A stretch of 64,000 nucleotides of DNA from Nostoc sp. JL33 (GTDB taxonomy: Bacteria > Cyanobacteriota > Cyanobacteriia > Cyanobacteriales > Nostocaceae). Location of the stretch: the NCBI RefSeq assembly GCF_017114985.1, contig NZ_JABXKP010000012.1, positions 1-64,000 on the forward strand, read 5' to 3'. A program made the translations under genes and the position numbers. A model generated the notes under the pieces. That model ran no database searches, had not been told where the DNA came from, and worked only from the letters and a program-made list of their open reading frames with translations. Below, in pieces: positions 1 through 64,000 of the stretch (the first letter of the stretch is position 1; the number at the start of each line of letters is the position of its first letter).

Positions 1-181
1 GCTTGACTTGAGCAAACTTTCCAAGACGGATTAAAGAATTATTCTCGCGTTTAAATACGTTCGCAACTCTACCAGACGCTCTCGCGAAGAGACCTTTTTA
101 AATAATGGAACGCAAGAATCTTCTCTTCTTAGGCAACGCCCAACAATTCCATTTTCCAAAATTTAAAATCTAAAATTCGGT

Positions 182-222
182 GAGGGGGATGAGGAGGAGT
201 TCAAAGACTCCGCATTCCCCCT
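182..222 (-). terminator. candidate hairpin terminator after lptC
   Basis: Just past the lptC stop there is a long imperfect inverted repeat. The arms are roughly GGGGGATGaGGAGGAGT (184-200) and ACTCCgCATtCCCCCT (206-222), with a short loop. The tail on the minus strand is only moderately T-rich, so it may act as a terminator or a 3' mRNA stabiliser. Confidence 0.45.
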
Positions 223-226
223 AACT

Positions 227-1438
227 TTACTGCTGACGATTGGCTCTTTGTTGGGGAATAATTTCTGTTACTACCCTACCGCTAGAACTGCCACCTTTGA
301 CAACAATATTTTCTGTTTGCAGATTACCAACGGCTGTTTCACCCATAAAATTTAAGGGTGGGTCAACTTGCCGATAAACCACATTTCCCTGAGCTTCAAC
401 TAACTTATTGTCTAAATACCAAGTTAATGTATTAGATTTCAAAGACTGGCGACGCTGCCCAACGGCGTTGACGTTACCTGTTAAATAAACCGTTTTTTGC
501 GGTATTTTCATTTCACCTTGATTGGCGGTAACTGTGACATTTTCGGCACGCTGGAATATGCGCGTAGGTGAGTTTGTGGTGACAGTTTCTGAATTCATAT
601 TCCAGGTCATAGAGTTACTAGCTATTTGCAGTGGTGGGTCTAGTAATTCTAATTGAGCATTCTGTCGGACAGTGGCAATTTTCGTTTTTAAGTTGACTTC
701 AGCAGAATTTCCCTTACCGCGATCGCTAATTTTATTATCTTTGTAGCGGTCAATTTGTATGGGGCGATCGCCAATCAATTTTTCTTCTTTGATTTTCCAG
801 ATTAAATGCTCAGTTCTCACTTGCATCTGGGGATCAGTGGAATTTGCTACTACCCCTCCAGAAAATTCCATGCGCTGTTCGCGGGTTTTAACTCGCGCTT
901 CCTGTGCCACTGCTTGTAGTTGTTTATGACTACCGTTAATCTGGTTACGGACAATCAACAAATCTTCTTGGGGACGCCATTCTAATTCATTACCTTGCAA
1001 CACAATCCCATTACTAGGGTCTATGGCAAATATTTTACCCTTAAGAAACAATTGCTTCCCATTTTGTTCAATATCTGCTACGTCTGCCTTGATTTGGTAA
1101 ACCACTTTCCCATCTTGGTATAGTTCACCATAAGGACTTTCAGCCTGACCAATTTGTTTTTCTTTGGTGTATTTTGCCCGTGTCGCTCTGACTTTCCAAA
1201 TCGGTCGTCCTACTTCATCTGCTTGTTCTAGGGTGACATCAAAGAAAGTTAAATTGCTATCTTGATTAGATGATCCCCCAGTATTTTGTTGAGAAGCTGG
1301 GGGGGATTTACCCCCGCAAGCAACTAAACCAAATATCAATAAAAAGGTCAAAGGTAAAAGAAGGAAGGAGCGAGTGGAGGAGAAATTTTGTATTTTTTTT
1401 CCCACCTCTCTCCCCTTTTTATGAAATTGATGCGGCAT
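227..1438 (-). CDS. lptC: LptC-like LPS export lipoprotein
   Basis: This 403-aa protein looks like the periplasmic LptC component of lipopolysaccharide export, which links the inner-membrane LptBFG transporter to the periplasmic bridge. After a basic N-terminus there is a hydrophobic stretch ending in the lipobox-like LVAC, so Cys41 is the probable lipidation site. The rest is beta-rich with recurring short motifs (for example LKGKIFAID, SGGVVANST, LTGNVNAVG), typical of OstA/LptC folds. At about 400 aa it is twice the length of the E. coli protein, as is usual in cyanobacteria, where two LptC-like units seem to be joined. Its ATG overlaps the stop of the upstream NYN-domain gene (TAATG), so the two are probably translationally coupled. 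The family call is from motif recognition; the cyanobacterial role is inferred. Confidence 0.8.
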   Translation of the reverse strand: MPHQFHKKGREVGKKIQNFSSTRSFLLLPLTFLLIFGLVACGGKSPPASQQNTGGSSNQDSNLTFFDVTLEQADEVGRPIWKVRATRAKYTKEKQIGQAESPYGELYQDGKVVYQIKADVADIEQNGKQLFLKGKIFAIDPSNGIVLQGNELEWRPQEDLLIVRNQINGSHKQLQAVAQEARVKTREQRMEFSGGVVANSTDPQMQVRTEHLIWKIKEEKLIGDRPIQIDRYKDNKISDRGKGNSAEVNLKTKIATVRQNAQLELLDPPLQIASNSMTWNMNSETVTTNSPTRIFQRAENVTVTANQGEMKIPQKTVYLTGNVNAVGQRRQSLKSNTLTWYLDNKLVEAQGNVVYRQVDPPLNFMGETAVGNLQTENIVVKGGSSSGRVVTEIIPQQRANRQQ

Positions 1439-2076
1439 TATTCTTGGATTTCTAGGTGTCCATCACTAGTTCTGGGGTCTTCCAAAAAACCTATACCAGA
1501 TAACGGCCGATATGGATAGCTTTGGCGAGGGGTTTTTTGAATATCCTCTTTAATGGCTTCTAAATCAATGTAGCGATCGCTTACATTAATTAAGCTGTCA
1601 CTGGTCATCGAACGCAAACTCACCACTTCTACCCGCACGCCGCGATAGCTGACTGAATTTACCGCATAAGCCAAATCTCCATCACCGCTAACTAAAACTG
1701 CGGTATCATAAGAATCTACTAGCGCCATCATATCTACTGCTATTTCTACATCCAGGTTAGCTTTTTTAGAGCCATCTGGTAGCTGAACTAAATCCTTAGC
1801 AATGACTCGATAGCCATTGCGACGCATCCACAGCAGAAACCCCTGTTGCTTCTCGTTTGTCCGGTCTACCCCAGTGTAGAAAAAAGAACGCAGTAGTCTA
1901 GAACCTCCAGTTAATCGGCACAATAACTTCGTGTAATCGATTTCGATCCCTAGTTGTAATGCAGCGTAAAATAGATTTGAGCCATCTATAAATATGGCAA
2001 CCCTGCCCCGATTCTCCAAAACTTGTTCTGGCGTAAAGATTGAATCGGTTTCAAAATTATTCAACATCGTTGTCAT
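1438..2076 (-). CDS. NYN domain (LabA/DUF88-like) protein
   Basis: A 212-aa PIN-like NYN-domain protein. The fold is marked by the acidic residues expected for metal-dependent RNase sites: IDGSN with Asp31, the LDVEIAVDMM segment with Asp109 and Asp115, and the SGDGDLAYAV segment with Asp132 and Asp134. Cyanobacterial relatives include LabA-type proteins; the biochemical substrate of most members is unknown, and RNA cleavage is only the family expectation. It is first in a two-gene unit with lptC, whose ATG overlaps this stop codon by one base. The gap to metG upstream is 157 bp. The link between an RNase-like protein and outer-membrane biogenesis is not explained by sequence alone. Confidence 0.8.
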   Translation of the reverse strand: MTTMLNNFETDSIFTPEQVLENRGRVAIFIDGSNLFYAALQLGIEIDYTKLLCRLTGGSRLLRSFFYTGVDRTNEKQQGFLLWMRRNGYRVIAKDLVQLPDGSKKANLDVEIAVDMMALVDSYDTAVLVSGDGDLAYAVNSVSYRGVRVEVVSLRSMTSDSLINVSDRYIDLEAIKEDIQKTPRQSYPYRPLSGIGFLEDPRTSDGHLEIQE

Positions 2077-2233
2077 ACCTCAATTTTTATCCCTGTTATT
2101 TTTGATACAAATTACCAACTTTTAGATGCTAGTCACAGCGGCTTATGATAATGTTCCGGGGCTAATATAACTTGAGCCACGATAAATTTTTTGAGAGAAT
2201 AAGAAATTGAACAAAATCAGAGTTTGATCAGGA

Positions 2234-3838
2234 TTAATCGTTTTTCGGGGATTCTATTTGCTTAAAAACAGGTTGGTGTGTACCCAACGGTTGTTTACTC
2301 GATAGTATCCCCCATGTCGAATGGGTGGCAAAAGGAGCGGTAATTGAACTTTGTGTTTGATCGTTAAAGTTTATTCCGAAGCCCAGCTGCTGATAAATAT
2401 CGCTACTGATGTTCGGAATAATTGGGGAAAGGAGATAAGCTGATAGTCTAACTGATTCTAGAACTGCGTAAAGAACTTTTTCCACCGTCTCCTGCTGTCC
2501 CTGTTTATATAATGACCAAGGAGCTTGTTGATCAATAAACTTATTACTAGCTTGCGCCAGTGAAAGGATCGCCACGCAGGCTTGACTGAAAGCTAGTTCC
2601 TCATAGGCTTGTTTTACCTGTTCCCCTAGACGTAAACCAATTGTTTTCAATGGATTTTCGTCAGAAATTCCTTCATTGCCGATTGATGGGACATTATTCT
2701 GGGCGCAGTATTTCTTCACCATGCTCAAAGTGCGATTGAGCAAATTACCTAAATCATTTGCCAAATCTGCATTCAAAACATTAATGAACCTTACTTCATT
2801 AAAATCTCCATCTTTGCCAAATTCGATTTCCTTAAGGAAGTAATAACGAACGGCATCACTACCATAGCGCTGAACTAACGCTACAGGATCAAGGGTGTTA
2901 CCCAAACTTTTACCCATCTTCTGCCCATCTTTGGTCAAAAAGCCATGCCCAAATACTCGCCCTGGCAAGGGTAAGCCAGCCGACAACAACATTGCTGGCC
3001 AATAAACTGCATGAAAGCGCAGAATATCCTTACCAATTAGATGCAAGTTAATTGGCCACCATGTTTCTAAAGCATTTGCTAAAGTCGGTTCTGCATCTGG
3101 TTCTAGTAATGCCGTTACATAACCTAGCAGCGCATCAAACCAAACATAAAGGGTGTGCTTGGGATCAACTGGTACAGGAAAACCCCAATCGAGATTTACC
3201 CGCGAAATAGAAAAGTCTTGCAGCCCTTGATTTACAAAGCTGAGAACTTCGTTACGCCGACTTTCTGGTTGAATAAAATCCGGTCTAGATTGATAAAATT
3301 CTGTCAGCTTAGTTTGATATTTCGATAAGCGGAAAAAATAGTTTTGCTCGTCTCGCCACTCAACTTTTTTGTTAGTATGAATCGGGCAACAGTGTCCTTC
3401 TAGCAGATCCCGTTCTTCTTTGAATTCTTCGCAGGATACGCAATACCAGCCTTGTTGTTGTCCCTGGTAGATATCACCAGATTCCCAAACTCGCTCAAAG
3501 AATTCTTTAACGATCGCTTCATGACGAGTAGCAGTAGTCCGACTAAAACGATCGTATTGAATGTCTAGTAACTGCCATAAACTCACGAAGCTAGGGACAA
3601 CTTCATCGCAAAACTCTTGTGGCGCCTTCCCTAAACTTTCTGCCGAACGCTGAATTTTTTGCCCATGTTCATCTGTACCTGTAATCAGCAATACCCGATG
3701 CCCCAGTAGTCTCTGAAATCGGGCGACTACATCTGCTGCGATCGTTGTATAAGCACTGCCTATATGGGGGACATCGTTTACATAATATAGCGGTGTTGTC
3801 AGTGCAAATGTCTTTTCTGTTTTATTCACTAGATTCAT
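2234..3838 (-). CDS. metG: methionine--tRNA ligase
   Basis: Class I methionyl-tRNA synthetase of 534 aa, which charges tRNA-Met in the cytoplasm. The HIGH motif appears as PHIGSAY (His25) and the KMSKS loop as the variant KMGKS near residue 307. A zinc-knuckle-like CVSC ... HCCP segment lies in the connective peptide region (about residues 130-155). The anticodon-binding helical domain follows, and the protein stops there: it lacks the C-terminal tRNA-binding/dimerisation domain of the 677-aa E. coli enzyme, as many shorter bacterial MetRS do. It is transcribed away from the acyltransferase gene across a 390-bp divergent region. Confidence 0.96.
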   Translation of the reverse strand: MNLVNKTEKTFALTTPLYYVNDVPHIGSAYTTIAADVVARFQRLLGHRVLLITGTDEHGQKIQRSAESLGKAPQEFCDEVVPSFVSLWQLLDIQYDRFSRTTATRHEAIVKEFFERVWESGDIYQGQQQGWYCVSCEEFKEERDLLEGHCCPIHTNKKVEWRDEQNYFFRLSKYQTKLTEFYQSRPDFIQPESRRNEVLSFVNQGLQDFSISRVNLDWGFPVPVDPKHTLYVWFDALLGYVTALLEPDAEPTLANALETWWPINLHLIGKDILRFHAVYWPAMLLSAGLPLPGRVFGHGFLTKDGQKMGKSLGNTLDPVALVQRYGSDAVRYYFLKEIEFGKDGDFNEVRFINVLNADLANDLGNLLNRTLSMVKKYCAQNNVPSIGNEGISDENPLKTIGLRLGEQVKQAYEELAFSQACVAILSLAQASNKFIDQQAPWSLYKQGQQETVEKVLYAVLESVRLSAYLLSPIIPNISSDIYQQLGFGINFNDQTQSSITAPFATHSTWGILSSKQPLGTHQPVFKQIESPKND

Positions 3839-4227
3839 GCAAAATAAAAATTAACTTATTAAAATTAAAACGTTTTACATCTTTGCTTCGGTCAGGAAAA
3901 CTACGGAAGTATACAATATTATTCCCATTTTTTTCAATAGCACCTTAATATTAGCAAATTTTTCCGGTCAAGAATCCTTTTGTAATCTGCATCAATTCAT
4001 CTGATTTTTGCCTAAAAGATGGGAATTAACTAATCATAGTTTTTTTTAATAGTTACTATTAGATGATATTATTGTAATCAGGAATACATAATTCCAAACG
4101 CAGAAAATCTAGCTGCTTTTGTGGATCAGACATTTCTATCTTAAGACGGTGATGGCAATAGTAAAGAAATGTAAAAATTAATTTAAGATAAACTGCCATA
4201 TTTCCCGGAAAAATATATTGATTAGGT
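3839..4227. other. divergent intergenic region metG / acyltransferase
   Basis: An AT-rich stretch of about 390 bp between oppositely oriented genes, so it should hold promoters for both. No ORF, tRNA or clear hairpin terminator was seen. Confidence 0.5.
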
Positions 4228-4953
4228 ATGAGTCGAAATAGCCCCCTGGAGATTTCTAGCGCTTTGGTGGCGGCACTCTCAACGCAAATGTTTCGGTATT
4301 ATGAGGATCGCATTCCCCAGGATGCCAGCGTGTTGGTAGTCAGCAATCACCGCAGCTTTATGGATGCAGTGATTTTAATGACGGCGTTATCGAGTCCGAT
4401 TCGCTTTGCTTGCCATCACTACATGGGACAAGTGCCAGTCATGCGGGAGATTGTCACCGGACAATTGGGGTGTTTCCCCTTGGAGGAAACTCAAAACCGC
4501 CTAAAAAGCTTTTTTTCGCAGTCGCAGGTGCTATTGCAGTCGAAGCAGATGGTGGGAGTATTTCCAGAAGGGACTGAACCAATGGTGAAATTTACTGTGC
4601 CAAATCATCTGGGTGAATTTCATCGGGGATTTGCCCATTTGGCATTGCGAGCGGATGTGCAGGATTTAGCTGTTTTGCCGATCGCGATCGCCTCTTTAGA
4701 AGAGGTAAACACAAATGGCTTCCCCTTAAGGCTTTTGAGTGTATTTGACCCTTCAGAACCTTTATTTAAGCAAGGTGGTTGGCATCCTTTGGTAATTTAT
4801 CGTCGGGTTGCGGTGTTAATCGGTCGCCCTTATTGGATTACGCCCCAACATCAGAAAAAATATCAGGGGAAACAGGCCAGAACTGTTGTGGCTGAACTGA
4901 CAGAACACTGTCACGGCGAAATTAGCAACTTACTGCGTCAAGGTTGCTATTAG
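4228..4953 (+). CDS. LPLAT/PlsC-family acyltransferase
   Basis: A 241-aa membrane-associated acyltransferase of the glycerolipid (PlsC/LPLAT) superfamily. It has the catalytic HX4D box as NHRSFMD (His41, Asp46) and the FPEGTEP substrate-binding block near residue 115. The N-terminus is short and lacks the usual long membrane segment. The next gene, 72 bp downstream on the same strand, is an alpha/beta hydrolase. Plant phytyl ester synthases (PES1/PES2) and Synechocystis slr2103 carry these two domain types in one chain, so this pair may be the split form, making phytyl, steryl-like or plastoquinol acyl esters. That role is an inference; a simple lysophosphatidate acyltransferase is the alternative, though a separate PlsC lies at 26368-27006. 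Confidence 0.82.
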   Translation: MSRNSPLEISSALVAALSTQMFRYYEDRIPQDASVLVVSNHRSFMDAVILMTALSSPIRFACHHYMGQVPVMREIVTGQLGCFPLEETQNRLKSFFSQSQVLLQSKQMVGVFPEGTEPMVKFTVPNHLGEFHRGFAHLALRADVQDLAVLPIAIASLEEVNTNGFPLRLLSVFDPSEPLFKQGGWHPLVIYRRVAVLIGRPYWITPQHQKKYQGKQARTVVAELTEHCHGEISNLLRQGCY

Positions 4954-5025
4954 AATCAAAAACACGAAAGCTTTTATAAGTAACAATCAGCAGTCCAAAA
5001 GTTTTATACCATTGACTAGTGACCA

Positions 5026-5859
5026 ATGACTATGCCAGAAGTTGAGCTAAACCCTTGTTTTTTAACTCCTGAACGAGTACAGCCAGAGTATCCGCTGTTG
5101 GTATATTTGCCAGGAATGGATGGAACTGGTCAACTATTGCGATCGCAAACTGCTGGATTAGAAACTGGCTTTGATGTCCGTTGTTTGGCGCTCCCCCGGA
5201 AAGACCTTAACACTTGGGATGTGCTAGCTAAGAGTGTATTGGACTTGATCCACGCCGAATTAGAAAAAATCCCTCAGAGGCCAGTTTACCTGTGTGGTGA
5301 GTCCTTTGGTGGTTGTTTGGCAATGAAAGTGGCAATCCAAACACCGCAGTTATTTAAGCGAATTATCCTAATTAATCCAGCTTCGTCGTTTCATCTTCGC
5401 CCTTGGTTGAATTGGGCATCCCAACTTACTTACTTGGTGCCATCAGAGTTGTATGATGTTGGCGCACTGGGGTTGTTGCCGTTTCTAGCATCTTTGCCAC
5501 GCATTTCTCCAAGCGATCGCCATGATCTGCTGAAAACTATGCGTTCTGTACCGCCAGAAACCGTTCATTGGCGGTTGTCTTTACTGCGAGAGTTTAATGT
5601 TGATGAGGAACAGTTAAGCCGCTTGATTCAACCAGTTTTGTTGATTGCCGGTGCTAGCGATCGCCTTTTACCTTCTGTAACTGAAGTCAAGCGGATAGGG
5701 AATATCTTGCCAAATAACAAGATTGTGGTGTTGCCCCATTGTGGACACGCTTGCTTGCTAGAACAAGATATTAATCTCTATGAAATTCTTAAGGATAACG
5801 ACTTTTTAGAAAGTGAAGCTGATATCGGTACGGGGCTAGAGTTAAAAACTAAAAACTAA
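5026..5859 (+). CDS. alpha/beta hydrolase, PES-like
   Basis: A 277-aa alpha/beta hydrolase. The oxyanion region is LPGMDGTGQ near the start, the nucleophile elbow is GESFGG (GXSXG) near residue 97, an acidic residue lies in AGASDRLLP, and the catalytic His is in HCGHACLLE near the C-terminus. The GMDGTG, GESFGGCLA and GHACLLE blocks resemble the hydrolase half of plant phytyl ester synthases more than generic hydrolases. It follows the LPLAT-type acyltransferase on the same strand, supporting a shared pathway in acyl ester formation or lipid turnover. The ATG used is the first of two close candidates (5026, 5032). The hydrolase fold is clear; the substrate is inferred. Confidence 0.82.
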   Translation: MTMPEVELNPCFLTPERVQPEYPLLVYLPGMDGTGQLLRSQTAGLETGFDVRCLALPRKDLNTWDVLAKSVLDLIHAELEKIPQRPVYLCGESFGGCLAMKVAIQTPQLFKRIILINPASSFHLRPWLNWASQLTYLVPSELYDVGALGLLPFLASLPRISPSDRHDLLKTMRSVPPETVHWRLSLLREFNVDEEQLSRLIQPVLLIAGASDRLLPSVTEVKRIGNILPNNKIVVLPHCGHACLLEQDINLYEILKDNDFLESEADIGTGLELKTKN

Positions 5860-5940
5860 AAAGTGTACTAGACATAATTACTGTTCAAATAATGCTTGTG
5901 TCCTCAAAAACCTTAACCAAATATTTTTGGAGACTCTCAA

Positions 5941-6177
5941 ATGGTTGCTCTCAAAGAGTTACTCAGCCAAGAATTAGACAAATTGAGTGAAGAACAACTA
6001 AAACAAGTTAGTGATTTTATTGCCTTCCTCAAATTCCGCAGCAGAAATGTTAGCTGGCAAATAGATAAAAATCAAATGGCTGCTCTTTACAGTGAATTTG
6101 CTCAGGAAGATCGTCAACTAGCTGAAGCAGGATTAGATGAATATGCAGAACTTCTTACACAAGAAGATTTGAAATGA
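5941..6177 (+). CDS. small antitoxin-like protein (solitary)
   Basis: A 78-aa acidic protein whose N-terminal half (KELLSQELDKLSEEQLKQVSDFIAFL) matches the short cyanobacterial antitoxins normally found directly upstream of MazF/PemK toxins. The segment is predicted amphipathic helix. Immediately overlapping its stop codon there is an ATG-initiated reading frame of only eight codons, MRVQRGKR, which looks like the start of a PemK-type toxin cut short. The protein may therefore be a leftover antitoxin, or may now neutralise other toxins such as the intact one at 6843-7208. The call rests on composition and context. Confidence 0.6.
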   Translation: MVALKELLSQELDKLSEEQLKQVSDFIAFLKFRSRNVSWQIDKNQMAALYSEFAQEDRQLAEAGLDEYAELLTQEDLK

Positions 6178-6200
6178 GGGTTCAACGAGGTAAGAGATAA
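6174..6200 (+). pseudogene. vestigial PemK/MazF toxin start
   Basis: The ATGA overlap with the upstream antitoxin opens a frame encoding MRVQRGKR and then TAA. MazF/PemK toxins typically begin with a similar VxRGxI/VW block. No continuation of a toxin is visible downstream, where an oppositely oriented gene ends at 6204. It is best read as the remnant of a deleted toxin, but eight codons are too few for certainty. Confidence 0.4.
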
Positions 6201-6203
6201 GCT

Positions 6204-6500
6204 CTATTCAGCTTCTTTCAGCCACTCTTCATAACCACAAACAAGCAAATGCTGTTTCACCTTGTCAATGGCTTCAGCCTTTGGCACATCAGTTGTTCTC
6301 ACACGATACACATCATTTAGAACAACGCCATAATGCTTTGTTGTGTAGTGAGCCATGACTTCGGCTAAATTTCGATCTGACATTTCATCATCAAGTAATG
6401 CCAACAGTGGTAAATAGTCTTGTGTTTCTATTCCGTTGGGAAAAGCACACTGAATCAGCTTATAGGTACTCAACAGATAAGGTGCAATAGTAATTTGCAT
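6204..6500 (-). CDS. DUF3349-like protein
   Basis: A 98-aa protein resembling the DUF3349 family. The features seen are the FPNGIETQDYLPLLALL block, which parallels the conserved FPxGVPPxDYxPLLALL of that family, and a C-terminal stretch (EAIDKVKQHLLVCGYEEW) matching its EDIxRVRxRLxxxGW ending. No enzymatic motif is visible. The family has no assigned function. It sits in opposite orientation between a lone antitoxin and a complete toxin-antitoxin pair, with the former toxin position replaced by its 3' end, so this locus has been rearranged. Confidence 0.6.
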   Translation of the reverse strand: MQITIAPYLLSTYKLIQCAFPNGIETQDYLPLLALLDDEMSDRNLAEVMAHYTTKHYGVVLNDVYRVRTTDVPKAEAIDKVKQHLLVCGYEEWLKEAE

Positions 6501-6607
6501 AGTTAGTTTCCTGTTAAAGGGCGAGATAGATGGATATACACATTGAACTTTACACCCTGAGAAAGTGCTGTAATTGAATTTGTTTTGTTAAAAACTCAAA
6601 ACAGACT

Positions 6608-6856
6608 ATGACCAAAACAACAGTCAAACTGCAAATTCCTTTTGAATCACTCCTAGATGCCATTGCCAACCTTCCTTTAGAAGAAAAACATCAACTGTGG
6701 CAATTATTAAATGAGGAAATTAACCAAGGCGAAGGAAATTTCCTTCAAGAAGACTCTTATGATTGGGGTTCCCAAGGACAGCCAAAAGGGAAGCCAGTAG
6801 AATATATCTCTGGAGTTGGGCTAACAGTTGTTGGTGGCAAGGATGCTCCAACCTGA
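6608..6856 (+). CDS. antitoxin of PemK-type pair
   Basis: An 82-aa protein with an N-terminal helical segment (FESLLDAIANLPLEEKHQLWQLL) typical of small cyanobacterial antitoxins and a charged, probably disordered C-terminus rich in Gly and Pro that would wrap the toxin. The toxin gene overlaps its 3' end by 14 bp if the ATG at 6843 is used, a normal arrangement for translationally coupled toxin-antitoxin operons. No DNA-binding motif is evident. Confidence 0.65.
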   Translation: MTKTTVKLQIPFESLLDAIANLPLEEKHQLWQLLNEEINQGEGNFLQEDSYDWGSQGQPKGKPVEYISGVGLTVVGGKDAPT

Positions 6857-7208
6857 TTTGCTTGAGTGTGGCGACGTAATTATAGTAACTTTGCCTACTA
6901 GTACTCCTAGAGGACGTGAACAGCAAGGAAGACCTGCTGTAGTCGTCGGTATACCTTGGGGAGAAGTCCGCTATCCAATGCTAATGATTGCACCTTTAAC
7001 TACGCAGAGTGGTTCTTGGGTGTTCAATAATCCCAGTTTATACCCGCGTTTGTCAGCTGGTGCTGCTGGTTTGCCTCTGTCTTCCATTGTCTTGCTAGAT
7101 CAAACGCGGGGATTAGATATAAATCGAGTTTTGGCGTATTTGGGAATACTTACCCCTGAGCAATATGTTCCTATTTTTAATGGATTAACACAGTTATTCA
7201 GACAATAA
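6843..7208 (+). CDS. PemK/MazF-like endoribonuclease toxin
   Basis: A toxin of the MazF/PemK (CcdB-fold) family, expected to cleave mRNA. It has the typical GDVIIVTLP start, then GRPAVVVG, then a beta-rich middle and LLDQTRGLDINRVLAYLG, matching the conserved D-Q-x-R-x-x-D motif in the family. I prefer the ATG at 6843 (121 aa) over the upstream alternative at 6828, since MLQPDLLECGDV gives the usual short leader before GDV. It is coupled to the antitoxin upstream. RNA target unknown. Confidence 0.72.
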   Translation: MLQPDLLECGDVIIVTLPTSTPRGREQQGRPAVVVGIPWGEVRYPMLMIAPLTTQSGSWVFNNPSLYPRLSAGAAGLPLSSIVLLDQTRGLDINRVLAYLGILTPEQYVPIFNGLTQLFRQ

Positions 7209-7312
7209 AATAGTTGCTCTTAAACTGAGATTTACGTTTATAGAGGGATGTCAAGCCGCTCATACTTCGCTACAACTTTAAAGAGAGAGGCTTTAGAAGA
7301 TGGTGTCAAGCA

Positions 7313-8479
7313 ATGGCAGACAAACCCCAAGAAACACAGGTGAATAAATTAGTTAATTCACCCAGAGAAACTTCAGAAGTAAAAATCCAGGCTCAATCAT
7401 CAGTAGAAAATAAACCGTCTGGATTAGAATCTTTTGTTGAAACTGTTGCTCAGACTGGCAAAGCAGTTTTAGATACAGCAGTAGAGGTGGGAGAAGCGAC
7501 GGCGAAAGAAACACACAAATTAATTGAGCAAACAACTCAAACTAGCGGTCAGCTTGTGAATCGTCTTAGCGAAAATTGGCTGATTAGAAAACTATCTGGA
7601 GTGTTAAATCTCAATTGGCTAATTGGTACTACTAACCTTGTTGATTTGGAAAAAGCAGAAGTTGCGGTAAACAAGCTAAAGCAAAAGTATCCCAATGAAT
7701 CACCCAGCCAGATTGCTCACCGAATCATGGTAGAAAAAGCAACTCAAGGAGCCACAGTTGGACTAGCAACTAGTATTTTGCCAGGAATCGCAGTCGCATT
7801 GTTTGCAATTGATTTAACAGCGACAACAAAATTGCAGTCAGAAATGCTTTATCAAATTGCATCTGTCTACGGGCTAGATTTAAAAGATCCTGCGCGGAAA
7901 GGTGAAGTTTTGGCAATTTTTGGTTTGGCTTTGGGTGGAGAGCGTCTTTTGAAAGCTGCGGGATTAGGCTTGCTGCGAAATATACCCTTGGCGGGTGCGG
8001 TAATTGGAGCTAGTTCAAATGCGACGATGATCTATTCATTGGGGTATGCTGCTTGTCGATTTTACGAAGCCAAGCTGGATGAATCAACTTCCCTCTCATC
8101 GCCACAGACACTAGCAACATTAAAAGCAGAGAGTGAGAAGTATTTAGAAACTGCGATCGCTCAAGAAGCCGTTATGGATCAAATCTTAGTTCACATGATC
8201 CTGGCTAGTCATCCAGAAAAGACTTGGGAAGAAATTTTGCCAGAATTACAAACTCTAAAGCTCAGTCGTAACTCCTTGGATGCCATTGCCCAAAATATCA
8301 AATCACCTAAGTCTTTAGATATATTGCTCAATCAGCTAAATCGTGATTTTGCCATACCCTTGCTGGCTCAGTGTTACAAAATTGCCCAGCTTCACAATAA
8401 GACTACACCACTTGAGCAAGAAATAATAGAAGCGATCGCCAGCAAATTTGACATTGACGCAAATAAAATTGGGGCATAG
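7313..8479 (+). CDS. DUF697/EcsC-like membrane-associated protein
   Basis: A 388-aa protein not firmly recognised. Residues 1-85 are polar and low in complexity with predicted amphipathic helix. Between about residues 140 and 260 there are hydrophobic, glycine-rich segments (GATVGLATSILPGIAVALFAIDL, then AGAVIGASSNATMIYSLGYAA) separated by LQSEMLYQIASVYGL, a pattern reminiscent of DUF697 and EcsC-type proteins, where such hairpins insert in membranes. The C-terminal 120 residues are helical and soluble. It stands alone after the toxin-antitoxin genes and before a repeat-rich gap. Function unknown. Confidence 0.5.
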   Translation: MADKPQETQVNKLVNSPRETSEVKIQAQSSVENKPSGLESFVETVAQTGKAVLDTAVEVGEATAKETHKLIEQTTQTSGQLVNRLSENWLIRKLSGVLNLNWLIGTTNLVDLEKAEVAVNKLKQKYPNESPSQIAHRIMVEKATQGATVGLATSILPGIAVALFAIDLTATTKLQSEMLYQIASVYGLDLKDPARKGEVLAIFGLALGGERLLKAAGLGLLRNIPLAGAVIGASSNATMIYSLGYAACRFYEAKLDESTSLSSPQTLATLKAESEKYLETAIAQEAVMDQILVHMILASHPEKTWEEILPELQTLKLSRNSLDAIAQNIKSPKSLDILLNQLNRDFAIPLLAQCYKIAQLHNKTTPLEQEIIEAIASKFDIDANKIGA

Positions 8480-8608
8480 AGCAAGGGGTAAAAGAGCGGA
8501 GTTCACGCAATACGGTTCGGTGAAGCTCAAAAAATGAAAATGTGTAGGTTGGGGAGCCACTGCTACAGGTGCGGTTTCCCGACTTGTCCCCTGTGCGTCT
8601 CCCCTTCT

Positions 8609-8647
8609 CCCTCACGCGCGTGGCTAGCGCCTGCCGTAGGATGCCCG
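8609..8647 (+). repeat. 39-bp dispersed repeat, copy 1
   Basis: This segment, running through the palindromic CACGCGCGTG and GGCTAGCGCC, is a perfect 39/39 match to the reverse complement of 39614-39652. It is GC-rich compared with its surroundings, like known Nostoc intergenic repeats. Confidence 0.85.
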
Positions 8648-8817
8648 CAGGGCTGTAGGGAGAAGCAAGTGGCGTTTGAGGAACCATTTAAAATTCCTAA
8701 AAAGCCCATTCCATAATCCTTTTGAATGCGTGAATGCGTGACTTCCACCTTGCGGTACTAGTCCTCTAAAGGTGATTCAAAAGGTTGAATGAGGCTAAAG
8801 ATTTTTAATAAGTTTAA

Positions 8818-8851
8818 AGCCTGCCAATTCATTCGAGTTTGGCAGGCTTTT
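8818..8851 (+). terminator. terminator between convergent genes
   Basis: A perfect 10-bp stem (AGCCTGCCAA at 8818-8827, TTGGCAGGCT at 8839-8848) with an 11-nt loop is followed by TTTT on the plus strand. It lies between the membrane protein gene on the plus strand and the HigA-like gene on the minus strand and may serve both. Confidence 0.75.
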
Positions 8852-8862
8852 GGAGTGTTTTA

Positions 8863-9078
8863 CTAAATTAATGTTCTATGATTAATCTTTCCAAATATAA
8901 CTACCTCTCTTTTTTTAAAACCTTTTCCTTTTCTAGCTCGAACTTTAAGTTGTTGTTTCTCTAGTCTAAGTTTTTGCCTAGTTAATTCCTGAGCTATTAA
9001 TTCCTGAGCGCGGCTTTCAATTTTAATTTGACTTTCTATTGGCTGTTCTTTAATTTTTTCTCTTAGGCTTTTACCCAT
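8863..9078 (-). CDS. truncated HigA-like antitoxin
   Basis: A 71-aa protein directly downstream (5 bp) of a HigB-like toxin gene. Residues 3-38 (KSLREKIKEQPIESQ ... RAQELIAQELTRQKLR) match the N-terminal helices that precede the helix-turn-helix in HigA antitoxins paired with Gp49-type toxins. The usual XRE DNA-binding domain is absent: after residue 40 the sequence becomes a short basic tail ending in FGKINHRTLI. A deletion or frame change has probably removed the DNA-binding half, so the protein may still bind toxin but should not act as an autorepressor. This is inference from family architecture. Confidence 0.55.
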   Translation of the reverse strand: MGKSLREKIKEQPIESQIKIESRAQELIAQELTRQKLRLEKQQLKVRARKGKGFKKREVVIFGKINHRTLI

Positions 9079-9083
9079 TCTTC

Positions 9084-9443
9084 TTATCCTTCCTCTTTTA
9101 TTTTTTTAAGATGACTCTTGTAGCGTGCATCAGCCTTTTGAATTAAGTGTTTATAAAAAAGTTTTTGGCTAACACCGGATTTGTCACCTACAACCAATAA
9201 AATAGCTTGTCTCAATGGATCGAAAGCAAACGCCACACGCCAAACACCACCAAAAGCTGAGAATCGTAACTCTTTCATGTTTCCGTACTTCGACCCTTTG
9301 AGCGTATCAACATGAGGACGTTTTGCTTGTGGTTCAAACTTTTCTAATACCTCAGCCGTAGCAAGCAACTCATTTTTTACTTCTTGAGGTAGAGCATCAA
9401 ACTCAGACTCGAAATCATCATGAAACTCAACTTGCCATTCCAC
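9084..9443 (-). CDS. HigB/RelE-family toxin (Gp49-like)
   Basis: A 119-aa protein of the RelE/ParE superfamily, Gp49/HigB branch. Recognised blocks are the N-terminal EWQVEFHDDFESEFDALP helix-entry region, RPHVDTLKGSKYGNMKELRF with the conserved L-x-G-S-x-x-xNMKELR pattern, and the WRVAFAFDPLRQAILLV strand pair, followed by the basic KLFYKHLIQKADARYKSHL tail. Members cleave ribosome-bound mRNA. It precedes its antitoxin gene, the reversed order typical of hig loci. Confidence 0.8.
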   Translation of the reverse strand: MEWQVEFHDDFESEFDALPQEVKNELLATAEVLEKFEPQAKRPHVDTLKGSKYGNMKELRFSAFGGVWRVAFAFDPLRQAILLVVGDKSGVSQKLFYKHLIQKADARYKSHLKKIKEEG

Positions 9444-9625
9444 TAATTTATTATGGTTAAAATGTCATAATTTTCAAGAGTATTATCGATTGACACTCTC
9501 AGCACTAAATTATAGCTACAGGCCCCCTACTCCCTCATCTCCCCTATCTCCCTCACTCCCCTCAGCTGAAACAAGAATTTTGAGCAATACTGGTACAAGA
9601 AGGAATATTTACACAAAATCCCAAA

Positions 9626-11107
9626 ATGACAATTCAACCTAGTGATAAGCCTTTGCTAGAGTGGGCAGGCGATAGTTTGGCAATTGGATTATTTGAAGAT
9701 GCAGTCGAGTTAACCGGAGAACTGGCTACTTTAGATCAAAAGTTTTCTGGGGTTTTAAAAGAACTGATTGCTGAAGAAGAGTTTAAAGGTAAAGCCAACA
9801 CTACAATCTTCACCCGTGTAAATGCTGGTAGCCCAGTGCGGAAATTGATTTTGGTAGGTTTAGGCAAACCAGATGCACTAAAACTAGATACTTTGCGCCG
9901 CGCTGCTGCTGCTGTAGCCAGAGTCGGAAAAAAGCAAAAAAGCAAAGTTTTGGGCTTTAGTTTTCCATTATGGAACAACGATCCAGCAGCCAGTGCCCAA
10001 GCGATCGCAGAAGGTGTGGAATTAGCACTTTACGAAGATATTCGCTTTAAATCTGAACCAGAAGAGAAAGGATCACAACTAGAAACCGTAGATTTACTAG
10101 GATTCGGTGGACAAGAAGCAGCCATCACCCGCGCTAATCAAATCGTTTCCGGGGTAATTTTGGCACGGCAGTTAGTAGCAGCGCCAGCTAACGCAGTAAC
10201 ACCAATTACTTTGGCAGAAACTGCTCAAGCGATCGCCAACGAGTACGGTTTACAAATAGAAATTCTCGAACGGGAAGACTGCGAAAAGCTGGGCATGGGT
10301 GCTTTTTTAGGAGTAGCCCAAGCCTCCGATTTGCCACCTAAATTTATTCACCTGACTTACAAGCCAGAAGGTACACCCAAAAAGAAACTAGCAATTATTG
10401 GCAAAGGTTTAACCTTCGACTCCGGGGGACTCAATATTAAAGGTGCTGGTAGCGGCATCGAAACCATGAAAATTGACATGGGCGGTGCAGCAGCTACCTT
10501 GGGTGCGGCAAAAGCAATTGCTCAAATTAAGCCAGATTCGGAAGTTCACTTTATCTCGGCAGCGACTGAGAACATGATTAGCGGTCACGCCATGCGCCCA
10601 GGAGACGTTCTCACAGCATCAAACGGCAAAACAATCGAAGTGAACAACACCGACGCTGAAGGACGTTTGACCCTAGCCGATGCCTTAGTGTATGCCGACA
10701 AATTGGGCTTGGATGCGATCGTGGATTTAGCCACCCTGACTGGTGCCAACGTTATTGCCTTGGGTGAGGATATTGCTGGTTTGTACGCTTACGATGATGC
10801 TGTAGCTTCCCAGATCGAGAAAGCTGCTGAAACTTCAGGGGAAAAGATTTGGCGGATGCCAATGGAAGAAAAATATTTTGAAGGGCTAAAGTCTGGTATC
10901 GCGGACATGAAAAATACAGGCCCGCGTCCAGGTGGTGCAATTACTGCTGCCCTTTTCCTCAAGCAATTCGTCAAAGAAACCCCTTGGGCGCACATAGATA
11001 TTGCCGGGCCTGTGTGGACAGAGAAAGAAAATGGCTACAACGGCGCAGGGGCAACAGGCTACGGCGTTCGGATGCTAGTTAATTGGGTACTGGGTACTGG
11101 GGAGTAG
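9626..11107 (+). CDS. pepA: leucyl aminopeptidase
   Basis: A 493-aa M17 cytosolic aminopeptidase, which removes N-terminal residues during peptide turnover and binds two metal ions per subunit as a hexamer. The N-terminal macro-like domain covers roughly residues 1-180. The catalytic domain shows [14 protein letters not shown] (metal-binding Lys and Asp), [10 protein letters not shown] and the signature [14 protein letters not shown] with the metal-binding Asp and Glu and the catalytic Arg. Length is normal. It stands alone, with a C-rich short repeat region upstream and heptamer repeats downstream. Confidence 0.96.
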
Positions 11108-11561
11108 GCAGTAGGGGGAGTAAGAATTAAAGATTAAAGATTAAAGATTAAAGAATTGAAATTTAATCCAAAATACGCTCTCTACGAACACGAATAGCGT
11201 GTCGCAGACAGACGCTCTTGCTAGCTTGTCCTCCGCAGGAGTACGCGGACTCGCTCTCCGTGGCGCTATCGTGAATCCCTTCTCCCAAGGGGAGACGCTG
11301 CGCGAACGGCTTGGTGCAGTCGCTCATGGGGGAAACCCCCTTGGCGCTAGCCTCTCCCTTTGGGAGAAGACCGCGCTGCTTCACCAAAATTCTTGCATTG
11401 AATTGCCCTGTTTGGCCAGTTTGGCCAACAATTCGTGTTATCTTGAGCTTGCCAGCAAAAATTGTTGCAATAGTAACAGAAGTAATTTGGCGGTCAGAAA
11501 GTTAAGCTTTTTCGGCAAAGCCATCTGGTAAAATTTGTAAGGTTTCTAGAAGCTGTGAGCA
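11108..11561. other. repeat cluster upstream of plsX
   Basis: A gene-free stretch of 454 bp. It begins with four copies of ATTAAAG (11126-11153), continues with a run of GC-rich palindromic pieces (about 11175-11390) such as CTCCCAAGGGGAG, GGGGGAAACCCCC and CTCCCTTTGGGAG, and ends with an AT-rich part (11430-11561) likely to carry the plsX promoter. GTTTGGCCA occurs twice in tandem at 11410-11427. ORFs that cross the palindromes have no family resemblance. Confidence 0.6.
11126..11153. repeat. heptamer tandem repeat ATTAAAG x4
   Basis: Four perfect consecutive copies of ATTAAAG lie just after pepA. Short tandemly repeated heptamers of this type are a known feature of heterocystous cyanobacterial genomes. 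Confidence 0.9.
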
Positions 11562-12584
11562 ATGGGATCGACTCGCGTAAGGATCGCAATTGACGCAATG
11601 GGAGGGGATCACGCACCCAGTGAAATCGTTGCTGGCGCACTGCGAGCACAGGAAGAATTGGGTGTAAATGTATTACTGGTTGGTGATCCCCAACAAATAG
11701 AAGCTGCCTTGCCGCCAAAAACGAATTTAGGGCAGGTAGAGATCGTGGCTGCGGAGGAAGCGATCGCAATGGATGAGGAGCCTTTAAACGCAGTTAGACG
11801 CAAACGCAAGGCTTCTATCAATGTGGCCATGGATTTGGTCAAGCAGCAAAAAGCAGATGCCGTATTTTCTGCCGGCCACTCTGGGGCAGCTATGGCATCA
11901 GCTTTGCTGCGCTTAGGACGATTGCCGGGAATTGACCGCCCAGCCATAGGGACAGTTTTTCCGACGATTATTGCTGGTAAGCCAGTGCTGGTACTTGATG
12001 TCGGCGCGAATGTAGATTGCCGTCCCAAGTTTTTAGAGCAGTTTGGCGTCATGGGATCGGTTTACAGTCAGTATGTCTTGGGTACAACCGAACCTAAGGT
12101 GGGTTTGCTGAATATCGGTGAAGAAGACTCTAAGGGCAATGATGCAGCCGTCCGCGCCCACCAAATGCTCCGCGAAAATTCCCAAATTAATTTTATTGGC
12201 AATGCCGAAGGGCGTGATGTGCTTTCCGGTCGCTTTGATGTGATTGTCTGCGATGGCTTTGTCGGTAATGTATTGTTAAAATTTGCCGAAGCCGTCGGAG
12301 AAGTGATTCTGCAAATTCTGCGGGAAGAATTACCCCAAGGATTGCACGGTCAAATCGGTTCAGCACTCTTAAAACCAAACCTGAAGCGGGTTAAGCAGCG
12401 AATGGATCACGCAGAACACGGCGGCGCTTTGCTGTTAGGCGTGGCAGGCGTTTGTTTTATCGGTCACGGTAGTTCACAAGCTCCTTCAATTTTTAATGCA
12501 ATTCGCATGGCCAAAGAAGCCGTTGACAACCAGGTGATAGAACGAATTCAGTCCCAATATATCCTAGAACGCGAGGGCGGTTAG
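11562..12584 (+). CDS. plsX: phosphate acyltransferase PlsX
   Basis: A 340-aa acyl-ACP:phosphate acyltransferase, which makes acyl phosphate for the first step of phospholipid synthesis. The N-terminal IAIDAMGGDHAPSEIVAGA block is diagnostic, as are VFSAGHSGAAMASAL and the C-terminal HGGALLLGVAGVCFIGHGSS. It is followed on the same strand by fabH and fabD, the usual bacterial arrangement that couples fatty-acid elongation to glycerolipid assembly. The stop codon lies at the edge of a heptamer array (GTCATTA x3) which may have been inserted exactly at the gene end. Confidence 0.97.
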   Translation: MGSTRVRIAIDAMGGDHAPSEIVAGALRAQEELGVNVLLVGDPQQIEAALPPKTNLGQVEIVAAEEAIAMDEEPLNAVRRKRKASINVAMDLVKQQKADAVFSAGHSGAAMASALLRLGRLPGIDRPAIGTVFPTIIAGKPVLVLDVGANVDCRPKFLEQFGVMGSVYSQYVLGTTEPKVGLLNIGEEDSKGNDAAVRAHQMLRENSQINFIGNAEGRDVLSGRFDVIVCDGFVGNVLLKFAEAVGEVILQILREELPQGLHGQIGSALLKPNLKRVKQRMDHAEHGGALLLGVAGVCFIGHGSSQAPSIFNAIRMAKEAVDNQVIERIQSQYILEREGG

Positions 12585-12604
12585 TCATTAGTCATTAGTC
12601 ATTA
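12584..12604. repeat. heptamer tandem repeat GTCATTA x3
   Basis: Three consecutive GTCATTA units, followed by a degenerate GTCGTTG, begin at the last base of the plsX stop codon. The unit is the reverse complement type of the array at the fabD start. Confidence 0.85.
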
Positions 12605-12720
12605 GTCGTTGGTTATTTGCAAAGGAGAACTGACATAGACGACCTCCGGGCGGCTGACCGCAGGGTAGGACAAAAGACAAGGGACAACAGGCAAAAAGCT
12701 GATAGCTGGGGAGATTAGGA

Positions 12721-13713
12721 GTGCAAAATTTAGGTGTAGCAATTATCGGAAGTGGCTCGGCAGTACCAGCAACTTCTTTACACAACCAGACATTGACTGA
12801 ACTGGTTGAAACATCAGACGAGTGGATAACTACAAGAACTGGAATTCGTCAACGACGATTAGCGCTCCCATCTGAGTCCTTGAGTGTACTCGCTACTGCC
12901 GCTAGTAGTCAGGCGATCGCAGCTTCGGGAATTAAACCAGAAGACCTAGACCTGATTCTGCTGGCGACTTCCACCCCTGATGATTTGTTTGGTAGTGCTT
13001 GTCAAGTACAGGCTCGATTAGGAGCTACCAACGCAGTAGCTTTTGACTTGACTGCTGCCTGCTCCGGCTTTGTGTTTGGTCTGGTTACAGCAGCCCAATA
13101 CATTAGAACAGGTGCCTATAAAAATGTACTATTGATCGGGGCAGACATCCTCTCTCGCTGGGTAGATTGGGAAGATCGGCGCACTTGTGTATTGTTCGGT
13201 GATGGTGCAGGGGCAGTAGTATTGCAGGCTGACAAAAGCGATCGCTTGTTGGGATTTGCACTTAAAAGTGATGGCACTCAAAATCATCACCTCAACCTTG
13301 CCTATGCAGCCGCTTCCCAAGAACTGCTCCCCGGTGTAAATATCACCAAAGGCACTTACCAACCTATTACTATGAACGGCAAAGAAGTCTACCGCTTTGC
13401 TGTCCAAAAAGTGCCAGAAATCATTGACAAAGCCTTGTTTCAAGCCAACCTCAGTGTTGACCAAATAGATTGGCTGTTGTTGCATCAAGCCAATCAGCGA
13501 ATTATTGATGCCGTAGCCCAACGCCTAAATGTCCCAGAACATAAAGTTATCAGTAATCTCGCTCACTACGGCAATACCTCTGCTGCTTCCATTCCCTTAG
13601 CTTTAGATGAAGCAGTGCGGCAAGGTAAAATTAAACCCAATGACATCGTTGCTGCATCCGGTTTTGGTGCCGGTCTTACCTGGGGCGCGGCAATTTTTCA
13701 ATGGGGAAGGTAA
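12721..13713 (+). CDS. fabH: beta-ketoacyl-ACP synthase III
   Basis: A 330-aa KAS III, which condenses acetyl-CoA with malonyl-ACP to start fatty-acid synthesis. The active site triad is visible: Cys in TAACSGFVFGL (near residue 112), His in LLHQANQRI, and Asn in HYGNTSAASIPLAL. The start is a GTG with an AGGAG-like element a few bases upstream (GGAGATTAGGA), giving the expected VQNLGVAIIGSGSAVP beginning. Second gene of plsX-fabH-fabD; the 136-bp gap from plsX is mostly repeats. Confidence 0.97.
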   Translation: MQNLGVAIIGSGSAVPATSLHNQTLTELVETSDEWITTRTGIRQRRLALPSESLSVLATAASSQAIAASGIKPEDLDLILLATSTPDDLFGSACQVQARLGATNAVAFDLTAACSGFVFGLVTAAQYIRTGAYKNVLLIGADILSRWVDWEDRRTCVLFGDGAGAVVLQADKSDRLLGFALKSDGTQNHHLNLAYAAASQELLPGVNITKGTYQPITMNGKEVYRFAVQKVPEIIDKALFQANLSVDQIDWLLLHQANQRIIDAVAQRLNVPEHKVISNLAHYGNTSAASIPLALDEAVRQGKIKPNDIVAASGFGAGLTWGAAIFQWGR

Positions 13714-13806
13714 AGAATCAGGAGTGATGAATTATCAGTTATGAGTTTTAACTTCTCACTTCTAAATCCCCACTCCCCACTCCCCACCCCCCACTCCCCA
13801 TTCTCC

Positions 13807-13827
13807 AATGACTAATGACCAATGACA
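13807..13827. repeat. heptamer repeat AATGACN x3 containing the fabD start
   Basis: Three units AATGACT, AATGACC and AATGACA run into the fabD gene; the ATG of the third unit is the start codon (13822). Each unit contains an ATG. A C-rich heptamer region (CCCCACT type) precedes it at about 13768-13800. Confidence 0.8.
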
Positions 13828-14703
13828 AAAACTGCATGGGTGTTTCCCGGACAAGGTTCCCAAGCGTTGGGAATGGGAATGGATTTATTAGATATACCCT
13901 CCGCTAAAAACAAATTTGCCCAAGCCGAGGAAATTTTAGGCTGGTCTCTAACAGAAATCTGTCAAAACGAAGAAGAAAAGCTATCACAGACGCTATACAC
14001 CCAGCCAATTCTTTATGTGGTAGAAAGCATTCTTGCTGATCTTCTCCGAGAACGAGGACACCAGCCAGATTTAGTTGCTGGTCACAGTTTGGGAGAATAT
14101 TCTGCCCTTTATATTGCGGGTGTCTTTGAGTGGTCGGCTGGTTTATATCTGGTGAAGCGTCGTGCGGAACTCATGGATAGTGCTGTCGGTGGGATGATGG
14201 CGGCTTTGATAAACTTTGACCGTGAACAGTTGGAAAAAGTCATTGCCCAAACGCCTGATGTTGTGCTAGCAAATGACAATAGCTCGACTCAGGTGGTAAT
14301 TTCAGGCACAGCTGAGGCTGTACAAGCAGTGATGTCTCAAGTTAAAGCAAAGCGTGCTATTCCCCTAAAAGTTTCTGGAGCATTTCACTCACATTTAATA
14401 GCACCAGCAGCTGCCCAATTCCAAGAGATTCTAGAATCTGTGGAATTTCAGCCAGCTATTGTACCAGTGTTGTCTAATGTAGAACCAATTCCCTCTATTG
14501 ATGCCGAGATTTTAAAGCAGCGCCTGAACAAACAAATGACTGGTTCGGTACGCTGGCGAGAAATTTCTCTGCAATTACCAGCCAACGGTATCCAGCGAGT
14601 AGTGGAAATTGGCCCTGGTAAAGTGCTAACTGGCTTGATTAAACGTAGTAGCCCTGATTTAATATTAGAAAACATCCAAAGTGCTGCTGATTTGCCTGTT
14701 TAG
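13822..14703 (+). CDS. fabD: malonyl-CoA:ACP transacylase
   Basis: A 293-aa malonyl transferase, which loads malonate on acyl carrier protein. It shows the N-terminal FPGQGSQALGMG oxyanion motif, the nucleophile elbow GHSLGEYSAL (Ser near residue 90), the Arg in LVKRRAELM and the catalytic His in SGAFHSHLI. Length is typical. The start codon is within a heptamer tandem repeat, so the region before it carries no clear independent ribosome binding site. Confidence 0.97.
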   Translation: MTKTAWVFPGQGSQALGMGMDLLDIPSAKNKFAQAEEILGWSLTEICQNEEEKLSQTLYTQPILYVVESILADLLRERGHQPDLVAGHSLGEYSALYIAGVFEWSAGLYLVKRRAELMDSAVGGMMAALINFDREQLEKVIAQTPDVVLANDNSSTQVVISGTAEAVQAVMSQVKAKRAIPLKVSGAFHSHLIAPAAAQFQEILESVEFQPAIVPVLSNVEPIPSIDAEILKQRLNKQMTGSVRWREISLQLPANGIQRVVEIGPGKVLTGLIKRSSPDLILENIQSAADLPV

Positions 14704-14716
14704 CTTTGCAAATATA

Positions 14717-14807
14717 CCTGGCGATTAGAAATCGCGGCTACACAAACTCTTGTCCGCGTGCGCGGACTCTAGGAATTTGAAACCCACGGAGGTGGGTTTT
14801 GTCTTGT
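14717..14807. repeat. dispersed palindromic repeat with terminator-like hairpin
   Basis: After fabD comes a chain of short palindromes: CGATTAGAAATCG, GTCCGCGTGCGCGGAC and AACCCACGGAGGTGGGTT followed by TTG. The last hairpin (14781-14798) is followed by a T-rich stretch on the plus strand and could terminate the fab transcript. The arrangement is of the kind repeated many times in Nostoc genomes. Confidence 0.6.
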
Positions 14808-14838
14808 CAAAAAAGTAAGATGCTCCCGTTTAATTTTT

Positions 14839-17800
14839 TTAGAACTTCATTTCAATTACAAATTCTGTACCCTCACCCAGAACAGAGTTAAAACTCAATT
14901 TCCCACTGTGGGTTTCTTCAACAATAGACTTGGCGATCGCTAATCCTAATCCCGTCCCTTTACCCACACCTTTTGTAGTAAATAAGTAGTCAAAAATCTT
15001 TTGTTTCACCGATTCATTCATCCCCTTACCATTATCAGCGATCGCAATTTTCACACCTTGATTTTCCAGGGAGGTTTTAATTATAATTCGGTTGGGATTG
15101 GTCTTAATTTCCTCAAAACTCCGTCCCGTATTTGATTCATCCAGCGCATCAATTGCATTGGCGATAATATTCATAAATACCTGATTTAATTGTCCAGGAA
15201 AACACTCAATCTTAGGTAAATTGCCATAATTGGTAATCACTTCAATGGCTGGACGGTGTTCATTTGCTTTCAGGCGATGTTTGAGAATTAAAATCGTACT
15301 ATCGATACCTTCGTGGATATTAAACGGCACTTTATAATCTTTGTCAGCACGGGAAAAAGTGCGGAGACTGGTGCTAATATTTTTGAGGCGATCGCACGCC
15401 ATCACCATTGAATCAATTGCCTTGGGTAAGTCTTCTAAGCTATAATCTAAGTCGATTTCTTCGGCATGAGCGAGAATTTCATCACTCGGATTTAGCAAAC
15501 TTTCTTGATATAGTTTCAAGTGTTCAACAATATCTGCAACGGTGGGTTTAGCTTGTTTGAGGCTAGCAGAAATAAAGCCTAAAGGATTATTCATTTCATG
15601 GGCTACCCCTGCAACTAAATTACCCAATGCAGACATTTTCTCACTCTGAACAATTTGTAATTGCGCTTGTTGTAAATCTTCTAAGGCTGTTCCCAGTGCT
15701 TGAGATTTTTCTATTAACGCTGACTCAGCTTGTTTGCGCTCGCTAATATTAATAGTTGTCCCGACTAGGCGATAAACTTTGCCCATCTCATCTTTTAATG
15801 GACTGAGTGTGGTTAACCACCAAGTTTTTTGGTCATTAAATGTTAGACATTCTTCATAGGTGACGGGTATTTCGGTTTGGAAACAACGCAGATATTTTTG
15901 CTCCACTGTTGCACCTTGATCATCAGCCATGATTTCTTGCGGAGTTTTACCCAGCACTTCCGAAGCAAGTATACCAGCCCCTAGTTCGCAGGATTTGCTC
16001 CATCCTGTGTACTCAAACCTACCATTATCGCGGACATCAATCACAAAGACGAGACAGCCAACACCTTCGTAAATACTACTGAGAAACTTTTCTCGCTTCT
16101 GGAGATGATTGTATAATTGGGCATTTTCCAAAGAAATCGCAGCTTGAGTGCAGAGAAAATTTATCACAGAAAGGCGATCGCTGTTAAATACCCCTTGAAT
16201 CAGTTGATTTTCTAGGTAGAGAATCCCCACCAAATGCCCTTGATTAATAATCGGGGTACAAAATACACTTTGGGGTTGATGTTCCATCATATATTTCCCA
16301 ATTGCTCCAAGAATATCTGTTTTGCAATTGTCTATAACAACTGTTTGTTGAGTATTCTTGACGTAATTGATAATATTGACGGGAATATCTTGACAATTGT
16401 CTATTGATTGTGTATTTACGATAGTTTGTATTTCCTCATGCTGAATAAAAGTAATTGCTCGTACTTGCCAAGTATCTTCTTGGGGAAGAATTAGTGCAGC
16501 TTTTTTTGCGCCAGAGTTCTCTAAGATAATACGCGTGAGACTGGCAATGAGTTGATCTAATTCTAGAGAACTGGAAATAGCTTGAGCCGCTTTCAGAAGA
16601 GAGGTAAAATCTAGAATATCGGAAATACTAGTACTGCCAGTGGTATTCGTGCCAGTAGATGAGGAAGTGCCACGAAAGCTAATAGTTTCTAGAGGATTGA
16701 AGTTAAGTTGTCGCTGTTGCAGAATGGGTTGCAGTAGTTGAGGATAACGTTTTTCTAAATCCTCGACTTTGGCTTTTGCTCCCCAATGGGCATAACAATA
16801 GTAAGCTTCTTGCATATATGCAACAGCGACTTTTTCTTTGCCCCAGTCGAGGTAGAACTTGGCGGCGAGTTCGTTAGCGAGGGCTTGTTCTTGGATGTAA
16901 CCGTTGGCTTTGGCTCCAGCAATGGCGCGATCGTACCAATCCCCTGCTTCATACTTCTTCCCTAAGACCCGATATTTTTCGGCTTCCACCAAATCAACCT
17001 TATGCTGATAATTCACCGGGGCATAGTGCGCCCAGTGCTGTAACTGCATTTGGTTCTGTGCCACGCGCTGTAATCCTTCTGACGTCTCATCTAGCTGTTG
17101 ATTCAATTGTGCCAGAGCAAGTAGAGAATCATAAAAATAAAATGCGGGTTCACTGACCAGTCCCGCACCAGCCATAAAATAGCGTCTGACCTCAATTGCG
17201 TGGTTGTTAGCTGCTTCCATTTCTCCAAACAGGAAGCAAAGCATCAGCTTATACAAATAGAAAATGTATAACCCATACCCATCATTCGCAGACCGCAGCA
17301 GGGACAGAAATTCCGTCTCTTGCAGAGCTTCCCCAGACAAAATGGTGGGATGCTCCGCCAAATTCAGCAAATTTAAAAGAGGTTGCCAATAGATTCGGCA
17401 GTAATTGGCTGATGTCAATTGGTTAAGTTGCACCAACCCATTGCAGTAAGCACGAGTCTCCTGCTCCAAGGTCGTCAGGGACTGACCGCACCAAAAAGAA
17501 TAGCTACAAAAATTGTGGGCATTATGCCCAGCATAATCTAGGTTTCCTACTTCTAGTCCAGTGGCATAGCCTTCTTGCAAGAGTATTAGCGTTTCTTTAA
17601 TGTGAGATTTGCGTTGTAAAATATATAGTCCCAGAATTAGCAACACTTCAGGTTTAGTCGCTTTGGCATTTAGTTTTGAGACGACCTGGAGGGCTAATTG
17701 ACCAAACTGTACTGCTAAATCCACATTTTGTAAAACATTACACATAATAAGACCATAGCTACTATAGCTAGAGGCTGAAGCCAATGTGTTTCCGTACTGA

Positions 17801-20622
17801 ATGGATAGTTTGACTGACAAGCAAATCAGTAATGGGAACAAGGGGGAACCAGAGAGGTAAGCTGCTGGCATGATGCTAGTGGCAATCTGGACAATCGCGA
17901 GTTTTTCCGCATTCGTCATCGCGCTTAGATGAACTAAATCTTCAATCTCCCTGTCTCCAATCAGTTCGCTGATCTCTTGGATTGACCGTTGAATATCACT
18001 TGGTGTGGGTGTTTCAGGAAATCTTACCCCAAGTTGTTCCAGGAGCAATTGAGCGATCGCAATGGCTTCAGTAAATTTATTCTGGGAGGAATTTGCTTGA
18101 ATTCTAATATAGTAAACATTGATCTTTTCCAATAAAGAGTGCGCCTGTGAGATGACAATATTAATGAACCGTTCCATCTGTTCAAAATCGCCGCTCAAGT
18201 AAGCAACTTCAGCCCCTAATTCATGCAGGGCAAGGGTTATTTCATATTGCTGTTGCCAAGCGTTTTCTCCCAGCAATGATAATCCGGCTGCGGCATAGTC
18301 GCGAGCTGCTTGATAAGCGGTGGTGGCTCTGGCTCTACGACAGGCAATAAAGTTGAGTTGTGCTAATTCATCTCGTTCTGATTGTTGAGTAATCAGAGAT
18401 GTTCCATAGTTTAATTGATTGACCAGTTCAAAAATGCGATCTTCTCTTGCTTCTGGAAAAATCTGTTGTAAAAGCAGTTGTCCGATATGATAATGGGTTG
18501 TCTGTTTTTGGTCTTCGGGAATCAGTGAATAAGCAGCTTGCTGAACGCGATCATGTGAGAATTTATATTTGGCTAATTGTTTATCGGTATTCCTATTTTC
18601 CACCACCAATTCTTCATTATCATCTCCCTGATAAAACTTGTATATTTCACTAATAGGTAAAATCAATCCTTCCTGCAATGTCTTCCACAAATAATCTGCC
18701 GTTTCTATCTCAGATTGTTCCGAAACAATTGCCAGAGTTGCTAATTCAAACTGATTCCCGATACACGCAGCTAATTGCAAGATGTTTTGAGTTGATTCTG
18801 GCAATTTCTGTAATTGCAATGCCATGAATTCAACTACATTATCTGTAATTGCTTGCTGAGTCACTTGTGAAATATCACATTCCCAACACCCTGGCTCAAA
18901 ATCAAATTGAATCAGATGCTCTTGATATAATGCTTTGAGAAACTGTGTAGCGAAAAATGGATTACCTTGAGTTTTCTGAGATACTAATTTAGAAAGGGGT
19001 AATGCTAAATTTCCTGTACATTTAAGTGTATCAGCAACTAACTGATTCACTTGCCCTTGACTTAATGGTGCTAAAGTAATCGTATTAATCGTGGCTGCGG
19101 TTTTTTGGATATCATTCAAAGTCAACATTAAGGGATGTGCTGGATTGACTTCATTATCACGATAAGCACCAATTAATAAAAGATGCTTTGTCTCAGCCAT
19201 TAATAACTGCATTAACTTCAACGATGCCGAATCTGCCCATTGCAAGTCATCTAAAAACATCACTAATGGATGTTCTAAGCTGGTGAAGACTTGGGTGAAT
19301 TTCTGAAATAATAAATTAAATCGATTTTGTGCCGCAGTTCCTGATAATTCTGGAGATGGTGGTTGGATACCAATTATTCTTGATAATTCGGGAATTACTT
19401 CAATAATTACTTGTCCATTTTCTCCAACAGCCTCTAATATTTGGTTTTTCCATTGCTGGATTTGTGCATCACTTTCGCTTAACAGTTGCCCCATTAAATC
19501 CCGGAATGCTTCCACAAATGCACTAAAGGGAATATTGCGTTGAAATTGGTCATATTTACCTTTGATAAAATAACCGCGTTGCCGCACAATTGGTTTATGA
19601 ACTTCGTTGACAACCACAGTTTTACCAATTCCCGAAAAACCTGCTACCAGCATCATTTCTGTTGCACCAAGGCTAACTCGCTCAAATGCTTGGAGTAGAG
19701 TTGATACTTCGGTTTCTCGTCCATAAAGTTTGTCGGGGATGATGAAGCGATCGCACACATCCCGTCGCCCAATTGGGAAACTCTTAATTTCACCAGTTTT
19801 TTGAAGTTGAGTTAAACAATTTTCTAAATCAAATTTAATTCCTAATGCACTTTGATAGCGGTCTTCAGCATTTTTAGCCATCAATTTCATCACGAGATCA
19901 CAAAGAACTTGGGGAATCTCTTCCCTATTCCCTAAAAGTGGTGGAAGTTTTGCAATATGACAATGCACTAACTCCATCACATCGTTTGATTGAAACGGTA
20001 ATTCTTCTGTTAATAATTCGTAGAAAGTTACACCTAAAGAATAAAAATCAGTGCGATAGTCAATCCCCCGATTCATTCTGCCAGTTTGTTCTGGGGAAAT
20101 ATAAGCGAGTGTTCCTTCTAACACATTGGGATTGATGATCGTTTGAGTTTCCCGTGGTAGTAAAGATGCAATACTAAAGTCAATTAATTTAACTTCTTTG
20201 GTTTCGGGATTAATTAGAATATTCGCGGGTTTAATATCTTTATGAATAATCCGATCGCGGTAGAGTATATCTAAGGTATTGCACAGTGCGATCGCTATCT
20301 GTAAAAACTCCGTGAGATTTCGTAGACTTTCCCCTGTTACCCATTCTTTCAGAGAAATCCCCCCAAAGTCTTCCATCACCAACGCATACCCATTTTGATA
20401 CGCTTGGAGGCTGTAGGTTTGGATGATTAGGGGTGAGTTGAGATTTTTGGCAATGGTGTACTGATTGCGAAACTGCACCAATTCGCTGAAACTGGGATAA
20501 GGATTTTTCAGCAGTTTAATCACTACTTTTAAGGAGTCAGTTTCTCGATACCCACGATAAACTAGGGTTCTCGAACCATTGTATAGTTCTTCGCTGACTT
20601 GATATCCGGGAATAGTAACCAT
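14839..20622 (-). CDS. giant HstK-type Ser/Thr + histidine kinase (copy A)
   Basis: A 1927-aa multidomain signalling protein. Domains in order: Ser/Thr kinase (about 5-270), with Lys in VVIKLLKN, HKDIKPANIL and IDFSIAS, so the DFG glycine is Ser; AAA/ATPase with Walker A GFSGIGKT (about 326) and Walker B MFLDDLQWADS (about 455); a long helical, TPR-like region (about 600-1300); GAF (about 1330-1505); PAS (about 1515-1625); histidine kinase with H-box VAGVAHEMNNPLGFI (about 1670) and an ATPase with NAIDAL, DNGKGM and GKGTGLGLAI at the end. Cyanobacterial HstK proteins share this plan. No membrane segment is obvious, so it is probably cytoplasmic. No response regulator gene is adjacent. A tandem paralogue lies 74 bp upstream, and the upstream leader is duplicated too. 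Confidence 0.92.
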   Translation of the reverse strand: MVTIPGYQVSEELYNGSRTLVYRGYRETDSLKVVIKLLKNPYPSFSELVQFRNQYTIAKNLNSPLIIQTYSLQAYQNGYALVMEDFGGISLKEWVTGESLRNLTEFLQIAIALCNTLDILYRDRIIHKDIKPANILINPETKEVKLIDFSIASLLPRETQTIINPNVLEGTLAYISPEQTGRMNRGIDYRTDFYSLGVTFYELLTEELPFQSNDVMELVHCHIAKLPPLLGNREEIPQVLCDLVMKLMAKNAEDRYQSALGIKFDLENCLTQLQKTGEIKSFPIGRRDVCDRFIIPDKLYGRETEVSTLLQAFERVSLGATEMMLVAGFSGIGKTVVVNEVHKPIVRQRGYFIKGKYDQFQRNIPFSAFVEAFRDLMGQLLSESDAQIQQWKNQILEAVGENGQVIIEVIPELSRIIGIQPPSPELSGTAAQNRFNLLFQKFTQVFTSLEHPLVMFLDDLQWADSASLKLMQLLMAETKHLLLIGAYRDNEVNPAHPLMLTLNDIQKTAATINTITLAPLSQGQVNQLVADTLKCTGNLALPLSKLVSQKTQGNPFFATQFLKALYQEHLIQFDFEPGCWECDISQVTQQAITDNVVEFMALQLQKLPESTQNILQLAACIGNQFELATLAIVSEQSEIETADYLWKTLQEGLILPISEIYKFYQGDDNEELVVENRNTDKQLAKYKFSHDRVQQAAYSLIPEDQKQTTHYHIGQLLLQQIFPEAREDRIFELVNQLNYGTSLITQQSERDELAQLNFIACRRARATTAYQAARDYAAAGLSLLGENAWQQQYEITLALHELGAEVAYLSGDFEQMERFINIVISQAHSLLEKINVYYIRIQANSSQNKFTEAIAIAQLLLEQLGVRFPETPTPSDIQRSIQEISELIGDREIEDLVHLSAMTNAEKLAIVQIATSIMPAAYLSGSPLFPLLICLSVKLSIQYGNTLASASSYSSYGLIMCNVLQNVDLAVQFGQLALQVVSKLNAKATKPEVLLILGLYILQRKSHIKETLILLQEGYATGLEVGNLDYAGHNAHNFCSYSFWCGQSLTTLEQETRAYCNGLVQLNQLTSANYCRIYWQPLLNLLNLAEHPTILSGEALQETEFLSLLRSANDGYGLYIFYLYKLMLCFLFGEMEAANNHAIEVRRYFMAGAGLVSEPAFYFYDSLLALAQLNQQLDETSEGLQRVAQNQMQLQHWAHYAPVNYQHKVDLVEAEKYRVLGKKYEAGDWYDRAIAGAKANGYIQEQALANELAAKFYLDWGKEKVAVAYMQEAYYCYAHWGAKAKVEDLEKRYPQLLQPILQQRQLNFNPLETISFRGTSSSTGTNTTGSTSISDILDFTSLLKAAQAISSSLELDQLIASLTRIILENSGAKKAALILPQEDTWQVRAITFIQHEEIQTIVNTQSIDNCQDIPVNIINYVKNTQQTVVIDNCKTDILGAIGKYMMEHQPQSVFCTPIINQGHLVGILYLENQLIQGVFNSDRLSVINFLCTQAAISLENAQLYNHLQKREKFLSSIYEGVGCLVFVIDVRDNGRFEYTGWSKSCELGAGILASEVLGKTPQEIMADDQGATVEQKYLRCFQTEIPVTYEECLTFNDQKTWWLTTLSPLKDEMGKVYRLVGTTINISERKQAESALIEKSQALGTALEDLQQAQLQIVQSEKMSALGNLVAGVAHEMNNPLGFISASLKQAKPTVADIVEHLKLYQESLLNPSDEILAHAEEIDLDYSLEDLPKAIDSMVMACDRLKNISTSLRTFSRADKDYKVPFNIHEGIDSTILILKHRLKANEHRPAIEVITNYGNLPKIECFPGQLNQVFMNIIANAIDALDESNTGRSFEEIKTNPNRIIIKTSLENQGVKIAIADNGKGMNESVKQKIFDYLFTTKGVGKGTGLGLAIAKSIVEETHSGKLSFNSVLGEGTEFVIEMKF

Positions 20623-20696
20623 ACTGCTAAATCCTGACGATTTTCATATCTAGTATTCCCAGATATCTGAAGTTATTTACCAAACAGGCCGGAAAT

Positions 20697-23600
20697 TTAT
20701 ACCGGAATTTCAATGATAAATTCTGTACCCTGACCTAGAACAGAGTTAAAACTCAATTTCCCACTGTGAGTTTCTTCAACAATAGACTTGGCGATCGCTA
20801 ATCCCAATCCCGTCCCTTTACCCACAACTTTTGTAGTAAATAAGTGGTCAAAAATCTTTTGTTTAACTGATTCATTCATCCCCTTACCATTATCAGCGAT
20901 CGCAATTTTCACGCCTTGATTTTCCAGGGAGGTTTTAATTATAATTCGGTTGGGATTAGACTTAATTTCTCTAAAATTACGTCCCGTATTTGATTCATCC
21001 AACGCATCAATGGCATTTGCCAGAATATTCATAAATACCTGATTCAATTGTCCAGCAAAACACTCAATCTTAGGTAAATTGCCATAGTCAGTTATTACTT
21101 CAATGGCTGGACGTTGTTCGTTTGCTTTCAAACGATGTTTGAGAATTAAAATCGTACTGTCGATACCTTCGTGGATATTAAACGGCACTTTGTAATCTTT
21201 ATCAGTACGGGAGAAAGTGCGGAGACTAGTGCTGATATTTTTGAGGCGATCGCACGCCATCACCATTGAATCAATTATCTTGGGTAAGTCTTCTAAGGTA
21301 TAATCCAAGTCAATTTCTTGGGCATGGTCGATAATTTCATCACCTGGATTGGGGAAACTTGATTGATAGAGTTTTAAGTGTTCAACAATATCCGCAAAAC
21401 TTGGTTTAGTTTGTTGAAGGCTGGCAGAAATAAATCCCAAAGGATTATTCATTTCATGGGCTACCCCTGCTACTAAGTTACCCAATGCAGACATTTTTTC
21501 ACTTTGGACAATTTGTAGATGTGCTTGTTGTAAGTCTTGTAGTGCTTGCCCGGCTTGTTGATACAGTCGAGCATTTTCTAGAGATATTGCAGCTTGAGAG
21601 GACAAGAGGTTAATCACGCTGAGGCGATCGCTAGTAAATACTCCTTGAGTTAAGCTATTTTCTAGGTAGAGAATTCCTACCAAATGCCCTTGATTAATAA
21701 TTGGGGTACAAAATACACTTTGGGGTTGATGTTCCATCATATATTTCCCAATTACCCCAAGAATATCTGTTTTGCAATTGTCTATAACAACTGTTTGTTG
21801 AGTATTCTTGACGTAATTGATAACTTTTACGGGAATATCTTGACAATTGTCAAGTGGTTGTTTTTCAAGTATAGTTTGTATTTGATCGTCAGCAATAAAG
21901 GTAATTGCTCGGACTTCCCAATGATCATTTTGGGGAAGTAGCAATACAGCTTTTTTCGCGCCAGAATTTTCTAAGATAATACGGGTGAGACTGGTAACAA
22001 GTGTATCTAATTCTAAAGAACTGGAAATCGCTTGAGCCGCTTTGAGGACAGAGGTAAAATCTAAGATGTCGGAAATACTGGCGCTATTTTTGTTATTAGA
22101 TGATGAAGTTCCATAAAAAGCAACAGTTTCTAGGGAGTTGAGGTTGATTCGTTGCTGTTGCAGGATGGGTTGGAGTAACTGAGGATAGGTTTTTTCAAGG
22201 TGATTAATTTTGGCTAATGCTCCCCAACGGGCATAGCAGTAGTAAGCTTCTTGCATATATGCTTGAGCCACTTTTTCTTTACCCCAATCGAGGTAAAATT
22301 TAGCTGCTAGTTCGTTAGCCAAAGCTTCTTCTTGAATGTATGCGTTTTCTTTGGCTCCAGCGATTGCGTGATCATATAAATCAATTGCCTCAAATCGCTG
22401 GCCTAAGACCGAATGACGCTCTGCCTCTACTAAATCAAACTTATGCTGAAAATTCATCGGTGCAACTGTGGCTCGAACTTTTAGGTGTTTCTGATTTTCG
22501 TCAACCCTCAAGAGTAATTTTGTTTGTTCAGAGGGTTCAACTTTAGAATAGAGAGATAGACGAGCCAAAGAATCATAATAATAGAAGACAGACACAGATA
22601 GCATTCCTGCACCACCTTTGAGGTGGCGCTCTCCTTTATCTGCATTGTTAACAGCCGCTAGAGCATCATCAAATAAGTAGCTAAAAATTAACTTAATTAG
22701 GTAAAATTCATGGAGTGTAAATTCATCATTCTCTTGGAGTAGAGCAGGTATAAGTTTTTCCTCATTCCAGTATTCATCAATCAACAAATCCGAATTAGTA
22801 CTAGATTGCGTGAGAGCTTCAATAGTTCGTCGAAGAATACTAACTCGAATTGAGAAAGATTGACTACTCGCAAAATTTAACTCGTAGATTTTAATTTCTT
22901 TCAGCAGTATTTCTAATTTTTCCCCACTAACTAGATAGGTATAAAAAAGCCGGAAAAATGTTGCTACAATTATATGTACAAAATCTCCAACTTCTAACCC
23001 AAAAGTATAAGATTCTTTTAATAAATTGATTGCATCTCGAACAGGTAGTTTGTTAAATTGATTAAATGCAGCTACTTTGAAGTTAGTCATACTTTGAACA
23101 TATTTTGCTTCAAATTTATCTACAATTCTTAAAGCTAACTGCCCAAATTTGTAGCCTTTTTCTAATTCGTCTAATACTGCATTCAAAACAATGGCAAAGT
23201 CAGCGTATCCTGGTGCTGAGAGTGGTGCATTGCCGTATTTAAGCGATAAATTCACTTGTTCACAGGCAATGATCGGAAATAGGTGGGGAGCAGCCTGATG
23301 CACAGAGGGAGTGAGGCTGATCATAATTTTTAGGGCAACTAAAGCTTGAGGATCAGTCATCAAAGGTAGATCAATTAGGCTTTCAATCTGGCGCTCTCCC
23401 AATATTGACAATGTGTTTTCTATAGCTTGATGAATGTCGGAAGAGGTAATAGATTTAGAGAAGAATATTCCAAGCTGTTGGAGAGTTTGGCATCCAATCT
23501 CGATTGCTTTAAGCATCTGCCCTTGTACCTGATAAGACTGAAGCTGAATCTCATAAACCTTGACTTTATCTAATAGATTTTTTGCTTGTTTAATAACAAC

Positions 23601-24596
23601 TTTAATTAGCAAATCCATCTGTTCAAATTCATTATTTAGAAAGGCTGCTTCGGCGGCAGCTTGATATAAATCTAGCGTCAAATCATTAGCATTTTCCCAG
23701 CCATCACTAATCACTAACTGAATGCCCTGATTGAAATATTGGAGAGCTGCACCATAAGCGATCGCTTCTTTGGCTTTGCGACCTGCATTAAGATTTAGTT
23801 GAGCTAACTGTTGACGTTTTGTTGGCTGGGTAATGAGTGCGATTCCACAATTTAACTGACCGACAATCTCAAAAATTCGCTCTGACTGCTGGGCTTCTGA
23901 TATATTTTCTAAAAGTAATTGCCCGATTTTGAGATGGGTTAACTGTTTCTGTTCTTCTGGAATCAGATAAGAGGCCGCTTGTTGGACGCGATCATGCAAA
24001 AATTTGTATATAGCTGTCTTTTCTCCTAACCTAAAGTCAGCCACTTGCGTGTCTATATTGTTTATTATCTGGTGACTGTTTTCTAATGATGAATCCTGAT
24101 AAAACTTATAAACTTCACTAGTAGGTAAAATTAATCCTTCTTGTAAAGCCTTCCATAAGCTAACTGCCGTTTCTATTTTTGATTGTTCTGAAACTATTGC
24201 CAAGGTTACTAAATCAAACTGATTGCCAATACAAGCAGCTAACTGTAAGACTTGCTGAGTGGATTCAGGTAGTCTGCGTAATTGAGTCACCATAAAGTCT
24301 ACGACATCATCTGTAACCGCTTGCTGATTCACCCGTGCAATATCACATTGCCAACAGCCTAGCTCAAAATCAAATTCAATCAACTTATCTTGATATAATG
24401 CTTTCAGAAATTGGGTAGCAAAAAATGGATTCCCTTGAGTTTTCTGCGATATCAATACAGAAAGCGGTAATGCCAAATCTTCTGTACATTTAAGTGTATC
24501 AGCAATTAACTGATTTATTTGTCTTTGAGTTAATGGTGCTAAAGTAATCGTATTAGTTGTGGCTGCTGTTTTTTCGATTTCATTTAAAGTCACCAT
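20697..24596 (-). CDS. giant kinase copy B, C-terminal part after frameshift
   Basis: A 1299-aa frame that continues copy B after the frameshift near 24643-24651. It begins inside the ATPase domain (VTLNEIEKTAATTNTITLAPL corresponds to the middle of that domain in copy A), so the ATG at 24596 is an internal Met, not a proven start. It carries the helical TPR-like region, a GAF domain (about residues 845-1010), then directly the histidine kinase with H-box VAGVAHEMNNPLGFI (about 1038) and a complete ATPase with GKGTGLGLAI. The PAS domain of copy A is missing. The last 250 residues are almost identical to copy A, the middle only distantly so. Confidence 0.75.
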   Translation of the reverse strand: MVTLNEIEKTAATTNTITLAPLTQRQINQLIADTLKCTEDLALPLSVLISQKTQGNPFFATQFLKALYQDKLIEFDFELGCWQCDIARVNQQAVTDDVVDFMVTQLRRLPESTQQVLQLAACIGNQFDLVTLAIVSEQSKIETAVSLWKALQEGLILPTSEVYKFYQDSSLENSHQIINNIDTQVADFRLGEKTAIYKFLHDRVQQAASYLIPEEQKQLTHLKIGQLLLENISEAQQSERIFEIVGQLNCGIALITQPTKRQQLAQLNLNAGRKAKEAIAYGAALQYFNQGIQLVISDGWENANDLTLDLYQAAAEAAFLNNEFEQMDLLIKVVIKQAKNLLDKVKVYEIQLQSYQVQGQMLKAIEIGCQTLQQLGIFFSKSITSSDIHQAIENTLSILGERQIESLIDLPLMTDPQALVALKIMISLTPSVHQAAPHLFPIIACEQVNLSLKYGNAPLSAPGYADFAIVLNAVLDELEKGYKFGQLALRIVDKFEAKYVQSMTNFKVAAFNQFNKLPVRDAINLLKESYTFGLEVGDFVHIIVATFFRLFYTYLVSGEKLEILLKEIKIYELNFASSQSFSIRVSILRRTIEALTQSSTNSDLLIDEYWNEEKLIPALLQENDEFTLHEFYLIKLIFSYLFDDALAAVNNADKGERHLKGGAGMLSVSVFYYYDSLARLSLYSKVEPSEQTKLLLRVDENQKHLKVRATVAPMNFQHKFDLVEAERHSVLGQRFEAIDLYDHAIAGAKENAYIQEEALANELAAKFYLDWGKEKVAQAYMQEAYYCYARWGALAKINHLEKTYPQLLQPILQQQRINLNSLETVAFYGTSSSNNKNSASISDILDFTSVLKAAQAISSSLELDTLVTSLTRIILENSGAKKAVLLLPQNDHWEVRAITFIADDQIQTILEKQPLDNCQDIPVKVINYVKNTQQTVVIDNCKTDILGVIGKYMMEHQPQSVFCTPIINQGHLVGILYLENSLTQGVFTSDRLSVINLLSSQAAISLENARLYQQAGQALQDLQQAHLQIVQSEKMSALGNLVAGVAHEMNNPLGFISASLQQTKPSFADIVEHLKLYQSSFPNPGDEIIDHAQEIDLDYTLEDLPKIIDSMVMACDRLKNISTSLRTFSRTDKDYKVPFNIHEGIDSTILILKHRLKANEQRPAIEVITDYGNLPKIECFAGQLNQVFMNILANAIDALDESNTGRNFREIKSNPNRIIIKTSLENQGVKIAIADNGKGMNESVKQKIFDHLFTTKVVGKGTGLGLAIAKSIVEETHSGKLSFNSVLGQGTEFIIEIPV

Positions 24597-24640
24597 TAGT
24601 GGATGGGCTGGGCTGACTTCATTATCACGGTAAGCACCAA

Positions 24641-26146
24641 TTAAAAAAAAAGATGACCTATATCAGTCATTAATAGCTGCATTAACTTCAGCGATGCTGA
24701 ATCTGCCCATTGCAAATCATCTAAGAACATCACTAAGGGATGTTCAGTACTAGGAAAAACTTGGGTAAATTTTTGAAATAATAAGTTAAATCTATTTTGT
24801 GCCGCCGTTCCTGATAATTCTATGGCGGGTAGTTGTTGACCAATAATGCGTTCTAATTCGGGTATGACTTCAATAATTACTTGTCCATTTTCTCCAACAG
24901 CATCTAATATTTGGTTTCTCCATCGCTGAATTTGAGCATCACTTTCGGTTAACAATTGACCCATTAAATCCCGAAAAGCTTGCACAAATGCACTGAAGGG
25001 AATATTACGTTGAAATTGGTCAAATTTACCTTTGATAAAATAGCCACGTTGCCGCACAATCGGTTTATGAACTTCGTTGATAACCGCAGTTTTACCAATT
25101 CCCGAAAAACCAGCTACCAGCATCATTTCTGTCGCCCCAAGGCTGACTCTTTCAAATGCTTGGAGTAGGGTTGATACTTCTGTTTCTCTTCCATAAAGTT
25201 TGTCGGGGATAATAAAGCGATCGCACACATCCCTTTGGGCAAGTGGAAAACTCTTAATTTCACCAGTTTCTTGAAGTTGAGTTAAACAATTTTCTAAATC
25301 AAATTTAATTCCTAATGCACTTTGATAGCGGGATTCGGCATTTTTCGCCATCAGTTTCATTACGATATCACAGAGAACTTCGGGAATAGTCAAATCAACC
25401 TCACCCCAACCCTCTCTTTGGTAAGAAGAGGGTGCTTGATGCGGGTCAGGTTTATTCATATTGGGTGGAAGTTTTGCAATATGACAATGCACCAACTCCA
25501 TCGCATCATTTGACTGAAAAGGTAACTCACCTGTGAGTAATTCGTAGAAAGTTACACCTAGAGAATAAAAATCAGTCCGGTAGTCAATCCCCCGATTCAT
25601 TCTTCCTGTTTGTTCTGGGGAAATATAAGCGAGTGTTCCTTCTAACACATTGGGATTGATGATCGTTTGAGTTTCCCGTGGTAGTAAAGATGCAATACTA
25701 AAGTCAATTAATTTAACTTCTTTGGTTTCGGGATTAATTAGAATATTCGCGGGTTTAATATCTTTATGAATAATCCGATCGCGGTAGAGTATATCTAAGG
25801 TATTGCATAGTGCGATCGCTATCTGTAAAAACTCCGTGATATCTCGTAGACTTTCCCCTGTTACCCATTCTTTCAGAGAAATCCCGCCAAAGTCTTCCAT
25901 CACCAACGCATACCCATTTTGGTAAGGTTCCAGGCTGTAGGTTTGGATGATTAGGGGTGAGTTGAGATTTCTGGTAATGGTGTACTGATTGCAAAACTGC
26001 ACGAATTCGCTGAAACTCGGATAAGGATTTTTCAGCAGTTTAATCACTACTTTTAAGGAGTCAGTTTCTCGATACCCACGATAAACTAGGGTTCTCGAAC
26101 CATTGTATAGTTCTTCGCTGACTTGATATCCGGGAATAGTAACCAT
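24641..26146 (-). CDS. giant kinase copy B, N-terminal part before frameshift
   Basis: A 501-aa frame with the Ser/Thr kinase domain (1-270; HKDIKPANIL, IDFSIAS again with Ser for the DFG Gly) and most of the ATPase domain (Walker A GFSGIGKT near 345, Walker B FLDDLQWADS). It ends at LMQLLMTDIGHLFF, where copy A reads HLLLIGAYRDNEV. The stop arises from a run of nine T on the coding strand. Adding one base, or removing two, would join it to the 20697-24596 frame into a protein of about 1815 aa. The product is thus either a broken gene, a phase-variable gene or one read by slippage. A repeat-derived insert lies at residues 227-253. Confidence 0.75.
   Translation of the reverse strand: MVTIPGYQVSEELYNGSRTLVYRGYRETDSLKVVIKLLKNPYPSFSEFVQFCNQYTITRNLNSPLIIQTYSLEPYQNGYALVMEDFGGISLKEWVTGESLRDITEFLQIAIALCNTLDILYRDRIIHKDIKPANILINPETKEVKLIDFSIASLLPRETQTIINPNVLEGTLAYISPEQTGRMNRGIDYRTDFYSLGVTFYELLTGELPFQSNDAMELVHCHIAKLPPNMNKPDPHQAPSSYQREGWGEVDLTIPEVLCDIVMKLMAKNAESRYQSALGIKFDLENCLTQLQETGEIKSFPLAQRDVCDRFIIPDKLYGRETEVSTLLQAFERVSLGATEMMLVAGFSGIGKTAVINEVHKPIVRQRGYFIKGKFDQFQRNIPFSAFVQAFRDLMGQLLTESDAQIQRWRNQILDAVGENGQVIIEVIPELERIIGQQLPAIELSGTAAQNRFNLLFQKFTQVFPSTEHPLVMFLDDLQWADSASLKLMQLLMTDIGHLFF
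24643..24651 (-). other. nine-base homopolymer at the copy B frameshift
   Basis: The plus strand reads nine A in a row (nine T on the coding strand). The matching place in copy A reads CTT TTA TTA ATT without a long run. The frame is off by one base here, splitting copy B in two. Confidence 0.85.
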
Positions 26147-26367
26147 ACTGCTAAATCCTGACGATTTCCATATCTAGTATTCCCAGATGGGTAAAGGAAT
26201 TCATAATTTAAAAGAATACAAAAAATAAATTATCCGATAGTAAAAAGCTCACTAAGCGTCAACTGAAATTGTCGAAATCAGTAGCTTGCGTTTCTACAGC
26301 TTTGTTAAGTTTGCTCTGGGGCTGGCGATCGCTTATGCTAAATTCAGCCTGATTTGAATTATCTTCT

Positions 26368-27006
26368 GTGGACAGAAACCGCGAACCGTTTATCAGTCTG
26401 GCACTTTACCACGCCTTTAAATGGTCGGTCGTCAGCCCCATGCTTCACACTTACTTTCGGGGCCAGATTTATGGTACGGAAAATGTCCCCCAATCAGGGG
26501 CGTTGCTGGTAGTGAGTAATCACGCTAGTTACTTTGACCCGCCGATTGTCTCCAACTGTGTACGTCGTCCAGTGGCGTACATGGCTAAGGAAGAGTTATT
26601 TAATATTCCCATATTGGCACAAGCGATTAAATTGTACGGCGCTTACCCGGTGAGTCGGGGAAATGCCGATCGCAATGCCATCCGTTCCGCCCTAGAATAT
26701 CTTGATAACGGTTGGGCTGTCGGTGTTTTTTTGCAAGGTACCCGCACCTCAGATGGTCGAATTACAGACCCCAAAAGAGGCGCATTGCTGCTGGCGGCGA
26801 AAGCAAAAGCCCCAATATTGCCGGTAAGTGTCTGGGGTACTGAGGGGATTTTACAAAAAGGATCGTCCCTACCTCGCGCAGTTCCCATCACTGTGAGAAT
26901 TGGTAACTTGATTGATGCTCCCAGTTCCACTAATAAAGAGGAATTGGAAGCGTTGACACAAAAGTGTGCCACGATAATTAATGAAATGCATGATTTAGGA
27001 CGATGA
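26368..27006 (+). CDS. plsC: 1-acyl-sn-glycerol-3-phosphate acyltransferase
   Basis: A 212-aa PlsC-family enzyme that adds the second acyl chain to lysophosphatidate at the membrane. It has the catalytic NHASYFD (HX4D), KEELFNIPILAQAI, and the substrate block FLQGTRTSDGR in place of the usual FPEGTRS, followed by KRGALLLAAKAKAPILPVSV. The start is a GTG (VDRNREPF); no upstream ATG in frame is available close by. It stands after the divergent leader of the giant kinase and before a MITE-like repeat. Confidence 0.88.
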   Translation: MDRNREPFISLALYHAFKWSVVSPMLHTYFRGQIYGTENVPQSGALLVVSNHASYFDPPIVSNCVRRPVAYMAKEELFNIPILAQAIKLYGAYPVSRGNADRNAIRSALEYLDNGWAVGVFLQGTRTSDGRITDPKRGALLLAAKAKAPILPVSVWGTEGILQKGSSLPRAVPITVRIGNLIDAPSSTNKEELEALTQKCATIINEMHDLGR

Positions 27007-27105
27007 GTTAGACAAGCCAGAGATATATGCTTTAGGGAGGTAGCGATGTCTACGGCGGTAAACTAAGCCCCTTAATTTCTGTATGTTTAAAGTCAACTTA
27101 GTAAA

Positions 27106-27203
27106 TAGACATAGGCGTGAAAAAGAATTGTTTTGACGTAGCAATGCTACGTCTCTCTGCAAGGGTTCTAGATAACGCATATTTAATTTCACGCCTATGT
27201 CTA
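27106..27203. mobile_element. MITE-like element, family 2 copy 1
   Basis: A 98-bp element with terminal inverted repeats TAGACATAGGCGTGAAA and its complement (TTTCACGCCTATGTCTA) and an internal palindrome GACGTAGCAATGCTACGTC. A diverged copy in the opposite orientation lies at 50263-50356. The TA at each end fits the TA target duplication of IS630/mariner-type elements. No coding capacity. Confidence 0.8.
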
Positions 27204-27246
27204 ATGCTTTTAATCCAAAATCCAAAATCTAAAATCTAAAATTGAT

Positions 27247-28284
27247 ATGAGCGGCTTTGAAGCCAAAAATTTTTGGGAGCGATTAAATAATCTGGCGTTA
27301 GTCCGCTTTTTGCTTTTGCTTGCTTCTGGCTGGGCAATTGTACAACTTTTAGCTTACTTTGAAGCGGTCATTGTTATTTTTACATTTGCTGCAATTTTGG
27401 CTTTTTTACTCAGCTATCCTGTACAATGGCTGCGGCGTTTTTTGCCCCACAGTGTAGCTGTTGGTGTCGTTTTCTTGCTCAGTATTGTGATTATTGGCAG
27501 CCTGATAATTACCGTGGGCTTAACGGTTTTATCTCAAGGACAACAATTAATTGACAGTATAACTGGCTTTGTAAATTCTTTAATACCTCTATTAGAGCGA
27601 CTAGAAGGGTTTTTGCGAAACCGTAATTTGCAGATAGATTTAAGTTTTCTTCAAGAACAATTACGAAACCAAGCTGTATCAACTCTTGTTACTAGTTTAG
27701 CTATTTTACAAGGGTTTATGACGAACTTTGTGACATTTGTCTTAATTGCAGTTGTGGCTTTTTTCATGCTATTAGATGGAGACAAGCTCTGGAACTTTAT
27801 CATAAAGATAGTACCAAAACAGCGCCGCAATAGATTTACAAATATAATCAGACGCTCCTTTCTCGGATTTTTTAGAGGTCAGTTATTATTAAGTGCATTT
27901 CTCACAACTACGACTTTTCTAGTTTTTTTAATATTAAAAGTACCTTTTCCTTTGATATTATCAGTGATAGTCGGAATTGTTGATATCATTCCTGGCATAG
28001 GAGCAACATTAGGAGTCAGCACAGTGACTCTATTTGTGTTGTCTCAAGGTGTTTGGTTAGCATTAAAAGTGTTGATAGCTTGTATTGTCCTCCAGCAAAT
28101 ACAAGACAACTTGATTGCGCCCCGAATTATGCAAGATGCGCTGAATCTTAATCCTGTAGTGGTATTTTTTGCTTTGCTAGTAGGCGGTAGAGTCGCAGGA
28201 TTACTAGGTGTTTTTATATCTATTCCCATCGCTGGAGTAATTGTATCTTTATTTGAAATTGATGAAATGAAATCAGAAGTTTAG
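27247..28284 (+). CDS. AI-2E family transporter (PerM-like)
   Basis: A 345-aa polytopic membrane protein of the AI-2E/PerM family. It has paired hydrophobic segments at about residues 18-60 and 68-95, a soluble stretch (100-150), and then a C-terminal block of four or five membrane segments with the family pattern IVDIIPGIGATLG and QDNLIAPRIMQDALNLNPVVVFFALLVGG. Members export small molecules or exchange ions; in cyanobacteria the substrate is generally unknown. It follows plsC on the same strand, separated by a MITE, so an operon is doubtful. Confidence 0.88.
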   Translation: MSGFEAKNFWERLNNLALVRFLLLLASGWAIVQLLAYFEAVIVIFTFAAILAFLLSYPVQWLRRFLPHSVAVGVVFLLSIVIIGSLIITVGLTVLSQGQQLIDSITGFVNSLIPLLERLEGFLRNRNLQIDLSFLQEQLRNQAVSTLVTSLAILQGFMTNFVTFVLIAVVAFFMLLDGDKLWNFIIKIVPKQRRNRFTNIIRRSFLGFFRGQLLLSAFLTTTTFLVFLILKVPFPLILSVIVGIVDIIPGIGATLGVSTVTLFVLSQGVWLALKVLIACIVLQQIQDNLIAPRIMQDALNLNPVVVFFALLVGGRVAGLLGVFISIPIAGVIVSLFEIDEMKSEV

Positions 28285-28358
28285 TTATTAATTTTTGGTC
28301 AGGAAGTACCTTTTAGTTAATAATGTAAAAATAGCCATCTACAAATAAAGATTGGGGA

Positions 28359-28658
28359 ATGATGTCAGATTTAAGAGCGCAATTAACAGAAATTGTGGAT
28401 GAGGCAGAGTGGGAGTGGCTAATTCCTCATGTACAACGAGATGCAGTAATTTTGGTGGCACCTGAGTTAAACTTGCTGGATGTTGGAGTAGCGATCGCCA
28501 GCGATAACATACCATCAGTGCAACAGTGGATTGATGAGCAATTGATTACTAAACCGACGATAGTACAGGTGGGAGAATGGAATGGCGATCGCGACAAGCG
28601 ATTTCATACCCTGATTGTCCAGCCTTACGTTTTGGTGCAGGAAATATTCGCTGCTTAA
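28359..28658 (+). CDS. DUF2288 family protein
   Basis: A 99-aa soluble protein of the DUF2288 family. It shows the N-terminal LRAQLTEIVDEAEWEWLIPH, the LLDVGVAIASDN stretch with the family's acidic pattern, and the C-terminal LIVQPYVLVQEIF, which parallels the conserved VVQPWVLVQE. Function is unknown. It begins 74 bp after the AI-2E permease gene and could be cotranscribed. Confidence 0.85.
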   Translation: MMSDLRAQLTEIVDEAEWEWLIPHVQRDAVILVAPELNLLDVGVAIASDNIPSVQQWIDEQLITKPTIVQVGEWNGDRDKRFHTLIVQPYVLVQEIFAA

Positions 28659-28760
28659 TTTGTAAGCAAGATCGGCGAAAACAGAGCAACTTCACCAGAC
28701 AGGACTAAGCCTCGTGCATCATTAGGAGTCGCTTTAGCCTAACACACCGGAGTTTAGACA

Positions 28761-30689
28761 TTAAGACTCCATCTCTGCCAATTCTAACCAGCGTTCAGTC
28801 GCCAGATCAATTGCTTGCTTGAGCGATTCCACCTTTTCATAGAGTTTCTGCACTTGGCTATAATTACCGGAAGAAACATTCGCTAGTGTTTTCTCGGTTT
28901 CTGCTTTCTCAGCTTCTAACTGGGCAATTTTACCTTCCAACTGCTCAAATTCTTTTTTTTCCCAGTTGGATAACCTCCGCCGCTTTGTATTGTCTACATC
29001 TTTGGGCGAAGACGTAACATTTTGGACTTCGACATTTTTGGGCTTCTCTTTAGTATTGGCTGCTTGCTGCTGTGCTTCTTCAGCTTTTTTAAAGTCTAAA
29101 TAAACTGAGTAATTACCTGGATATTGCCGGAGATTACCGCCCTCTTCAAAGGAAAATACTGTGTCGATGGTACGATCAAGAAAGTAGCGATCGTGAGAAA
29201 CTACAATTACACACCCAGCAAAATCCTCTAAATAATCCTCTAATATTGCCAAGGTCTGGACATCTAAATCATTTGTCGGTTCATCTAAAATCAATACATT
29301 CGGCGCACCCATCAAAACCCGCAACAGAAATAAACGTCTTTTTTCTCCACCAGAAAGTTTATGAATTGGGGCATACTGCTGATTACCAGGAAACAGGAAC
29401 CGCTCCAACATTTGGGAAGCAGTAATTTGAGTCCCATCGGTAATTTTGACAAATTCTCCTTCTTCTTTGATGTAGTCAATCACGCGCTGATTTTCGTTCA
29501 TTTTTGTCAGCAATTCTTCAGAATGCTGGTCAAAATAACCAATGTGAATTGTAGTACCAATTTCCGCAATCCCCGAATCTGGCTTAACCCGCCCAGTAAT
29601 CATATCCATTAAAGTGGATTTACCAGCACCATTAGCGCCGATGATGCCAATGCGGTCTTCTCGTCCAAATTCGTAGGTAAAATTATTAATCAGGGTACGT
29701 CCATCGTAGGCTTTAGAAATTTGATTTAATTCAATAACTTTTTTGCCAATGCGACGACCAACTGTAGAAATATCAACTTTACCCTGAACTTGTTTAAATT
29801 CAGTATCCCGGAGAGCATGAGCGCGGTCAATTCTAGCTTTTTGCTTAGTACTTCTAGCTTTCGGGCCTTTTTTGAGCCATTCTAACTCGCGCCGCAATAC
29901 GCCTTGATGTTTACGTTGACTGCTAATAGCAGATTCTTCAGCTAAGGCTTTCTTTTCCAGGTAATACGAATAGTTACCTGTATAGGTGTAAATGTCGCCT
30001 CGGTCAATTTCAATGATTCTATTAGTAACCCTATCCAAAAAGTAGCGGTCATGAGTTATTAGAAAAAGTGCGCCGCGATAGCGATTCAAATAACTTTGCA
30101 ACCATTCTACAGAAAGAGCATCAAGATGGTTTGTCGGCTCATCCATCAGCAAAACATCGGGTTCTGATAGCAATGCTGATGCTAAAGCAATACGCTTTCG
30201 ATAGCCTCCAGATAAAGTGCTTATTTTGGCATCAAAGTCAGAAATTCCTAATTTTGTGAGGATGATTTTGGCATTAGTTTCTAGTTCCCAAGCACCACTC
30301 GTATCCATGCGTTGCATCACCACAGAAAGGCGAGACATCAGTTGGCTATCATCTGGATAGTGAACCAATTTATCTGAGAGTTCTTCATACTCACGCACCA
30401 AAGCCATGTGTTCGCCACTGTCAGCGAAAACTTGCTCTAAAACTGTGTGATTTTCATCTAAATCTGGCTGCTGGGGTAAGTAGATAATTTTAGAACCAGA
30501 GTTGACTAAAATTTGACCACTATCTATTGATTCTAGACCAGCGATCATTTTTAATAAGGTTGATTTACCAGAACCATTCGTACCAATTAAACCAACTTTA
30601 TCCGTAGCATCGAGGCTAAAGCTAGCATCTTTTAAAATTTCCTTGATGCCAAAGTCTTTTTTTACTGATTGTAGTGTAAGAATACTCAT
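28761..30689 (-). CDS. ABC-F ATPase, Uup-like
   Basis: A 642-aa protein with two ABC ATPase domains and no membrane segments, so an ABC-F protein acting on ribosomes or nucleic acid rather than a transporter. Domain 1 has GTNGSGKST, LSGGYRKRIALA and LLMDEPTNHLD; domain 2 has GANGAGKST, LSGGEKRRLFLL and LILDEPTNDLD. A basic interdomain linker (LKKGPKARSTKQKARIDRA) lies between. The C-terminal 80 residues form a coiled coil (WEKKEFEQLEGKIAQLEAEK), as in Uup, which distinguishes it from EttA. Transcribed toward DUF2288, so the two genes are convergent. Confidence 0.92.
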   Translation of the reverse strand: MSILTLQSVKKDFGIKEILKDASFSLDATDKVGLIGTNGSGKSTLLKMIAGLESIDSGQILVNSGSKIIYLPQQPDLDENHTVLEQVFADSGEHMALVREYEELSDKLVHYPDDSQLMSRLSVVMQRMDTSGAWELETNAKIILTKLGISDFDAKISTLSGGYRKRIALASALLSEPDVLLMDEPTNHLDALSVEWLQSYLNRYRGALFLITHDRYFLDRVTNRIIEIDRGDIYTYTGNYSYYLEKKALAEESAISSQRKHQGVLRRELEWLKKGPKARSTKQKARIDRAHALRDTEFKQVQGKVDISTVGRRIGKKVIELNQISKAYDGRTLINNFTYEFGREDRIGIIGANGAGKSTLMDMITGRVKPDSGIAEIGTTIHIGYFDQHSEELLTKMNENQRVIDYIKEEGEFVKITDGTQITASQMLERFLFPGNQQYAPIHKLSGGEKRRLFLLRVLMGAPNVLILDEPTNDLDVQTLAILEDYLEDFAGCVIVVSHDRYFLDRTIDTVFSFEEGGNLRQYPGNYSVYLDFKKAEEAQQQAANTKEKPKNVEVQNVTSSPKDVDNTKRRRLSNWEKKEFEQLEGKIAQLEAEKAETEKTLANVSSGNYSQVQKLYEKVESLKQAIDLATERWLELAEMES

Positions 30690-30757
30690 AAGATTTAAGT
30701 CATTAATTATTTTTCATTATTCAGTAGGCAAGGCACATACCCTACCTAGATTGAATT

Positions 30758-31183
30758 CTATACAAATAAATCCAAGGGTAAATGTCCATACATCTCGTTG
30801 ATTCCCTCTTCATCCTCAGACTGACAAGATACTAATACACCACGATGATGTCCAGCATAAGAATCGAGATAACACAAGCCATTTTTACCATTTAATTTGA
30901 TATAAACTGGCCCTTCAGGTGTAAGTAAATTGTCTGGTGGTTCATAACCCAAAGCCAGAGAATAAGTTTTCATAGCCAGTATTCCTTCTTCTGCTGTATC
31001 AGCACAAATTCCTAAAATTTGGTAATCAGCAAGCTTGGTGAGCAAAATTAAGGCACTACGAACTACAATTTTTTCTGATGGGTTAAGAATAGGCGCAATG
31101 TCTAGACAGTTGAATTTCTTCAGTATTTTTTTTGCTTCTTCGTCGGTGAGATTTTGAGGATTGGGGGTTGACATAAACTTCAA
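30758..31183 (-). CDS. DUF1824 family protein
   Basis: A 141-aa cytosolic protein of the cyanobacterial DUF1824 family. The recognisable parts are LTDEEAKKILKKFNCL, the central LADYQILGICADTAEEGILAM and the C-terminal GPVYIKLNGKNGLCYLDSYAGHHRGVLVSCQS followed by NEMYGHLPLDLF. No catalytic motif can be assigned and the family function is unknown. The prohibitin-like gene lies just upstream on the same strand (64-bp gap), so they may form one unit. Confidence 0.85.
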   Translation of the reverse strand: MKFMSTPNPQNLTDEEAKKILKKFNCLDIAPILNPSEKIVVRSALILLTKLADYQILGICADTAEEGILAMKTYSLALGYEPPDNLLTPEGPVYIKLNGKNGLCYLDSYAGHHRGVLVSCQSEDEEGINEMYGHLPLDLFV

Positions 31184-31247
31184 TTATTATCTTTTTGGTT
31201 TTTCTTTTGTGTTTTAGTTGGAACTAGCCAAACTTACTAAGTATTAT

Positions 31248-32105
31248 TTACTCGAATTCAGGTTGATTTTGGACATTCCCAAGGTTGAACATGAAGGGGA
31301 CGCCGCTTTTTGAGTCACCACCCATAACAAGGACTTTTGGCATCTGAGCGCCGCCACTCTTCCAAGCTTCAATTGCTTCTTTTTGTAGAACCAACTGCCC
31401 TCCTTGGGCTTTGAGTGTCTCTGCTAAGAGCCTTTGAGATTCTGCTTTACCTTTGGCGCGATTCACATCTGCTTGTGCTTCTTGTTCAGCTTCCCGTGCT
31501 ACATAAACGGCTCTTTGCGCCCTCTGTTCAGCAATTTGTTTTTCTTCGACTGCTTTGGCAAATTCTGGTGAGAACGCTAAGTCAACTACGCTAGTATCTA
31601 ACACAATTATCCCATATTTGTCTAAGCGATCGCCTAACGCATTATCAAAGTCTTCTTTCAATTCACTTCTTTTGGTAATTGCTTCTTCTACTGTTCTTCT
31701 GGCTGCTGCAATTTTAAATGCTTCTTGTGTCTGAGGTGCAATGATTTTTGATACAATATTTTCTAAGGTTCCTTGTTTCCTTCTAACTTCAACTACCTTT
31801 ATCGGGTCGAGGCGAAAGTTAATCGCAAATCTCGCAGATAAATTTTGCAAATCCTTAGTCGAACTCTCTGCTGGCACTTCAAATTTTTGCACTGTCAAAT
31901 CATACACATCTATCACTGTGATAAAAGGCGGTTTTAGGTGAATACCTTCTAATAAAGCGCCATCTCTAGCTTTACCCAAGATGCTGATCACTCCTGCTTG
32001 TCCAGGATTAATAATGATAAAGGAATTTAGTCCGAGAATCACTAGTATTGCTAATACAATTCCTAAAACTGTGGTTTGCCAATTTCCCAATTGCTGATTT
32101 TTCAA
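31248..32105 (-). CDS. prohibitin/SPFH-family membrane protein
   Basis: A 285-aa band-7/prohibitin protein. It has one N-terminal membrane anchor (about residues 10-31) followed by the SPFH domain (INPGQAGVISILGKARDGALLEGIHLKPPFI, then DLTVQKFEVPAESSTKDLQ) and a long charged, alanine-rich coiled coil (EEKQIAEQRAQRAVYVAREAEQEAQADV) ending in LVMGGDSKSGVPFMFNLG. Such proteins form large ring complexes that organise membranes and modulate proteases such as FtsH. No partner gene is next to it. Confidence 0.9.
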   Translation of the reverse strand: MKNQQLGNWQTTVLGIVLAILVILGLNSFIIINPGQAGVISILGKARDGALLEGIHLKPPFITVIDVYDLTVQKFEVPAESSTKDLQNLSARFAINFRLDPIKVVEVRRKQGTLENIVSKIIAPQTQEAFKIAAARRTVEEAITKRSELKEDFDNALGDRLDKYGIIVLDTSVVDLAFSPEFAKAVEEKQIAEQRAQRAVYVAREAEQEAQADVNRAKGKAESQRLLAETLKAQGGQLVLQKEAIEAWKSGGAQMPKVLVMGGDSKSGVPFMFNLGNVQNQPEFE

Positions 32106-32185
32106 ATTCCTCTCTCCAGATGAGTGATGAGTACTGTTAGCGGATAGCTAGGGTTTAGCCCGTGCTGAGTTAGGAGTTAAAAGAA

Positions 32186-32239
32186 GAGACGCGATTAATC
32201 GCGTCTGTACAAGAGACGCGATTAATTGCGTCTGTACAA
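32186..32239. repeat. two 27-bp direct repeats with palindromic core
   Basis: Two units with period 27 (start 32186 and 32213), each holding GACGCGATTAATCGCGTC or a one-base variant. The perfect 20-bp palindrome AGACGCGATTAATCGCGTCT occurs again at 41495-41514, and a related hairpin lies at 63099-63120. Confidence 0.85.
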
Positions 32240-32330
32240 GAGTTAGGAGTTAGGAGTGATTATTCTGCTTCTTGTTTCCATTCCCCAGTCCTAAGTAATA
32301 ATAGTACGGATAAATCTGAGAGTATTGACA

Positions 32331-32420
32331 CTCCCACGACTTGAAGCCGTGGGATTCTTGGTTCACCGAGCCGACTTGTCTGAACCTGTTGCCAGATTCA
32401 AATAGAGGTCGTTCTCTCCC
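32331..32420 (-). ncRNA. probable omega RNA (reRNA) of TnpB
   Basis: TnpB proteins use a guide RNA that overlaps the 3' end of tnpB and the right end of the element, with the guide derived from the flanking DNA. The conserved hairpin at 32332-32354 would be the end of the scaffold. If the right end is the TCAA at 32325-32328, the guide would begin TACTCTCAGATTTATC on the minus strand. Boundaries are approximate and expression is unproven. Confidence 0.45.
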
Positions 32421-33550
32421 CAAGCGCTGATCCCGGTGTGCCCCACCGTACTTAATCCCTTCGCTAAAATATTCAGCGCTGCATTCTCATCCCGGTCTAA
32501 AACAGTCCGGCAATGTGGGCATTGATGAGTTCTGGTTGACAAAGTTTTTGTCACCACCAGACCACAATTAGAGCAGTTTTGGCTTGTCCACTGGGGAGCA
32601 ACAGCAATAGTTATTTTGCCGTACACCTTACCAAAATACTCTAACCAAAGCCGGAACAAATACCAGGAAGCGTCACTGATACTTTTAGCTAATTTCTGGT
32701 TTCTAACCATGTTCTGCACTTGCAAGTTTTCATAGGCAACCAAATCGTTAGACTGGATTACGCACCTTGCTAACTTCACAGCAAAGTCTTTACGCTGCCT
32801 ACTCACTTTTAAATGCTTTGTTGCTAGTTTATTCCTAGCTTTTTTGTAGTTGCTAGATTGAATCTGCCCTTTACGGAATTTATTGTAAACTCGTTTTTGC
32901 AAGCGTTTTAACGCTTTCTGGGACTTTCTTAGAACAAGAGGGTTTTCTACCTTGTTCCCGTCAGAATCAGTGTAGAAATGATTTAACCCCGCATCCAATC
33001 CAACTACTTTTTTGCTTGGATGTACCTTGATTTCACGCTCTACGGCGATGCAGAATTGGGCATAATAGCCATCAGCGCGTTTAACCAAGCGGACACGCTT
33101 AATGTCTTTGACTTGGTAAAAATGTAAGTCGTAGGTTCCAACTAATTTAAGTTTCCCAATTTCAAACCCGTCTGTCAGAGTTAAGTACTTCCTGTCCTCT
33201 GATAACTTCCATCCTGTGGTTTTGTATTCTACAGAATGTCCACGCTTTTTGAATTTTGGAAAACCCTTTTTGCCTGAAATCTTTTTCTTGCAATTATCGT
33301 AGAATCGAGAAATTGCAGACCAAGCTTTATCAGCCGATGCCTGCCTTGCCATTGAGTTGAGCTTACCCGCCCACTCAAAATTAGCGGACAACACCTTGCA
33401 ATAAGCACTTAGATCGTACTTACCAATTTTTAGATTATCTAGCCAATAACGAACACAAGAATTTCGGACAAACAAAGCAGTTCTGATAGCTTGATCAATC
33501 AGATTAAACTGTTCTTGTTTGCCCTTTAACTTGAATTCGTAGACTAGCAA
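32363..33550 (-). CDS. tnpB: TnpB RNA-guided nuclease
   Basis: A 395-aa TnpB of the IS1341/IS891 type. The N-terminal helical region is followed by a RuvC-like nuclease with the three acidic residues in VVGLDAGLNHFY, LVAYENLQVQNM and DRDENAALNIL. A zinc finger (CSNCG ... CPHC) lies between the second and third. The protein looks full length and intact, so nuclease activity is plausible. The start is a TTG (LVYEFKLKG) with a GAGGCGGTGA element before it. No tnpA is adjacent. Known members act as guide-RNA directed DNases that help the element persist. Confidence 0.93.
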   Translation of the reverse strand: MLVYEFKLKGKQEQFNLIDQAIRTALFVRNSCVRYWLDNLKIGKYDLSAYCKVLSANFEWAGKLNSMARQASADKAWSAISRFYDNCKKKISGKKGFPKFKKRGHSVEYKTTGWKLSEDRKYLTLTDGFEIGKLKLVGTYDLHFYQVKDIKRVRLVKRADGYYAQFCIAVEREIKVHPSKKVVGLDAGLNHFYTDSDGNKVENPLVLRKSQKALKRLQKRVYNKFRKGQIQSSNYKKARNKLATKHLKVSRQRKDFAVKLARCVIQSNDLVAYENLQVQNMVRNQKLAKSISDASWYLFRLWLEYFGKVYGKITIAVAPQWTSQNCSNCGLVVTKTLSTRTHQCPHCRTVLDRDENAALNILAKGLSTVGHTGISAWGENDLYLNLATGSDKSAR

Positions 33551-33760
33551 ATCACCGCCTCTTACGCTCTACTACCAGCATAACATATTGAAGATGGTTT
33601 TAGCTAAATGGGGCAGCGGATGCAAGGCGCTTCTCTTCTCTACCTTGGGCTGCGCCAACCAGACGTGAAATATTTTTGGGATTTCAGGATTTTACTGATC
33701 GGCTTTCTGCTTCAATAGCTGTAATCATGGATGCAAAGAAGTGCTAAAGGGCTAAATAAT

Positions 33761-36136
33761 ATGCCGCAATATTTCGGAAAACTACCCACTACTAGCCAAG
33801 CTTGGACAACTGTTAGCAATGTAAAAGCTGTAACCTGGGACAATATTATTATTAATTTTGACTGTGGCAACTCACGCCTTACCATCAGCGTACTTGCTCC
33901 CAATTTAATCCGCGTGCGTTTCGCACCAACTGGGGAATTTATGCCCCGCCGTTCTTGGGCAGTGACGTTAGATGATGCAGAATGGGCTACAACACCTTTT
34001 GCGGTGCGGGAAACTGAAGCAACGATAGAAATTGAAACAGCACAGATTCGTGTGTGCGTCCAGAGGGAAAAGTGCCGCATCACCTGTTTTGACAAAGCTA
34101 ATCGTCCCTTTGCCCAAGATGCAGAGATGGGGATGGGTTGGCGGATGGGCGCAGTTGCAGGGTGGAAGCAAATTGCAGCCGACGAACATTTTTATGGCTT
34201 TGGTGAACGCACAGGCTGGCTGGATAAACTCAGCGAGGTCAAAACCAACTGGACAACGGATGCTTTAGATTATGATGCACTTACTGATGAAATGTACCAA
34301 GCAATTCCATTTTTTATGGTTTTGCGCCCTGAGGTAAGCTATGGCATCTTTTTCAACACCACTTTTTGGAGTCAGTTTGATATCGGTGCTGAACAACCAG
34401 GTATTTGGAAGATGGAAACTCGCGGTGATGAATTGGATTATTACATTATCTACGGCCCCGAACCTGCCCAAATCTTGGAGACTTACACTCAGCTAACTGG
34501 GAGAATGCCATTACCGCCAAAATGGGCGTTAGGTTATCATCAATGTCGCTGGAGTTACGATTCAGAAACCGTTGTGCGGGAACTGGCAAAGGAATTTCGC
34601 CAACGCCGCATTCCTTGCGATGTTATCCACTTGGATATTGACTATATGCAGGGCTATCGAGTATTTACTTGGAGTCCTCAACGCTTTCCCAACCCAGCAA
34701 AACTGATTAGTGATTTAGCAGAGGATGGTTTTAAAACAGTCACAATCATTGATCCTGGTGTGAAGTATGAACCAGAAGCCAATTATGATGTTTTTGACCA
34801 AGGAATAGAAAACGACTATTTTGTGCGTAAAGCTGATGGTGCGTTGTTCCACGGCTACGTTTGGCCTGAGAAAGCTGTTTTTCCTGACTTTTTACGTCCT
34901 GATGTGTGTAATTGGTGGGCTGATTTACACAAAAGCTTAACTGATATCGGTGTGGCAGGAATTTGGAATGATATGAATGAACCTGCCATAAACGATCGCC
35001 CTTTCGGCGATGATGGTGAAAAGATTTGGTTTCCGCTAGATGCACCGCAGGGCGGAGAGGAGGAAAACTCTCAATCCAAAATCCCAAATCTAAAATCTAA
35101 AATTGATGTGACTCATGTAGAAGTGCATAATTTGTATGGGTTGATGATGGCTAAAGCTTGTTATCAAGGGTTGCAACGGCATCGAAGCTCAGAGCGATCA
35201 TTTGTGTTAACGCGATCGGGTTATGCTGGTGTGCAGCGCTGGTCTTCTGTGTGGATGGGGGATAACCAATCGTTGTGGGAGCATTTAGAAATGTCTCTGC
35301 CGATGCTTTGCAATATGGGACTTTCGGGTGTGGCGTTTGTGGGTTGCGATATTGGCGGGTTTGCTGGTAACGCCACAGCTGAATTATTCGCTCGGTGGAT
35401 GCAGGTAGGAATGCTTTACCCATTGATGCGCGGTCACTCGGCAATGTCTACTGCTCGTCATGAACCTTGGGTATTTGGCGATCGCGTTGAAAATATCTGT
35501 CGAGAATACATTAATCTACGTTACCAACTACTTCCTTATATTTATACTCTTTTCTGGGAAGCGGCAACAACGGGCGCACCGATTTTAAGACCACTATTGT
35601 ACCACTTCCCCAACGATCCGAAAACCTATAGCCTCTACGATCAAGTATTGCTAGGTGCGTCGCTGATGGCTGCACCAATTTACCGCCCTGGAGTTGAGCA
35701 TCGATCTGTCTATTTACCTGCCGGCACTTGGTATGATTGGTGGAGTGGCGATCGCTATCAAGGCCCGATTCACATTCTTGCTCATGCACCACTCGAAAGA
35801 ATGCCACTGTATGTTCGTAGTGGTGCGATCGTTCCCATGCAACCTGTCAGGCAATACGTTGATCAAGCCCCACTCGACGAGATCCGATTACGCATTTGGC
35901 CTGGGAATAACGAATATCAACTATTTGAAGATGATGGACACACAAACGAGTATCAAGATCAAAAGTTTTCCTTAGCAACTATCAGCGTATTTATTGAGTC
36001 TAATCAAACAGTAGTTGAAATTGGAGCGAGAATCGGAGAATGGACACCTCCACCGCGTGAAGTGATTGTAGAACTTGTTGGTGTTGGAGAGCAACGTTTC
36101 CCAGATGATGGTAAGCGACATACTCTGCAATTCTGA
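33761..36136 (+). CDS. GH31 alpha-glucosidase-like glycosidase
   Basis: A glycoside hydrolase family 31 enzyme, 791 aa from the ATG at 33761 (MPQYFGKLP) or 801 aa from 33731. The former start gives the usual N-terminus. Conserved parts: the N-terminal beta-sandwich, WALGYHQCRWSY, IHLDIDYMQGYRVFTW, the nucleophile in GIWNDMNEPA (near residue 414 from the upstream start), the acid/base Asp in VWMGDNQS (near 509), and GCDIGGFAGNATAELFARWMQ. The role is probably hydrolysis of alpha-glucosides from glycogen or maltodextrins. Oddly, residues about 445-458 (NSQSKIPNLKSKI) are encoded by an intergenic-type repeat inserted in frame between the nucleophile and acid/base blocks. Confidence 0.93.
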   Translation: MPQYFGKLPTTSQAWTTVSNVKAVTWDNIIINFDCGNSRLTISVLAPNLIRVRFAPTGEFMPRRSWAVTLDDAEWATTPFAVRETEATIEIETAQIRVCVQREKCRITCFDKANRPFAQDAEMGMGWRMGAVAGWKQIAADEHFYGFGERTGWLDKLSEVKTNWTTDALDYDALTDEMYQAIPFFMVLRPEVSYGIFFNTTFWSQFDIGAEQPGIWKMETRGDELDYYIIYGPEPAQILETYTQLTGRMPLPPKWALGYHQCRWSYDSETVVRELAKEFRQRRIPCDVIHLDIDYMQGYRVFTWSPQRFPNPAKLISDLAEDGFKTVTIIDPGVKYEPEANYDVFDQGIENDYFVRKADGALFHGYVWPEKAVFPDFLRPDVCNWWADLHKSLTDIGVAGIWNDMNEPAINDRPFGDDGEKIWFPLDAPQGGEEENSQSKIPNLKSKIDVTHVEVHNLYGLMMAKACYQGLQRHRSSERSFVLTRSGYAGVQRWSSVWMGDNQSLWEHLEMSLPMLCNMGLSGVAFVGCDIGGFAGNATAELFARWMQVGMLYPLMRGHSAMSTARHEPWVFGDRVENICREYINLRYQLLPYIYTLFWEAATTGAPILRPLLYHFPNDPKTYSLYDQVLLGASLMAAPIYRPGVEHRSVYLPAGTWYDWWSGDRYQGPIHILAHAPLERMPLYVRSGAIVPMQPVRQYVDQAPLDEIRLRIWPGNNEYQLFEDDGHTNEYQDQKFSLATISVFIESNQTVVEIGARIGEWTPPPREVIVELVGVGEQRFPDDGKRHTLQF

Positions 36137-36297
36137 ACCACCTTTGTGGTGATTCTCAATTCTGTTAGAAAAAGTATGCATAAGGATAGATGAAAATCAA
36201 GTCAAGGAGTAACATAAAATACAAATAAGCTCAATAGTTCAATCGTAAGAAATACGGAACTTTACTACGCTAGATAGATGCGGTTAGAGAACACTAA

Positions 36298-39200
36298 ATG
36301 TTAAATATTAACCGCTTGCGGCTGCAAGATAGATATATTCCGACAAATTCACTTGTGGCAAAAGTTGCAGGTGCGATCGCTGTTTTTGTTGGCAGCTTGG
36401 TACTAGTTGGCTGGTGCTTTGGCATTGAAGTTCTTAAGCGCGGCTTCCCTGGTAGTCCTGCCACAATGAAAGTCAATACAGCGCTATGTTTTGTCCTGTG
36501 TGGTATGTCGCTGTGGCTATTTTTAAAAGCACAGAGGAGTAGGGGGGAAAGAACAATTGAAAATTCCCCCCATAGTTCGCTTCTAATTTCTAGAGTCTGT
36601 GGAATAGCTGTCACCACAATTGCTGCGCTTACACTCTGTGAATATCTATTTGGCTGGAATCTCGGCATTGACGAGCTACTGTTTCGTGATTCGCCAACTA
36701 GTATAGGGACATTGCATCCGGGGCGAATGGGCGCGAACACAGCACTGAACTTTATGCTGGTCAGCGTCGCCCTACAGATTTTGATTCATCCAAAAACCCA
36801 CCGCAGTTATTGGTATGCCCAGATTATCGCTGGGATCGCGACTTTAATTTCCTTTCAGGCGCTGATGGGCTATGCCTATAAAGTGAAAGTTCTCTATGGA
36901 GTTGCCCCTTATACAACATCAATGGCGTTACATACGGCGGTGTTGTTCCTCTTATTAAGTATCGGCATTCTGTGGGCACAGGCAGAAGAGGGGTTAATGA
37001 GGGTAGTTACAAGTGATACTGACGGCGGCTTACTTGCACGTCATTTATTAATTGCCGCGATCACAGTACCTTTTGGATTAGGGTGGATTATTGTTGAAGG
37101 TCAACGGGCAGGACAATACGATTCGGCGTTTGCAGTATCAGTGTTTGCGATCGTCCTGATTGTGATTTTTACTATTTTGATTTGGCAAAGTGCCAGGGCA
37201 GAGCAAGCACTCCTAAATCAGCAAAAATGGCTAGAGGATGTGTTAAATCTGATGCCAAGACCGTTGCTATTTATTGAACCAGGAACGGCGCGGGTAACTT
37301 TTGCCAATCGCTCTGCTAACGAATTAGCTGGGGGCGAATTTCCCAAAGGTGTACCAGCCACAGAGTATCACACAGTTTACCACTACACAGATGCGGCTGG
37401 CGATCGCATCCCCAATCAGCAAATGCCAGGAGTGCGGGTTGCCCTTGGGGAACGCCTGAATGGATTGGAGGTAGACTGGCACACTCCCGGTGGTGTGCGC
37501 TCTCTATTAGTATTTGCTGATACCCTGCCAGCAATGCACGGTCATCCGGCTACCTGTATCTTGGTCTTCCAAGAAATTAGCAACCTCAAGCAGGCACAAA
37601 AAGCCCTCTCGTTAGGTTACAAAAGGCTAAAGCTACTATTCGACACAGCTAACGATTTACTATCGAGCCAGCAACCAGTAGTACTAATCGATAGCGTCTA
37701 CCGAAAACTAACAGACCAAATTGCTTTAGATATTTACTTTAACTATTTGGTTGAGGATAACTCTCAGGTAATGCGGTTGAGGTCTTACAGTGGCATTTCC
37801 CAGGAGATGGCAAAGGAAATTGAATGTTTGGCAGCTGGTGAAGGGGTTTGTGGTAGTGTAGCGCAGAAACGCCATCCCATAGCTGTAGAGAATGTGCAGC
37901 AATCAACTGACCCGCAAACAGAATTGATTCGCTCTTTAGGGATTACTGCTTATTATGCATACCCATTGATTGCCCAAGGACAGCTGTTGGGTACTCTTTC
38001 TTTTGGCAGCCGCACTCTGTTAAGCTTCACCGAGAATCAATTGGGGATGATGCAAGCAGTATGCGACCAAATAGCGATCGCAATGGAACGGGCTAGTTTA
38101 ATTGCTTCTCTGCAACAACAAACAGAGCAGTTACAAGAGGCCAACCGGATGAAAGATGAGTTTCTGGGGATATTGTCTCACGAATTGCGATCGCCCCTGA
38201 ATGCCATCCTTGGCTGGGCGCAATTACTGCAAAGAAGTAAGCTCAGTGAAACCCTAATGGCTAGGGCTGTGGAGACAATTGAGCGCAACGCGAAAGCGCA
38301 AACCCAGCTAATTGAAGACTTGCTGGATATATCGCGGATGATTAGAGGTAAGTTACGCCTGAATGTCGGTACTTGCAATTTGGTTTTGATGATTGAGTCA
38401 GCTATTGAGACTGTTAGGCTAGCCGCCCAGTGTAAGGAAATCGATTTAAGATTTTCCCTCATTCCCTCAAAAGAAACGCGAAATGCGCCACCGGAGATAC
38501 TGCCCGTGGTGACTTTCGCGCCAAATTCAGATTTAAGATTAAGAATCAATCACGAAAACCTAGAATCAAGAGAAGCACAATCCCAAACCAATCAATACTC
38601 AGAGTCCAGCAAGCTTGGCGAAAATTCTCAATTCTTAGTTTCCGGTGATTTCGAGCGCTTGCAACAAATCATCTGGAATCTGCTATCCAATGCCATCAAA
38701 TTCACACCCGTAGGAGGACGGGTAGAGGTGCAATTGTCACTAGCCAGTGAGCAAGAAGCCCAAATTCAGGTGATTGACACAGGTATTGGTATCAGCCCTG
38801 ATTTTCTTCCTTACGTCTTCCATCGCTTTCGTCAAGCTGATAGTTCTAACACTAGATTGTATGGTGGATTAGGACTAGGATTAGCGATCGTCAGTCATTT
38901 AGTAGAATTACATGGCGGTACTGTCCACGTAAATAGTCCAGGTAAAGAACAAGGAGCGACGTTTACAGTCAAAATACCACTTCTGAAGAGTCAACCCTTT
39001 TGCCCTTGTGCCCCTTTGCCCCTCTCTCCCCCTCTTCCCCTCTCCCTGTTTGGCGTGCGCGTGCTGGTTGTAGATCACCAAGCCGATACCCGTGAATTTA
39101 TGATCACAGTACTCCAACAGTGCCAAGCGGAAGTTCAGGCTGTAGCATCAGTTGAAGAAGCATTGCAGATAATTATACAGTGGAAACCAGATGTTTTAGT

Positions 39201-39426
39201 CAGCGACATCGGTATGCCCCAGGAGGATGGTTATTCTTTGATCCGCAAACTGCGATCGCAACCACCAGAATTAGGGGGTAATATTCCCGCCGCCGCGTTA
39301 ACAGCTTATGCTAGGGCAGAGGATCGGATGCGAGCTATACAAGAAGGTTATCAGCTGCATTTACCTAAGCCTATTGAAGCAGCTGAGTTAGCTACAGTAG
39401 TCGCCAGCCTTGTTGGAAGGACTTAG
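36298..39426 (+). CDS. membrane hybrid histidine kinase
   Basis: A 1042-aa sensor. The first 300 residues contain about seven or eight hydrophobic segments (for example VAKVAGAIAVFVGSLVLVGW and ALNFMLVSVALQILI). Then come a PAS-like domain (about 305-430), a GAF domain (about 450-605), HisKA with HELRSPLNAILGWAQLLQ (about 625), the ATPase domain with NLLSNAIKFTP, DTGIGI and GLGLGLAIVSHLVELHGG, and a C-terminal receiver domain (VLVVDHQADTREF, phosphoacceptor in VSDIGMPQEDGY). A low-complexity insert between histidine and ATPase boxes (about 735-780) and a Pro/Cys-rich insert before the receiver domain (about 898-918) are unusual. Ligand unknown; it has no adjacent regulator. Confidence 0.92.
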   Translation: MLNINRLRLQDRYIPTNSLVAKVAGAIAVFVGSLVLVGWCFGIEVLKRGFPGSPATMKVNTALCFVLCGMSLWLFLKAQRSRGERTIENSPHSSLLISRVCGIAVTTIAALTLCEYLFGWNLGIDELLFRDSPTSIGTLHPGRMGANTALNFMLVSVALQILIHPKTHRSYWYAQIIAGIATLISFQALMGYAYKVKVLYGVAPYTTSMALHTAVLFLLLSIGILWAQAEEGLMRVVTSDTDGGLLARHLLIAAITVPFGLGWIIVEGQRAGQYDSAFAVSVFAIVLIVIFTILIWQSARAEQALLNQQKWLEDVLNLMPRPLLFIEPGTARVTFANRSANELAGGEFPKGVPATEYHTVYHYTDAAGDRIPNQQMPGVRVALGERLNGLEVDWHTPGGVRSLLVFADTLPAMHGHPATCILVFQEISNLKQAQKALSLGYKRLKLLFDTANDLLSSQQPVVLIDSVYRKLTDQIALDIYFNYLVEDNSQVMRLRSYSGISQEMAKEIECLAAGEGVCGSVAQKRHPIAVENVQQSTDPQTELIRSLGITAYYAYPLIAQGQLLGTLSFGSRTLLSFTENQLGMMQAVCDQIAIAMERASLIASLQQQTEQLQEANRMKDEFLGILSHELRSPLNAILGWAQLLQRSKLSETLMARAVETIERNAKAQTQLIEDLLDISRMIRGKLRLNVGTCNLVLMIESAIETVRLAAQCKEIDLRFSLIPSKETRNAPPEILPVVTFAPNSDLRLRINHENLESREAQSQTNQYSESSKLGENSQFLVSGDFERLQQIIWNLLSNAIKFTPVGGRVEVQLSLASEQEAQIQVIDTGIGISPDFLPYVFHRFRQADSSNTRLYGGLGLGLAIVSHLVELHGGTVHVNSPGKEQGATFTVKIPLLKSQPFCPCAPLPLSPPLPLSLFGVRVLVVDHQADTREFMITVLQQCQAEVQAVASVEEALQIIIQWKPDVLVSDIGMPQEDGYSLIRKLRSQPPELGGNIPAAALTAYARAEDRMRAIQEGYQLHLPKPIEAAELATVVASLVGRT

Positions 39427-39440
39427 AGGCAATAGGGAAT

Positions 39441-39461
39441 GGGGAGTGGGGAGTGGGGAGT
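39441..39461. repeat. heptamer tandem repeat GGGGAGT x3
   Basis: Three perfect GGGGAGT copies follow the hybrid kinase gene. The complementary unit ACTCCCC recurs at about 13768-13800 and 41520-41540. Confidence 0.85.
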
Positions 39462-39613
39462 GGGAAATAAAAATTAAATTTTGCCCCATCCCCTCGTATA
39501 TTTTTATTATAAATAATTATCGTAAATTAAAGGGTTTAAGACTCCAACCATTAGAGGTAGCGCTCCCTTTCTCCCTACAGCCCTTCTCAAGACAGGAGAC
39601 GCTGTTGCGCGTT

Positions 39614-39652
39614 CGGGCATCCTACGGCAGGCGCTAGCCACGCGCGTGAGGG
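39614..39652 (-). repeat. 39-bp dispersed repeat, copy 2
   Basis: Perfect reverse complement of 8609-8647 over 39 bases. Confidence 0.85.
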
Positions 39653-39826
39653 AGTGCTTGGGAGACGCTGCTTGGCAACGGTGGCTTGGCCTCCACTCAG
39701 TTTCAGTCGGAGTTTAAATAAGAGTCTGTTCGCGAATAGCGTGCCGTAGGCAAAATGTCTTTAATGGAAGAATGCGTGAATGCGTGAATGCATGAATTGT
39801 TATTGTGTATTGGGGCGATGTTTTAA

Positions 39827-40309
39827 CTACCGAGACTCAGGAGTTTGTTGCAGGCGTAATAAACTATCGTAAACCTGCCGTTTTAACATATTGTTATTTT
39901 GTAGTTCTATAGTAATTTTGTTGAACTGATCAAAGCTCAAACCATTATCTTCGACAATTTTTTGAGCGCGAGTACAGTAATTCACTGCGATATCTTGAGC
40001 CTTCTTTGGAAGACCATTTATGCTGCCAGAATCGTTACAAACAATCTTGGGAATTTCTCCATTGCCAATAAGTTTTTTAATTTCTCCAAAGGCATTTTGA
40101 CGTGCTGGCTCCATTGCTAGCACGGCTTGAGCGTAGCTGTCGATTTCAGTATTGTTAACTATTGGTGATGGAGTTTGACCATAAGCTTTTGAACCCAATG
40201 AAAAAGCGTTGGAAATCACTCCCGCAGTAGCGATCGCGCCGAAAAAGAATGATTGGGAAAGGATTCGCTTTCGGCTATATCGGGAAAATAAATCGGAAAT
40301 TTTCTTCAT
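39827..40309 (-). CDS. DUF4168 family secreted/anchored protein
   Basis: A 160-aa protein with an N-terminal hydrophobic segment (about residues 20-44, ending AYGQ) consistent with a signal peptide. The mature part is a helical DUF4168 domain (about 50-155): IDSYAQAVLAMEPARQNAFGEI, then a pair of Cys (in IVCND and NYCTRAQKIV) and LSFDQFNKITIELQNNNMLKRQVYDSLLRL. The family is common in cyanobacteria and proteobacteria and its function is unknown; a periplasmic location is likely. It stands alone between holA and a repeat region. Confidence 0.8.
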   Translation of the reverse strand: MKKISDLFSRYSRKRILSQSFFFGAIATAGVISNAFSLGSKAYGQTPSPIVNNTEIDSYAQAVLAMEPARQNAFGEIKKLIGNGEIPKIVCNDSGSINGLPKKAQDIAVNYCTRAQKIVEDNGLSFDQFNKITIELQNNNMLKRQVYDSLLRLQQTPESR

Positions 40310-40418
40310 ATAGTGTGTGGCACAGAACTACATCAGGCATATTATAAGGACTTTGAATTATTTTCGGAGTTGGAAGTTCCAGCAACTGCTCAATACATCA
40401 AGCTTTTATATTTGATTG

Positions 40419-41408
40419 TTAATTTCCTTGGCATACTTTACAAAGTTCGATTATTTTAGTCTGGAGTGTTGATATTTCTGATGCTCCTTGCTTGAGGCTG
40501 ACTTCTAACTCCAATAGTAGGGGTAAGCAAGAGATTAACTGTTGCACTGAAAGCAGCTTGATTTCTTGCTGTAAGAAATAGATCCGTTTGGGATTACCGA
40601 TATCAGCAGCTTGAGCGATCGCTTGTTGATTGCGCTCCCCACTTTCTATCATAATCTTCACCCACAGCCATGTGCGAAATTGCCCAATCAGCGTGGCGAC
40701 TATCCGTAATCCCGGCTCGGAAGCATTGCTCAAATCTGCCAGTGTCGTCAAAGCTTTACCTGTATCTCCTGTTCTGATTGCTGCTGCTAATTGTAAGCTA
40801 TTTTGAGTAGTATTTCTTACTAACTTGGTAACAGTATCTGTGTCTAAAGGCTTGTTGCTACCTTGGGCATATAACCGCAGTTTCTCTAACTCATTGTAGA
40901 GCAGCCGTGTATCATTTCCTACTGATTCTGCCAACAACTGGGCAGTATTGGCAGTCAGTTTCACGCCCACAGTCTGGGCTGCTTGATTAACAGATTGCAC
41001 CAGTAATTCTGTTTTCCAAGGGGGAATGAGGGGAAATTCTCGGAACTCGGTAGCAAACTGTTTTAACAATTTCGTGGATTTGAGGCGTTCATCTGGCTTG
41101 TTACGGCTAGTGAGCAACAAAAATGAGTTTTCTGGAATGACAGCTAGCGATCGCACCAATTCTGCTAACACATTCTCTGGACAGTGCTGAAACAGAGTAG
41201 TATTTATCAGCCATACCAAGCGCCCACCAGCGCCAAAAGTGGGTGTCATCGCCTGATTTAACCCCTGGATCGCAGCATCAGCTTGATCTGCGGGGAATGA
41301 AGTGTAATTAAAACTTATCCATTGGGGATCGAGGACGCGATCGCGCAGCATAGCGATCGCTTTTTCTATAGCAAAATCATCCTCACCCCAGTAAACATAG
41401 ATTGGCAT
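40419..41408 (-). CDS. holA: DNA polymerase III subunit delta
   Basis: A 329-aa clamp-loader delta subunit. It begins with MPIYVYWGEDDFAIEKAI, the usual start of cyanobacterial HolA, followed by the AAA-like region with FLLLTSRNKPDERLKSTKLLK and the helical collar (AELLAESVGNDTRLLYNELEKL, then LAAAIRTGDTGKAL). It lacks a Walker A motif, as expected for delta, which opens the sliding clamp without hydrolysing ATP. The helical C-terminus ends QTKIIELCKVCQGN. Confidence 0.92.
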   Translation of the reverse strand: MPIYVYWGEDDFAIEKAIAMLRDRVLDPQWISFNYTSFPADQADAAIQGLNQAMTPTFGAGGRLVWLINTTLFQHCPENVLAELVRSLAVIPENSFLLLTSRNKPDERLKSTKLLKQFATEFREFPLIPPWKTELLVQSVNQAAQTVGVKLTANTAQLLAESVGNDTRLLYNELEKLRLYAQGSNKPLDTDTVTKLVRNTTQNSLQLAAAIRTGDTGKALTTLADLSNASEPGLRIVATLIGQFRTWLWVKIMIESGERNQQAIAQAADIGNPKRIYFLQQEIKLLSVQQLISCLPLLLELEVSLKQGASEISTLQTKIIELCKVCQGN

Positions 41409-41462
41409 AGATTAACCTCTTAGTAGATTGGGGATTGAGCATTTGTGAAGAGTTAATATTTA

Positions 41463-41483
41463 TAACTCCTAACTCCTAACTCC
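41463..41483. repeat. heptamer tandem repeat TAACTCC x3
   Basis: Three TAACTCC units (and a partial fourth) precede a copy of the palindrome AGACGCGATTAATCGCGTCT (41495-41514) and a CCCCACT array (about 41520-41540). Together they fill most of the gap between holA and the DUF1868 gene. Confidence 0.85.
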
Positions 41484-41638
41484 TAACTCAGTACAGACGC
41501 GATTAATCGCGTCTCTACCCACTCCCCACTCCCCACTCCCCACTTCCCACTCCCAAAACTAAATACTTTTGAAATCATTCTGTTAATCTGGATAATTTTC
41601 CCTAAAATCTATCAAGTGAGAGCATGAGGCTATAAAGA

Positions 41639-42430
41639 TTGGACGACAACTATCAAACTTACTTAAATCGGTTAGCACGGCTGACGCTGCCAGAAGCCTA
41701 CAGATCTCAAGCCCAGCATATTCAGGAATCTTCTAAATTTCAGCCAGATTCTGGGTTGAGACAAGCAGCGTCCTTTCCTGGCTATACGCTAATTACCCCG
41801 CCTGCGGCAGAAGAAGAATCACAAAACTCTGCTTTCTATGCCAAATTACAGACTTACCAACAGGAACTTTTACAGTTGCCTGTAAACCGTAATTTGATTG
41901 TACCTGTACCTCCTGCTAGCTTCCATCTGACTTTAGCGGATTTAATTTGGGAGAATGCTTACCTTGATGCCTACGAAAAAAATCCCAAATTTGACGAGGA
42001 GTTAAACTCTTGTTTAGCCGAAATGTTTCAGCAATATCAACAATTGATGACAAACAGGAGTCATCCGATTAAATGGCAAATGTTGGGACTAATACTGATG
42101 CCAAGAGCTGTAGCCGTTTGTTTAGTACCCAAGGATGAACGCTGCTACGAGGAAATTATTAAATTTCGCCGAACAATCTATCAAAATCCCAAGTTAATTG
42201 CTTTGGGTATTGAGCAGCATTATCATTTCACAGCCCATGTTACATTAGCCTATTTTGGGGAGGTTTCATCTGACTTAGACCGCACAAGTTTCAGCACAAT
42301 GCTTTCTCAATTGAATGAACAATGGCTGTTGAATTTGCCAGAGTTTTTGATTCATCGCGTCGAATTACGGAAGTTTGATAACATGACACGCTATTATCGT
42401 GAACCAGACTGGCCGATTTTGGATTTCTGA
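41639..42430 (+). CDS. DUF1868, 2H phosphoesterase-like protein
   Basis: A 263-aa protein with two HxTx motifs, FHLTLADL (near residue 102) and AHVTLAYF (near residue 203), the mark of the 2H phosphoesterase superfamily, which includes LigT and cyclic phosphodiesterases. The first part (LPEAYRSQAQHIQESSKF ... FPGYTLITPP) is typical of DUF1868. Reaction likely on cyclic phosphodiester bonds of RNA or nucleotides, but the substrate is unknown. The start is a TTG; the only nearby ATG (41626) runs into a stop after three codons. Confidence 0.82.
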   Translation: MDDNYQTYLNRLARLTLPEAYRSQAQHIQESSKFQPDSGLRQAASFPGYTLITPPAAEEESQNSAFYAKLQTYQQELLQLPVNRNLIVPVPPASFHLTLADLIWENAYLDAYEKNPKFDEELNSCLAEMFQQYQQLMTNRSHPIKWQMLGLILMPRAVAVCLVPKDERCYEEIIKFRRTIYQNPKLIALGIEQHYHFTAHVTLAYFGEVSSDLDRTSFSTMLSQLNEQWLLNLPEFLIHRVELRKFDNMTRYYREPDWPILDF

Positions 42431-42911
42431 CCTGATCCGCGTATCATTTGAGCAACATTAAATTTGGGTTTGCTAATATAGCGGTTCTCAGCTGAGTCCA
42501 ATATAGACCTAACAAGAACAGCCCCTCCCCTTGTAGGGAAGGGGAATAAGTCTCAAAGCCTCTCTCCTTTTAGGAGAGAGGAATGGAAGTGAGGTCAAAG
42601 CCTATTGCATACAAAGGAGCGTAGGCGTAGCCCCTTAAAGTAGACATCACTACAGGTAACGGTCAATACGGTTCGGTTAAGATCCCCCCGCCTGCGGCGA
42701 CCCCCTTAAAAAGTGGGTAAAAGAGGGTTATAAGCCCCCCTTTTTAAGGGGGGTTGGGGGGATCTTCCTGGGCAAAATATCACTAACCGAATCGTATTGA
42801 GGTAACGGCTACTTGGCAAGAACAATAAGATTTCCAACTTCTTAGAAAAATCGGGAATCTAAGCCTTTGCTTTTTCATAAATTCAATCGGAATTTTATAG
42901 TTTTTTGGCAT
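42431..42911. other. intergenic region with a MITE and hairpin repeats
   Basis: Contains the palindromes CCCCTCCCCTTGTAGGGAAGGGG (about 42522-42545) and CCTCTCTCCTTTTAGGAGAGAGG (about 42559-42582), a GTAGGCGTAG-type repeat fragment near 42621, and a complete MITE at 42663-42800. No gene is supported. Confidence 0.65.
42663..42800. mobile_element. 138-bp MITE with 8-bp target site duplication
   Basis: Terminal inverted repeats TCAATACGGTTCGGTTA (42663-42679) and TAACCGAATCGTATTGA (42784-42800) match except for one base. The element is flanked directly by GGTAACGG on both sides (42655-42662 and 42801-42808), a perfect 8-bp target duplication. The interior is palindromic (GATCCCCCC ... GGGGGGATC). 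A partial copy of the end occurs at 8508-8520. No coding capacity; an unlinked transposase must have moved it. Confidence 0.92.
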
Positions 42912-43682
42912 CTAAAATTCCGGGTGTTGATAAACGAGGTAAACAGCTTCTAAAAATACATCAGGTGTAACACCTTCTGGCAATTTTTCTAAATTAATAA
43001 TAGCTAAAACTTGCTCGGCTAACTTTAGAGATAATGAGGCTTTGGCCTTTAATGACATTGCACCACGTCGCTGCAAATACTCACGAATCACAGCAAAATC
43101 ATCGGGCAATAATGGTGATAAATCGGCAATTTTGATTAACTGTTCATGGAGTACCTTAGCCTGTTCTGAAATTGTTAATGTCGCTGATGCAGTGGATGTT
43201 TGGGCTTGAATTACAATTGTGCCAGCTGCCAAATCACCTAAGCGCTTTTCTCGACGGCCAAACATAATTAAAAATGCGCCAATAAACAAAGTCTCATCAA
43301 AGGGTCGCAGTAAGGCACGTAGCGTTGCTTGTTGTAGTCCGATGAGTCTCCCATCATCTCGAACTACGCGAATTTTAGCAACCCGTTTACCAGGAGTTTG
43401 TCCAAACCATAGGGTTTCAAAAAATACAAAATAGCTGATGTAAATTGCAAAGGCGATAATGAAGAAAATTGCTATTAACCAAATTCCTAAATTCTGAGCC
43501 TCAAAAAAATTGAACAGTTGCGTTGAAAAGACAGTCCAGGTAAGGAAAAACACAAGCAAGGTTACAGCCAAGACTGTATAATCAATAACCAGTGCTAAAG
43601 CTCGATTGCCGATTCCCGCTAAAGTAAATTCCAACTCTACACTTTCTGGAGTCTGGAATGTGATGCGATTAAAAAAGCGCAT
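42912..43682 (-). CDS. RDD family membrane protein
   Basis: A 256-aa protein with an N-terminal RDD domain: LEFTLAGIGNRALALVIDYTVLAV opens the first membrane segment, followed by a second (about 65-90) and the conserved FGQTPGKRVAKIRVVRDDG and LLRPFD. A third hydrophobic segment is FIGAFLIMFGRREKRLGDLAAGTIV. The C-terminal 85 residues are soluble and helical. RDD proteins are thought to take part in transport or ion exchange. It forms a minus-strand unit with the next upstream polytopic protein, opposite a SpoIIM-type gene. Confidence 0.88.
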   Translation of the reverse strand: MRFFNRITFQTPESVELEFTLAGIGNRALALVIDYTVLAVTLLVFFLTWTVFSTQLFNFFEAQNLGIWLIAIFFIIAFAIYISYFVFFETLWFGQTPGKRVAKIRVVRDDGRLIGLQQATLRALLRPFDETLFIGAFLIMFGRREKRLGDLAAGTIVIQAQTSTASATLTISEQAKVLHEQLIKIADLSPLLPDDFAVIREYLQRRGAMSLKAKASLSLKLAEQVLAIINLEKLPEGVTPDVFLEAVYLVYQHPEF

Positions 43683-43727
43683 ATTTTAACTAATTGAAAA
43701 TTAATAGAGTTGAATTAAGGTGTTAAG

Positions 43728-44573
43728 TTAACGAAAATCTTGCAAGGGAGGTTCTCGTAATTGCAAACCTAGACCCTCACGCCGACTACGCAAGTCAAAG
43801 TATAAAACAGCTTTTAGTGCTTGCCAGAATGGCATCACAAAAGCTCCACCTACTAAGCTGCCGATCCAAGAAATAAAATACACAATTCCGTAGATTATAG
43901 AACCTTGCTCAAGCTTTAAGAGGAATAGTTGGGGTATATAGTTTAATACAAACACCAACGGTAGTGTAACGAAAAAAGCAACTAAAACGACGCCCTGAAT
44001 GCGAAGTACTGAAGCTTTAGTTAACTCCCAACTTCTCGCAACACTTTCGCCACCATTGACATTTTCCTCAACTGCTAGTGGTACTTCAGCTACTACCCAA
44101 CGAGAGTAGAACCGGGTTAGTTCCAACAGCACAACTACTGTAAAAATTATTACCAATGTAGTTGTGACTATAACGCCTGTACTACCACCAAATATCCGTC
44201 CTAATGCTACTGCCAGCAAGGTAGCCAAGACACCAGCTGCGATCGCTAGTCCCAAATAAATTAAAAGCATTGATATTCCTACTTGGAAACCAACTCTTAA
44301 AAATGACCAAAGACGCGGATTAATATGGCTGCTGGCAGTTTGGACACTTTCAGGTTGGTAAATCAATTCTCTAAAAGCCAAGCGTGAAATTAGTCCAGAA
44401 ATGGCTGCATATTTTGCCCAGCCATAGATAGGAACTATAATCCACAAGTGAGCAATTAAAGCCAGCTTCAGATAACTTTTGAGATGAGAACGATACAACT
44501 GTACCGCAGCACTGACAACGTTACCGATACTCAGTGGTTGTATCTGACCGGGAGATCCAAAGTTTTCAGACAT
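43728..44573 (-). CDS. polytopic membrane protein, DUF975/GDPD-membrane-like
   Basis: A 281-aa protein with about five or six membrane segments (for example LKLALIAHLWIIVPIYGWAK, ISMLLIYLGLAIAAGVLATLL, VIVTTTLVIIFTVVVLLEL, VVLVAFFVTLPLVFVLNYI). The segment SVARSWELTKASVLRIQGVVLV has the pattern found in DUF975 and glycerophosphodiester phosphodiesterase membrane domains, which is as far as the family can be placed. It is 45 bp upstream of the RDD gene on the same strand and diverges from the SpoIIM-like gene over only 64 bp, so the three probably share a function in the membrane. Confidence 0.6.
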   Translation of the reverse strand: MSENFGSPGQIQPLSIGNVVSAAVQLYRSHLKSYLKLALIAHLWIIVPIYGWAKYAAISGLISRLAFRELIYQPESVQTASSHINPRLWSFLRVGFQVGISMLLIYLGLAIAAGVLATLLAVALGRIFGGSTGVIVTTTLVIIFTVVVLLELTRFYSRWVVAEVPLAVEENVNGGESVARSWELTKASVLRIQGVVLVAFFVTLPLVFVLNYIPQLFLLKLEQGSIIYGIVYFISWIGSLVGGAFVMPFWQALKAVLYFDLRSRREGLGLQLREPPLQDFR

Positions 44574-44652
44574 AATACTAAATTTCCTTGAAACTACGGA
44601 GATGAAGTTGAGGCTATCTTAAGCTAAGTTAAACTCAGTGTTCCGAAAATTC

Positions 44653-45606
44653 ATGAATATTCAACGTTGGATTGCGCGACGAGAACCGAATTGGCAGCGT
44701 TTGGATGCCCTATTAAGGCAGACAGAAAAAAAAGGGTTAAAGTCCTTACGGGCAGCAGAGATTAGAGAGTTAGCGAGTTTATATCGTTCAGTAGCGGCAG
44801 ATTTGGCTCGTGCCCGTACACAACAAATCGGCAATACTTTGATCCAAAGTTTACAATCTTTAACAACTCGTGCCTATACGCAGATTTACCAAGGTTCGCG
44901 GCGACAGGAATGGCAGGCAATCCGAGAATTTTACCGATGGGGATTACCATCTGTAGTTCAGAAAACATTTGCATATATTGCTGCGGCGACGGCACTGTTT
45001 CTACTGGGGGCGCTAGTAGCTTGGTGGTATTCCTGGCAAAATCCTAGCTTTATGTCGTTGATAGTACCTGAAAGCTTGATTACCAAGGTGCGAGATGAGC
45101 ATAAATTGTGGATGGGGTCAATTGTCGGTGTTGAACCTCTGGCATCCAGCAGTATTATGATTAATAACCTGTCGGTATGTTTTGGGGCTGTTGCTGGTGG
45201 CATCACGGCTGGAGCATATACAACTTATTTGATGGTATTTAATGGCTTATTGATTGGTGCTGTTGGTACTTTAGTTGGTCAAAATAATCTGGCTTATCCT
45301 TTTTGGGCGTTTGTGTTTCCGCATGGTTCCTTGGAATTACCCGCGATCTTTTTTGCTGGGGGTGCAGGATTTTTATTAGCAAGAGCAATTTTATTTCCTG
45401 GTAAATATCGCCGTGGGGATGCACTGAAATTGTATGGTTCTCAGGCAGTGCAGCTAGTATTTGGGATTGTACCAATGTTGATTATGGCTGGTGCGATCGA
45501 AGGCTTTTTTTCCCCTAATCCCAGCGTACCGGAACCGATTAAATATTTGGTAGGGATAGGATTATTTATACTTTTAGTAATGTATTGTAGTCGCAAGCAA
45601 ACATGA
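44653..45606 (+). CDS. SpoIIM-family membrane protein
   Basis: A stage II sporulation protein M (DUF95) homologue, 317 aa from the ATG at 44653; a GTG at 44638 would add five residues. It begins with a soluble helical region (RREPNWQRLDALLRQTEKKG, then ELASLYRSVAADLARART) and continues with several membrane segments (about 105-130, 170-215, 235-260, 270-320) including NNLSVCFGAVAGGITAGAYT and FWAFVFPHGSLELPAIFFAGGAGFLLARAI. In non-sporulating bacteria the family often neighbours RDD proteins, as here, and its role is unknown. Confidence 0.88.
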   Translation: MNIQRWIARREPNWQRLDALLRQTEKKGLKSLRAAEIRELASLYRSVAADLARARTQQIGNTLIQSLQSLTTRAYTQIYQGSRRQEWQAIREFYRWGLPSVVQKTFAYIAAATALFLLGALVAWWYSWQNPSFMSLIVPESLITKVRDEHKLWMGSIVGVEPLASSSIMINNLSVCFGAVAGGITAGAYTTYLMVFNGLLIGAVGTLVGQNNLAYPFWAFVFPHGSLELPAIFFAGGAGFLLARAILFPGKYRRGDALKLYGSQAVQLVFGIVPMLIMAGAIEGFFSPNPSVPEPIKYLVGIGLFILLVMYCSRKQT

Positions 45607-46153
45607 AATAATTTAGATGGCGGCTGATTGGAAAATTTAAAAAATATTTTAGAATAAGGTAAAGAAGCTAATCAGCATTTAAGTTGCATAATCAAGGCGG
45701 GCAAGATGCCCACCCCACAAAATGTTGAAAATTTTTTAATATGCTTTCTTAGATGTGTTTTAGCTTACTAACTATGTAAAAAAACATCATCTATTAATCG
45801 GATTAGTTTAGCATTAATGTTTTTGCCCAAAAGTAACAGAAGATATTTTGTTCACTTCGTTCAAGTCAATCTACGATTCTTGCACTGAAATACGCCAAGA
45901 CGCATAAATGATATGCCAAAACGCATCATACCGAACTATCTGATGAACAAGAAGCAATGCTTCCTATCTATAGAGTATTATTGCTCAACTAATCTAGCTA
46001 ATCAAATATCAATAAACAAAAGATTAAGGTATGTTTAAAAGCAAGATTTAATCAGATATTAATCTGTTGTTTATTCATGCTTAACCATAAAAAATGTAAG
46101 TTATCTTAAGGCTGAAATTACAGCATAAAAGTATTCCTTTAATTAGAGGTAAT
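45607..46153. other. pst upstream region
   Basis: A 547-bp AT-rich stretch before pstS. It carries a small hairpin repeat (GGCGGGCAAGATGCCCACC near 45697-45716) and the four-repeat Pho box near the pstS end (46047-46087). Nothing else that looks like a gene was seen. Confidence 0.6.
46047..46087 (+). promoter_or_regulatory. Pho box (four 8-bp repeats, 11-bp period)
   Basis: Four direct repeats spaced exactly 11 bp: TTTAATCA (46047), ATTAATCT (46058), GTTTATTC (46069) and CTTAACCA (46080). The layout of 8-bp units with 3-bp spacers and the consensus (C/T)TTAA(C/T)C matches the cyanobacterial Pho box bound by the SphR/PhoB regulator under phosphate limitation. It lies 67 bp before the pstS start codon. 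The third unit is the weakest. Confidence 0.85.
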
Positions 46154-47197
46154 ATGATTTTTTCGACTACCATCTTGAATCGTGTCATTGCTACTTCAGT
46201 GATGGCAACTTCTGTTGCACTTAGTCCATTTTTTGGTGCGATCGCACAAGCTGAAACTCTCAATGGTGCAGGAGCAACTTTTCCGGCTCCACTTTACGAA
46301 CGCTATGCTCGTGAAGTGAAAAAGAAATATCCCGACTTGAAAATTAACTACCAAGCAATTGGTAGCGGCGGCGGTATTCGTCAAGTCATCGCTGGAACAG
46401 TTGACTTTGGTGGTAGTGATGCTGCAATGAAAGATGATGAAATTGCTAAAGTTAAGAACGGTGTAATCTTAGTACCTACAGCAGGCGGTGCCGTTTCTGT
46501 TGTTTACAATCTTCCTGGCGTTAATAATCTTAAATTGTCCCGCGCTACACTACCAGCAATTTTCTCAGGTCAAATTACCAAATGGGATGACCAAAAAATT
46601 AAAGCTGATAATCCGGGCGTAAATCTACCAAATCAATCAATTAAATTTGTTGTTCGCGCTGATGGTAGCGGTACAACTTTCATTTTCACCAATCACTTGA
46701 GTGCTACCAGTGGTTATTTTAAAGGCAGAGTTGGAACTAACACTGCTCCCAAATGGACTTTGCCAAACGTCCTCAAAGGTAAAGGCAATCCAGGCGTAGC
46801 TGCCTTAGTATCTCGTACTTCCGGTTCTATTGGTTATGTAGAATATAGCTACGCTGTCCAAAATAACCTGAAATCAGCACTGGTACAAAATAAGAAAGGA
46901 GAATTTGTTGCTCCTTCTTTAGAATCTGCAAATGCAGCTTTGTCAACTGTGAATTTCCCTGAAAACTATCGCGTTTTCGTAGGAGAACCAGCACAGGGTT
47001 ATCCAATTGTAGGTCTTACTTGGATGATGGTTTACAAACAGTATGCTAATGCTTCCAAAGCTGATGCTGTCAAGAAATGGATTAATTGGGTATTGAAAGA
47101 TGGTCAACAATATAACGATGACCTCAACTACACCAAAATTCCATCTGATGTGGTAAATCGGGTGCTTCAGACAGTAAATAGCTCTGTCAAGCCTTAA
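46154..47197 (+). CDS. pstS: phosphate ABC transporter, substrate-binding protein
   Basis: A 347-aa periplasmic phosphate-binding protein. A signal peptide (about residues 1-33, ending IAQA) precedes LNGAGATFPAPLYERY, which is the conserved start of mature PstS. Other family blocks are INYQAIGSGGGIRQVIAGTVDFGGSDA, the phosphate-binding RADGSGTTFIFTNHL, and GYPIVGLTWMMVYKQ. It is the first gene of pstS-pstC-pstA-pstB and sits directly behind a Pho box, so it should be induced in phosphate starvation. The 242-bp gap to pstC holds two strong hairpins. Confidence 0.97.
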   Translation: MIFSTTILNRVIATSVMATSVALSPFFGAIAQAETLNGAGATFPAPLYERYAREVKKKYPDLKINYQAIGSGGGIRQVIAGTVDFGGSDAAMKDDEIAKVKNGVILVPTAGGAVSVVYNLPGVNNLKLSRATLPAIFSGQITKWDDQKIKADNPGVNLPNQSIKFVVRADGSGTTFIFTNHLSATSGYFKGRVGTNTAPKWTLPNVLKGKGNPGVAALVSRTSGSIGYVEYSYAVQNNLKSALVQNKKGEFVAPSLESANAALSTVNFPENYRVFVGEPAQGYPIVGLTWMMVYKQYANASKADAVKKWINWVLKDGQQYNDDLNYTKIPSDVVNRVLQTVNSSVKP

Positions 47198-47217
47198 TTT
47201 GGAATCTTACCGAAAGA

Positions 47218-47357
47218 GTGCTGAGTAAAAAACAATAATTGCAGTTATCGGTTGAGTGAGGTACAAAGAACCCCACCCCCAACCCCCTCCCCGCAAGCGA
47301 GGAGGGGGCTATGATGTACCTCATGTGATTAGGAAACCCTATAATTTCACTCAGCAC
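47218..47357. repeat. palindromic element between pstS and pstC
   Basis: A 140-bp segment bounded by short inverted repeats GTGCTGAGT (47218-47226) and ACTCAGCAC (47349-47357), with an inner GC-rich hairpin CCCCCTCC ... GGAGGGGG (47285-47308). The hairpin core resembles other C-rich Nostoc repeats. It may be an inserted small element. Confidence 0.55.
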
Positions 47358-47376
47358 TGATGAATACTTTCCTCTC

Positions 47377-47409
47377 CTAATAGAGTGAATTAACAACTCA
47401 CTCTATTAG
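47377..47409 (+). promoter_or_regulatory. 12-bp perfect stem-loop before pstC
   Basis: CTAATAGAGTGA (47377-47388) pairs perfectly with TCACTCTATTAG (47398-47409) around a 9-nt loop, ending 30 nt before the pstC ATG. There is no T-run on the plus strand, so it is more likely a 3'-stabilising hairpin for pstS mRNA or a translational element than a terminator. Confidence 0.6.
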
Positions 47410-47439
47410 TAATAAAAAAATCTATTTTATTGATTTGTA

Positions 47440-48441
47440 ATGGCAAATTCATCTGAACCAGCCGACAGAAATTCATCAAATAATTCAAATCTAGGCGATG
47501 AAAATTTCAATTTAACAGCTATCGGCGGCACAAATTTATGGTTTGACCAAGGTTTTACATGGCTAGTATACTTTTTTGCCGTGATTACTGTTGCAGTGCT
47601 ATTTGTGATGAGTTGGGTAATTTCACACGAGGCTCTGCCAGCCATTAAACAGTTTGGACTGGGGTTTTTGTGGGATCAAGATTGGGATACAGGTAATCAG
47701 ATTTTTGGTGCATTACCCTATATTTATGGAAGTTTGGTGAGTAGTGCGATCGCTATTTTATTGGCTGTCCCAGTGGGGATAGCAGTAGCCTTAGTCACGA
47801 GTGAAAATTTCTTACCTTCATCGTTACGAACAACCTTAGCATTTGTTGTTGAATTAATTGCAGCAATTCCCAGTGTCATTATTGGTTTGTGGGCGATTTT
47901 TGTTTTTATTCCAGTTCTAGAACCTCTACAAAAGTTGCTCTCCAGCACTTTGAAATGGATACCCCTGTTTAATACAGAAGACCCTTCTGGGACTAATATG
48001 TTGACTGCTGGAATTATTCTAGCCATCATGATTTTGCCGACAATGGCAGCAATTACTCGTGATGTCTTAATGGCTATTCCTAAAGAATTACGTAGCGCAT
48101 CTATGGCTTTGGGTGGCACCCGTTGGGAAACAATTTTTCGAGTCTTATTACCAGCTGGATTTTCTGGAATGGTGAGTGCAGCAATGCTGTCCTTAGGACG
48201 TGCTTTGGGCGAAACAATGGCTGTGACTATGGTAATTGGTAACTCGGCTCAAATCAGTGCTTCTTTACTCGCTCCAGGTTATACAATTCCCTCTGTATTA
48301 GCTAATGAATTTGCGGAAGCTGAACCGGGATTGCATATAGGCGCTCTCAGTTATTTGGCATTGATTTTGTTTGGCGTAACTTTAGCTGTGAATATTGGCG
48401 CTGTACTTTTGGTGAAGTGGGTTGGCAGGAAAAATAAATAA
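47440..48441 (+). CDS. pstC: phosphate ABC transporter permease PstC
   Basis: A 333-aa inner-membrane permease with about six membrane segments after a polar N-terminus of 40 residues. Family marks are GFLWDQDWDTGNQIFGALPYIYGSLVSS, AAIPSVIIGLWAIFVFIP and the EAA-type loop with ALGGTRWETIFRVLLPAGFSGMVSA, followed by ALGETMAVTMVIGN. It works with PstA as the membrane pore for phosphate. Second gene of the pst operon. Confidence 0.96.
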   Translation: MANSSEPADRNSSNNSNLGDENFNLTAIGGTNLWFDQGFTWLVYFFAVITVAVLFVMSWVISHEALPAIKQFGLGFLWDQDWDTGNQIFGALPYIYGSLVSSAIAILLAVPVGIAVALVTSENFLPSSLRTTLAFVVELIAAIPSVIIGLWAIFVFIPVLEPLQKLLSSTLKWIPLFNTEDPSGTNMLTAGIILAIMILPTMAAITRDVLMAIPKELRSASMALGGTRWETIFRVLLPAGFSGMVSAAMLSLGRALGETMAVTMVIGNSAQISASLLAPGYTIPSVLANEFAEAEPGLHIGALSYLALILFGVTLAVNIGAVLLVKWVGRKNK

Positions 48442-48521
48442 TCCTATTTCAGTTTAATGTTGCCATAAATATTTCCATTTCAATGTAGTAAGACATTTAT
48501 TAATCAAAATTTGTAAAAAAT

Positions 48522-49400
48522 ATGAGTGGTTCCATCCAGTCTGAAACTGATGAATTGGCGATAGAATTATGCAGTCCTCTGCCAACAGAGCGAGTAATAT
48601 TTACTTATGCAATGAATGCGATCGCCTTTGGTTTGACAGGTTTAGCACTGATTCCTTTATTATCAATTTTGTGGGAAATTCTCGTCCGGGGAATATCTGG
48701 GCTGAAATCAGATATGTTTGTCAAAGCAGTGATTGACAATGGCTTTGGCAATGCCATACTGGGAACCATAATCATGGTATTAATTGGTGGTATATTGAGC
48801 ATTCCCACAGGGATAATGACAGGAATTTTCTTGGCAGAATTTAGTCAAACCAACCCAATTACTGGGGTAGTTCGTTTTATCAGCAGTATTCTTACAGGCG
48901 TGCCTTCAATTGTTGTAGGCGTATTCGCTTACGGTGTGATAGTTTTGGTAACTAAAGGATTTAGTGCGATCGCAGGTGGTTTTGCTTTAGCCGTAATTAT
49001 GCTACCTGTGATTATACTGACAACAGAAGAATCCTTAAAACTTATTCCCATATCTCAACGGCTTGCCTCGGCTGCTTTAGGCGGAACTCGCTTCCAAACT
49101 ATTTTTCGCATCGTTGTAACTGCTGCAATTCCCGGAATTACTACAGGCATTTTATTAGCTGTAGCTCGTGCTGCTGGTGAAACAGCACCCTTAATTTTTA
49201 CTGCCTTATTTAGTCTAGATTGGTCAGAAGGATTCTTAAGTCCAACAGCTTCCTTACCAGTATTAATTTTTAACCTCTACAACGACCCCGACCCGGAAAA
49301 AAGCCAATTAGTATGGACTACTTCTATAGTTCTACTTGGCTTAATTTTATGTGTCAGTATTCTCTCTCGCTTAGTTATTAGACAGAGAAGAATAAACTAA
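48522..49400 (+). CDS. pstA: phosphate ABC transporter permease PstA
   Basis: A 292-aa permease with six membrane segments. Recognised blocks are [31 protein letters not shown], the [17 protein letters not shown] segment, and the EAA-type loop [28 protein letters not shown] with [13 protein letters not shown]. It lies 80 bp after pstC and 37 bp before the pstB ATG on the same strand. Confidence 0.96.
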
Positions 49401-49437
49401 AAATAAATTTTTGTGTTGTTTCGCACCTTGGGCAAGT

Positions 49438-50217
49438 ATGAATAACCTAATTCCAGCTATCAAAGTTAAAAATATCAGCTTTTACTATGGCACAATCAAG
49501 GCGATCGAAGGGGTATCAATAGATATTTGTCAGAATCAAGTAACCGCAATTATTGGCCCTAGTGGTTGTGGTAAATCTACTTTTATCAAAATTCTTAATC
49601 GGATTAGCGAATTAGAAGGGCCTGTGAAAGTTGAAGGAGATGTAGAATTTTTTGGTCAGAATATTTATGCTCCTCGTGTCAACATCAATCGCTTACGTCG
49701 CCAAATTGGTATGGTGTTTCAAAAACCGAATCCTTTTCCCCTGAGTATTTACGAAAATGTTGCCTACGGTATGAGGATAGCAGGCAGGTATTCCAAAGTA
49801 GAATTAGATGAAATTGTCGAATCTGCACTTCACAGTGCAGCTCTTTGGAATGAAGTCAAAGATAAGTTGGATAAATCCGGTTTAGGGCTTTCTGGTGGTC
49901 AACAACAAAGATTATGTATTGCCCGTGCTTTAGCAGTCAAGCCGAAAGTTCTGCTGATGGATGAGCCTTGCTCGGCTCTTGACCCGATCGCTACGATGAA
50001 AGTTGAGGAACTGCTCCATAGTTTGAAGTCTCAGTTGACAATTGCGATCGTTACCCACAATATGCAGCAAGCCGCTCGCGTCTCTGATTTTACGGCTTTC
50101 TTCAGCACCGATGAAAGTCGGATTGGTCAAATGGTTGAATTTGGCGCTACAGAGCAAATCTTTAACAACCCACTAGATCCCCGCACCCGCGACTACATTT
50201 CAGGGCGTTTCGGTTAA
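49438..50217 (+). CDS. pstB: phosphate ABC transporter ATPase PstB
   Basis: A 259-aa ATPase from the ATG at 49438 ([18 protein letters not shown]); an in-frame TTG at 49411 would add nine residues that do not fit the family. It carries Walker [10 protein letters not shown], the Q-loop [19 protein letters not shown], the signature [15 protein letters not shown], Walker [16 protein letters not shown] and the H-loop [14 protein letters not shown]. It powers phosphate uptake through PstCA. The operon lacks an adjacent phoU. Confidence 0.97.
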
Positions 50218-50529
50218 GGTATGTCCTAGCGTGGCTTAATAATTTTTGTCGTACATTTACAATAGACATCTCCAAAAATTAAATATGCGTTATTTAGAAC
50301 CCTTGTAGAAACGTAGCATTGCTACGTCTCTACATTCTTTTTCACTCCTATGTCTAATGATCTACCAGAACAGACTAAACCTGAAATTTCCACTATCCTG
50401 TTCAACAAACCTTGAACTAAAATTCAAGTCTATCTCTATCCCTCTCCGCCTCGGAGAGGGACGGTTTTACGTAGTAAAACCTTCTTAGAGGTCTTTTTAA
50501 GTTGTTCAGAGAAACAAATAGGTTCGTCC
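50218..50529. other. intergenic region with MITE family 2 copy 2
   Basis: Includes the MITE-like element 50263-50356 and, further on, the hairpin CCCTCTCCGCCTCGGAGAGGG (about 50441-50461) followed by GGTTTTACGTAGTAAAACC, another palindrome. No gene was seen. Confidence 0.6.
50263..50356. mobile_element. MITE-like element, family 2 copy 2
   Basis: A 94-bp diverged copy of 27106-27203 in the opposite orientation. Shared segments include ATTAAATATGCGTTAT, AGAACCCTTG, CGTAGCATTGCTACGTC and the right end CCTATGTCTA. The left terminal repeat is partly eroded (TAGACATCTCC instead of TAGACATAGGCG). Confidence 0.78.
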
Positions 50530-50994
50530 ATGAAAAAGCTGATCCAGCGTATTAAGAGATTGTTCAAACGTATCTTCAAGAGGTTTGCATCCAATTCTCA
50601 GCAGACATCGCCCTTAATAAATTCTCACCCGTTAGAAACTTCTATTCCCAGTGTTTCTCCCAGATGGGAGTCTGGTTTGGTGCTTGTGTGTTCACAATGT
50701 GCAAACGAGCGATCAAATAGTTTTCATCCAACTAGCAGAAGCTCAACGGCTTCGGAAGACTTAGAGAATTGGTTGAAATCTCGTTTAAAATTTGAGGGAT
50801 TGTGGGGTGAATTTCGGGTCGTTAGCAGCAGTTGTTTAGGAGTTTGTCCGAAATCCGGCATTACTGTCGTTATTGTAAGTAATGGAAGTGGCGGTAATAG
50901 TCCATGCTTAATTGTAAATCCTCGGAGCGATGTCTACGACGGGCTACGCCTACGCGAACTTCTATACTCACGTATCAAACAGAATAAAGGATGA
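50530..50994 (+). CDS. thioredoxin-like [2Fe-2S] ferredoxin-family protein
   Basis: A 154-aa protein with a basic N-terminus (KKLIQRIKRLFKRIFKRF, amphipathic) and a C-terminal thioredoxin-like ferredoxin domain (about 55-150). The four Cys expected for a [2Fe-2S] cluster are in VLVCSQCANE and SSSCLGVCPKSGITVVIV. Such proteins are electron carriers or cobalt/sucrase-like ferredoxins; the partner is unknown. The last 22 codons pass through a common dispersed repeat (GCGATGTCTACGACGGGCTA), so the C-terminus may be repeat-derived. Confidence 0.75.
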   Translation: MKKLIQRIKRLFKRIFKRFASNSQQTSPLINSHPLETSIPSVSPRWESGLVLVCSQCANERSNSFHPTSRSSTASEDLENWLKSRLKFEGLWGEFRVVSSSCLGVCPKSGITVVIVSNGSGGNSPCLIVNPRSDVYDGLRLRELLYSRIKQNKG

Positions 50995-51098
50995 TTTTAC
51001 AGCTTTGCCAACACTTAGATTGGGATATATTTTCACTAAATTATTGAATACTAAACTGTGTTTTGTCTCGCACTATAATTCGGTAAGTAGCAAAGAAA

Positions 51099-51135
51099 AA
51101 AGGAGTGAATATTTGAATTCACCCCTTACCATTTT
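51099..51135. terminator. candidate bidirectional terminator
   Basis: AAGGAGTGAAT and ATTCACCCCTT form an imperfect stem around a short loop, followed by a T-rich stretch on the plus strand (CATTTTTTTC) and preceded by an A-run, which would be T on the minus strand. It lies between the convergent ferredoxin-like gene and the SnoaL-like gene. Confidence 0.55.
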
Positions 51136-51217
51136 TTTCTTACCTTTTTCCCAGACCATAAGGGAACTGAAGAATACTTATCCAAACCTATTAGTGGCAT
51201 TCATGTCTGAGCGACTA

Positions 51218-51892
51218 CTACTTTAAGTGAGGTATCTTTGGTCTTACCAAAGTAGTCGATGAATTAGCAGTTCGGGAATTAGTGGTTGAGGAATTAGTGC
51301 TTGAAGAATCAGTATTCGGAGAACTGAGGTTCAAGAAATCGATTAGTTTAAGGGTACGATTACGAATTTTCCAGCGCCCATTTATGTTGACAACTTTATC
51401 TTCATAAGTACCATTAGCGACATCAATGCTGGTTTCAGAACGTTTGTGAGTCGCATGAAGGTAAGAGGTCATCCTTGCTTGATTATTTTGAACTGAAATG
51501 TTTATCGTACCCATTAAATGTTGGGTAGCTTGATATCCATTTCCTTGGAATACTGAATAGACAAAATCTGCCCAAGAATCTGTCCCATAACTTGTTTGAG
51601 TTGCCCCATCAGGAAAAATAGCAGTGAGGACTGCATCTTGAGTAAAACAATCCCGATAAATACTCTTTCCCTCTAGGAGATTTCCTCTACCAATAGCATC
51701 AGTTCCCAGCGCGTAACAGGATGTTAATTTTTGAATTTCTAATTCCGCGTTGGGTTGAGTTGCACTTGCTACCTCAAACCTACCTCCAATAAACAGCACA
51801 AAAGTGACTGCAAGCACAATCAAAGTTATACGATTTAACAGAAACGAGATAGCCTTTGAAACTATTCGCCCATTTTCTCTTTTTTTTTCCAC
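51218..51892 (-). CDS. SnoaL/NTF2-like protein with membrane anchor
   Basis: A 224-aa protein with an N-terminal membrane segment or signal (about residues 18-42, ITLIVLAVTFVLFIGG). Residues 50-190 form an NTF2-like/SnoaL-like alpha+beta fold: ELEIQKLTSCYALGTDAI, YRDCFTQDAVLTAIFPDG, QATQHLMGTINISVQNNQARMTSYLHATH and TYEDKVVNINGRWKIRNRTLK. The tail is Ser/Thr/Asn-rich low complexity (about 196-216). Relatives include small-molecule binding and isomerase-like proteins; activity cannot be predicted. It would sit outside the cytoplasmic membrane. Confidence 0.72.
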   Translation of the reverse strand: MEKKRENGRIVSKAISFLLNRITLIVLAVTFVLFIGGRFEVASATQPNAELEIQKLTSCYALGTDAIGRGNLLEGKSIYRDCFTQDAVLTAIFPDGATQTSYGTDSWADFVYSVFQGNGYQATQHLMGTINISVQNNQARMTSYLHATHKRSETSIDVANGTYEDKVVNINGRWKIRNRTLKLIDFLNLSSPNTDSSSTNSSTTNSRTANSSTTLVRPKIPHLK

Positions 51893-52297
51893 AGGATAGC
51901 CACCTTAATTTTTACGATTTTCGCATCTTATAACTTGCTGTAAACTCACATTTTTGCTGAAGATTTTAGCTCATTAAAACAGGCTAAACTTATTACAGGT
52001 AAAGCTAGATTTTACGTGCGCTTTCAGACAAAAAGCTGATTTTTTAGAAAATTACGAAGCTAGTACAAGAGTTGAACTATATAATCATTTATAACAGGTA
52101 ATTATTAAGTTTGTAAGTGGTAAACTCAACTATTTGTGTATTGATTTGATTAAGTAGTGAAATTAGCGGTTATATACTTTTCTTAACTATCCAATAATCT
52201 TTATTTTTCCGATTTACGCAACTAAAATATAATTGCTATGAAATAATAGGTTTAGCAGAAAATAATTTTCCTTCTAATAGACAAATACGCTTGGTGT

Positions 52298-52457
52298 TAT
52301 AGCAGTCCTAAATCATTTGTGAAAATTTCTGTTGATTCTTCTCTCTGTGTCGCGCCAGTTGCTACAAGTCGGGGAACCGCAAGGGCGCACTGGCTTCTCT
52401 GCGCCTGGAGTGGTTCGATTAAAAAGTAATTTTCACAACTCAAATAGGATTGCTATA
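52298..52457. mobile_element. 160-bp MITE-like element, family 3
   Basis: Terminal inverted repeats of 30 bp agree at 25 positions: the left end starts TATAGCAGTCCTA and ends TTGTGAAAATT (52298-52327), and the right end is AATTTTCACAACTC to GATTGCTATA (52428-52457). TA at both ends fits an IS630/mariner-type target. The interior (about 52335-52425) holds a different GC-rich repeat with GCGCCAGT and GCGCACTGGC arms, suggesting nested insertion. Confidence 0.75.
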
Positions 52458-52475
52458 GCCATAAAAACCTTAACC

Positions 52476-52570
52476 TGCGTAGGTTGAGGAACGAAACCCA
52501 ACAATTAACACTTGATGTTGGGTTTCACTTCCCTACGGGGCGTTGTTCGCGTTCGTTCAACCCAAGCGTA
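52476..52570. repeat. long imperfect palindrome
   Basis: TGCGTAGGTTGAGG and ACGAAACCCAAC on the left are mirrored by GTTGGGTTTC and GTTCAACCCAAGCGTA on the right, with a small extra segment in the right arm. It resembles the common Nostoc hairpin repeat built on GTTGGGTTTCGTT. Confidence 0.65.
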
Positions 52571-52635
52571 TTATCTGATAGACACTGTACGCGAAATTAC
52601 GTATCGCTTTGCTAACGCGCCTCTGCTATGAAATA

Positions 52636-55600
52636 TTATTCTCCCAAAATAGGAATTGAAATTATAAATTGTGTTCCTTGTCCCAAGACGGATTCACAAA
52701 TCAAACTTCCACCATGATTTTCTACTATAATTTGCCGACTAATAGATAATCCTAATCCCGTACCTTTTCCGACGCCTTTAGTAGTAAATAGATTCTCAAA
52801 AATGCAGCCTTTAACTTCTTCTGTCATTCCTTTAGCATTATCTTGAATCTTAATCACCACATTTTCATCCTCTAATATATTAGTTTCAATATTAATAATA
52901 GTAGGATATTTTTCTTCAATTTCTAGAAAACTACGACCGATATTTCCTTCTTCTAAAGCATCAATTGCATTTGCAATAATATTCATAAACACCTGATTCA
53001 ATTGTCCCAAATAGCATTTTACTAAGGGGATATCTGCATAATGTTTCATTATTTGAATGGCGGGACGATTATGATCAGCTTTCAGACGATGCTGTAAAAT
53101 CAGCAAAGTACTATCAATGCCTTCATGGATATTAGCTAACACTTTAGAAGTAGTATCAGCACGAGAGAAAGTACGGAGGGAAGTACTAATGTTACGAATG
53201 CGTTGTGTCCCCACTGTCATGCCATCAATCATTTTCGGTAAATCTTTTAGCAGGAAATCTATATCTATTTCTTCGGCTTTTTCTTCAATTTCAGCGCCAG
53301 GATTTGGGAATTTTTCTCGATAAAGTTGCAGATAGTCTATTAAATCAGTCACGACATCTTTTGCTTGGACAATACTACCTGTAATAAAACCAATAGGATT
53401 GTTTATTTCGTGTGCTACACCTGCAACTAAATTCCCCAGAGAAGACATTTTCTCGCTTTGGATAATTTGTAGTTGTGCCTCTTGTAAATCTTTTATTGAC
53501 TGTTCTAATTCTCTCGATTTGTCTTGTTCCCTTGTGTACAAGCAAGCATTTTCTATCGCAATAGCCATTTGAGAAACTAAAACTTTTAATACTTCTACCC
53601 TTTCTGGCACAAAAGCCCCTGATGATAGCTTATTTTCTAAATAAATAATGCCCGTAAGCTGTGATTGGTAAATAATAGGCAAGCAAAAAATTGATTTTGT
53701 TTGAGATTCCTGAATATAAATATCAAAGTTAAAAGGTTCTGTAATTATCGCATCATTTAATACAAGATATTGCTGAGTCCGAAAAACATAATTAATCACA
53801 GAGAGCGGTAAATCCTGATAGGTTTCAACAGGAATAGAGCGTAAAACTGTCACTACATCGTCAGCAGTATTTCCAGAAGCTTCGATATATAGTTGATTAT
53901 CTTTAAGTAGGAGTAGTACTGCTTTTTGTGCCGCAGTGTTTTCTAGTAAAATTTTGATTAGCTTGCCCAACAAATTTTCCAAAACGATTTCATTGGTAAT
54001 CGCTTGCGAAAACTTTATGAATGAATTAAAATCTAAAAAATCGCTCAAACTGCTATTGGTAGTCGTGGTAGTAGTAAGGTGAATTGTATCTATTTTTGAA
54101 GTAGTAGTTTCTATAGTAGTAGTTTGTCCTACTAGAAAAGTATGCTTTGATTCTAAGTGTTTAACTTTAGCGATCGCACCCCAACGAATATAGGCATAAT
54201 AGGCTTTAGTTATATAAGTTTGATGAATTAACTCTTTACCTAGAGATTGATAAAATTTTCCTGCTAACTCATAGGCTAAAGCTTCTTCTTGGAGAAAACC
54301 ATTTTGTTGAGATTTTGCAATAGAGTTTTCATAGTAGTCCATTGCTTCAAGCTTTTGACCCAAAACCTGATAGCGTTCTGCCTCTACAAGATAAAATCTG
54401 TGTAAGTGATTAGCTGGAGCATGAGTAGCCCAGAGTTCCATATGCTGCTGATTAGCTTGGACTTTTTCCAGAATAGCTTGCTTCTCAGACTCTTTAGCAG
54501 TATGATAGATTGCCAAGTGGGCTAAAGAATCATAAAAATAGAACAGTGGAACAACAAATAACCCTGTAACACCACCTAAAGATTTTTCTGCGATCGCAGC
54601 ATTTTCTACAGCTTTAAAATACTCCCCAAATATATAAGAGAGCATTAGTTTATTAACAAATAAATGGTTAATTGTGTAAAGATCATTTACTTGCTGATGA
54701 ATTGGCAGCATACTTTGCTCGTCGTAGGCTTCTCCAATTAAACAGTCCACATTTTCAAAATTTCCTTTCAAGTTTAAAACTGTTTGTAAATATACTAGGT
54801 TCCAAGTTAAAGCTACTTGTTGCTTGATTTTTTTTAGCGATTCACAGTAAGCTATCAGTTCTTTTTCTAAAACCCAAAGTTCCTTACCGAGCCAAAATGA
54901 ATGATAGGGATAAATGTAACCACAATAGCCAGCATATTCTAAATCTCCAGTTTCCAGACCACTAGAATACCCTGCCATTGCTGATGTTAATGTCTCTCTA
55001 ACATGCTCTTTCCAATGCATAACATGAGCGCTAACAACTGTCAGAATCTTAGCCTTAAGTTCTTGAGAATCAAATTGTGACACCAGACTTGAAGCCAGTT
55101 TACCAAATTCATAGCCAGAATCAATTTCTCCTTGAACTCCACAAAGAAGTAATCCATAAAGACTATAACCATAGGCAGATACAGCTGTATTCCCATACTT
55201 TAAGGACAAATTGACCATTTTACAGACAATGATTGGCATCATTGCAGGAGCAGTTTGAAAAGCCGCAGGGAGAACTCCCATTAAAATTCTCATCGCTGCA
55301 ATCTTATTAAGATCAGTCATTAATGGTAAGTTAATTAAATCTGCGTAGACGCGCAGTGGCTTGTCGTTAGACATCGCTTTACCTTTCAAAGAAGTAGAAA
55401 TTTCATCCATCCCCTGCTGAATATCAGTTGATGTCGGTTCATTTGGAAAACTTATTCCTAACAATTGCAGAATTGATACTGCTATTTTGATCGCTTCCAA
55501 TTGTTTACTTTGAATTATAGAAGCGATAATCTGTACTTCATAGACTTTCACTTTATCTAAAAGGGTTGTGGCTTGTTGCTGCACCACCTCAGCCCATTGC

Positions 55601-58119
55601 TGCATCTGCTCAAAATTACCACCTAGATAGGCTGCCTCTGCGGCTCCTTCATATAAACCTATGGTTAAGGTATATTCAGTTTGCCAAGCATCTACATTTA
55701 AAAGTTCTATCCCATTTGTGAAGTACTTAAGAGCAGCTTCGTAAGCTGTAGAAGCTTTAGCTTTTCGCCCTGCAATTAAATTTAATCGTGCCAATTCAGT
55801 TTTTTCAGATTGCTTTATTAGGTTAACAATACCTACATTCAACTGATTGACGATATCAAAAATATTGGCTTCTATTTCCCCCTTAGGTATATTTTGCAGA
55901 AGCAATTGCCCTATTTTTAAATGAGTAGATTTTTTTTGCTCTTCTGGAATTAACGAATATGCTGCTTGTTGTACTCTGTCATGCAAGAACTTATAACCCA
56001 CCCGTGAAGTATCGAAATTTAAATTAACCGCTTCTTCTTGATTAAAAACTAAAGGAATACGATAAGCTTCACTTAAAGGCAGAATTAATCCCGCTTGCAA
56101 AGCCGAGTGTAAATCATTTGCTGTCAAAGAAGCTGATTTTTCATTGACTATCGATAAAACATCCAGACTAAATTTGTCACCTACACAAGCTGCTAATTTT
56201 AAAACATCTTGGGTAAACTTTGGTAGCTTTTCAACTCGGCTGGCAACTAACTCAACTACATTTTTTTCGCTTATTCCAATTGCTTGAATATCCTCTAGGC
56301 TCCATTGCCATTTAACATTTAAAAAGTCAAATATTAATAGCTTTTCTTGATGAAGCGCCTGAATTAGTTGTGTTATAAAAAATGGATTCCCACCTGTCTT
56401 ATTAAAAACTAATTCAGCTAATTGAATAATGTTTTTGTTAAAAGCTCTGGTTTCTGTATCCTGCTTAAACTCTGTTTGTTGTAAAGTCTCAGCAACTAGA
56501 TTAGTCACATTCTCTAAATTTAAAGGTTGCAATACAAGATTATTCACAACCGTGCCATTCTTCTTAATTTCTTCTATTTTTTGGATTAAAGGATGTGCCG
56601 GACTAACTTCATTATCTCTATATGCACCAATAAATAGCAAATATTTGCTGTCAGTGTCAGTAATCAAGAGTTGGATTAAATTTAAGGTGGCTGAATCTGC
56701 CCATTGCAAATCATCTAAAAAGATGACTAAGGGGTGTTCTTTTTGAGTAAAAACTTGGATAAATTCTTTAAAAACATAATTGAAGCGGTTTTGTGATTCT
56801 GTTGCTCCAATTTGGGCAACTTCCGGCTGTGTACCGATAATTAATTCTACTTCTGGAATTACGTCTGTGATCACCTTTCCATTTGTTCCTAAAGCTGATA
56901 AGATTTTATTCCGCCATATTTCTATTTTCTGATTATTTTCTGTGAGCAGATACTGCATTAAATAAGCAAAAGCTTGAATTAAAGAAGCATAAGGTATATT
57001 TCGCTTTAATTGGTCAAATTTACCAGAAATAAAGTATCCTTGTCTGCGAGTAATCGGTTTATTAACTTCGTTTACTAAAACTGATTTGCCAATGCCAGAA
57101 TAACCAGAAACTAGCATCATTTCTACCCCCCTTAGTCCCCCCTTACCAAGGGGGGATTCAGGGGGGTTAGCAACGCGCTCAAATGCAGCTAACAGTTCAT
57201 TAACTTGTTGTTCACGACCATATAATTTTTGGGGGATTAATAGCTGGCTCAAGATATCTAAACGACCTGGAACAAAATCAGCAATTATCCCCTTAGTTTT
57301 TAACTGGTTGAGACACGATTCTAAATCGGCTAGTAATCCTGTAGCACTTTGATATCTGTCTTCCGCATTTTTTGCCATCAGCTTCATCACAATTTCAGAG
57401 ATAACGCTAGGAATTTGTGGATTTAATAACTGCGGGTTTATCGGTTGAAGGGCAATGTGACTATAAACTATTTCTAGGGGATCTTCGCTAAAAAATGGTG
57501 TTTGCTCTGTGAGCATTTCATATAAAGTCACACCAAGAGAATAAAAGTCAGTGCGATAATCAAGAATACGATTCATTCTCCCAGTTTGTTCGGGAGACAT
57601 ATAAGCAAGTGTGCCTTCAACGCAGTTAGGATTATTAAATTGGGGGTTTTCCTTATTCAGGCGGGAGGCTATACCAAAGTCAGTAAGTTTAACTAGACCT
57701 GTCTGGGAGTTAATAATGATGTTACTGGGTTTGATATCTTTATGAATAATCTGGTTATTATGCAAATAATCTAAAGCTTTAGTCAGTTGAATAGCAATCT
57801 TTAAATGGTTAATTAAGTCAAGTTTTTCTGTTTGTAGCAGTTGAGTTAAAGACTGACCACCAAAGTCTTCTAACAGCAGCCCCATCCGATTGTTAAAGGT
57901 TTCCAGACTGATGGCTTTAACTATATTGGGATGGTCTAAATATTGCTGAATTTGATACTCATTTTTAAGGCGAGTAAAGGCTTCGAGAGTAGGATATTCG
58001 TTTTTAAGCAGCTTGAGGATAACTCGCTCTTGCGTCTTTGGCGTTTGGGTTTGATAAATAATTGTTTGGATTCCTTCGTGGAGAGTTGAGTTGATTTGGT
58101 ATCCAGTCCGATTTGGCAT
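52636..58119 (-). CDS. giant HstK-type Ser/Thr + histidine kinase (copy C)
   Basis: A 1827-aa signalling protein with the same plan as copies A and B: Ser/Thr kinase (about 5-270, with Lys in VILKLLKN, HKDIKPSNII and a normal TDFGIAS, so DFG is intact), ATPase with Walker A SGYSGIGKS (about 343) and FLDDLQWADS, a long helical TPR-like region (about 620-1320), GAF (about 1370-1530) and histidine kinase with H-box VAGVAHEINNPIGFI (about 1566) plus the ATPase boxes NAIDAL, DNAKGM and GKGTGLGLSI. No PAS domain. Residues about 316-332 (NPPESPLGKGGLRG) come from an intergenic repeat just before Walker A. It is moderately similar to A and B, so an older paralogue. Confidence 0.92.
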   Translation of the reverse strand: MPNRTGYQINSTLHEGIQTIIYQTQTPKTQERVILKLLKNEYPTLEAFTRLKNEYQIQQYLDHPNIVKAISLETFNNRMGLLLEDFGGQSLTQLLQTEKLDLINHLKIAIQLTKALDYLHNNQIIHKDIKPSNIIINSQTGLVKLTDFGIASRLNKENPQFNNPNCVEGTLAYMSPEQTGRMNRILDYRTDFYSLGVTLYEMLTEQTPFFSEDPLEIVYSHIALQPINPQLLNPQIPSVISEIVMKLMAKNAEDRYQSATGLLADLESCLNQLKTKGIIADFVPGRLDILSQLLIPQKLYGREQQVNELLAAFERVANPPESPLGKGGLRGVEMMLVSGYSGIGKSVLVNEVNKPITRRQGYFISGKFDQLKRNIPYASLIQAFAYLMQYLLTENNQKIEIWRNKILSALGTNGKVITDVIPEVELIIGTQPEVAQIGATESQNRFNYVFKEFIQVFTQKEHPLVIFLDDLQWADSATLNLIQLLITDTDSKYLLFIGAYRDNEVSPAHPLIQKIEEIKKNGTVVNNLVLQPLNLENVTNLVAETLQQTEFKQDTETRAFNKNIIQLAELVFNKTGGNPFFITQLIQALHQEKLLIFDFLNVKWQWSLEDIQAIGISEKNVVELVASRVEKLPKFTQDVLKLAACVGDKFSLDVLSIVNEKSASLTANDLHSALQAGLILPLSEAYRIPLVFNQEEAVNLNFDTSRVGYKFLHDRVQQAAYSLIPEEQKKSTHLKIGQLLLQNIPKGEIEANIFDIVNQLNVGIVNLIKQSEKTELARLNLIAGRKAKASTAYEAALKYFTNGIELLNVDAWQTEYTLTIGLYEGAAEAAYLGGNFEQMQQWAEVVQQQATTLLDKVKVYEVQIIASIIQSKQLEAIKIAVSILQLLGISFPNEPTSTDIQQGMDEISTSLKGKAMSNDKPLRVYADLINLPLMTDLNKIAAMRILMGVLPAAFQTAPAMMPIIVCKMVNLSLKYGNTAVSAYGYSLYGLLLCGVQGEIDSGYEFGKLASSLVSQFDSQELKAKILTVVSAHVMHWKEHVRETLTSAMAGYSSGLETGDLEYAGYCGYIYPYHSFWLGKELWVLEKELIAYCESLKKIKQQVALTWNLVYLQTVLNLKGNFENVDCLIGEAYDEQSMLPIHQQVNDLYTINHLFVNKLMLSYIFGEYFKAVENAAIAEKSLGGVTGLFVVPLFYFYDSLAHLAIYHTAKESEKQAILEKVQANQQHMELWATHAPANHLHRFYLVEAERYQVLGQKLEAMDYYENSIAKSQQNGFLQEEALAYELAGKFYQSLGKELIHQTYITKAYYAYIRWGAIAKVKHLESKHTFLVGQTTTIETTTSKIDTIHLTTTTTTNSSLSDFLDFNSFIKFSQAITNEIVLENLLGKLIKILLENTAAQKAVLLLLKDNQLYIEASGNTADDVVTVLRSIPVETYQDLPLSVINYVFRTQQYLVLNDAIITEPFNFDIYIQESQTKSIFCLPIIYQSQLTGIIYLENKLSSGAFVPERVEVLKVLVSQMAIAIENACLYTREQDKSRELEQSIKDLQEAQLQIIQSEKMSSLGNLVAGVAHEINNPIGFITGSIVQAKDVVTDLIDYLQLYREKFPNPGAEIEEKAEEIDIDFLLKDLPKMIDGMTVGTQRIRNISTSLRTFSRADTTSKVLANIHEGIDSTLLILQHRLKADHNRPAIQIMKHYADIPLVKCYLGQLNQVFMNIIANAIDALEEGNIGRSFLEIEEKYPTIINIETNILEDENVVIKIQDNAKGMTEEVKGCIFENLFTTKGVGKGTGLGLSISRQIIVENHGGSLICESVLGQGTQFIISIPILGE

Positions 58120-58303
58120 TGATTTTTGACTATAAAGTTACAAAATTAGCATCACCCCCTGTTCTGTCGTGAAAGGGGTTCTATTTTAATTATTCCCAGT
58201 AGGAGAAAATTATTAACATTGGGATTGCGTACCCAAGGGCTGTAAATTGAAAAGCGATTATTTTCTTGTAACGGAAACCGTGGCTAAAATCCGACTGTAA
58301 CTT

Positions 58304-58840
58304 TTACGCCGATCGCAGATAAGGACACTTTTGCAAAAACCCAGATGCTTTATTATCGGCATCTGGGTTATGAATATGTGCTGGCGTAGGTCGAATAATG
58401 CCGCCAAACAGGTCATCCAACCCATAGGGAGTGAAAAATTGCCATTGGCCTTGTGTATCTTGTCGAACTCCCACAGCAGTAGCGGTGTGCAGCCAATCTG
58501 CGATCGCATCCTCTGTACTACTGTAGGGTCTGCTACCAAGCCGCCAACGGGCAAAACTAGCTTGATTTTTGACATCAAACTGCTGATGAGGAAATTGTTC
58601 TGTGAGAGTCGCCTTTGCTGCTAGTTCTTGGGAACGGTTCCCCTCTATATCAAAGAATGCAATATCAAAATCTTTAATACCTAACCGACAATTCTCGCCA
58701 AAAATCGAATGCCAAACCGTGTTTCGGACTGCACCCCCGGCTAACCACCAGTTAGGTAGATTTAGTTGAGCGATCGCTCTTAATACTGTATCAATAGGTG
58801 TATCAGCTAAAATCATCTGTAGACGAGTGTTACTATTCAT
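58304..58840 (-). CDS. COG3575/DUF925-type nucleotidyltransferase
   Basis: A 178-aa protein of the nucleotidyltransferase fold. It has the WWLAGGAVRNTVWHSIFGE start (GG and S/T-like loop) and the metal-binding acidic motif KDFDIAFFD (two Asp), followed by ARWRLGSRPYSSTEDAIADW and TAVGVRQDTQGQWQFFTPYGLDDLF, all typical of this family. The nucleotide and acceptor are unknown; relatives are stand-alone. Gene neighbours do not help. A stop at 58304 gives a normal family length. Confidence 0.85.
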   Translation of the reverse strand: MNSNTRLQMILADTPIDTVLRAIAQLNLPNWWLAGGAVRNTVWHSIFGENCRLGIKDFDIAFFDIEGNRSQELAAKATLTEQFPHQQFDVKNQASFARWRLGSRPYSSTEDAIADWLHTATAVGVRQDTQGQWQFFTPYGLDDLFGGIIRPTPAHIHNPDADNKASGFLQKCPYLRSA

Positions 58841-59035
58841 ATCAAACTCCTGGGATTGTCAAGTAGAAGGTGAAAATATTATTATTCACATTTGATTAAG
58901 CTTACGGTATTGATAGTCCTGCGGTCACACTTGGCGGGTCGATGTTTTTTAGGCTAACTCCTGAAGTAATAATATAAAGAGAACAGGGTTTTACGGAAGG
59001 TTAAATTGTGAATTTAGAATTTAGAATTTTTATTT

Positions 59036-60304
59036 ATGGAAGATTTATTTGCGCGGCTAGAACGCACACTCAATCCTGAACTGCCAACCCTTTCAGAGTC
59101 ACAACAACAACTTCTACAAGAACTCAGTATTGATCAAAATCAACCCGGTACGATTCTGCATGACTTTCAAACCCTGATAGATTTCTTGCAACCAAATGGA
59201 GTAGAAGTGAGTAGTGTTAATAACCTTCTACCGCTAAAAGTCCTATCAGAACTTAATTCTCGGTTAAGTCACCCAATTGAAACTAAACTCAAACGCCCCG
59301 TACAGAAATCATACCCCTACATTAATGGACTATATCTGTTATTACGCAGTTCTGGGATAGCCCAAATTAGATCCCAAGGGAAGAAGCAAATTTTAATATT
59401 AGACGCAGCCACCTTAGAATCTTGGTCAAATCTCAACCCAACAGAACGCTATTTCAACTTATTAGAAGCCTGGTTGATTTGGGGAAATAACGAAATTTTG
59501 GGTGAGCACCAAGACTCGTTCGGGAATTTATTTAGATGCATTCAACTTTGGCCTCGCGTCCCAGAAAAAGGTTTAAAATTTTCTAAATATGAAGACCAAC
59601 ACGATATTAGTTATTACCCAGGTCTGCATAACGTTGCCCTGTTAGAGTTATTTGGATTTTTATCTATCAAGCAAGGAAAACCACAAGAAGGCAAAGGGTG
59701 GCGAATTACTAGTTTACAACGCTTGCCCTTTGGTGATGCTATGTTGCAATTATTATTTCCTCTGGGGATACGAGGAGAATTACAGGATGATGTCAATGTG
59801 ACTTTTGGAAAATTGCAGTCACATTTACAACCATTCTTTGCAGAATGGAAGCATAATTTATTTGTTCCAAAGCCAGGTTTTACTGATGGTATTTATCTTT
59901 TTAAAGTGTCCGTTTCTAAGGCTTGGAGACGCATCGCCATCCCAGCAAAAAAACCATTAAGCTGGCTAGCAGAGACAATTCTCGATGCTTTTGATTTTGA
60001 CTACGACCATTTATATGAGTTTAGCTATAAAGACCGTTTTGGTCGTATAATCAAAATCGGTCATCCCTACATGGAAACACCCCCATTTGCAGACCAAGTG
60101 CAGATTGGTGACTTGTCTCTAGAACCGGGCGCTAAAATGACTTATCTTTATGATTTTGGTGATAATTGGGAATTTGATGTGCAGTTAGAAGCAATTAATC
60201 CGGCTGATAACAAAATCAAAAAAGCAAAAATTTTAGAAGTTTACGGAAATGCACCTCAACAGTATTGGAGTGAGGACGATGAATTGGATGAAGATGAAGA
60301 ATGA
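59036..60304 (+). CDS. pRiA4b ORF-3-like protein
   Basis: A 422-aa protein. The N-terminal 260 residues are helical and not recognised (with DAATLESWSNLNPTERYFNLLEAWL). The C-terminal part (about 285-415) is the plasmid pRiA4b ORF-3-like domain (PF07929): YLFKVSVSKAWRRIAIPA, LAETILDAFDFDYDHLYEF, and MTYLYDFGDNWEFDVQLE, followed by an acidic tail. The domain is also carried as a passenger by some transposable elements, but no transposase is close. Function unknown. Confidence 0.85.
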   Translation: MEDLFARLERTLNPELPTLSESQQQLLQELSIDQNQPGTILHDFQTLIDFLQPNGVEVSSVNNLLPLKVLSELNSRLSHPIETKLKRPVQKSYPYINGLYLLLRSSGIAQIRSQGKKQILILDAATLESWSNLNPTERYFNLLEAWLIWGNNEILGEHQDSFGNLFRCIQLWPRVPEKGLKFSKYEDQHDISYYPGLHNVALLELFGFLSIKQGKPQEGKGWRITSLQRLPFGDAMLQLLFPLGIRGELQDDVNVTFGKLQSHLQPFFAEWKHNLFVPKPGFTDGIYLFKVSVSKAWRRIAIPAKKPLSWLAETILDAFDFDYDHLYEFSYKDRFGRIIKIGHPYMETPPFADQVQIGDLSLEPGAKMTYLYDFGDNWEFDVQLEAINPADNKIKKAKILEVYGNAPQQYWSEDDELDEDEE

Positions 60305-60442
60305 GGGAGATTTAGAGAGACGTGGACAATAAAAATGTTCCCGTGTGCCCGTGTCTTCTGTTTGTGTCTTCTACAACCAGCTTCAAGATTGAGATAGCTT
60401 TAGTTACAATGAAGCAACACAAATTGTCAAGAGATAAAACCT

Positions 60443-60892
60443 GTGATTCCATATACTGGAGGTTGTCAATGTGGACAAATTGGTTACGAAATTCATGCCC
60501 AACCGTTAACCCTTTACCTATGCCACTGCAAGGAGTGTCAGAAACAATCGTCTAGTGCCTTTGGAATGTCTCTCACAGTACTACGAGATGCTGTTATGAT
60601 TGTTCAGGGAAAACCGAAAGCTTGGACTCGGAAAAATGATAGCGGACGTGAAGTAAATAACCTCTTCTGTGGCGACTGCGGAACGCGATTGTTCCATGAA
60701 CGGACTTACAACCCAAATACTATCAATGTCAAAGCCGGAACGTTAGATGATACAAGTTGGTTACGCCCAGTGGGCAACATTTGGACAGGCAGTGCGTCAT
60801 GGGTAATAATTTCAGACCAATTGCTCAATTATGACGGGCAACCAGAGGATGTTCAGCCATTATGGGAAAAATGGAGACAACAACATCCATAA
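60443..60892 (+). CDS. GFA/CENP-V-family zinc protein
   Basis: A 149-aa protein of the glutathione-dependent formaldehyde-activating enzyme (GFA) fold. Zinc-binding cysteines are visible in YTGGCQCGQIGYEI, LCHCKECQKQSSSAFG (CHC and EC) and FCGDCGTRLFHE. Members bind one or two zinc ions; the enzymatic activity of most is unproven, so the name should not be taken as a reaction. The start is a GTG that gives the standard IPYTGGCQCG beginning. Confidence 0.88.
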   Translation: MIPYTGGCQCGQIGYEIHAQPLTLYLCHCKECQKQSSSAFGMSLTVLRDAVMIVQGKPKAWTRKNDSGREVNNLFCGDCGTRLFHERTYNPNTINVKAGTLDDTSWLRPVGNIWTGSASWVIISDQLLNYDGQPEDVQPLWEKWRQQHP

Positions 60893-61266
60893 ATGCACAA
60901 CTCCCGACATCAGACATCATAATTCTGATAGTTAAGCCAAATGTACAGGTGGTCATTGCCCTCAGTTAGTAGTCTAACTCATGACTGTACCAAACGAGAG
61001 AATGACAAAATTTTCTGAGTAAAGTGCTTTAATGAACATATTAAATTATTTAAAACAGTAATAGTAAACTCAAATTATAAGTCCAGTTTGTATATCATAT
61101 GGATTTCCATAATTGTCTGCAAATCATGTTAATCAAGCTAACGCACTATTAATATTTCCCATGAAAACTTAGTGAACATTTCCAATCAAGTGATTTAAGT
61201 GAAATTAGATAAGTAAGACGATTTTGGTTCATTATCAACACTTTTAAGAGTTATTTATAGACAAGG
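60893..61266. other. intergenic region upstream of cobO
   Basis: An AT-rich 374-bp gap. A nested stem is possible near its start (GTACAG at 60943 with CTGTAC at 60985; AGTTAG at 60964 with CTAACT at 60974). No cobalamin riboswitch signature was seen. The later part is likely promoter sequence. Confidence 0.5.
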
Positions 61267-61269
61267 TTG

Positions 61270-61947
61270 ATGAAAAACGATACACCAGAAGAATTAAACC
61301 CAGACAAAGAGATTGGGCGCTTGATTGATGAAGTCATGTCTTCATCTCTGACTGATGAACAGTATCGCAAAAAGATGCAGCGACGCAAAGAAGTGCAGGA
61401 TTTACGCATAGCACAAGCTGTACCAGAAAAAGGGTTAATTATTGTAAATACTGGTAACGGTAAGGGTAAAACCACTGCGGCTTTGGGGATGGTGTTACGA
61501 TCGCTAGGTCACGGGTATAAAGTAGCGATCATCCAATTCATCAAAGGTAGCTGGGAACCTTCCGAAAAAAGGGTTTTCAGCTATTGGGAAGACCAGATAG
61601 AATTTCACGCAATGGGCGAAGGCTTTACCTGGGAAACTCAAGACCGCGATCGCGATCTTGATAAAGCTAGCGCCGCCTGGGAGAAATCATTAGAATACAT
61701 CCGCAACCCAGACTTTCATCTGGTATTGTTAGACGAAATCAATATCGCTCTCAAAATGGCTTACTTACCAGTAGAAGACGTTTTAGCGGGTTTGGCGCAA
61801 AAACCAGCTAACAAGCACGTTATTCTCACAGGCAGAGGCGCACCGGCTGCTTTAATTGAGCGTGCTGACCTCGTAACAGAAATGACCTTAGTTAAGCACC
61901 CTTTCCGCGATCAAGGTGTTAAGGCGCAACCAGGAATTGAGTATTAA
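61270..61947 (+). CDS. cobO: cob(I)yrinic acid a,c-diamide adenosyltransferase
   Basis: A 225-aa BtuR/CobO-type corrinoid adenosyltransferase, which transfers adenosyl from ATP to the cobalt of corrinoids in B12 synthesis or salvage. The nucleotide-binding P-loop is NTGNGKGKTTAALGMVLRSLGHGYKV; other marks are VAIIQFIKGSWEPSE, the VLLDEINIAL Walker B-like block, and HVILTGRGAPAALIERADLVTEM. An N-terminal extension of about 55 residues with charged helix is present, as in cyanobacterial versions. The ATG at 61270 is preferred over the adjacent TTG. Confidence 0.93.
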   Translation: MKNDTPEELNPDKEIGRLIDEVMSSSLTDEQYRKKMQRRKEVQDLRIAQAVPEKGLIIVNTGNGKGKTTAALGMVLRSLGHGYKVAIIQFIKGSWEPSEKRVFSYWEDQIEFHAMGEGFTWETQDRDRDLDKASAAWEKSLEYIRNPDFHLVLLDEINIALKMAYLPVEDVLAGLAQKPANKHVILTGRGAPAALIERADLVTEMTLVKHPFRDQGVKAQPGIEY

Positions 61948-61955
61948 CTTGAAGA

Positions 61956-62657
61956 TTATTTGCACATTTGCAATGTGCGGCGATCGCTAGCAGTGATAGA
62001 ATTTAACCGATGAAAATCTTGCAGAGCCACGGAGTAAGCATAACTGCTTGACTCATCTTCACCGACCTTAGGCAGTCTGCTGCTTGTAGCTACCTGATTC
62101 GACTGATTAGAGCTGGCTTCATTTGGTGAACCATTAACCGTCATCGCCAACTCTCCTGATCGGTTGAGTGTACCCTGAAAACAATTAAACTCTGATTGGG
62201 GCATATACAATGCACCCGTTACCTTGTCCTGCTGCTTTTGAAATATGATGTAACCTTGACCAAGCTGGTTTGGTTTTGGGGATTGACCATAGAGATAAAC
62301 CCCATCTTTTTCAGGAAAATTCGCTTCTGGTAAAATTCCTGCGCCTTGTGTAGTTCCCTGAGAACCTGGAACCAGCGCGGTGGTTGTAGCTTGTGTTTTT
62401 CCGCTCTTATGGACAAAAAGCTCTCTATCTCCAGAAGCCGCATTTAGTTGACTTCTCTGCTCTCGAACTCTTCTTAGCTGCGACAAAAGAGACGGTTCGG
62501 AGCTTTTGTGAATCTGAGCCGATGATAATGGAGAATCTGTAACTGGTACTACTTGAGTCTGCTTGCCTATAAAGCCCAAACCGAGAAGTAAGCCTAAGCC
62601 CGCGAGGGAAATTACCCACTGACGGGGAGATAATAACTGATGAAGGTTGTTAAGCAC
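61956..62657 (-). CDS. conserved membrane-anchored protein of unknown function
   Basis: A 233-aa protein that I do not recognise as a named family. It has one N-terminal membrane segment (about residues 14-32, WVISLAGLGLLLGLGFIG), then a polar, Ser/Gln-rich stretch (33-120). A compact domain (about 120-180) follows: DGVYLYGQSPKPNQLGQGYIIFQKQQDKVTGALYMPQSEFNCFQGTL, then a low-complexity linker and YAYSVALQDFHRLNSITASDRRTLQMCK. The two Cys and the VTGALYMPQSEF pattern may be family hallmarks. It is convergent with cobO (8-bp gap) and probably exposed to the periplasm. Confidence 0.6.
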   Translation of the reverse strand: MLNNLHQLLSPRQWVISLAGLGLLLGLGFIGKQTQVVPVTDSPLSSAQIHKSSEPSLLSQLRRVREQRSQLNAASGDRELFVHKSGKTQATTTALVPGSQGTTQGAGILPEANFPEKDGVYLYGQSPKPNQLGQGYIIFQKQQDKVTGALYMPQSEFNCFQGTLNRSGELAMTVNGSPNEASSNQSNQVATSSRLPKVGEDESSSYAYSVALQDFHRLNSITASDRRTLQMCK

Positions 62658-63126
62658 CCTACTTCTCCTGTTAAAAAACTAACTAACTTCTCTAGAACTT
62701 ACTTAAATTATAACCAAGTCTTAATTGTCAAAGACTTTGTTAACGACTTATATTACTATTGTCCAAAAAAGAAAACTGTCAAAAACTAAAGTTTTTATTT
62801 AATTTAGCTCAACAATCTTAGATTACCATCAGTTCGAGTATTTATTCTTTATTCCACCTAGAATACGAACAATTACGATTATTTGATTGCTAGAGAATCA
62901 CCGTCCCTTATAGGGCAGTGAGGATGTCAAATCTTAGCTTTTACATTTTTCAGGTAATAAAAATACTGATATTTTTTCTCAGATTTATCTCCGTAGAACT
63001 GGAAGTCGCGGATCTTGTTTCTGACAAATATTTTTCCTGGTTGTCAGCATAAAAAAATCGCCCCCTGAATTCAGGAGGCGGATCACCAAGGTGGTGTAGA
63101 GACGCGAAATTCCGCGTCTCTGGTTA
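62658..63126. other. intergenic region with sigma factor terminator
   Basis: A 469-bp gap. The right part has two hairpins downstream of the sigma gene: the palindrome GAGACGCG ... CGCGTCTC (63099-63120) and a terminator (63051-63080). The left part is AT-rich and should contain the promoter of the unknown gene ending at 61956. Confidence 0.55.
63051..63080 (-). terminator. Rho-independent terminator of the sigma factor gene
   Basis: Read on the minus strand, CGCCTCCTGAATTCAGGGGGCG folds into a strong stem and is followed by A and seven T. It lies about 50 bp past the sigma gene stop. Confidence 0.88.
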
Positions 63127-64000
63127 TTAGCTAGCAACGTATTCTTTGACATTGGCACGACGGCGACGCAGATGAGCCAACGCTTGATGCTCTAACTGAC
63201 GGACGCGTTCACGGCTGAGACTCAATCTCTCACCCACTTTCGCCAATGACATTTCATTACCATCTTCTAAACCAAAGCGTAAGGCTACAACTTCTCGCTG
63301 TTGGGGGGTTAGTTCTGCTAGCAGGTTGTTCAAGTCTTGGCGTAAGAATTCCTGGTTGGTGTAATACTCTGGTGATGGGCCGTCATCTTCGAGCATTTCT
63401 TGCAACTCAGTATCCTGGTTTTCGCCAACTCGCACATCCAAAGACACTGGTTGACGCGCCATATTCAGGTACTCGCGGATCTGAGCAGGTTCTAGTTCTA
63501 GTTCTTTGGCAATTTCGGCTGGAGTCGGCGATCGCCCCAAGGTTTGAGCCAACTCGCGCTGCACTTTTTTGATTTTATTCAGTTTCTCGGTAATGTGGAT
63601 CGGTAACCGGATGGTGCGACCTTGCTGGGCGATCGCGCGGGTAATCGCTTGGCGAATCCACCAGTAAGCATAGGTTGAAAACTTATAACCCCTGGTTGGG
63701 TCAAATTTCTCTACACCCCGCTCTAATCCTAATGTTCCTTCCTGGATTAAATCCAGAAACTCCATATTCCGCTTTTGGTATTTTTTGGCAATAGCAACTA
63801 CCAAGCGCAAATTCGCTTCGATCATTTTTTGCTTTGCCCGCTTACCTTGCGCCACCGTTTGTTGTACTTCCGTTTCCGATTGTTCAACTTGGTCAGCCCA
63901 CTCTGACATATTCGGTTCGCGGTGCAGCTTCTTCGCCAAGGCTTCCTTAGCGTCGATCAGCGTCATCATTTGTTGCACCTGCTTCCCATAGACAATCTCT
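63127..64000 (-). CDS. group 2 RNA polymerase sigma factor (partial, 5' end outside)
   Basis: The C-terminal part of a sigma-70 family factor. Its frame stays open to the window edge ([12 protein letters not shown] precedes residue 1 of the GTG at 63978), so the true start lies beyond 64000. Region 2 is clear ([16 protein letters not shown], the -10 recognition block [19 protein letters not shown]), then region 3 and region 4.2 ([22 protein letters not shown]). It looks like one of the nonessential group 2 sigmas that cyanobacteria use for stress, carbon and nitrogen responses. The exact Sig letter cannot be told from this part alone. Confidence 0.93.

Follow-up and report, generated by a model that had tools for sequence, protein, structure and literature searches.

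The window analysed here, a stretch of 64,000 nucleotides from Nostoc sp. JL33, contains two tandem genes for giant kinases and a third, more distant copy, all on the minus strand. Copy A (14839-20622) is an intact HstK/cbSTKIII dual kinase gene, a single ORF of 1927 amino acids in which Pfam recognizes Pkinase (residues 7-257), AAA_16 (298-484, E 2e-42), GAF (1354-1498), PAS_4 (1542-1631), and HATPase_c (1811-1926) domains. Copy B (20697-26146), 74 bp away, follows the plan of A and lacks a PAS match, as had been predicted originally. The original prediction had also treated copy B as one giant gene, but its frame is interrupted, which leaves two ORFs (24641-26146, 501 amino acids, and 20697-24596, 1299 amino acids). 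The break (24641-24652, minus strand) falls at a run of nine Ts within the AAA_16 domain, one of two A/T runs of at least 9 nucleotides in the window, and there are intact homologues. The middle of copy A is of type T1 and that of copy B of type T2 in the classification described below. Copy C (52636-58119), a single ORF of 1827 amino acids, is a distant paralogue with A's plan.

The tandem pair lies in a conserved locus whose surroundings were assigned from Pfam matches and synteny. A fabD-type acyl transferase gene (13822-14703, plus strand), named from Pfam Acyl_transf_1 and its neighbours, forms the left edge and a plsC-like acyltransferase gene (26368-27006, plus strand) the right edge, past which the first gene encodes an AI-2E family transporter (27247-28284, plus strand). 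With fabD and the plsC-like gene as the flanks, no cognate signal gene was seen beside A and B, and no reverse transcriptase was found among ten nearby ORFs (Pfam, E 1e-5).

HstK/cbSTKIII proteins carry an N-terminal Ser/Thr kinase (STK) and a C-terminal histidine kinase (HK) with GAF between them, and have a KD rather than an RD motif (PMC2176072). Copies A and C, and copy B across both of its ORFs, likewise have one or more GAF domains between an N-terminal Ser/Thr kinase and a C-terminal histidine kinase, and the translated catalytic loops of these predicted kinases are KD and not RD (HKDIKPAN in A and B, HKDIKPSN in C). A and B share with the HstK/cbSTKIII proteins of filamentous cyanobacteria the order of STK, GAF, and histidine kinase, the KD motif, the occurrence of many copies per genome, and DFS replacing DFG (PMC2176072). 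That 2007 paper reported that STK, GAF, and HisKA trees disagree and suggested new recruitment or domain shuffling; 'AAA' does not occur in its main text, and the paper does not appear to treat the ATPase or a helical middle, the types of such a middle, evidence from synonymous sites, or exchange at one fixed locus (PMC2176072).

The middle of copy A is predicted to form an all-helical arm (pLDDT about 90, pTM 0.60). The first three Foldseek matches are to the STAND-TPR structure 6mfv (E 6e-9), Avs3 (2e-6), and Apaf-1 (2e-6), and MalT domain III appears at rank 33 (E 0.003, TMt 0.66); the match to 6mfv has an rmsd of 14, and many of the matches are generic TPR proteins. The motifs GFSGIGKT and FLDDLQW, which we take to be the Walker A and Walker B motifs of a P-loop NTPase, show little or no variation across 18 sequences. 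Features of a STAND NTPase are present in that a P-loop NTPase (AAA_16) is followed by a superhelical repeat arm in the predicted model. The predicted fold is best read as that of a STAND-type ATPase carrying a TPR-like arm, and such a fold would be consistent with a sensing role for the middle. The nSTAND6 profile scores 23.2 bits on copy A, below its Pfam cut-off of 27.7, and no PDB chain was found by sequence profile at E 0.001. The best 25 of 34, 35, and 34 PADLOC matches peak in the STK part, with no defence-family match outside the kinase, and the 1299-amino-acid part of copy B gives zero matches. The PADLOC matches listed therefore provide no link to a known defence system, Avs or other, beyond the kinase domain.

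Along their length, copies A and B differ very unevenly. Residue identity is 91% across A 1-483 and 89% across A 1642-1925, in line with the near-identical ends of the original prediction. Self-BLAST of the window, filtered at 150 bp and 88% identity, yields two repeats, each between A and B. The 5' repeat (A 19940-20664 and B 25464-26188, minus strand; 725 bp, 95.9%) takes in the start of the Ser/Thr kinase and the 42 bp leader before each ATG, which had correctly been described as near-identical, and the 3' repeat (A 14849-15683 and B 20707-21541, minus strand; 835 bp, 90.4%) lies in the histidine kinase. Synonymous divergence (pS) is 0.14 in STK, 0.34 in AAA, 0.62, 0.78, and 0.53 in the middle regions M1, M2, and M3, 0.36 in GAF, and 0.27 in HK, the value of 0.78 representing saturation. 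Uniform synonymous divergence had been named as the mark of simple duplication; the observed range, 0.02-0.92 in 60-codon windows, is clearly non-uniform. A test for breakpoints had been suggested, and a three-segment fit places them at codons 665 and 1230 of A, with nucleotide differences of 0.115, 0.496, and 0.150 in the three segments and a log-likelihood gain of 397; none of 20 shuffles, for which the scan used a coarser grid, gains more than 8.4. The change-over is gradual and therefore points to several events. Breaks, helices, and an entropy peak together delimit the divergent middle of A as a TPR-like helical arm (codons 666-1230; 16933-18627, minus strand), which we propose to be the core of a sensor cassette. 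It is strongly diverged, as predicted, but comprises about 565 residues and not 700. Copy C had been predicted to show the same plan at greater distance, and does so: it is near saturation against A over its full length (pS 0.65-0.83 in the seven regions), which rules it out as a recent exchange partner of A or B.

We grouped related genes by the identity of their middles at a cut of 50%, an arbitrary choice, after excluding genes that were incomplete or far longer than the rest, solo histidine kinases, a 1452-amino-acid gene of genome G034, and five duplicates. The 110 genes fall into 30 middle types that are typically about 32% identical to one another; the count depends on the cut (85 genes give 28 types at 0.5 identity and 35 at 0.6), and some values fall within the trough that separates the modes at 0.45-0.55. 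Middle types are spread across species and largely decoupled from the ends, and some are shared by several species and several loci. In the 85-gene set, which was drawn from stretches around high-scoring matches to A and is hence biased towards A, Spearman correlations of pairwise identity are -0.05 for STK-M2, -0.01 for HK-M2, 0.55 for M1-M2, and 0.70 for STK-AAA. Median dN/dS within types is 0.29 for the middle and 0.17-0.18 for the ends. As pairwise averages, from which single sites could differ, these values rule out fast or positive diversification within types. The middle is thus under purifying selection and not diversifying in place as had been supposed, and, judged from these sequences, old variants are being reshuffled. 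The idea of interchangeable receptors with one signalling cassette fits the data, with about 30 old types replacing the diversifying middle. Relatives of the A middle occur in 159 plasmid records, each at less than 60% identity, so there is no close donor among those 159, and the phage collection contains no match to this middle at E 0.001.

The genes at the fabD-plsC site are the only set picked by position. There, 27 Nostoc genomes hold 35 full or nearly full genes (including the broken copy B and a gene of G010 cut by a contig end) with 12 middle types and similar ends. Genomes of the genus with fabD were read in 42 of 53 cases, the other 11 being left out; G010 and G054 were counted at the site without sight of the plsC side, and 17 rows of named genomes were counted as off-site with their flanks unchecked. 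For pairs of different type at this site, median identity is 0.83 in STK, 0.32 in M2, 0.78 in GAF, and 0.82 in HK. The gradient is reversed in the 49 same-type pairs, where median pS is 0.16 in M2, 0.36 in STK, 0.33 in HK, and 0.24 in fabD itself. Genome G000 has zero middle types in common with its nearest genomes by fabD (G004, G054, and G062).

Homogenisation of the ends by recombination, one of the two mechanisms originally suggested, is supported by trees of the separate regions, by the decay of linkage, by nearest neighbours, and by tracts that are almost identical. Copies A and B are sisters on the STK (support 98) and HK (89) trees and not on the M2 tree, although in HK the homogenisation is not clearly confined to the two, B lying 0.098 from G004 and likewise 0.098 from A. 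Nearest neighbours from the same genome exceed chance for STK (15 of 82) and HK (20 of 82; about 3 when shuffled) and do not for AAA (6), GAF (5), M1 (4), M2 (3), or M3 (2). Locus labels change 4 times on the HK tree, 8 on GAF, 10 on STK, and 18 on M2 (about 30 when shuffled). Type labels change 46 times on GAF, 52 on STK, and 54 on HK (about 73 when shuffled), with M2 at the minimum of 19 by construction; the 46-54 changes are fewer than in every shuffle (at least 66), indicating that ends and middles are still partly coupled. Also counting against full decoupling, the nearest neighbour is of the same type for 39 (STK), 40 (HK), 53 (GAF), and 63 (AAA) of 100 genes. Five of the six T4 genes agree over most of the gene length.

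The clearest transfer is a cassette present in two species and at two loci. Genes G011_C110_117249 and G012_C1_7670417 differ by 2.9% in codons 324-1484 and by 16.7% and 17.4% in the flanks, a fit with a gain of 161 compared with at most 7.7 in 20 shuffles; their M2 pS is 0.02, whereas rpoB has a pS of 0.23 between these genomes. At the ends, conversion is indicated by the C81 tandem pair of the JL33 genome, which has zero difference in HK codons 1711-1890 and up to 0.58 elsewhere. Of 20 stretches compared with themselves, 6 contain end repeats (150 bp or longer, 88% identity or higher). The zero-difference end tracts are in draft assemblies, and the end repeats of G062 and G012 are about 92%.

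Plain tandem duplication, with catalytic ends constrained, the middle relaxed, and no recombination, would account for the stronger protein constraint at the ends. Synonymous sites are nevertheless as uneven as amino acids, so that duplication and protein constraint are insufficient for low ends around a saturated middle, and same-type pairs show the opposite gradient; this non-uniformity and the near-identical middles between divergent ends refute an explanation that we find scarcely credible. It is also very improbable that draft assembly or misalignment produced the mosaics. The JL33 genome is in 106 contigs with a homopolymer frame break in B, and G011, one party to the clearest cassette pair, is in about 110, but differing middles recur at one site in 27 genomes, including G012, G062, and G064, each assembled into at most about 10 contigs, and end repeats are found inside G062 and G012.

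Concerted evolution of the ends by within-genome conversion, with every middle staying at its ancestral locus, is suggested by the near-identical 3' tracts of tandem neighbours and the excess of same-genome neighbours for STK and HK. Such conversion happens, but it is insufficient alone given the 12 middle types at one syntenic site, none of them common to G000 and its three nearest genomes, and one cassette at two loci in two species is closer than rpoB; as the whole explanation it is unlikely. An ancient, large tandem array that once held all types at the fabD site, with lineages keeping different ones, we judge decidedly unlikely. Copy number at that site does vary from 0 to 3, broken remnants included, and arrays occur elsewhere, G012 having at least 11 copies, yet differential loss leaves unexplained a 2.9%-different cassette between 17%-different ends, and same-type middles are closer than fabD in 0.69 of the 49 pairs, though not in the other 0.31.

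We therefore favour, with good confidence, a reading in which these HstK/cbSTKIII dual kinases have a ligand-sensing arm that is swapped by recombination in common ends. A, B, and C would be built like STAND receptors, with a Ser/Thr kinase, a P-loop ATPase, a TPR-like arm, GAF with or without PAS, and a histidine kinase. As the sequences show, the arm exists in many old types, and recombination in the conserved ends homogenises the kinase ends between gene copies and also carries ATPase-arm(-GAF) cassettes from one locus or species to another. The arm at the fabD-plsC site therefore varies among Nostoc genomes while the outputs stay similar. From its predicted fold, each arm would bind its own ligand and switch the same two kinase outputs through the ATPase. 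Broken copies at the site, such as B and others in relatives, may serve as donors.

The likeness to STAND receptors (MalT and 6mfv with TPR arms, Avs3 and Apaf-1 with other arms) consists in a superhelical or repeat arm placed after a P-loop ATPase; unlike in these receptors, the arm of A, B, and C lies mid-chain and the output is two predicted kinases. Known STAND outputs are DNA binding, nuclease, and caspase recruitment. The pheromone sensor kinases ComP, AgrC, and ComD combine a polymorphic input with a constant kinase, and HstK middles resemble them in pairing a polymorphic, putative recognition part with a uniform output, but differ in that no cognate signal gene was seen. As far as they are described in PMC10907252, fungal NLR/HET proteins and the DGR-diversified STAND sensors of multicellular bacteria similarly join a constant effector and NTPase to a variable ligand-binding part, whereas HstK variation arises by recombination among old types (within-type dN/dS 0.29). 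A more speculative possibility, which we consider doubtful, is that the fabD-plsC site is a recognition locus like NLR/HET. Balancing selection would then maintain a pool of at least about 30 old STAND arms that cross species boundaries, with a distinct non-self or kin signal for each arm, and homologous recombination in the uniform kinase ends would pass them from species to species, feeding new specificities into a fixed two-kinase output.

Incongruent HstK/cbSTKIII domain trees were already noted in 2007 (PMC2176072), and we found no published account of the cassette exchange. If true, a bacterium would gain a ready-made new sensory specificity with its signalling output not rewired, and the genes would form a natural set of chimeras. 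Because nature exchanges ends and middles, there is a good chance that arms swapped in the laboratory would function, and workable swaps would open the ligands of the large HstK family to study. HstK orthology, we caution, is not assignable by the kinase domains alone.

Three giant HstK/cbSTKIII dual kinase genes lie in the window, which belongs to a cyanobacterial genome of 7.1 Mb in 106 contigs (G000). Copy A (14839-20622, minus strand) is a single frame of 1927 aa, the adjacent copy B (20697-26146) consists of two frames split at a nine-T run near 24641-24652, and the frame of copy C (52636-58119) is unbroken. Pfam identifies Pkinase, AAA_16, GAF, and HATPase_c domains in all three copies, with AAA_16 uncut in A and C, and PAS_4 in A only. 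The original prediction described A and B as a mosaic of conserved ends and a diverged middle, as opposed to the uniform synonymous divergence expected of simple duplication. Uniformity was not seen: the synonymous difference (pS) between A and B is 0.14 in STK, 0.34 in AAA, 0.62 in M1, 0.78 in M2 (the middle), 0.53 in M3, 0.36 in GAF, and 0.27 in HK, and the fitted breaks fall at codons 665 and 1230. Self-BLAST of the window, filtered at ≥150 bp and ≥88% identity, returned two A/B repeats, one at the 5' end (725 bp, 95.9%) that spans the 42-bp leader and the kinase start, and one at the 3' end (835 bp, 90.4%) over the histidine kinase. Two observations count against this reading: identity between A and B changes gradually, and B lies as close in HK to a related genome (G004) as it does to A.

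For comparison with relatives, we codon-aligned 85 full-length genes on A; they come from G000, 16 other genomes of the genus, two more from the order, and named genomes. Median identity is 0.32 in M2 (codons 831-1200) versus 0.77 in STK and 0.69 in HK. M2 identity is correlated with that of the adjoining M1 (0.55) but not with that of STK (-0.05) or HK (-0.01), indicating that linkage decays along the gene. With 25 more genes, the resulting 110 fall into 30 middle types (T-numbers; A is T1 and B is T2) at 50% identity and single linkage, a cut that is a choice: in the 85-gene set, a threshold of 0.5 yields 28 types and one of 0.6 yields 35. Between-type entropy is highest over the arm (1.9-2.5 bits at codons 801-1200) and falls to 0.69 at codons 1241-1280. 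Within types, median dN/dS is 0.29 in M2 and 0.16-0.24 in other regions, indicating that the variety of middles is old, not fast.

The A/B pair is bounded by fabD on one side and a plsC-like gene on the other. All 53 of 53 genomes of the genus have fabD, and in 42 of them the stretch around it was read. A full or nearly full HstK adjoins fabD in 27 of these 42, for a total of 35 genes that include the broken B and a G010 gene cut by a contig end; 20 genomes have one such gene, six have two, and one has three. Elsewhere the site holds a shortened HstK (G034), a solo histidine kinase with two STK-only frames (G057), broken pieces (G040), a solo histidine kinase only (G050), remnants (G007), or a tail only (G052, G016), or is empty (G030, G035, G048); in G046, G053, G051, G005, and G008, neither HstK nor plsC lies within the stretch read beside fabD. 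The 35 genes represent 12 middle types, six of which (T0, T1, T2, T5, T10, T11) are found also away from fabD in the G-numbered genomes. Two more (T8, T12) may also occur away from fabD, in named genomes only. Different-type pairs at the site have similar ends (STK 0.83, GAF 0.78, HK 0.82) and dissimilar middles (0.32). GAF tracks the locus, with a median of 0.44 between fabD-site and other rows even when types are equal. The locus label changes as few as 4 times on the HK tree and as many as 18 times on the M2 tree, the two extremes among the regional trees, compared with ~30 for shuffled labels.

Other frames were observed at this site. A 762-807 aa frame whose HstK match is confined to the C-terminal histidine kinase adjoins fabD in 11 relatives (L168, L171, L173, L174, L176, L177, L179, L180, L181, L186, L188), and such frames may join the same exchange. 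Broken or remnant HstK pieces in L174, L178, L184, L187, L192, L196, L200, and L202 suggest frequent gain and loss at the site. The G004 copy of the AI-2E transporter gene beside this locus (G004:C136:67487-68521) contains a TAG codon in frame.

A regional gradient in mutation rate or constraint might also make the middles more divergent than the ends, which is the pattern of the different-type pairs at the fabD site (n=537). The same-type pairs there (n=49) show the reverse, with a median pS of 0.16 in the middle, lower than in the ends (0.36 and 0.33), and of 0.24 in fabD; the rpoB baseline is similar (median pS 0.25; 136 pairs, 17 genomes). No single gradient can yield both patterns. The sequence comparisons show that recombination works through the conserved ends, that the ends are homogenised between copies, and that cassettes move. 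A gene away from fabD (G011_C110_117249) and one at the fabD site (G012_C1_7670417) differ by 2.9% over codons 324-1484 and by 16.7% and 17.4% in the flanks, with an M2 pS of 0.02 while rpoB pS is 0.23. Within G000, the C81 tandem pair is identical across codons 1711-1890 of HK, with differences reaching 0.58 in other regions, and a G010 pair likewise shows zero difference over codons 1741-1920, both tracts coming from draft assemblies. A 1.6-kb repeat in G010 crosses the junction from the end of one gene to the start of the next. Repeats of ≥150 bp and ≥88% occur in 6 of 20 self-compared stretches (window, L031, L166, L170, L116, L135); those in G062 and G012 measure 741 and 880 bp at ~92%. 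In a 65-kb stretch of G012 (C1, 254-319 kb; L116-L119), no fewer than 11 giant dual-kinase frames, whose middle types differ, form a tandem array.

Some coupling of ends and middles persists, since type-label changes on the GAF, STK, and HK trees (46-54) are below all 300 shuffles and the nearest neighbor is of the same type for 39 of 100 genes in STK and 40 of 100 in HK. Same-genome nearest neighbors are above chance in STK (15/82) and HK (20/82) only, and not in AAA, M1, M2, M3, or GAF. Among six T4 genes, five agree along most of their length; their HK pS reaches 0.36. Membership in a defense system was tested and failed, and no record in the phage collection searched with the A middle matches it. 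In PLSDB, 159 plasmid records carry relatives of the A middle, all at <60% identity; Rhizobium accounts for 73 of these records.

An AlphaFold model of A residues 290-1345 (18 sequences; mean pLDDT 77, pTM 0.60) predicts a long helical arm with pLDDT ~90. The top Foldseek ranks are a STAND-TPR protein (6mfv), Avs3, and Apaf-1; MalT domain III ranks 33rd, yet has a TMt of 0.66, and many remaining matches are generic TPR or Orc/Cdc6 proteins. In a plausible mechanism, the arm would sense a ligand, the ATPase would act as the switch, and the two kinases would provide the output. PMC2176072 defines the cbSTKIII dual kinases and finds that their STK, GAF, and HisKA trees disagree, chiefly in Nostoc punctiforme and two strains of Anabaena. 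The authors suggest that domains were shuffled, and they cite three members whose expression depends on nitrogen or iron. Earlier literature also includes PMC1262709. PMC7159879 and PMC10907252 describe the parts of multicellular bacterial conflict systems that vary. Among the literature matches listed, from coverage outside which most subscription journals fall, we recognized no description of cassette exchange in HstK/cbSTKIII kinases.

Homologues of B with an unbroken frame exist. Compared with L099, the closest middle relative of B, M2 dN/dS is 0.22, which gives no sign of relaxed selection in the parts of B; thus, the break would be recent, a sequencing fault, or tolerated. It may reflect pseudogene formation, a sequencing fault, or transcriptional slippage. 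The window contains two A/T runs of at least nine bases, of which the nine-T run in B is one. The other, at 51880-51888 (T on the plus strand), is close to the GTG at which a minus-strand SnoaL-like ORF (51218-51892) starts.
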